This document shows positions 1 to 21,985 of a DNA stretch of 21,985 nt, piece after piece. Under the pieces are notes generated by a model that was given only the letters and a program-made list of their open reading frames with translations, did no database searches and had not been told where the DNA came from. The stretch spans positions 1 through 21,985 of the IMG/VR virus record IMGVR_UViG_3300048029_000361; one strand, written 5' to 3'. How positions within the stretch are numbered: position 1 is the stretch's first letter; the number at the start of each line of letters is the position of its first letter. Both the position numbers and the translations under genes were made by a program. The stretch comes from a virus.

Positions 1-282
1 TGCCAGATCATCACCCAGCGTACATATATCTTTTGTGAATACAAAGTCTGAATCAACAAATATAGCCCAGCCATTGTAGCCTTCCAAATGTGGTATTAGG
101 AAACGACTATAGGAAAAATCTGTACTACCTGTATCATTGCGCCAATATAATCCTTGCTCACGCAGTTCATCAGTTTTTAGATGTACAATGTCTACATCTA
201 CCTTAGCATGTTTATGAATACTATATTCACAAACTTTACTAGCGTCTTCTTGTTCTGGATCATATCCTATATAAATTCTCAT
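1..282 (-). CDS. Glycosyltransferase, GT-A/GT8-like, C-terminus cut by the window edge
   Basis: The minus strand reads open from an ATG at 282-280 to the window edge, giving 94 residues of N-terminal sequence. It starts MRIYIGYDP, followed by SYSRFLIPHL (residues 57-66) and FVDSDF (75-80). The Tyr-Ser-Arg-Phe segment followed by a DSD (DxD) motif after a hydrophobic strand is typical of nucleotide-sugar-dependent GT-A transferases such as family 8, where DxD holds the metal and sugar-nucleotide. The start overlaps the 3' end of the radical SAM gene upstream by 23 nt, so the two are probably translationally coupled and belong to the same late minus-strand operon. Donor and acceptor cannot be read from the sequence. 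The remainder of the gene lies outside the window. Confidence 0.75.
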   Translation of the reverse strand, partial: MRIYIGYDPEQEDASKVCEYSIHKHAKVDVDIVHLKTDELREQGLYWRNDTGSTDFSYSRFLIPHLEGYNGWAIFVDSDFVFTKDICTLGDDLA

Positions 283-1120
283 GCCAAAGTTTGGCGCTCC
301 CTTCTCCGCTTTTACAACCATTTGTATTACAGCCACTACATGCTGATAGGTCTTTTCTATTTGCTTCTAATAGTTGTTTGCGTACATATTTAAATTCATC
401 TGACATCCATATATTACTAAAGGTATCAGTGTTTATATTACCAAAGTCTTTCTGTTTTCTTGCCCAGTCATTACAGCATAATCCAACCCCGCCGTCCCAA
501 TCAACAAATGCTTTGTACATTGGCATCCAGCACTGTCTTTGCATAGACTTGACTGCACCTAACGTCCCACCTCGATTGTTAAAGTTGTATAGTTGCAACA
601 AGTTTGCATTGCCTGTGTCGTAATTGCTTCTTATACGTTGCTTACCCTCAAAGTCAGATAGCAATGTTTCCATTGCCATAGTCTGTTGTTCATTATCGTA
701 ACAGTCTACTATAATACTATGTAAACCATATGAAGTCAAATCCTTATGTGATATTCTTTTACTCAGTAACCGATCGCCATTGCTTATCATTTCAGTAAAA
801 AAATACCTGCTAAATTTACTTATTATTTCTAGAATGTCTGGATTTAATAGAGGCTCTCCCCACCCTGTAATATGTATATCACCTGTAAAATTTGCGTTGT
901 ATAGTTGTGTACTAAGTTTGTCTGCAATATCCACAGTCATATGTAACTTGCGATTAGGATAAATGTCTGGATCAGAACGTGGACAAAAACTACAAGTTCT
1001 GTTGCATAGCTCTGTTGGGTTAATTTCTACAGTTGCTAGTCCTAATAGTTGTGGGTTTGTTATGTCTGCTTCTGTATAGCGTTCACGACGATACGCTATA
1101 TGTACATTCATATCACTCAT
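260..1120 (-). CDS. Radical SAM protein with SPASM-like C-terminal domain
   Basis: This 286-residue protein has a radical SAM cluster motif CNRTCSFC (C39, C43, C46; CX3CX2C), which in this superfamily binds a 4Fe-4S cluster that cleaves S-adenosylmethionine. ITGWGEPLLNP (from residue 84) is the GGEP-type SAM-binding motif with Trp in place of one Gly. A Cys-rich tail (CW..., GLCCNDW, ACSGCNTNGC) resembles a SPASM or twitch auxiliary-cluster domain, found in enzymes that modify peptides or proteins, sugars and other substrates. The start overlaps the upstream gene by 4 nt (ATGA type) and the end overlaps a glycosyltransferase gene by 23 nt. The family is clear; the substrate is unknown. It is one of three SPASM/twitch-type radical SAM genes in the first 7.3 kb. 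Confidence 0.85.
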   Translation of the reverse strand: MSDMNVHIAYRRERYTEADITNPQLLGLATVEINPTELCNRTCSFCPRSDPDIYPNRKLHMTVDIADKLSTQLYNANFTGDIHITGWGEPLLNPDILEIISKFSRYFFTEMISNGDRLLSKRISHKDLTSYGLHSIIVDCYDNEQQTMAMETLLSDFEGKQRIRSNYDTGNANLLQLYNFNNRGGTLGAVKSMQRQCWMPMYKAFVDWDGGVGLCCNDWARKQKDFGNINTDTFSNIWMSDEFKYVRKQLLEANRKDLSACSGCNTNGCKSGEGSAKLWHENLYRI

Positions 1121-2073
1121 AAGTCTTTCCTAAACGAACTAATATTCCCTCTTGTATTTTGTATCATTCTTTCTTTTGTGGGATCTGTTTTATAGTCAGT
1201 GTCAACCAAACTTCTAGGGAAATGGTCGTATCCTTCAAACAGCCAACCATCTGCTTTACGTGTAAACATATATTCTCCCATGAGAAATTTATCTCCTTTG
1301 AATATAAGTTGTCCTACTAAACGCTTTGCTTGTTGTTCCATTGCTACTCTGTGTACAGCATCAACATAACTAAACGTAGGAAGTTGTAGTCTAAATTTAT
1401 CTGGATTACTTGTATATTTTTGGCTTTTACGTAACATTAATGCCATGCCTCTTGCCCAGGGTTCCATTTGTGGATTCTGATAACTGTAACCATCGTCTCC
1501 TTTTGTAAATACTGGCTCATCATAGTGCCAATTAAATGTGGGATGATCTGCATTTTCAAACTTGTCTGCTAGTTCTTGTGGAGACTTTATTACATCATGA
1601 TTCCTTGTCCAGTGCCAAGGACTTTGATTTACTTCAGGATACCAAATATAGAATAATGGAATACGTTCTAAATTAAGCATGAATACAGCAGATACTTTCT
1701 TATCACCACCTGGATGACATGTATAAAATCTACCATAGTCCTGTAGTTGCATTGGTTGCTGAATGCCTTTATCTCTAATGTCATACAATAACCATAATAT
1801 CTTTGCCATTCTGTATGTTAAATATAGATCCTCGTCATCACGCCAATTATCTCTAGGAGTTGTTGCAAGTTCTCTTCGCTTTTCTAATGGTATTTCTCTA
1901 AATGCATCTATGTCGCGACTGAATCCTCCCATTACTTCACCCATTCTTCCACTGATTGTGGTGCAATCAAGCAGGCTACGCAGTTCAAGACTACTTGCAT
2001 GTGTAAAGATTACCTGAGCTCGCCCTGTGGTCTGAGCCCAATCGAAGAATTTTTCGAGATTTTCTATTGACAT
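1117..2073 (-). CDS. Hypothetical protein, first gene of the minus-strand late operon
   Basis: This 318-residue protein is not recognised. It is soluble-looking, rich in Trp, Tyr and charged residues, with no signal peptide or membrane segment. Notable segments are YGRFYTCHPGGDKK (about residues 121-134), followed by a hydrophobic strand, and a run of short aromatic blocks (FYIWYPEV, SPWHWTRNHD, FNWHYDEP). The CHPGGDK segment faintly recalls the HPG-type motifs of ParB-like folds, but this is only a weak resemblance and not a call. The ATG at 2073 lies 38 nt downstream of a perfect T4-type late motif (2111-2118, minus strand). No good Shine-Dalgarno sequence is visible. It overlaps the radical SAM gene by 4 nt, so it may be a partner, substrate or substrate-binding protein of that enzyme (inference). 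Confidence 0.8.
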   Translation of the reverse strand: MSIENLEKFFDWAQTTGRAQVIFTHASSLELRSLLDCTTISGRMGEVMGGFSRDIDAFREIPLEKRRELATTPRDNWRDDEDLYLTYRMAKILWLLYDIRDKGIQQPMQLQDYGRFYTCHPGGDKKVSAVFMLNLERIPLFYIWYPEVNQSPWHWTRNHDVIKSPQELADKFENADHPTFNWHYDEPVFTKGDDGYSYQNPQMEPWARGMALMLRKSQKYTSNPDKFRLQLPTFSYVDAVHRVAMEQQAKRLVGQLIFKGDKFLMGEYMFTRKADGWLFEGYDHFPRSLVDTDYKTDPTKERMIQNTRGNISSFRKDL

Positions 2074-2092
2074 TTCGGGAGTTTTTCTATAT

Positions 2093-2100
2093 AATAAATA
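2093..2100 (+). promoter_or_regulatory. T4/cyanophage-type late promoter (plus strand)
   Basis: AATAAATA fits the cyanophage late consensus NATAAATA and differs from the T4 form at one base. By T4 spacing the start would be near 2106, about 25 nt before the ATG at 2131. The 5' leader contains TAGGAT (2121-2126) as a modest ribosome binding site. Confidence 0.6.
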
Positions 2101-2117
2101 AGTATACAGTTATTTAT
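2094..2117. repeat. Inverted repeat formed by the two late promoters
   Basis: Perfect 8-bp arms ATAAATAA (2094-2101) and TTATTTAT (2110-2117) flank the 8-bp centre GTATACAG. The arms are the two divergent late promoter elements themselves, so the repeat probably reflects back-to-back promoters rather than a separate operator. Confidence 0.7.
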
Positions 2118-2118
2118 A
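2111..2118 (-). promoter_or_regulatory. T4-type late promoter (minus strand)
   Basis: The minus strand reads TATAAATA, an exact match to the T4 late promoter -10 element (NATAAATA in cyanophages). By T4 spacing the start would fall near 2105, leaving a leader of about 32 nt before the ATG at 2073. It lies in a 57-bp intergenic gap between divergent operons. Confidence 0.7.
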
Positions 2119-2130
2119 CTTAGGATTTCC

Positions 2131-2763
2131 ATGAAAAAACGTATGCTGATTATGACTGGACCGCAGGGTTCCGGTAATCATTTGTTTAGTAAAATATTTG
2201 CCCTACATGATGAAGTTTATGGTTGGGAGAGTTTGCTCTATACATATTGGCAGGGCCATCAATATGAACCATTTTATGAATGCTGGCAGGATCCTGAGAT
2301 GTTGCATGATGTTGATTGGACACAATCAGATTATTATGTAACCAGTATAAGTTGTCCTTTTGTATATAAAGGCGAACAAACAATACCTAACTACAGAGAG
2401 TTTATTCGTGAAGCAAGTCATTACTGTGAAATACAATTAGCAGTAATTGGTAGAGATCAGAACATATTAGAAACACAACAGACAAGAGTAAGAGGTAAAC
2501 ACACAACACCACAAGCTCTTGACAAGTTGAAAAGTCTAGTCTACATGTACCCTACTAACTTCCTTAGCCAGGAACTATTGTATTTGTATAAAGACAAATA
2601 TTTGCAAAGCCTAGCAAAGGAGATGAACTGGCCTATATGTTGGTGGGAACAAGAGCTAGATAGTATCCTAAAAGAGGATGCGAACAAGAAGTATATAACA
2701 CCAGTTAAAGAACACTGGTTAGATAACGAAGTAAAGAAAGCAATAAAGGATAGTAAATGCTAG
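2131..2763 (+). CDS. P-loop NTPase fold protein, sulfotransferase/kinase-like
   Basis: This 210-residue protein begins MKKRMLIMTGPQGSGNHLFS, a beta strand followed by GPQGSGNH (residues 10-17). This resembles the PAPS-binding P-loop of sulfotransferases, or a Walker A variant, at the usual N-terminal place. No second motif (such as a clear Walker B) could be assigned with confidence. The rest is helical, ending in a Lys-rich tail. Family members transfer sulfate from PAPS or phosphate from ATP. It is the first gene of the plus-strand late operon, 31 nt from a late promoter element, and its 3' end overlaps the next gene by 7 nt. Being next to glycosyltransferases, sulfation or phosphorylation of a glycan or protein is possible (inference). 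Confidence 0.65.
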   Translation: MKKRMLIMTGPQGSGNHLFSKIFALHDEVYGWESLLYTYWQGHQYEPFYECWQDPEMLHDVDWTQSDYYVTSISCPFVYKGEQTIPNYREFIREASHYCEIQLAVIGRDQNILETQQTRVRGKHTTPQALDKLKSLVYMYPTNFLSQELLYLYKDKYLQSLAKEMNWPICWWEQELDSILKEDANKKYITPVKEHWLDNEVKKAIKDSKC

Positions 2764-3461
2764 ATGTTTTCATGCTCACGTTTGGTGAGCCAGAGGCAGA
2801 GGAGAACTTTGCACACTTACAAACCTTTGCACCAAATGCTAAACGTATTGATGGTGTAGAAGGATTACTTAATGCACATAAAGCCTGTGCAGAAGAATCA
2901 AATACTAAATATTTTTATGTATGTGATGCAGATGCTTGGATACAACCAAACTTCCAATTTAAGTTTGAACCAAGTAATACTAAAGAGGCTTACCCAGGTG
3001 TCAAAGAAACAGAGTGTGTGTTTACATATCGTAGTCATAACCCTATTAATGATCTCATATATGGATATGGTGCAGTCAAGTTGTTTCCCAAAAGAAACCT
3101 GTTGGATGTTAAAGAGTTCAAAGTAGACATGACCACAAGCATTGGTGCTAAGTTCAAACCTCTTTTTGAGATAAGTAATGTTACAGCATTTAATACTGAT
3201 CCATTTAATACCTGGCGCAGTGCATTTCGTGAATGTACAAAATTAGCAAGTGGTATAGTGGATCATAACAAGCAGACAGATGATAGTTATAGATTAGAAG
3301 TATGGTGTGAGCGTGGAGACAATCGCAAGTATGGCGAATATGCTTTACTAGGAGCTCAACAAGGTAGAGACTTTGGCACCCATTATAAAAACAACGTTGA
3401 AGCCTTACGTAGGATCAACGATTGGAATTGGTTGAAGGAGACATTTAGTGAAGCCCTCTGA
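2757..3461 (+). CDS. Glycosyltransferase-like protein (GT-A type, DxD)
   Basis: This 234-residue protein starts MLDVFMLTFGEPEAEENF, followed by a Rossmann-like arrangement and YFYVCDADAW (residues 52-61). There DAD (D57, D59) sits after a hydrophobic strand, the expected DxD metal and nucleotide-sugar site of GT-A glycosyltransferases. GYGAVKLFPK, further on, resembles the acceptor-side block of such enzymes, and FNTDPFNTWRSAFRECTKLASG is a helical segment after it. The ATG at 2757 overlaps the previous gene by 7 nt, and the 3' end overlaps the methyltransferase-like gene by 14 nt. It is short for a complete bacterial glycosyltransferase but of a size seen in phages. Donor and acceptor are unknown. 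Confidence 0.65.
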   Translation: MLDVFMLTFGEPEAEENFAHLQTFAPNAKRIDGVEGLLNAHKACAEESNTKYFYVCDADAWIQPNFQFKFEPSNTKEAYPGVKETECVFTYRSHNPINDLIYGYGAVKLFPKRNLLDVKEFKVDMTTSIGAKFKPLFEISNVTAFNTDPFNTWRSAFRECTKLASGIVDHNKQTDDSYRLEVWCERGDNRKYGEYALLGAQQGRDFGTHYKNNVEALRRINDWNWLKETFSEAL

Positions 3462-4512
3462 TTTTCAAGAACAACACCATTGGTTATGTGGACTAAGCGA
3501 ATACTTTCGTTTTACAGAAGCATATGATGATGACTTTGAATTAATATTTCGTGCTTTATACCACGATAACAAGTATAGGAAACGTGATCTATTAATTAAT
3601 ATGGCTAAGAAATATGCACGTAAAGAACTAAGTGGTATCGTTGAAGCACAAAAAGAAGAGATGTCCTCAAAGTTACAGAGCTTCTTTAATATTGCAATGC
3701 ATAGTGAGCTAGAAGATTACGATATTAAAGCACGTAGTCTTATAGGATTCCTTGCATGGTATATTCCTAACGAATCTCTAATACAACGAACAGCAAGGTT
3801 TATGGCCTACTTTGCAAACCAGGAATTAGACGTTCCTAACTTGGGTGACTTTTATAGTAGAGGACAGATACGTAGTAAAATTTGGTTGGTAACTGAACTG
3901 GCAAAAGTAATAGGCACAGAGCCTATAGGCAATGTAGTATTCTATGGAGGTTGGTATAATTTTATTGCACACTTCCTATTCGAACAGTTTAATGTACATA
4001 AGATCTATAGTATTGATGTAGATGAATCAGTAGTAGGTCCATGTAAAAGGTTGTATGCAGATGAACTTGATGATACAAAGTTTACTCCATACACAGCAGA
4101 TGTAAACAAACTTGTATGGCAAGGCAATCAGCTGAAGTTTATTGATAATGAACGTAGAGATCAACAGATAAAAGAATGGCATTTTGAGAATGATGAGAAG
4201 TTACAACAGGGTATTATATCTCAAGAAGATAAACAGAATGCTTATGATAACTTTGGTTGGAAACATATGAGTAACATTAACTTGGTGATCAATACAAGTT
4301 GTGAACACATGAACAATGAATGGTTTGAAAACTTACCAGCAGGAACACTTACAGTATTACATCAGAACGATTACTTTAGTAATGAACAGCATGTAAACTG
4401 TATGAAAGATATTGAAGACACAAAGGCAAAATATCCTATGTCAGAAATATATTATGAAGGCACATTGGATACACATCTATATAATCGCTTCATGCTTATA
4501 GGTAGAAAATGA
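3448..4512 (+). CDS. SAM-dependent methyltransferase-like protein (class I fold, C-terminal half)
   Basis: This 354-residue protein uses a GTG start at 3448, supported by AAGGAG at 3435-3440, 7 nt upstream. The first ~155 residues are helical. Then comes GNVVFYGGWYNFIAHFLFE (from 161), a strand-Gly-rich-helix unit like methyltransferase motif I. It is followed by IYSIDVDESV (187-196), the acidic-strand motif that would contact the SAM ribose, and LVINTSCEHM further on, a plausible motif IV. Motif I reads GGWYN rather than the common GxGxG, so the call rests on the overall pattern. It overlaps the following small gene by 4 nt. The target could be a protein, a glycan or a radical SAM product. 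No DNA methyltransferase motif (DPPY/PC) was seen. Confidence 0.6.
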   Translation: MKPSDFQEQHHWLCGLSEYFRFTEAYDDDFELIFRALYHDNKYRKRDLLINMAKKYARKELSGIVEAQKEEMSSKLQSFFNIAMHSELEDYDIKARSLIGFLAWYIPNESLIQRTARFMAYFANQELDVPNLGDFYSRGQIRSKIWLVTELAKVIGTEPIGNVVFYGGWYNFIAHFLFEQFNVHKIYSIDVDESVVGPCKRLYADELDDTKFTPYTADVNKLVWQGNQLKFIDNERRDQQIKEWHFENDEKLQQGIISQEDKQNAYDNFGWKHMSNINLVINTSCEHMNNEWFENLPAGTLTVLHQNDYFSNEQHVNCMKDIEDTKAKYPMSEIYYEGTLDTHLYNRFMLIGRK

Positions 4513-4769
4513 TACGACTTACGCATCATGTGGTTACTGACCATACCAAGCATCATCAAGGTATGCACTTTCCTGTGATGGATGCAATGGCACACCTTAC
4601 CTATCAACTTACTAAACAAGACTTTCATTACGGAACTGAATGGGATTTAAATGGTGTTGATACAAATGATAAAGGACAACGTGTAATAGAAATAGTATGG
4701 CATGTAGAACGTAAGGCAATGATAGTTACACTGTCTGGTGTTGAAACAATATATGGAGATCATAGATGA
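4509..4769 (+). CDS. Hypothetical small protein
   Basis: This 86-residue protein is not recognised. It has a His-rich N-terminus (THHVVTDHTKHHQGMHFP, residues 5-22: six His in 18), then a predicted beta-rich C-terminal half. The His cluster could bind metal, but no known motif is matched. It starts by ATGA overlap with the methyltransferase-like gene and ends with an ATGA overlap with the next, so it is embedded in the late modification operon. It may be an accessory or substrate-carrier protein of the neighbouring radical SAM enzymes (inference only). Confidence 0.6.
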   Translation: MIRLTHHVVTDHTKHHQGMHFPVMDAMAHLTYQLTKQDFHYGTEWDLNGVDTNDKGQRVIEIVWHVERKAMIVTLSGVETIYGDHR

Positions 4770-5044
4770 CAGATGAAATGGATGATGAACTATGGGAACT
4801 TACATTTGCAGAGTTTGATGAATACTTAGGCACATTAAAGACAAGAGAACTACAGCGAGAAGCGGCAAGAGCAATCAGCACAATGCCTGCAGACAATAAT
4901 AGTATTCATAAGTTTAACAAAGAAGCACATCACAATAGTCATATATGGTATAAAGCAGTTATAAAGCACTATGTATTTGAGCATGGTGGTATGCCCAGTG
5001 AAATAGGTCCTGGCAAAGATGTAAAGTTTGTATTAGATGTATAA
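4766..5044 (+). CDS. Hypothetical small acidic protein
   Basis: This 92-residue protein is not recognised. The N-terminus is strongly acidic (MTDEMDDELWELTFAEFDEY) and probably helical. The middle has REAARAISTMPADNNSIHKF and the C-terminal part is richer in His. It shows no signal peptide or membrane segment. It overlaps the preceding gene by 4 nt and the following radical SAM gene by 8 nt. Its size and tight coupling to a radical SAM gene would suit an accessory protein, but no peptide-recognition (RRE/PqqD-like) fold can be claimed from reading alone. Confidence 0.6.
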   Translation: MTDEMDDELWELTFAEFDEYLGTLKTRELQREAARAISTMPADNNSIHKFNKEAHHNSHIWYKAVIKHYVFEHGGMPSEIGPGKDVKFVLDV

Positions 5045-6128
5045 AGTAAGCGACATTAAAGAAGTGCATTTAGAAATTACACAGCGTTGTAATGCGGCCT
5101 GTCCTATGTGTGATCGTAATCACAATGGTGGTGAGGTTAACAGACACATAAGAGGTGCTGAACAGGAACTATCGCTTGAAGATATAATGGTTATCTTCCC
5201 TCCTGATTTTATTAAGCAGTTAAAGACAATGTATATGTGTGGTAACTTAGGTGATCCTATTAGTGCAAGAGATACATTAGAAGTATTCCGTTATTTCAGA
5301 GAATGCAATCCTAACATTTGGTTAAGCATGAATACAAATGCAGGTGCTCGTGATGCAGAGTGGTGGGCTGATGTTGCAAAAGCAATTGGTAAAATGGGTT
5401 GTGTAATATTCAGTGTTGATGGATTAGAAAATACAAACCATTTGTATAGGCAGAATGTACGTTGGGAATTCGTAGAGCGTAACATGAAAGCATTTATCAA
5501 TGCAGGTGGCAGAGCAAGATGGGATTACTTAATATTTGAACACAGTGAATGTGATGTAGAACGTGCTGAACAGCTCGCTAAGGAGTGGGGTGTAGAACGT
5601 TTTATGAAAAAGAAGACAGGACGTTTTATTAAAAGTACATCACATGAAGCAAAGACAGAACATCAGTCAGTTAATCGCAAGGGTAAAGAAACACAGAAGC
5701 TCGCAAAGCCTAAGAAGGCAGAGCATCAGAACCTTGCATTAGCAAAGATGAAAGAGATTGAAAAGACATATGGTAGTATGATGGAGTACTACAATAAAGC
5801 CTCTATTAGTTGTAAGATTCTAAAAGACATGAGTGTATTCGTAACAGCAGAAGGACTTGTTTTGCCTTGCTGTTGGACAGCAGGTCGTATGTATAAATGG
5901 TGGCACGAAGACTATCGTGCTGAACAAATATGGGATTTCATAGATAGAGCTGGTGGTAAAGATGCAATAAACGCTAAGTACTTTGGTATAGAAGGCGTGT
6001 TTGAATCTGGCATTATGGAAGACATAAAACGTAGTTGGAAAATTGAGAGTATTAAGTCCGGTAAGTTAGGTGTTTGTGCCCAGAAGTGTGGTACAGAATT
6101 CGATCCTTTCGGAGCTCAATTTACATGA
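5037..6128 (+). CDS. Radical SAM protein with SPASM-like domain
   Basis: This 363-residue protein has an N-terminal radical SAM core with CNAACPMC (C18, C22, C25) following the strand VHLEITQR. MYMCGNLGDPI takes the place of the GGEP motif, and FSVDGLENTNHLYRQNV is the typical SxDG block of SPASM radical SAM enzymes. A Lys-rich, low-complexity stretch (about residues 195-240) precedes the C-terminal part, which carries VFVTAEGLVLPCCW, a SPASM/twitch signature. Further Cys are at the end (CAQKCGTEF). SPASM radical SAM enzymes typically modify peptides, proteins or sugars by radical chemistry. It overlaps its upstream neighbour by 8 nt and ends in ATGA with the next radical SAM gene, so the two are likely made together. 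Confidence 0.85.
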   Translation: MYKVSDIKEVHLEITQRCNAACPMCDRNHNGGEVNRHIRGAEQELSLEDIMVIFPPDFIKQLKTMYMCGNLGDPISARDTLEVFRYFRECNPNIWLSMNTNAGARDAEWWADVAKAIGKMGCVIFSVDGLENTNHLYRQNVRWEFVERNMKAFINAGGRARWDYLIFEHSECDVERAEQLAKEWGVERFMKKKTGRFIKSTSHEAKTEHQSVNRKGKETQKLAKPKKAEHQNLALAKMKEIEKTYGSMMEYYNKASISCKILKDMSVFVTAEGLVLPCCWTAGRMYKWWHEDYRAEQIWDFIDRAGGKDAINAKYFGIEGVFESGIMEDIKRSWKIESIKSGKLGVCAQKCGTEFDPFGAQFT

Positions 6129-7333
6129 ACCTAGAAACTTATTGTCCTATACCATTTTCTGAAATGTTTATTCGTCCTGACGGCAGAGTTTTAATCTGTT
6201 GTGATACACAAAAGGCAGTTGGTAATGTAAATAGTACCTCACTATCGGAAATATTTTACAGTAATTTCTTACAAGATGTACGTAAAACATTTAAGAACGG
6301 TGAGCGACATAGGATATGTAACAAGTGTTGGGATAGAGAAGATAAGATAGGCGACAGTTTTAGAAGTAGCCATAATCAAGATGGTAGTATTGAAATGCTA
6401 TCTGGAAACAAATATACTAACTACAAAGACTTTGCACAACATGCAACAACAAGAATACGTAAAATAAAAGTAGACTTCAGCAATGCATGTAATATGAAAT
6501 GCCCAATGTGCAATATAGCAAGAAGCACAGGATGGTTAAAAGATTGGGAAAAGTTTAACGGAGTATTTAAAAGCAGTACAGATGCGGATGTAAATTATTT
6601 AAACAGGCCTCTTAATGAACAAGCAATGGTTGAAACAGTTGCACAGTTGCCTATTAGTTTTATAGATGATAATTGGGAACACTTTATAAATGCTAACCTA
6701 ATAGATCTGTCAGGAGGCGAACCATTTTATATGCCACAAGTGAAATATTTACTTGACAGACTGGAAAAAGAACGTTATAATGGAGTATTAAAAGTTATAA
6801 CAAACGCAAGTTTAATAGAACCTTTTATAGATAAGTTAGCGAAGTTTAATTGTAAACTTGTTATAAGTTGTGATGCACACGGAGAAGACTTATATCCAAT
6901 AGCAAGACCTAGTGTAGGCAAAACAATTAGTTGGCAAAAGTTTACAGATAATTTAAAGTTATTACGTGAAGCAAAAGTAGGACATGGATTTTGTTACGTA
7001 CCACAGTTAATGAATATCCATAATATTGAGGACTGGTTAGATTGGGTAGATGAGAATTATGATTCTGATGTAAACAAGTTAGGATTACCGCTCTACAGAC
7101 CCAATCATTTAAGAATAGAACATTATCCTAATGAGGATTACAAACATAAACTAGCAGAAAGATTAGAGCATAGGCATTGGAGTAGGTTTGATGCACATAA
7201 CTTTAGAGCTTTAATACAACAGTTAAGGATGCCGGCAGTGGCAGAACATTACGAAACATTTCTAACTTACATGGCCAGGTTAGATGAATTACGAAACACA
7301 AATTTTATGGCCATTTGGGCAGAAAATACTTGA
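6125..7333 (+). CDS. Twitch-type radical SAM protein with Cys-rich N-terminal domain
   Basis: The chosen start is the ATG at 6125, inside the ATGA overlap with the previous gene, giving 402 residues; a non-ATG start at 6074 would lengthen it by 17. The N-terminus has the SPASM/twitch pattern first: FIRPDGRVLICCDTQ (C25, C26), then ICNKCWDRE (C65, C68). The radical SAM core follows: CNMKCPMC (C122, C126, C129) and LIDLSGGEPFYMPQ. Normally the auxiliary domain follows the core, so the order here is permuted, a layout found in so-called twitch-domain radical SAM proteins. The TGA stop (7331-7333) lies inside the -35 hexamer of the next promoter, and a consensus-like promoter lies inside the gene at 6753-6781. 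The substrate is unknown. Confidence 0.85.
   Translation: MNLETYCPIPFSEMFIRPDGRVLICCDTQKAVGNVNSTSLSEIFYSNFLQDVRKTFKNGERHRICNKCWDREDKIGDSFRSSHNQDGSIEMLSGNKYTNYKDFAQHATTRIRKIKVDFSNACNMKCPMCNIARSTGWLKDWEKFNGVFKSSTDADVNYLNRPLNEQAMVETVAQLPISFIDDNWEHFINANLIDLSGGEPFYMPQVKYLLDRLEKERYNGVLKVITNASLIEPFIDKLAKFNCKLVISCDAHGEDLYPIARPSVGKTISWQKFTDNLKLLREAKVGHGFCYVPQLMNIHNIEDWLDWVDENYDSDVNKLGLPLYRPNHLRIEHYPNEDYKHKLAERLEHRHWSRFDAHNFRALIQQLRMPAVAEHYETFLTYMARLDELRNTNFMAIWAENT
6753..6781 (+). promoter_or_regulatory. Perfect sigma70-consensus promoter inside the twitch radical SAM gene
   Basis: TTGACA (6753-6758), a 17-bp spacer and TATAAT (6776-6781). All 12 positions match the consensus at optimal spacing. It lies about 600 bp upstream of the clamp gene. 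It is intragenic, so function is uncertain; it may be fortuitous or an extra early promoter for the clamp operon. Confidence 0.45.
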
Positions 7334-7358
7334 CATTTTCTAAATATAATCATATACT
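7330..7358 (+). promoter_or_regulatory. Sigma70-type (early) promoter of the clamp-dpdA operon
   Basis: TTGACA (7330-7335), a 17-bp spacer and TATACT (7353-7358). It sits in the 57-bp gap before the clamp gene, with AAGGAG (7377-7382) and the ATG (7391) downstream. The -35 hexamer contains the TGA stop of the gene upstream. The match (11 of 12) and position make it the best-supported promoter in the window. Confidence 0.75.
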
Positions 7359-7390
7359 TAACATAATCAAAACATAAGGAGACTCTAAGT

Positions 7391-8143
7391 ATGAGTACAG
7401 TTAAAGACGCAGTACAAGATATTGTACGTATGACAGCAGGTCTTGGCTTTATCAATGCCGTTAAGGTGACTGGTAGCGATAGTGAAACAACACTAGATGC
7501 TATGGACACTGAGCGTACAGTTATTGTAAAGGCAAGCCTACACAATCCAATTAATGAATTCACTGGTGAGTTTGGACTAGGCAATCTTGGCTTCCTAGCA
7601 GGCGTAACTAATCTTCCTAACTATAAGGAAGACAGTGCATCAATCGCAGTTGTAGGCAGAGAACGTAATGGTGTTGAAACACCTGATCATTTGTTGTTTA
7701 CTGATGTAGATGGTAACACTGACCAATATAGGTTTATGAGTAAAGAAATTATTGAACAGACACTACAAACTGTGAAGTTCAAAGGCACTGATTGGGACGT
7801 AACATTTGAGCCCACAAAGGCAAAGGTAAGTGAGCTTACACAAGTTGCAGGTATCTATGGTGGTATTGAGCCTAACTTTACAGTAAAGACTGAAGATAGC
7901 AATCTTATTATTACAGTAGGTGCAAGTGATGGATCGCTTACAGGTAAACGTACATTTGCTCATAACATTGAAGGTGAACTTAATGAAGGTTATGCATGGC
8001 CACTGACACAAGTACTTGCTATCCTTAAACTTGGTATGTCAGGTCATTGTGTTATGCAGATCTCAAAGCGAGGTGCTTTGCAGATTAGCATTGATACAGG
8101 CATTGGCAAGTATGACTATATTCTTCCAGCATTGACGGTATAA
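7391..8143 (+). CDS. 45: Sliding clamp (DNA polymerase processivity factor), T4 gp45-like
   Basis: This 250-residue protein has the length and layout of T4 gp45 (228 residues). There are two beta-rich halves, with an FTGEFGLGNLGFLAGVTNL segment comparable to the gp45 DLNGFLGILSLV block. The second half (KVSELTQVAGIYGGIEPNFTV ... LNEGYAWPLTQVLAILKLG) matches the gp45 pattern of a helix, the strand pair and a final beta strand (YDYILPALTV). The trimeric clamp encircles DNA, tethers the phage polymerase and, in T4, is needed for late transcription. It has its own promoter (7330-7358) and ribosome binding site (AAGGAG). dpdA follows with no gap. Identity to T4 is low by eye, so the call rests on pattern and context. 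Confidence 0.7.
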   Translation: MSTVKDAVQDIVRMTAGLGFINAVKVTGSDSETTLDAMDTERTVIVKASLHNPINEFTGEFGLGNLGFLAGVTNLPNYKEDSASIAVVGRERNGVETPDHLLFTDVDGNTDQYRFMSKEIIEQTLQTVKFKGTDWDVTFEPTKAKVSELTQVAGIYGGIEPNFTVKTEDSNLIITVGASDGSLTGKRTFAHNIEGELNEGYAWPLTQVLAILKLGMSGHCVMQISKRGALQISIDTGIGKYDYILPALTV

Positions 8144-9643
8144 ATGGCACATAAAGTAAATTTAACAGAACGTAATAAGGACTATTCTGTATTCCTGCCT
8201 AGCATTAGTAGTTTCTATGATAGAACTATTAGCAGGTACCGCGAGCAAGGTGATTCATTCTTTCCCCCCGAACGAATCCCTGCTCGCTTTGAAGACGGTC
8301 TAGATGGGTGTGACTTCCTAAAGCAAGATGCATACTACACTTACAAGTGGGGTTTGTATAGTGCTGGTCACGCCCAGCTAGATTTGTCAAAGGCAGACAA
8401 GCACGATAATATGGTGCAAGAAAGAGATAGGCCTAATACTTTTATACTTGGTGACTCAGGTGGTTTCCAGATTATTAAAGGTGTGATACAATGTGACTGG
8501 GCTAACTTTAAAAGTGATGATAGCCTCAGGCATACTATTTTAAATTGGTTAGAACATACTGCTGATTACAGTATGATTCTAGATATTCCTACAATGGCGG
8601 CAAGTGAACCTTATAAGCAAAAGACAGGCATTAAGGACTTCCGTCAGTGTTTGGATTATACATTACATAATTGTAATTGGTTCGTAAAGAACCGTAAAGG
8701 TAATACAAAGTATCTAAATGTTTTACAAGGTAGAGATAAAGCAGAGGCAGATACTTGGATTGATACAGTAAAGCATCTTCCGTTTGAAGGCTTTGCATTT
8801 GGTGGTGCTACAAAGTATGACATCAACATTATGCTACATCACTTACTTAAACTTCGTGATGAGAAGTTATTAGAAAAAGGTGAGCGTGATGTGCTACACT
8901 TCCTTGGTACAAGTAAACTGGATTGGGCAGTTGCATTGACAGCGGTTAAGCGAGCCCTACGTGAAACAGTTAACGAGGATATTGAAGTCATGTTTGATTG
9001 TGCATCTCCTTTTATTGCGACAGCAAAAGGACAGATGTATACTCAGCACGTTCATAAGTCAGATAGGTTTGGCTATGTTATGGATAGTGCGATTGATGAT
9101 AAGCGACTAGCAGGTACAGACATTCAGTTTCCGTGGACAAGTCCTATTGGTGATAGGCTTTCAATGGGAGATGTTTGTTGGTATAAGCCAGGTATGCTTA
9201 ATAAAATTGGCAAAGAAGGCAAAACAAGTTGGGATAGTCTAACTTACTTCTTGCTAATGGCTCACAATGTATATCAACATATTGAATCTGTACAACGTGC
9301 AAATGAACTTGTTGATGCAGAGATGCAGATGCATAGTTTACAACATAAGCATTGGCGTAAACTAAAGAGCAGTAGCAAAGAAGAACAGTTTAGTCCTTGG
9401 GTGCCACGTGATATTCTATACATCACACAGTTTATTCAGGACTTGTTTAAAAGTGAAACTCCTTACAGTATGTTAGAAGAGGCGGCTCCAATGCTTGCTA
9501 ACTTTAATGGTAAGAAGACACTTGCTACAAGCACAAATAGTTTTAACAGCCTGTTTGAAGTAGAGGTTGAAGAGCTTGATAGTGATACTGAATTTACTAC
9601 AGAGGATGAAGAAGAGGCACATCAACTACTGGAGACGGTATAA
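8144..9643 (+). CDS. dpdA: DpdA/Tgt-like DNA-guanine transglycosylase
   Basis: This 499-residue protein has the TIM-barrel motifs of tRNA-guanine transglycosylases in order: LGDSGGFQI (D104, base recognition), MILDIPTMAA (D147), YLNVLQGR (190-197), GFAFGGATK (216-224), HFLGTSKLD (252-260) and VMFDCASPF (D285, expected nucleophile). The zinc-binding CxCxxC block of bacterial Tgt was not seen, as in the DpdA proteins that insert 7-deazaguanine into DNA instead of tRNA. The C-terminal ~25 residues are very acidic (VEVEELDSDTEFTTEDEEE). Known phage DpdA enzymes exchange guanine in DNA for preQ0 or a derivative and protect against restriction. The gene starts immediately after the clamp stop. The queD-like and folE genes downstream and queE further on support this role. 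Confidence 0.85.
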   Translation: MAHKVNLTERNKDYSVFLPSISSFYDRTISRYREQGDSFFPPERIPARFEDGLDGCDFLKQDAYYTYKWGLYSAGHAQLDLSKADKHDNMVQERDRPNTFILGDSGGFQIIKGVIQCDWANFKSDDSLRHTILNWLEHTADYSMILDIPTMAASEPYKQKTGIKDFRQCLDYTLHNCNWFVKNRKGNTKYLNVLQGRDKAEADTWIDTVKHLPFEGFAFGGATKYDINIMLHHLLKLRDEKLLEKGERDVLHFLGTSKLDWAVALTAVKRALRETVNEDIEVMFDCASPFIATAKGQMYTQHVHKSDRFGYVMDSAIDDKRLAGTDIQFPWTSPIGDRLSMGDVCWYKPGMLNKIGKEGKTSWDSLTYFLLMAHNVYQHIESVQRANELVDAEMQMHSLQHKHWRKLKSSSKEEQFSPWVPRDILYITQFIQDLFKSETPYSMLEEAAPMLANFNGKKTLATSTNSFNSLFEVEVEELDSDTEFTTEDEEEAHQLLETV

Positions 9644-9837
9644 TGGTAACACTCGAAAAGCTCGAGAATAGAATCAAGGCACTAGAAGCTAGACATAGAG
9701 CACTTGACAAAAACATAGCTGACATGTATACTGAAGGCTATGAAGATCTAGCACAAATGAAGAAAGACAAGTTAACTCTAAAAGACGAGATTAACACACT
9801 TAAACAAAGGAGAAGTGAACATGGCCAAGAAAATTAG
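9643..9837 (+). CDS. Small coiled-coil protein, DUF465/YdcH-like
   Basis: This 64-residue protein is almost entirely heptad-like helix: VTLEKLENRIKALEARHRA, followed by LDKNIADMY and LKDEINTLKQRR. The pattern (LExxHxxLDxxI ... LKxxKLxLKDEI) is that of the DUF465/YdcH family, whose function is not known. It starts at the TAATG junction with dpdA (1-nt overlap) and overlaps the next gene's start by 17 nt. It may be an oligomerising partner of its neighbours (inference). An internal promoter candidate lies at 9704-9732. Confidence 0.7.
   Translation: MVTLEKLENRIKALEARHRALDKNIADMYTEGYEDLAQMKKDKLTLKDEINTLKQRRSEHGQEN
9704..9732 (+). promoter_or_regulatory. Internal sigma70-type promoter candidate
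   Basis: TTGACA (9704-9709), a 17-bp spacer and TATACT (9727-9732), the same hexamers and spacing as the clamp promoter. It lies inside the coiled-coil gene and would serve the queD-like to folE genes. An intragenic position weakens the call. Confidence 0.5.
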
Positions 9838-10006
9838 GCTCATGGATGAACCAGACAAAACTACTGAAGAAGGCGTTATCTCCAAAGACATCACAATGGA
9901 CAGTGAAACTATTGAGAAGTTTATGAAGTACGCAGAAGCAATGGATTGGAAGCTCTGGGAAATTCTAAAAATCTTACGTAAACAAACTGGTGAAGAGCAG
10001 GAGTAA
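9821..10006 (+). CDS. Hypothetical small charged protein
   Basis: The ATG at 9821 was chosen because AAAGGAG at 9806-9812 lies 8 nt upstream; a GTG at 9815 would add two residues. The 61-residue product (MAKKIRLMDEPDKTTEEG...) is hydrophilic, with a C-terminal half likely to form a helix (FMKYAEAMDWKLWEILKIL). It is not recognised. It sits between the coiled-coil gene and the queD-like gene, 2 nt upstream of the latter, in the deazaguanine operon. Confidence 0.65.
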   Translation: MAKKIRLMDEPDKTTEEGVISKDITMDSETIEKFMKYAEAMDWKLWEILKILRKQTGEEQE

Positions 10007-10008
10007 TT

Positions 10009-10392
10009 ATGCAACCAACAAAAAGAATGATCTGGGTTAAGTTTGCAAAGGAAGGCATTCATAAATATCCAGCCGCCCTTGAAGATCCTAACCTAGCAAC
10101 AGGTGATGAATATGATGTATCCTTTTTGGGTTATCCACATAGACACATCTTTCATTTTAAGGTAGCAATTGAAGTATTTCATGATGATAGAGATATTGAA
10201 TTCATCCAGTTTAAACGTTGGTTGGAAAAACTATACAGTGAAAAAACTCTTGAACTAGACTACAAATCATGTGAGATGATTGCTGAAGCACTAGCATTTC
10301 AAATTCACAAAAAGCATCCAGGACGCGACATTGAGATTACAGTGTCTGAAGATGACGAAAACGGCGCAACACTAACATTCAAAGGAAATTAA
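10009..10392 (+). CDS. queD: QueD/6-pyruvoyl-tetrahydropterin synthase-like protein
   Basis: This 127-residue protein has the length and block order of 6-carboxytetrahydropterin synthase (QueD, ~120 residues). KEGIHKYP (H18) and PHRHIFHFKVAIEV (H44, H46) give the three zinc-binding His. DIEFIQFKRWLEKLY corresponds to the QueD 'DFxxLK' block, SCEMIAEALAFQI to the 'TSExLA' block, and ITVSED (E114) to the conserved Glu. QueD converts the FolE product (dihydroneopterin triphosphate) to 6-carboxytetrahydropterin, the substrate of QueE. The catalytic Cys expected just before the HxH block is absent, and no equivalent of the second catalytic His is evident. The chemistry may therefore differ. The position between dpdA and folE supports a pathway role. 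Confidence 0.65.
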   Translation: MQPTKRMIWVKFAKEGIHKYPAALEDPNLATGDEYDVSFLGYPHRHIFHFKVAIEVFHDDRDIEFIQFKRWLEKLYSEKTLELDYKSCEMIAEALAFQIHKKHPGRDIEITVSEDDENGATLTFKGN

Positions 10393-10393
10393 G

Positions 10394-10720
10394 ATGAGTG
10401 TTTTTATTTCAGGTTCTTATAACCTACAGGATATCAAGTTTGATCTTCTAAAGGTTATGAAGCCATATGATGGCTACATGTTTAATGAAGCCGACACAGT
10501 AAAGGTTACTGGATTGTTTCAAGCATTCCTAGGTGATCTTAAGAAAGCACATAAAGTTTATGCTTTCAACATTGTAAGTAGCGACAAAGAAAATGCCGTT
10601 ACTTTCGATATTAGTGTACAGATCCACAGAGATCGTACTCCTAAGAAACTTAAAATCCATGTAGGAAGATTGCAGTACGCAGTGAAACCTACTGGGTGGT
10701 TGGAAATGTTTGCTACATGA
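10394..10720 (+). CDS. Hypothetical protein
   Basis: This 108-residue protein is not recognised. It has alternating hydrophobic strands and basic segments (FNIVSSDKENAVTFDISVQI, HRDRTPKKLKIHVGRLQYAV), suggesting a small alpha/beta or beta fold with a basic face that could touch nucleic acid. It starts one base after the queD-like stop, with AAAGGA about 8 nt upstream, and overlaps the glycosyltransferase start by ATGA. Its place between deazaguanine genes suggests a part in the same process; nothing in the sequence proves it. Confidence 0.65.
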   Translation: MSVFISGSYNLQDIKFDLLKVMKPYDGYMFNEADTVKVTGLFQAFLGDLKKAHKVYAFNIVSSDKENAVTFDISVQIHRDRTPKKLKIHVGRLQYAVKPTGWLEMFAT

Positions 10721-11772
10721 TATATGTAGTAGACATAGAGGCTGTGGACACACGTTACACAGCCCAATGGAAGACTCATCTTCCGGTTCAGTTAAAAAAT
10801 AAAACGAACCAGAAGGTGAAGGTAATTAGCGGAGGAGAAATTCCACATGCCACTACGCCGGGTGCGTTCCTCAACTTCGGAGGAACCAATGTTTACAAGT
10901 CAAACCAACTACAACAAATTGCCACACTATTTTGCGAAGGTAAAATACATGATGGTGATTATTTTCTGTATACAGATGCTTGGAATCCTACTGTCATTCA
11001 GTTACGATACATGGCCAGCCTACTTAATATCGATATTACTATCGGGGGCATGTGGCATGCAGGTAGTTATGATACACAGGATTTTCTCGGCAGACTAATT
11101 GGAGATGCTAAGTGGGTTAGACATGCTGAAATGTCAATGTATGAATGTTATGATGATAACTTCTTTGCTACAGACTTTCACATTGATATGTTTACAGATG
11201 CATTTGATGAAAACTATGCATTAGACCCAGACAAAATGCATCGTGTGGGTTGGCCTATGGAATATCTTACAGAGATCCTCAGCCATCATAATCCAGACAG
11301 CAAAGAAAATATTGTGTTATTCCCACATAGGATTGCACCTGAGAAACAACATGATATTTTTGTAGACCTTGCTAATAGTTTTCCTGACTATGAGTTTATT
11401 ACTGCTCAGGAAAAACAATTAACAAAGAATGAATATCACGAATTGCTTGCAAAAAGTAAAATGGTGTTTAGTGCAAACCTACAGGAAACACTAGGCATTA
11501 GTTGGTATGAAGGTGCTCTATTAGGAGCAACGCCTTTTGTGCCAGACAGATTGTCATATAGTGAGATGGCTATTCCAGAAGTACTCTATCCAAGTGAATG
11601 GACAGAGAGCTTTGATGCATATCTAGAACACAAAGACGAGCTCGTATTGCACATGAAAACGCTATTAGAAAGCAATAATCACCCTGAAATAAGCCAAAAA
11701 GTAGTAAATACTCTTACGGACTTCTTTTGTGGTGATAAATTATACAACAAAATAAAGGAACAAAGTACATGA
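10717..11772 (+). CDS. GT-B fold glycosyltransferase (GT4/GT1-like)
   Basis: The ATG at 10717 (ATGA overlap with the previous gene) was chosen over an earlier possible start at 10696, giving 351 residues. The C-terminal half has the GT-B donor-binding layout: NIVLFPHRIAPEKQHDIFVD, then FPDYEFITA, KSKMVFSANLQETLGIS and YEGALLGATPFVPDR. This matches the 'E-x7-E' and Gly-rich region that binds nucleotide-sugars in family 4-like transferases. The N-terminal half has DYFLYTDAWNPTVIQLRYM and MWHAGSYDTQDFLGRLIGD, a long conserved-looking block. It lies between the queD-like and folE genes, so it might decorate the modified base or phage DNA (inference; T4 DNA glucosyltransferases are also GT-B), or act elsewhere. 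Confidence 0.75.
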   Translation: MIYVVDIEAVDTRYTAQWKTHLPVQLKNKTNQKVKVISGGEIPHATTPGAFLNFGGTNVYKSNQLQQIATLFCEGKIHDGDYFLYTDAWNPTVIQLRYMASLLNIDITIGGMWHAGSYDTQDFLGRLIGDAKWVRHAEMSMYECYDDNFFATDFHIDMFTDAFDENYALDPDKMHRVGWPMEYLTEILSHHNPDSKENIVLFPHRIAPEKQHDIFVDLANSFPDYEFITAQEKQLTKNEYHELLAKSKMVFSANLQETLGISWYEGALLGATPFVPDRLSYSEMAIPEVLYPSEWTESFDAYLEHKDELVLHMKTLLESNNHPEISQKVVNTLTDFFCGDKLYNKIKEQST

Positions 11773-12461
11773 GAAAGACTTCCGATAAGATCCGTGAGAG
11801 ATTAGAAGCTAACAACGTTAGGTATTGGGCTAACGACAACATTGCTGATTACATTGAAGAAGGTGAAAAGCAAGAATTAATTGACGAGGCAACAGAGGCA
11901 TTTGAGAACGTATTGCAACATTTGTTGATTGACACAAAGACAGATCCTAATAGTATGGATACTGGCAGACGTATGGCTAAGATGTATATCAATGAGATTA
12001 TGTCTGGTAGATATGATCCTATGCCCAACCCAAGTAGTTTTCCAAATTATATTGAAGGTGGCTATGAAGGCATGTTGGTTGTTAGAAGTGAACTTACTAG
12101 CCTGTGTTCGCACCATCACCAAACAGTGAGAGGTGTGGCATACATAGGTATTATTGCAGGTCCTAAACTATTAGGATTGAGTAAGTATACTCGTATCGCA
12201 CAGTGGTGTGCCATGCGAGGGACATTGCAAGAAGATCTAAATGTTATGATCGCAAATGCAATTCAAAAAGAAACTGGAACAGAGCACGTAGGTGTTTATG
12301 TTCAGGCAACACATGGTTGTTGCGAAAACAGAGGCATTAGAGCCCATAGCAGTTTGACACAGACTACGGTGTTGCGTGGTTCTTTCAAGGAGGACGCAGT
12401 CAAGAAAGAATTTATTGACAATGTAAAACTCCAACAAGAGTATAGTACAACGCAACGTTAG
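11769..12461 (+). CDS. folE: GTP cyclohydrolase I (FolE)
   Basis: This 230-residue protein matches FolE (E. coli 222 residues). DTGRRMAKMYINEIMSG (from 64), LTSLCSHHHQTVRGVAYIG (C113, H115-H117), LLGLSKYTRIAQWCAMRGT, LQEDL, and ATHGCCENRGI (C184/C185) are the family blocks. C113, H116 and one of C184/C185 would bind the zinc, and the His pair supports opening of the guanine ring. FolE turns GTP into 7,8-dihydroneopterin triphosphate, the first step shared by folate and deazaguanine synthesis. Beside dpdA and queD-like genes, a deazaguanine role is likely. It overlaps the glycosyltransferase gene by ATGA. Confidence 0.93.
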   Translation: MRKTSDKIRERLEANNVRYWANDNIADYIEEGEKQELIDEATEAFENVLQHLLIDTKTDPNSMDTGRRMAKMYINEIMSGRYDPMPNPSSFPNYIEGGYEGMLVVRSELTSLCSHHHQTVRGVAYIGIIAGPKLLGLSKYTRIAQWCAMRGTLQEDLNVMIANAIQKETGTEHVGVYVQATHGCCENRGIRAHSSLTQTTVLRGSFKEDAVKKEFIDNVKLQQEYSTTQR

Positions 12462-12470
12462 AAAGGAGGT
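12462..12470 (+). promoter_or_regulatory. Near-perfect Shine-Dalgarno site
   Basis: AAAGGAGGT, matching the anti-Shine-Dalgarno sequence over 8-9 bases, begins one base after the folE stop and lies 5 nt before the ATG at 12476. It is clearly stronger than most sites in the window, implying high translation of the small membrane protein. Confidence 0.7.
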
Positions 12471-12475
12471 ATCAA

Positions 12476-12706
12476 ATGGATATTCTTAAAACAGTAAAAG
12501 GATGGGCATCAGCCCTAGCAGATGTAGGTATTTCAATAGCCGCTCTTATGTTGGTTCTTGAGGTGCTTGGTCTAGGAGCAATTCCGTTCTTACCAGAAGT
12601 GAGTATTATAGCAAACGTTTCAGCTATGCTTAATACACTTGGCGCAGAAGGCCTAATGGGCTTAGTCGCAATCTGGATACTTTATGCAATATGGAATAAG
12701 AAGTAA
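12476..12706 (+). CDS. Small membrane protein
   Basis: This 76-residue protein has two hydrophobic spans: about residues 15-40 (LADVGISIAALMLVLEVLGLG..IPFL) and 57-72 (GLMGLVAIWILYAIW). They are joined by a loop with one acidic residue (PEVSIIANVSAMLNTLGAEG), and the protein ends in a Lys pair. The amphipathic N-terminus and two spans resemble small inner-membrane phage proteins, but no holin signature can be claimed. Translation is driven by a near-perfect ribosome binding site. A stem-loop follows 13 nt after the stop. Function unknown. Confidence 0.7.
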   Translation: MDILKTVKGWASALADVGISIAALMLVLEVLGLGAIPFLPEVSIIANVSAMLNTLGAEGLMGLVAIWILYAIWNKK

Positions 12707-12719
12707 AATTCGTAAACCA

Positions 12720-12744
12720 GAGGAGGGACTTTGAGTCCTTCCTC
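12720..12744 (+). promoter_or_regulatory. RNA stem-loop between small membrane and Lys-rich genes
   Basis: An 11-bp stem with one G-U pair: GAGGAGGGACT (12720-12730), loop TTG, AGTCCTTCCTC (12734-12744). No U-tract follows on the plus strand, so it is not a classic intrinsic terminator. It may be a transcript-stability hairpin, a processing site or a weak attenuator in the 55-nt gap. Confidence 0.6.
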
Positions 12745-12761
12745 ACTTAAAGGAGATTATA

Positions 12762-12941
12762 ATGTTAAATTGGTTTAAAAAAGCAATGGGTATTACACCC
12801 AAAGAAGCAGTTAAAGATTTAGAGGAGCCAAAGAAAGACGGCACAACTACAAGTCCTGTAGTAATTAAGGCGGCACCAAAAAAGACACGTAAAAAAGCCG
12901 CACCTAAAAAGAAAGCAACCATCAAAAAAGGTAAAAAGTAA
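12762..12941 (+). CDS. Small Lys/Ala-rich basic protein, histone H1-like tail
   Basis: This 59-residue protein reads MLNWFKKAMGITPKEAVKDL and then a mixed middle, ending in a tail of Lys, Ala and Pro (KAAPKKTRKKAAPKKK, then KKGKK). It resembles histone H1-type or other disordered nucleic-acid-binding tails. AAAGGAG at 12749-12755 lies 6 nt before the ATG, and it ends in TAATG (1-nt overlap) with the next gene, which supports it as a real gene despite its length. It may bind DNA or RNA non-specifically (inference). No known family assigned. Confidence 0.75.
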   Translation: MLNWFKKAMGITPKEAVKDLEEPKKDGTTTSPVVIKAAPKKTRKKAAPKKKATIKKGKK

Positions 12942-13135
12942 TGGCTGATCCATTTGATAATATGAGCTATAGCTTCATATTCAATCAACCATACGAACCA
13001 TTCAATTTTGATATTAATGATGAGATGACTAAGTTGGATCTCATTGATATGGTTGTTGAATGTATGGATGAAGAATATCCTGAAGCTGAAGAATTACTTA
13101 AACCTATCATAGAAAGCGTTAATAAAAATGACTAA
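12941..13135 (+). CDS. Small acidic hypothetical protein
   Basis: This 64-residue protein is not recognised and is acidic (MADPFDNMSYSFIFNQPYEP, then DINDEMTKLDLIDMVVE, ending in EEYPEAEELLKPIIESVNKND). The second half is likely helical. It starts by 1-nt overlap with the basic protein and overlaps the phosphoribosyltransferase gene by 8 nt. The acidic-beside-basic pairing might form a complex, but this is speculation. Confidence 0.6.
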   Translation: MADPFDNMSYSFIFNQPYEPFNFDINDEMTKLDLIDMVVECMDEEYPEAEELLKPIIESVNKND

Positions 13136-13652
13136 GAAAGTACATTACACCTGGAAAGATATTGAACATATGATCCAGGTTATTAATAACCTCATGTTCG
13201 TGGACAACTGGAAACCAGATTATATAGTAGGACTAACACGCGGAGGATTGGTTCCAGCCACTATTTTATCTAATAGCACAGGCATTCCAATGTATGCACT
13301 TGATGTAAGATTTAGAGATACTGGTGGAAACTATACAGGTCCTGAATCCAGTGGTTGGATGGCACATGATGCTAGGGGCGAAGGTCCTAAAGGTGTAACA
13401 GGCGATCATTATAAAAAGAACATTCTTATTATAGATGATATTAATGATACAGGCAAGACTCTTAGTTGGATTAGAGAAGACTGGAGAGCAGATGATGCTT
13501 GGGGTAACAATGTTAGAACAGCCTGTTTGATTGACAATGCCGTAAGTAATTTTGATACACTTGATTATACTGCCCTGGAAATTAACAAAGAAGAAAATCC
13601 AGTTTGGATTGTGTTTCCATGGGAAGGTGAACGTGACTATGGTAAGTACTAG
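13128..13652 (+). CDS. Phosphoribosyltransferase (type I fold)
   Basis: This 174-residue protein has the phosphoribosyltransferase PRPP motif: a strand of four or so hydrophobic residues then two Asp and a GKT-type loop, ILIIDDINDTGKTL (99-112). Upstream is YIVGLTRGGLVPATIL (32-47), the beta-loop-helix with the Gly-Gly that contacts PRPP/pyrophosphate. These enzymes add ribose-phosphate from PRPP to a purine, xanthine or pyrimidine base; the residues fixing base specificity are not clear. FPWEGERD near the C-terminus resembles xanthine/hypoxanthine-type tails. It fits nucleotide salvage beside thymidine kinase. It starts by 8-nt overlap and abuts the next gene (GTG in the stop codon). Confidence 0.85.
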   Translation: MTKKVHYTWKDIEHMIQVINNLMFVDNWKPDYIVGLTRGGLVPATILSNSTGIPMYALDVRFRDTGGNYTGPESSGWMAHDARGEGPKGVTGDHYKKNILIIDDINDTGKTLSWIREDWRADDAWGNNVRTACLIDNAVSNFDTLDYTALEINKEENPVWIVFPWEGERDYGKY

Positions 13653-13858
13653 TGTTGTTTAATAACAAAGATGCCAAAAGCGAACAACAAATGCAGGTAG
13701 ATTATCTTGAATCTGTTTATGAAGACATAGCACTAAGGTTAGAAGTTATTAGTGAAATCATAGATGAAATTTGTGAGATGTATCCTGAAAAGCGAAAGGC
13801 TCTTAATATTGAAACACGCATACAACACAAACTTATGTTAAGGAAACTCGCGGAGTAA
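13652..13858 (+). CDS. Hypothetical small helical protein
   Basis: A GTG start at 13652 overlaps the last base of the phosphoribosyltransferase stop; no clear ribosome binding site is seen, so translational coupling is likely. The 68-residue product (MLFNNKDAKSEQQMQVDYLE...) is mainly amphipathic helix, with a central acidic stretch (ISEIIDEICEMYPEKRKALN) and a basic end. Not recognised. A later internal Met at residue 14 is an alternative start. Confidence 0.55.
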   Translation: MLFNNKDAKSEQQMQVDYLESVYEDIALRLEVISEIIDEICEMYPEKRKALNIETRIQHKLMLRKLAE

Positions 13859-13863
13859 GCAAA

Positions 13864-14430
13864 ATGAAGTATGAAATAGAAATTAGAGGCTACGGTGGAG
13901 AGATTGTTATGGGCAAGCTCACTAAAGCCCAATATGATTTTTGGATTGATCATGCTGATAGAGAGTCTGAAGAACTTCACAGTCATTTGTTTTGGGATCC
14001 TTGGAGCGACGAGGAAGGTAATCCTGTAACTGATGATGAAGATCCTAGATTCTTAGGTAACTGGTATGAGATAGATGATATTGTACATTGTTGTTCAGCA
14101 CTTCAGGATAACTGTACTGTTACAGTAACAGATGAAGATGGCAACGAAGTATGGACAACTGATGATCCAGAAAGTGAAAAGACAGAGTTTTATGATCCAG
14201 GCGAACATGAAGGATATGTATTCAAAGGTTGGAGTTCAGAGAAAGGTACTTTCTTTGGCGGTGAATTTGTAACAGATAAATTTGATCCAGCCAAGCTGAA
14301 GTTTTTTGCAAGCAATATTGATAATGAAGTATTCATTGACCAAGTTGAATATAATAATGAAGAAGTATATAATGACATGGGCGGTGATACTACGGGCAAA
14401 GGCTACGGCTACTTGATGTATGAATCATGA
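13864..14430 (+). CDS. Acidic hypothetical protein
   Basis: This 188-residue, strongly acidic protein is not recognised. Features: MKYEIEIRGYGGEIVMGKL (beta start), WDPWSDEEGNPVTDDEDP (acidic loop), a strand region CTVTVTDEDGNEVWTTDDPE, then GWSSEKGTFFGGEFVTD and a C-terminal stretch with several Asn and Gly. The mixed beta pattern with acidic loops could bind calcium or mimic DNA, but neither can be shown. It is separated from the previous gene by 5 nt and overlaps the thymidine kinase gene by ATGA. Confidence 0.65.
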   Translation: MKYEIEIRGYGGEIVMGKLTKAQYDFWIDHADRESEELHSHLFWDPWSDEEGNPVTDDEDPRFLGNWYEIDDIVHCCSALQDNCTVTVTDEDGNEVWTTDDPESEKTEFYDPGEHEGYVFKGWSSEKGTFFGGEFVTDKFDPAKLKFFASNIDNEVFIDQVEYNNEEVYNDMGGDTTGKGYGYLMYES

Positions 14431-15047
14431 ACAACTCAATGATCTTTAACATACCCGAAGATGTTGATGAAGCTTCGGGCGTAGGTAGAGGTTACCCTCG
14501 TGGTAAACTAGAAGTAATTAGTGGACCTATGTTTGCCGGTAAAAGCAGTGAACTACTTAAACGTTTATTATTTTTAGAACATAGTGGTAAACCAGTACTA
14601 GCGATTAAACCACATATTGATGATAGGTACGATGTTAAGAACATTGTAACTCACAACCATTTAAGCCATGAAGCAATAGCAGTTATTGATTTAGAACTTG
14701 TAAAAGACAATTATACAATTATGCCGTATAATTTTCATACAGTTTTTATTGATGAAGTACAGTTCTTTGATGCAAAAGAATCTATATGGTTCGTTGAAGA
14801 AGCTCTACGCAATGGCGTTAATGTAGTAGTTGCAGGACTTGATCAGGATAGCAGAGGCGTACCATTTGAATCAACCGCAAGGTTATTAGCACTAGCAGAT
14901 GAAGTGTTAAAAATTCGTGCCTTCTGTAACATATGTGGTAAGGATGCGGCCAAGACACAACGGCTTAGTAGAAAGACATCACGTGTAGCAATAGGTGGTG
15001 TTGATGATTATGAACCGAGATGCCATGAGCATTGGGAACCTAAATGA
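14427..15047 (+). CDS. tdk: Thymidine kinase (type II)
   Basis: This 206-residue protein has the thymidine kinase blocks: P-loop GPMFAGKS (33-40), FIDEVQFF (107-114, Walker B-like with catalytic Glu), VAGLDQDSRGVPF (135-147) and a zinc site CNIC (C167, C170) with YEPRCHEH (C199, H200/H202). It phosphorylates thymidine to dTMP with ATP, feeding phage DNA synthesis. The first ~26 residues (MNNSMIFNIPEDVDEASGVG...) precede the usual start of the kinase fold and look acidic and disordered, unlike most family members. It overlaps its neighbours by 4 nt on both sides. Confidence 0.93.
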   Translation: MNNSMIFNIPEDVDEASGVGRGYPRGKLEVISGPMFAGKSSELLKRLLFLEHSGKPVLAIKPHIDDRYDVKNIVTHNHLSHEAIAVIDLELVKDNYTIMPYNFHTVFIDEVQFFDAKESIWFVEEALRNGVNVVVAGLDQDSRGVPFESTARLLALADEVLKIRAFCNICGKDAAKTQRLSRKTSRVAIGGVDDYEPRCHEHWEPK

Positions 15048-15409
15048 AGATGAAGTACTTTACACGAAAGATGATTGCCCATAAGGATCTTAATAGTAAT
15101 GGCACATTGTTTGGTGGCAGAGTATTAGACTGGATTGATGAAGAGGCATACATTTATTGTAGTTGCCAATTAGATAATGATAGAGTTGTTACACGTAGCA
15201 TGAGTAACATTGATTTTAAACACAGTGCTATACGTGGTGACATTATTGAAATAGGAATGGAGACAGTTAAGTTAGGACACACAAGTATCACTATCAAATG
15301 TGATGTAAGAAACAAACGTACAGAAAGAACTATTACAAGTGTAGATAGTATTGTATTTGTTAACTTGGGTCCTGATGGCAAGCCTGCTCCACATGGGAAA
15401 AAGAAATGA
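15044..15409 (+). CDS. Acyl-CoA thioesterase (hotdog fold, YciA-like)
   Basis: This 121-residue protein has the hotdog thioesterase helix motif LNSNGTLFGGRVLDWIDEEA (residues 16-35). The Asn-Gly-x-x-FGG-x-V-L-x-W-I-D-E pattern, with the conserved Asp of the active site, is that of YciA/cytosolic acyl-CoA hydrolases. Strands follow (RVVTRSMSNIDF, DIIEIGMETVKLGHTSITIK). These enzymes hydrolyse acyl-CoA to free acid and CoA. The length matches YciA (about 130). A metabolic gene in a phage operon with thymidine kinase and PsiE-like genes suggests changing host lipid or CoA pools (inference). It overlaps both neighbours by ATGA. Confidence 0.85.
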   Translation: MKMKYFTRKMIAHKDLNSNGTLFGGRVLDWIDEEAYIYCSCQLDNDRVVTRSMSNIDFKHSAIRGDIIEIGMETVKLGHTSITIKCDVRNKRTERTITSVDSIVFVNLGPDGKPAPHGKKK

Positions 15410-15588
15410 AATATCAAAAGACTGGTGACAATAGTTGGATTGTAACTGTACAAGAAAATGGTAAGACTAAAGAGCTCTTTGTAGAGTTCCCACCAGATGC
15501 ACTTGATCAAGTTGGTTGGGATACTGGTGATACTCTTATATGGGAAGAGCTAGATCACGGCTATAGCATTAGAAAAAAGGAGGACTAG
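15406..15588 (+). CDS. AbrB/SpoVT-like small protein
   Basis: This 60-residue protein has a beta-rich body with FVEFPPDALDQVGWDTGDTL followed by IWEELDHGYSIRKK. The P-x-x-x-L-x-x-x-G-x-x-x-G-D pattern matches the swapped-hairpin AbrB/MazE DNA-binding fold. Such proteins are transcription regulators or antitoxins; no partner toxin is seen next to it. It could also be a non-DNA-binding phage variant. It starts by 4-nt overlap with the thioesterase gene and ends with an AAGGAGGA ribosome binding site for the next gene inside its last codons. Confidence 0.6.
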   Translation: MKYQKTGDNSWIVTVQENGKTKELFVEFPPDALDQVGWDTGDTLIWEELDHGYSIRKKED

Positions 15589-16041
15589 ATGGCAGATAGA
15601 GATTCTAAATTTCAGTACAAGGGTGAAACAGTAATGATGCTGGGTATCTTTAATCCTTGGACTAAGGAAGATACGGAAGTTTTTAAACGTGCAATGACTA
15701 AAACAGGACAAGTAAGTATCTGTATTAGAGAAGTGCCACACAGAGAAGATATGGGTTGGGTATATGGTCCTGGTGAAATTACAGAACAAATTAGACAGGC
15801 ACTTGAACCAATTGGCTTTTATATTGATAAGCATTATGTAGTAGCCGCAGTACCAAACGTTGTTGAAATGTTTAGCGGGCCTAGCAAAGACTACAAAGAT
15901 GATCAAACACTATTAGATACACCACCACCTGATAGTGCATTTAAGACAGCAGATTTCTCTAAAGATCCCTTTGAACAACAGTGTGAGGGAAGTATTACAT
16001 TTAACCCAGACATGAAACATGAAGATTGGCCTGAAGGATGA
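15589..16041 (+). CDS. Nucleotidyltransferase-like protein, HxGH motif degenerate
   Basis: This 150-residue protein has MMLGIFNPWTKEDTEVFKRA (16-35) followed by the strand GQVSICIREV. The layout G-x-F-x-P-x-T-x-x-x-x-x-x-x-x-x-A matches the cytidylyltransferase/adenylyltransferase fold (NadM-type G-R-F-Q-P-F-H-x-G-H). Here the active-site Gly-His is replaced by Lys-Glu-Asp, so the enzyme may be inactive or altered. The second half (PPPDSAFKTADFSKDPFE) is acidic and probably disordered. AAGGAGGA is 4 nt before the ATG. It overlaps the PsiE-like gene by ATGA. The fold call is tentative. Confidence 0.5.
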   Translation: MADRDSKFQYKGETVMMLGIFNPWTKEDTEVFKRAMTKTGQVSICIREVPHREDMGWVYGPGEITEQIRQALEPIGFYIDKHYVVAAVPNVVEMFSGPSKDYKDDQTLLDTPPPDSAFKTADFSKDPFEQQCEGSITFNPDMKHEDWPEG

Positions 16042-16538
16042 TATTTAATTTTGAAAACAAAAGAGAAAAACTAGACAAAAGTTTACATTGGACAACGTTC
16101 TATAGTGAGAAACTTTTGCTGGCAGTAATTGGTGCCCTTACAATGTTTGCGGCTGGTATGGATATTTATGAAATGCTTGCTGATATGAAAGTAGAACTTG
16201 CAGACCTCTTCCTACTATTCATTTATGCAGAAATTGTGGGCATGGTTGGTGCCTTTTATATAAGTAATAGAATACCTGTTACATTACCTATCATTATTGC
16301 AATGACAGCGTTATGTAGACTGATTGTGCTACACTCCAAAGAGGCAGACCCTCTTGTGTTAGTAGCAGAAGCAGGAGCGATTGTATTGCTTGCTGGTGCG
16401 GCTTATGTAATGAGTATGAAGGACAAGCTAAGTCTACAGAAAAAAGCAGAGCGGGAGGCCCAAGATAAAAACCTAAAAATTAAACCAGGCTTCCAAGCCC
16501 CAGATAAAGATAAAAACAATGAAGAGGAAAAAGTTTGA
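16038..16538 (+). CDS. PsiE-like integral membrane protein
   Basis: This 166-residue protein has four hydrophobic spans: about residues 24-46, 54-76, 80-99 and 104-125. The central block DLFLLFIYAEIVGMVGAFYI followed by RIPVTLPIIIAMTALCRLIV matches the PsiE family pattern (phosphate-starvation-inducible membrane proteins). The last 40 residues are a Lys/Glu-rich cytoplasmic tail (KKAEREAQDKNLKIKPG...). The molecular role of PsiE is not established; in bacteria it is linked to phosphate limitation. A phage copy fits a phosphate-poor marine setting (inference). It overlaps the next gene by 20 nt. Confidence 0.7.
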   Translation: MIFNFENKREKLDKSLHWTTFYSEKLLLAVIGALTMFAAGMDIYEMLADMKVELADLFLLFIYAEIVGMVGAFYISNRIPVTLPIIIAMTALCRLIVLHSKEADPLVLVAEAGAIVLLAGAAYVMSMKDKLSLQKKAEREAQDKNLKIKPGFQAPDKDKNNEEEKV

Positions 16539-16701
16539 GAGAGATTACTCTAACCTTAGCAGTGATGAAGCAACACAAAAAGAGCTAGAAAAGAATTTCC
16601 ATTTCTGGCATTTAAAAACAGACGAGGAAAAAGCAAGAGGACTCAAAGAGTTTGATGATTCTAGTAGATTCCGAGGCAAAGTATACAGAAAGATTAAATG
16701 A
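16519..16701 (+). CDS. Hypothetical small charged protein
   Basis: This 60-residue protein (MKRKKFERDYSNLSSDEATQ...) is rich in Lys and Glu and mostly helical. It is not recognised. It begins inside the PsiE-like gene (20-nt overlap in a different frame) and its stop overlaps the UDP-sugar dehydrogenase start by ATGA. The overlap on both sides and the clean frame support it as a real gene; the small size lowers certainty. Confidence 0.6.
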   Translation: MKRKKFERDYSNLSSDEATQKELEKNFHFWHLKTDEEKARGLKEFDDSSRFRGKVYRKIK

Positions 16702-17453
16702 AAATATGTATTTTTGGTAATGGGTTTGTAGGTAGTACTGTAGCTCAATTCTTAATTAGTAATACACTACATGATGTTACAATAGTTGATCCTAAGTATT
16801 TTAACAACGATCCTATAGATTGCATTACAGAAGCAGATGGTATTATAATCTGCGTACCTACTCCACCAGGACCTAGGGGCTCTTGTGATGATAGAATAGT
16901 CAGAACTATTGTTGACATGTGTGATTATAGATCACGTATAATGATCAAAAGTAGTGTAACACCAAACCTCATAAATACATATGAACCAAACGTTGTCTAT
17001 TGTCCTGAGTTTTTAAGACAAAACCATGCTAAAGAGGATTTTGCAAAACAGGACAGAATGATTATAGGACACCATGAGAATGCAGAGGACCAAGCAGACT
17101 GGTGGATTGATATATTCTATGGTGCCTTTAAACAACTTGAATTTGTAAAGACTGATAGGGTAACTGCCAGTCTTGTTAAGTATATTCACAATAGTTGGCT
17201 TGCCACAAAGGTTGCATTCTTTCATAATTTATATGAAGCAATGCCAGAACATGGTAATTTTGAAGAGCTAACTGATATACTAGCAGGGTTTGAAAACATA
17301 GGCCCAAGTCATATGAAAGCACCCAATGAAGATGGTGAACTAGGATATGCTGGAGCATGTTTCCCCAAAGATGTAGATGCAATATTAAAGGATGTAAAGC
17401 ACCCTATACTTACATTCGTAAATGATTTAAACAAACAATGGAGAAGTACTTGA
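16698..17453 (+). CDS. UDP-glucose/GDP-mannose dehydrogenase family protein, shortened
   Basis: This 251-residue protein begins with a Rossmann NAD site, MKICIFGNGFVGSTVAQFL (GxGxxG at 7-12), followed by CVPTP (52-56), VVYCPEFLRQN (99-109), VKYIHNSWLATKVAFFHN (K161, N165) and GYAGACFPKD (216-225) with the catalytic Cys at 221. These are the dehydrogenase motifs of UDP-glucose and similar sugar-nucleotide 6-dehydrogenases. Full-length family members have ~390-430 residues with a C-terminal UDP-binding domain; this protein stops ~30 residues after the catalytic Cys, so that domain is missing. No frameshift remnant was seen downstream, as a promoter and new genes follow directly. It may supply or alter sugar donors for the glycosyltransferases (inference). 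Confidence 0.8.
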   Translation: MKICIFGNGFVGSTVAQFLISNTLHDVTIVDPKYFNNDPIDCITEADGIIICVPTPPGPRGSCDDRIVRTIVDMCDYRSRIMIKSSVTPNLINTYEPNVVYCPEFLRQNHAKEDFAKQDRMIIGHHENAEDQADWWIDIFYGAFKQLEFVKTDRVTASLVKYIHNSWLATKVAFFHNLYEAMPEHGNFEELTDILAGFENIGPSHMKAPNEDGELGYAGACFPKDVDAILKDVKHPILTFVNDLNKQWRST

Positions 17454-17481
17454 CAAACAACAATAATTATAGTACTATAAT
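17450..17481 (+). promoter_or_regulatory. Sigma70-type promoter overlapping a 16-bp palindrome
   Basis: TTGACA (17450-17455) contains the TGA stop of the dehydrogenase gene. With a 17-bp spacer the -10 would be TACTAT (17473-17478); a better TATAAT (17476-17481) lies at 20 bp. A perfect palindrome ATTATAGTACTATAAT (17466-17481) covers both. GGAG (17501-17504) precedes the ATG at 17511. Confidence 0.55.
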
Positions 17482-17510
17482 CAGTATGTTAATCTTACAT
17501 GGAGTAAATT

Positions 17511-17627
17511 ATGAAAACGATAGAAGCATTTAAAAAGAAGTATGGTGAAGGCACAGCCGCCGATCTAGACTATGGTAAATTAACTATTATCGCATTGTGT
17601 GTTTACATTGCAGTACAGGTGTCTTAA
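17511..17627 (+). CDS. Tiny single-span membrane protein
   Basis: A 38-residue ORF: MKTIEAFKKKYGEGTAADL, then one hydrophobic span (LTIIALCVYIAVQVS) at the C-terminus. GGAG at 17501-17504 lies 6 nt before the ATG, and the stop overlaps the next ATG by one base (TAATG), both supporting translation. The layout (basic amphipathic N-terminus plus one span at the end) suggests a tail-anchored membrane peptide. Function unknown. It is the first gene after a sigma70-type promoter. Confidence 0.6.
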   Translation: MKTIEAFKKKYGEGTAADLDYGKLTIIALCVYIAVQVS

Positions 17628-17770
17628 TGTTTGGTAGGCCAGATAACAGACCTCATTGGGAAAAGATGTCTGATGATGGAATGAATAAATTCCTAAAGTT
17701 TTGTATCTCACTCGTATTTTTATGGATGGGATATCAAGTGGTTATAGCACTTATAGACAGGTTCTTTTAA
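17627..17770 (+). CDS. Tiny single-span membrane protein
   Basis: A 47-residue ORF: MFGRPDNRPHWEKMSDDGMN, then one hydrophobic span (FCISLVFLWMGYQVVIALI), ending DRFF. It starts by 1-nt overlap with the previous tiny ORF and its stop overlaps the queE ATG by one base (TAATG at 17768-17772). These couplings support it as a gene. Function unknown; two tandem one-span peptides may act together in the membrane (inference). Confidence 0.6.
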   Translation: MFGRPDNRPHWEKMSDDGMNKFLKFCISLVFLWMGYQVVIALIDRFF

Positions 17771-18666
17771 TGAAATTAAGATATAGCGAAGCCTTTTACA
17801 GTGTACAAGGCGAAGGCAAATTTGTAGGAGTACCCAGTGTATTCCTACGTACATTCGGTTGTAACTTCCGTTGTATGAACTTCGGGCTAGACAGAAATGA
17901 GCCTAGCAGAGAAGCAAAACATAGAATGGGCAACAGATACAACGATGAAGTCAAAGCTCTCATAGATGATGGCATTGACAAAACTACAGAAACATTTGAA
18001 GATTTGCCAATTATACACACAGGGTGTGATACGTATGCAAGTATCTATCCTGAGTTCAAGCATTTCAATAGGCAAGCCACAGTTGAAGATGTAGTAGAAC
18101 ATCTGCTCAGTCTCACACCCAATGGTAAATGGGTACAGGACAATGGACAAGATGTACATCTAATCATTACAGGTGGTGAACCGTTGCTTGCATGGCAAAG
18201 ACTTTACGTGGAACTATTTGAACACGAAAGGATGAGGGACTTAAAAAATGTTACTTTTGAAACAAATACCACACAAAATCTCTACCCTGAACTCGCAGAT
18301 TACTTCGCGAATACAGGAAGGATTACAGTCACTTGGTCTTGCTCCCCAAAGCTATCTGTTAGCGGAGAGTCTTGGGCAGATGCTATTAAGCCTGATGTGG
18401 CTGTTAGTTATAGCAGTGTACCTGGTAGCGACATTTATCTCAAATTTGTTGTGGCTGACAGGATTGATATTGAAGAAGCTGGTAGAGCAGTTGATGAATA
18501 TCGTAAAGCAGGTTTGGAATGCCCTGTGTATCTCATGCCGTTGGGTGGTAGATCGGAAGAATACAATCTTAACGTCAAGGAAGTTGCAGAAATCTGCATG
18601 GAAAAAGGCTGGAGATTTACCCCAAGGCTACACATCAGCCTATTCGGAAATGCCTGGGGAACCTAG
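17770..18666 (+). CDS. queE: 7-carboxy-7-deazaguanine synthase QueE (radical SAM)
   Basis: The start chosen is the ATG at 17770, giving 298 residues; an earlier in-frame start at 17701 would lie inside the previous tiny gene. The N-terminus MKLRYSEAFYSVQGEG, FLRTFGCNFRC and IITGGEPLLAW (132-142) are QueE signatures: the enzyme contracts 6-carboxytetrahydropterin to 7-carboxy-7-deazaguanine using S-adenosylmethionine. The cluster motif is unusual: C31 and C35 are present but the third position is Phe; the next candidate Cys is C86 in HTGCDTYAS, giving CX3CX50C. The intervening ~50 residues are a loop insertion. With folE, the queD-like gene and dpdA it points to deazaguanine DNA modification. 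It is followed by metK. Confidence 0.85.
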   Translation: MKLRYSEAFYSVQGEGKFVGVPSVFLRTFGCNFRCMNFGLDRNEPSREAKHRMGNRYNDEVKALIDDGIDKTTETFEDLPIIHTGCDTYASIYPEFKHFNRQATVEDVVEHLLSLTPNGKWVQDNGQDVHLIITGGEPLLAWQRLYVELFEHERMRDLKNVTFETNTTQNLYPELADYFANTGRITVTWSCSPKLSVSGESWADAIKPDVAVSYSSVPGSDIYLKFVVADRIDIEEAGRAVDEYRKAGLECPVYLMPLGGRSEEYNLNVKEVAEICMEKGWRFTPRLHISLFGNAWGT

Positions 18667-18766
18667 TATAGGCATGCCTAAAAAGCATTACAAAAATGAT
18701 CAGCACAAAAGAGCAATGAATGCTCCTATTGATAAGACAGATCAAATCAGAAAAGCAGGATGGTAA
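18650..18766 (+). CDS. Possible tiny basic protein
   Basis: A 38-residue ORF starting at ATG 18650 (MPGEPSIGMPKKHYKNDQHK...), ending 3 nt before the metK start; an internal ATG at 18674 would give 30 residues. It is basic (Lys, His, Arg) and ends QIRKAGW. It overlaps the queE 3' end by 17 nt and fills the only gap between queE and metK. No convincing ribosome binding site. Not recognised; may be a real tiny gene or chance. Confidence 0.4.
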   Translation: MPGEPSIGMPKKHYKNDQHKRAMNAPIDKTDQIRKAGW

Positions 18767-18769
18767 TTT

Positions 18770-19852
18770 ATGAATAACTTTATTTTTACGAGCGAAAGTG
18801 TTAGCGACGGACACCCAGATAAAGTAGCAGATCAAATTAGTGATGCACTAGTTGATGCTGGACTTGAGAACGGTGACGAGACTAGTCGTGTAGCAGTAGA
18901 GACACTTGTAACCACTAACCATGTAACGGTAGCGGGCGAAGTAAAAAACTTTAACGTGGATAATGTAGAAGAGATTGTCCGTAATAAAGTTAAAGAAATA
19001 GGATACGAACAGGACGGATTCCATTGGGAGAAGTTAGAGTTTGTAAACAAAATTCACTCACAGAGTGGTGATATTGGACTAGGAACAGATGACTTTGGTG
19101 CAGGTGACCAAGGTATTATGTTTGGTTATGCAAGTAATGAAAATGATGCTTACTTGCCAGCACCAATTTATTACTCACATGAGATCCTAAAAAAATTAAA
19201 AGAGATGCGAGAAGGTGGATATGAGTATGTACTGCCTGATGCAAAGTCACAAGTAAGTATTCAGTATGTAGGTGGTAAACCTACCCGTGTTGATCAAATT
19301 GTGATAAGTAGTCAACATAAGGATGGCTTTCATCATAGCATTAAGATGCCGTTGAAAAACGCCGCTGAAGAAACCTTGGGGGAACTAATAGACAATGACA
19401 CTATCTGGCATATCAATCCTACAGGCAAGTTTGTTGTTGGTGGTCCTGATGGCGACACCGGAGTCACCGGGCGTAAGATTATCGTTGATACTTATGGTGG
19501 GTTTGCTCCCCATGGCGGTGGGGCTTTTAGTGGAAAGGATCCAACAAAAGTCGACAGATCGGCGGCCTACATGGCGAGATGGCTCGCGAAAAATGTAGTA
19601 GCAGATGACATGGCAGATTGGTGCCAGATTCAATTATCATATGCTATCGGAGTAAAAGAACCTACATCAATTTATGTAGATTCAAATGGACACAATCGTA
19701 GTATCCAAAAGTTTATTCGTGATAACATTGATTTAACACCCAAAGGTATAATAGATAAGTTTGATCTGTTTAAATACTATGAGTACAGTGCAAATTGTAC
19801 TTTTGGACACTTTGGTAACAAGGATGTTCCTTGGGAAAAGATAGGATGGTAA
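18770..19852 (+). CDS. metK: S-adenosylmethionine synthetase (MetK)
   Basis: This 360-residue protein has the family motifs in order: TSESVSDGHPDKVADQISDA (from residue 7), GAGDQGIMFGYA (110-121), GGPDGDTGVTGRKIIVDTYGG (224-244) and GGGAFSGKDPTKVDRSAAY (249-267). These bind ATP and methionine; the reaction gives S-adenosylmethionine, phosphate and pyrophosphate. It is slightly shorter than the E. coli enzyme (384) but has all key blocks. The stretch around 19430-19600 looks somewhat richer in G+C than its neighbours, as expected for conserved motifs or a host-derived gene. It lies next to queE, so a supply of SAM to phage radical SAM enzymes and methyltransferases is a reasonable inference. 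Confidence 0.95.
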   Translation: MNNFIFTSESVSDGHPDKVADQISDALVDAGLENGDETSRVAVETLVTTNHVTVAGEVKNFNVDNVEEIVRNKVKEIGYEQDGFHWEKLEFVNKIHSQSGDIGLGTDDFGAGDQGIMFGYASNENDAYLPAPIYYSHEILKKLKEMREGGYEYVLPDAKSQVSIQYVGGKPTRVDQIVISSQHKDGFHHSIKMPLKNAAEETLGELIDNDTIWHINPTGKFVVGGPDGDTGVTGRKIIVDTYGGFAPHGGGAFSGKDPTKVDRSAAYMARWLAKNVVADDMADWCQIQLSYAIGVKEPTSIYVDSNGHNRSIQKFIRDNIDLTPKGIIDKFDLFKYYEYSANCTFGHFGNKDVPWEKIGW

Positions 19853-19853
19853 T

Positions 19854-20147
19854 ATGTGGAAAGAAGTAAAAAGGATGTTCGGCAAAAAAGATGCTGAAGT
19901 ACCTAAAGAAATACTAGACAAAAAAGCACAAGCGACAGCAAGAAAAGAACCGTTTGTAGAAGTTATTAGTGTTAACTTTGATAAAGATAATCCAGCTGAC
20001 GGTTACTTTGAGCTAGAGTGGAATGAAATATTTGTAGAGAATCTTCGTAAAGCCGGCTATCAAGGTACTTCGCAAGAAGAGATTGTTGACAGTTGGTTTA
20101 CTCAGCTCTGTCGTGGCATTGGCGCTGAAGACGAATTCATTACATGA
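19854..20147 (+). CDS. Hypothetical protein of phage type
   Basis: This 97-residue protein is not assigned a function. It starts MWKEVKRMFGKKDAEVPKEI with a basic N-terminus, then KAQATARKEPFVEVISVNFD and NPADGYFELEWNEIFVENLR, then a helical C-terminus (EIVDSWFTQLCRGIGAEDEF). The pattern 'KKxxATxxxEPxVxVxxVxxDxxNPxxGxFELxWN' is one I associate with small conserved proteins of marine T4-like phages, from memory and not verified. It begins one base after the metK stop and overlaps the next gene by ATGA. Confidence 0.65.
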   Translation: MWKEVKRMFGKKDAEVPKEILDKKAQATARKEPFVEVISVNFDKDNPADGYFELEWNEIFVENLRKAGYQGTSQEEIVDSWFTQLCRGIGAEDEFIT

Positions 20148-20836
20148 GAGACTTAGTAGTTGGTCCAGGACACAGTTTAAATGAACTTGTGTCTAAACTA
20201 CTACATGCAGGCTTAAACGGCGAAAGCCATACTGAATGGGAATTGTACCCAGGCATTTATGGTTTATATGCTAGGCATAATGATGATTGGGTAGGACTTA
20301 AGAGTTATCGTTGTATTGACTCAGTTACTCTAGATCATTATAATGATGTAGTTAGAAATGCCACAACCCCCAACATTATAAACGAATTTGAACATACTCC
20401 TTTCTATGTTAATGTAACCTATGAAGTCATGAAAGATATTTACAAGGATCTTGATGGCAATATTTTTTGTAGTTATTTAGACATGGAAAATTATCCTGAA
20501 ACTCGTTTCCATTTTGCAATGATGGAGTTTTCAGAAGATGCCGCTGAGGATCTAGACTATAATGTAAGACCTAAAATGGAAGAGGTTGCTATGCGAGTTG
20601 CTACAAAGCATGAAGTAGAGACTCAAGCAAGGCAAGAAATAGACGTAAACTGGATAAATGTTGGCAAGGTTTTAAACAAAGACTATAGTGACTTTCCAGA
20701 ACGATTACTCAAACACACAAAACATTTTGATACGGTTGTTGATCAGTATAACTGGTACAACAGAATAACCGATCCTTCAATGCAATATCTAGTTAAGATG
20801 CCTTGGCAAGAAATAGTTGACATTAGGCATACTTAG
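20144..20836 (+). CDS. Hypothetical protein
   Basis: This 230-residue acidic protein is not recognised. It begins MRDLVVGPGHSLNELVSKLL and has an aromatic-rich middle (FHFAMMEFSEDAAEDLDYNV) and a Trp/Tyr-rich end (NWYNRITDPSMQYLVKMPWQ). No P-loop or other motif was found; VVGPGHS lacks the Lys and spacing of a Walker A. No membrane span is seen. It overlaps its upstream neighbour by 4 nt. A sigma70-type promoter lies within its last codons. Confidence 0.65.
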   Translation: MRDLVVGPGHSLNELVSKLLHAGLNGESHTEWELYPGIYGLYARHNDDWVGLKSYRCIDSVTLDHYNDVVRNATTPNIINEFEHTPFYVNVTYEVMKDIYKDLDGNIFCSYLDMENYPETRFHFAMMEFSEDAAEDLDYNVRPKMEEVAMRVATKHEVETQARQEIDVNWINVGKVLNKDYSDFPERLLKHTKHFDTVVDQYNWYNRITDPSMQYLVKMPWQEIVDIRHT

Positions 20837-20845
20837 TGCTATATT
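20817..20845 (+). promoter_or_regulatory. Sigma70-type promoter before the RNase H/FEN genes
   Basis: TTGACA (20817-20822), a 17-bp spacer and TATATT (20840-20845). It overlaps the last codons of the preceding gene. The start would be near 20852. AAAGGA (20863-20868) and the ATG at 20877 follow in order. Confidence 0.65.
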
Positions 20846-20876
20846 ATATATTATGAACTTACAAAGGACTAGACAA

Positions 20877-21095
20877 ATGCAAAAGTTACAACAACGCTCA
20901 GAGCAAATCGCATCTCACATTGTAGCAAAAGCAGGTTTGTATCCTGCTAGTTTCTCAGACTTAGTAAAAGTAGAAGAAGGACAAGATCCTCGCTATAAGT
21001 CTGTTGCAATACAAACACAGTATATTATGCAACATGGAAAAGCAATGTCTCGTACACAAATTACAAAACTACGTAAACAGTTAGGACTAATATAA
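20877..21095 (+). CDS. Small basic hypothetical protein
   Basis: The ATG at 20877 was chosen because AAAGGA (20863-20868) lies 8 nt upstream and because the promoter's predicted start (~20852) leaves no leader for the earlier ATG at 20853. The 72-residue product (MQKLQQRSEQIASHIVAKAG...) is basic, helical at both ends, with a C-terminal TQITKLRKQLGLI. Not recognised. Its stop overlaps the RNase H/FEN gene by one base (TAATG), so it is probably a translationally coupled partner, perhaps a DNA-binding accessory (inference). Confidence 0.65.
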   Translation: MQKLQQRSEQIASHIVAKAGLYPASFSDLVKVEEGQDPRYKSVAIQTQYIMQHGKAMSRTQITKLRKQLGLI

Positions 21096-21985
21096 TGCAG
21101 ACTTACATTCTAGTTGATACTGCCAATATGTTTATGAGAGCTCGCCATGTAGTACGTGGTGATGATATGTATACAAAGATTGGTATGAGCTATCATATTA
21201 TGTTCAACAGTATTAACAAAGTGTGGCGTGAACAAAAAGGCACACATGTTGTTATTGCACTAGAAGGTCGTAGTTGGCGTAAAGACTTCTATGAACCTTA
21301 CAAACGTAACAGGCAGGCAGTTATTGCGGCTAAGACAGAACGTGAGCAAGAAGAAGATACACAGTTCTGGGACGCCTTTAATGAGTTGCAAGACTTCTTT
21401 AGAGATAAAACAAACTGTACTGTATTGCAACAAGGTAATGTAGAAGCAGATGACTTTATTGCACGTTGGATACAGAACCATCCAAAAGATAATCACATTA
21501 TTGTAAGCAGTGATAGTGACTTCTATCAGTTACTTGCACCTAATGTAAAACAGTATAACGGTATTACACAAGAGCTTATTACTGTTGATGGTGTATACAA
21601 TGATAAGGGTAAGCCTGTAATTGATAAGAAGACTAAGGAGCCTAAGCAAATAGGTGATCCAGAGTGGTTGTTGTTTGAGAAGTGTATACGTGGTGACACT
21701 AGTGATAATATCTTTAGTGCATGTCCTGGTGCTCGTAAGAAAGGCACAAAGAACAAAGTAGGTATGCTAGAAGCATTTGAAGATCGCAACACAAAAGGTT
21801 TTAATTGGAATAACTTTATGCTACAACGTTGGGTTGATCATGAGAATGTAGAGCATCGTGTACTTGAGGACTATCAACGTAACTTGCATCTAATTGATTT
21901 GACTGCACAGCCTGAGGATGTTAAGGCAACACTCGATGAGGCTATTGTAGAGCAAGTGCAGAAGGATAAGAAGGCACAGGTTGGT
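21095..21985 (+). CDS. rnh: 5'-3' exonuclease / RNase H (FEN family, T4 rnh-like), C-terminus cut
   Basis: The frame stays open from the ATG at 21095 to the window end: 297 residues, C-terminus missing. The FEN-type metal-binding acids appear in order: ILVDTANMFMR (D8), VEADDFIARW (E117, D119, D120), IIVSSDSDFYQLL (D140, D142) and IRGDTSDNIFSACPGARKKG (D201, D204, with the GDxSDN helix-hairpin signature). RWRKDFYEPYKRNR-like basic residues (about 61-73) match the DNA-contact arch (KxxYKxxR). T4 RNase H removes RNA primers and flaps during lagging-strand synthesis. Its own promoter is at 20817-20845, with one small gene between. This is the window's second replication protein. Confidence 0.85.
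   Translation, partial: MQTYILVDTANMFMRARHVVRGDDMYTKIGMSYHIMFNSINKVWREQKGTHVVIALEGRSWRKDFYEPYKRNRQAVIAAKTEREQEEDTQFWDAFNELQDFFRDKTNCTVLQQGNVEADDFIARWIQNHPKDNHIIVSSDSDFYQLLAPNVKQYNGITQELITVDGVYNDKGKPVIDKKTKEPKQIGDPEWLLFEKCIRGDTSDNIFSACPGARKKGTKNKVGMLEAFEDRNTKGFNWNNFMLQRWVDHENVEHRVLEDYQRNLHLIDLTAQPEDVKATLDEAIVEQVQKDKKAQVG

Follow-up and report, generated by a model that had tools for sequence, protein, structure and literature searches.

The window analysed here, a stretch of 21,985 nucleotides of viral DNA, contains a cassette whose heart is a set of four genes in conserved order, encoding a glycosyltransferase (GT, 2757-3461), a methyltransferase (MT, 3448-4512), a small protein (u92, 4766-5044) and a radical SAM protein (rSAM_B, 5037-6128), all on the plus strand. 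Our leading, still tentative reading is that this set belongs to a virus-specific biosynthetic operon for a pathway that builds and tailors a glycoconjugate early in infection. The cluster appears to be undescribed so far, and no account of the cassette was found in the literature searched on radical SAM proteins in connection with virions or tail fibres of phages, with jumbo phages or with AMGs.

Ten open reading frames were confirmed in the region, at the places given by the first-pass annotation. Two divergent, translationally coupled operons flank an intergenic region of 57 bp, and neighbouring genes within each operon overlap by 4-14 bases. The minus operon begins with a 318-aa protein (1117-2073, minus strand), conserved in 12 loci, for which no match was found in cultured phages and no family match in profile searches. 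It is followed by rSAM_A (260-1120, minus strand), a radical SAM protein with a C-terminal SPASM domain, and by a GT8-like glycosyltransferase (1-336, minus strand; phrog_28018, 1.7e-17; weak Pfam GT8 match), which is cut by the window edge; the parent contig, of 60 kb, has the whole protein of 252 aa. The plus operon opens with an accessory P-loop-like protein (2131-2763), present in 17 loci. A sulfotransferase or kinase had been suggested for it, and the P-loop-like motif GPQGSGNH is indeed present, but no family match supports the more specific name, nor was any match found in cultured phages. Besides the four core genes, the plus operon includes u86 (4509-4769), a small accessory protein conserved in 17 loci of the first set, and rSAM_C (6125-7333), a variable accessory radical SAM protein with an N-terminal twitch.

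To describe the spread of the core we used 91 virus loci, dereplicated by 90% rSAM_B clusters. GT and MT are each present in 89 of them and u92 in 73, always upstream of rSAM_B and always in that order; core genes co-occur in 89/91 loci, far beyond chance. Among loci anchored on u92, GT is found in 79/79, MT in 77/79 and rSAM_B in 77/79, and no u92 was detected apart from the cassette in any sampled locus. In seven loci GT and MT are fused into one protein, and these fusions, together with the near-constant adjacency of the two genes, suggest that they act in one pathway. The core is under strong purifying selection (dN/dS about 0.07-0.11 between the window and a relative, L006). The linkage in related phages on which the first-pass annotation had staked its proposal thus holds for the core, whose genes are not scattered, and a biosynthetic or modification-type cluster is supported.

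No ortholog of GT, MT, u92 or rSAM_B was found in 50,697 cultured-phage records, and judging from such comparisons the four-gene set seems nearly absent from the cultured phages searched. The best explanation is that its carriers are uncultivated marine T4-like or jumbo-like phages and that the operon is virus-specific. By a search for gp23, roughly half of the large contigs with the cassette were classed as T4-like; gp23 was not found in the parent contig of the window or in its closest relatives. In the window phage the cassette occupies the stretch between the usual positions of DNA polymerase and sliding clamp, in the replication module, while in many other phages it comes directly after genes for tail fibres or putative structural proteins, and its occurrence in these two settings suggests that it travels as a unit.

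The GT-A-like character assigned to the 234-aa GT is borne out by its predicted GT-A fold (AlphaFold pLDDT 88) and by the motif D57-A58-D59 (DAD), invariant in the alignment. Among its Foldseek matches are the GT-A enzymes RmlT (the best, E 7e-5), WrtF and TarP; the similarity is remote, with a TM-score of about 0.4, some of the matches are peptide glycosyltransferases, and no CAZy or Pfam family could be assigned. The AlphaFold model of MT (pLDDT 91) gave 431 PDB matches in Foldseek at E<=0.001, and the top 50 are mostly methyltransferases. The methyltransferase-like label is therefore supported at the level of predicted fold, as a class I SAM methyltransferase with a Rossmann-like fold; the N-terminal domain is divergent and helical. 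A sequence-profile search against solved structures returned nothing useful for MT, GT or rSAM_B, and for u92 only compositional or chance matches.

All three radical SAM proteins have a canonical CxxxCxxC motif, at C39 in rSAM_A (CNRTCSFC), C18 in rSAM_B (CNAACPMC) and C122 in rSAM_C, and all pass the Pfam Radical_SAM cut-off (PF04055; 33.1, 33.8 and 45.7 bits, respectively, against 29.5). They had been described as SPASM/twitch proteins, and here the picture is more uneven: rSAM_A and rSAM_C pass the Pfam SPASM cut-off, whereas rSAM_B has no match to PF13186 (SPASM) but shows a twitch-like pattern towards its C-terminus, CX13GX4C...CX3C, invariant in 26 sequences. Nor are the three equivalent, rSAM_B being core, rSAM_A present in only few relatives and rSAM_C a member of a variable accessory family. 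The last matches NF033640 (N_Twi_rSAM), a model that names no function, with 220.2 bits against a cut-off of 170 over residues 4-400 of 402, while rSAM_A and rSAM_B fall far below that cut-off and represent separate families.

Radical SAM enzymes catalyse reactions that rank among the most difficult in biology, and to our knowledge cells seldom devote many genes to one radical SAM family. The four-gene set often has long rows of additional radical SAM genes after it. Each of the 20 large cassette contigs holds 3-25 N-twitch (NF033640) matches, and all 20 have matches over the cut-off; none over it was found in 14 well-known cellular genomes. The arrays also hold a carbamoyltransferase with two Pfam domains and, in some phages, a cupin between u92 and rSAM_B, genes that commonly accompany glycan tailoring. 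A constant core can be set against variable arrays, as the glycoconjugate reading would have it: rSAM_B is 62-88% identical across phages, and rSAM_C shares only 25-27% identity with its nearest counterpart in close relatives. Among distant members rSAM_B (62% identity) is more conserved than the clamp (43%), and for this reason a fixed small-molecule or partner substrate fits as well as a glycan.

Late T4-type promoters had been proposed for both operons, and this holds for one of them only. The minus operon is preceded by the late motif TATAAATA (2118-2111, minus strand), 38 nt before the start codon; the motif occurs once in the window, where 2.84 are expected by chance, and is found upstream of the 318-aa gene in 3/6 dereplicated relatives. 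Upstream of the plus operon we found only AATAAATA, one mismatch away from TATAAATA and overlapping a perfect sigma-70 promoter (TTGACA-N17-TATAAT, 2067-2095, plus strand, 12/12 positions). This promoter class recurs upstream of GT and P-loop genes in relatives, with 33 of 122 GT upstream regions of dereplicated relatives carrying it against 0.6 in shuffles, as well as in 7/10 sliding-clamp upstream regions; in a structural-gene family of the same phages TATAAATA was found in 4/12 and no sigma-70 match. A further sigma-70-like site (TTGACA-N17-TATACT, 7330-7358, plus strand, 11/12) precedes the sliding-clamp gene (7391) in the window and marks the end of the cassette. Given the perfect site, repeated in relatives, we rejected the late-promoter reading of the plus operon, which leaves the argument from timing to virion-protein targets unsupported. 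As far as promoter motifs can tell, early expression of this operon is more likely than expression during virion assembly. The over-represented 8-mers upstream of genes were mostly ribosome-binding or coding words.

In the glycoconjugate pathway as we envisage it, host RNA polymerase would transcribe the plus operon from the sigma-70 promoter early in infection. The soluble GT-A enzyme could then move a sugar onto an acceptor, and MT, sometimes fused to it, may methylate the same intermediate. rSAM_B with its small partner u92 would introduce a fixed radical change, for example an oxidation, an epimerisation or the formation of a C-C bond, after which the variable N-twitch radical SAM proteins and other enzymes would add phage-specific decorations. 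The product would most likely be a glycoconjugate on the infected-cell surface or on virion parts, and the resulting diversity may act against receptor competition, superinfection or recognition by the host. Next to the cassette, where most neighbours are unannotated, we recognised no genes for a lipid carrier or for export. A bolder version, which we regard as doubtful, is that the fixed core makes a glycosylated scaffold, possibly peptide-derived, to which each lineage brings diversity through as many as about 25 N-twitch enzymes, in an essentially virus-only pathway with no described counterpart. Should the product be a glycan of the cell surface or the virion, it would hint at an extensive, still uncharted level of recognition chemistry between phages and their hosts in the ocean; a small molecule would be a virus-made natural product. 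Whichever the product, the four-gene core is a compact set for expression and testing.

Modification of the virion itself, with tail-fibre or other structural proteins being glycosylated, methylated and radically modified, seems to us rather unlikely. The position of the cassette after tail-fibre or putative structural genes in many phages would agree with it, as would the late motif of the minus operon (rSAM_A and the GT8-like gene), and enzymes made early persist, so that virion targets are compatible even with an early promoter. However, the promoter of the main operon is of the early type, the window phage carries the cassette in its replication module, and none of the structural gene families accompanies it consistently. 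Modification of phage DNA, in which sugars and other groups would be attached to the bases that the adjacent 7-deazaguanine genes (DpdA/FolE/QueE) put in place, is suggested by the presence of FolE, QueE and DpdA-like genes and by the location of the cassette in the window, directly before the clamp and DpdA. We hold it to be very improbable, since DpdA was found in only 13/20 large cassette contigs and not in the other seven, one of 243 kb (contigs may be incomplete), and in contig G024 it lies about 50 kb from the cassette. Moreover, the Pseudomonas jumbo phage PA5oct (Arenbergviridae), which shares with the window the order clamp-DpdA...QueE...exonuclease, has DNA polymerase genes in front of the clamp, a position taken by the cassette in the window phage, and no cassette was detectable in PA5oct. 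A role in defence or counter-defence was also considered and dropped; PADLOC gave only partial pVip-like (viperin-like) radical SAM matches, with E from 1e-9 to 1e-6.

A peptide-derived glycosylated product could also be imagined, following the logic of mycofactocin, with u92 as precursor or carrier, rSAM_B as maturase, and GT and MT glycosylating and methylating the product. The combination of radical SAM maturase, glycosyltransferase, methyltransferase and small protein recalls MftB/C/F/M, enzyme classes being shared with MftC, MftF and MftM (PMC11778925); u92, of about 90 aa, overlaps rSAM_B and is confined to the cassette in the sampled loci, and 19/26 rSAM_B sequences match the mycofactocin maturase model weakly. 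We nevertheless consider this quite unlikely, as all reported matches to maturase models, TIGR03962 or other named families, are far below cut-off (TIGR04317, for example, 48.3 against 380 bits), u92 lacks a variable core region, and neither an MftA-like precursor nor a peptidase gene was recognised. A PqqD-like carrier of the MftB type was likewise not found, u92 matching no PqqD-like model in Pfam.

Among known phage gene clusters, the closest are the host-recognition or LPS-type hypervariable clusters of pelagimyophages, which carry GT8 and radical SAM cassettes (PMC7029224), and the radical SAM cluster of Pelagibacter phage Mosig. In these clusters genes for glycosyltransferases, radical SAM proteins, carbamoyltransferase and methyltransferase lie near tail-fibre genes. 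They have, however, no ortholog of GT, MT or u92 and only a 26%-identity radical SAM protein; descriptions of them mention no fixed core of four genes, and the window cassette lies instead in the replication module. Many radical SAM genes, 12 in all, are also reported from a single marine T4-like virus genome, TARA_ERS488813_N000010 (PMC5332604); the passage of that paper on these genes treats them only as Fe-S proteins and describes no cassette, families or promoters. The cassette contigs studied here hold up to 25 N-twitch matches each, compared with those 12.

The window, a 21,985-base IMG/VR virus fragment, is included whole, at essentially 100% identity, in a 60-kb contig (IMGVR_UViG_3300022074_004529, here G001) that runs past both its ends, and all ten open reading frames previously claimed for the cluster were found in it. 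On the plus strand a P-loop-like gene (2131-2763), the glycosyltransferase gene GT (2757-3461), the methyltransferase gene MT (3448-4512), u86 (4509-4769), u92 (4766-5044), rSAM_B (5037-6128) and rSAM_C (6125-7333) overlap in succession by 7, 14, 4, 4, 8 and 4 bases, and on the minus strand a 318-aa gene (1117-2073) and rSAM_A (260-1120) overlap by 4. These overlaps imply that the ten genes would form two divergent, translationally coupled operons around a 57-bp intergenic region.

For the core genes, the linkage proposed by the first-pass annotation was confirmed by a co-occurrence check in related phages. Scanning 2.9 million viral contigs gave 164 stretches for rSAM_B, at least 579 for MT and 566 for u92, and the best 80 of each were examined. 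Clustering rSAM_B at 90% identity left 102 loci, 91 of them with at least 5 kb upstream; in these GT and MT each accompany rSAM_B in 89 and u92 in 73, upstream on the same strand in the order GT-MT-u92. Around u92, GT was found in 79/79 loci, MT in 77/79 and rSAM_B in 77/79, and around MT an rSAM_B was recognised within 6 kb in 59/77; since the loci are the best-scoring ones, all these fractions apply to relatives at near and middle distance and not to the full range of distant homologs. Between the window and a relative (L006), dN/dS of the core genes is about 0.07-0.11.

The predicted fold of the 234-aa GT (AlphaFold pLDDT 88) and its remote similarity by Foldseek to RmlT, WrtF, TarP and SunS/ThuS make it a GT-A-type glycosyltransferase; its DAD motif is invariant in the alignment. 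The 354-aa MT (pLDDT 91), earlier called methyltransferase-like, is by predicted fold a class I methyltransferase, and in seven loci of the first set it forms a single protein with GT. Its N-terminal region is helical and in other phages takes the form of repeats of about 21 residues (type DLRKAVxExNxHSLFRLL), seen in the N-terminal half of MT in one phage group (L056:3-2888, L045:3177-4844 and similar). The short, conserved u92 matched no family model.

Three SPASM/twitch radical SAM proteins had been claimed. Pfam finds Radical_SAM and SPASM domains in rSAM_A and rSAM_C, and rSAM_C belongs over its full length to the N-terminal-twitch family NF033640. In rSAM_B the radical SAM core is present but the SPASM Pfam model finds no match; its twitch-like cysteines (C259-X13-G-X4-C278 and C347-X3-C351) are invariant. 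NF033640 matches over the cut-off occur in all 20 large cassette contigs, 3 to 25 per contig, and one (G007) carries 15 such proteins and four of the rSAM_B superfamily within 110 kb. In close relatives the nearest rSAM_C-like gene is 25-27% identical and rSAM_B 76-88%; the N-twitch arrays are variable between phages. A protein that looks amidinotransferase-like by eye (WSEFQPLKRVVLG; G007 60675-61760, L256:675-1760) lies within a 25-kb radical SAM array and has no Pfam match at E 0.001.

Among 50,697 cultured-phage records, tblastn gave no match for the GT, MT, u92, P-loop-like or 318-aa proteins, one partial match (26%, Pelagibacter phage Mosig) for rSAM_B and two 26% matches (Vibrio phages) for rSAM_C. 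When 84,980 genomes of bacteria and archaea were scanned by pattern, three metagenome-assembled contigs matched, and these may be viral. T4 gp23 is present on half of the large cassette contigs.

The motif TATAAATA is enriched 17-fold immediately before the genes of these phages, so they probably have a T4-type late motif. The late promoters earlier assigned to the cluster hold for the minus operon, upstream of which lies the only TATAAATA of the window, but not for the plus operon, which has a perfect sigma-70 site (2067-2095). Allowing at most one mismatch in upstream regions of dereplicated relatives, sigma-70 sites precede GT in 33/122 (0.6 in shuffles), the clamp in 7/10 and FolE in 5/11; before structural family c14 they number 0/12, with TATAAATA in 4/12, and before the 318-aa gene 0/6, with TATAAATA in 3/6. 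The divergent region thus most probably brings together one operon of early type and one of late type. The early role of sigma-70 promoters is established for T4 and is carried over here to T4-like phages.

Where relatives lack the cassette, the sliding clamp is preceded, directly or nearly so in most, by a DNA polymerase of family B; in window-type phages the cassette takes that position instead (the clamp follows at 7391). Another contig, G024, has a polymerase-clamp region free of the cassette, which lies about 50 kb off, after tail-fibre genes. The cassette is therefore a unit of varying settings, and no single setting suffices for inferring its target. Downstream in the window stand a 7-deazaguanine set of DpdA-like (8144-9643), FolE (11769-12461) and QueE-like (17701-18666) genes and, accompanying it (8144-19852), the SAM synthetase gene metK (18770-19852), present also in 9 of the 20 large cassette contigs; the order clamp-DpdA-QueE-exonuclease is the same in Pseudomonas jumbo phage PA5oct.

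This analysis documents the order of the genes, the folds and motifs, the fusions, the sequences of the promoters and the selection; for the pathway, we propose that GT would transfer a sugar, MT would methylate the same intermediate, rSAM_B with u92 would perform a fixed radical step, and the N-twitch arrays with accessory enzymes, such as a carbamoyltransferase, would diversify the product. The most economical reading is a glycoconjugate on the host surface or virion; below it we rank readings centred on virion proteins, on a peptide-derived product and on DNA. Mycofactocin, made by the same classes of enzyme, serves as an analogy only: the features that define its type were looked for in the cassette and not found. 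Several radical SAM genes in one marine T4-like genome are already on record (PMC5332604), as are radical SAM and glycosyltransferase cassettes in pelagimyophage host-recognition regions (PMC7029224); our literature search found no account of the GT-MT-u92-rSAM_B core, its proteins or promoters, although one may exist elsewhere.

Outside the window, the minus strand of G001 encodes a protein with a CHASE2 sensor (E 1e-38) and a class III adenylate/guanylate cyclase domain (E 1e-15; 42357-44405, L252:2357-4405); a related family of about 680 aa was seen at seven loci, and a sensory cyclase encoded by a phage would be unusual. A FecR-domain protein lies close by (45611-46726). The same strand carries a flavin-dependent tryptophan halogenase family protein (6450-7967, L250; Pfam E 4e-92) and, at 50251-52918 (L252), a TctA tricarboxylate-transporter gene (Pfam E 3e-76) adjoined by a secreted protein, possibly the partner binding protein; genes like those of the TctA region were seen in other cassette phages too.
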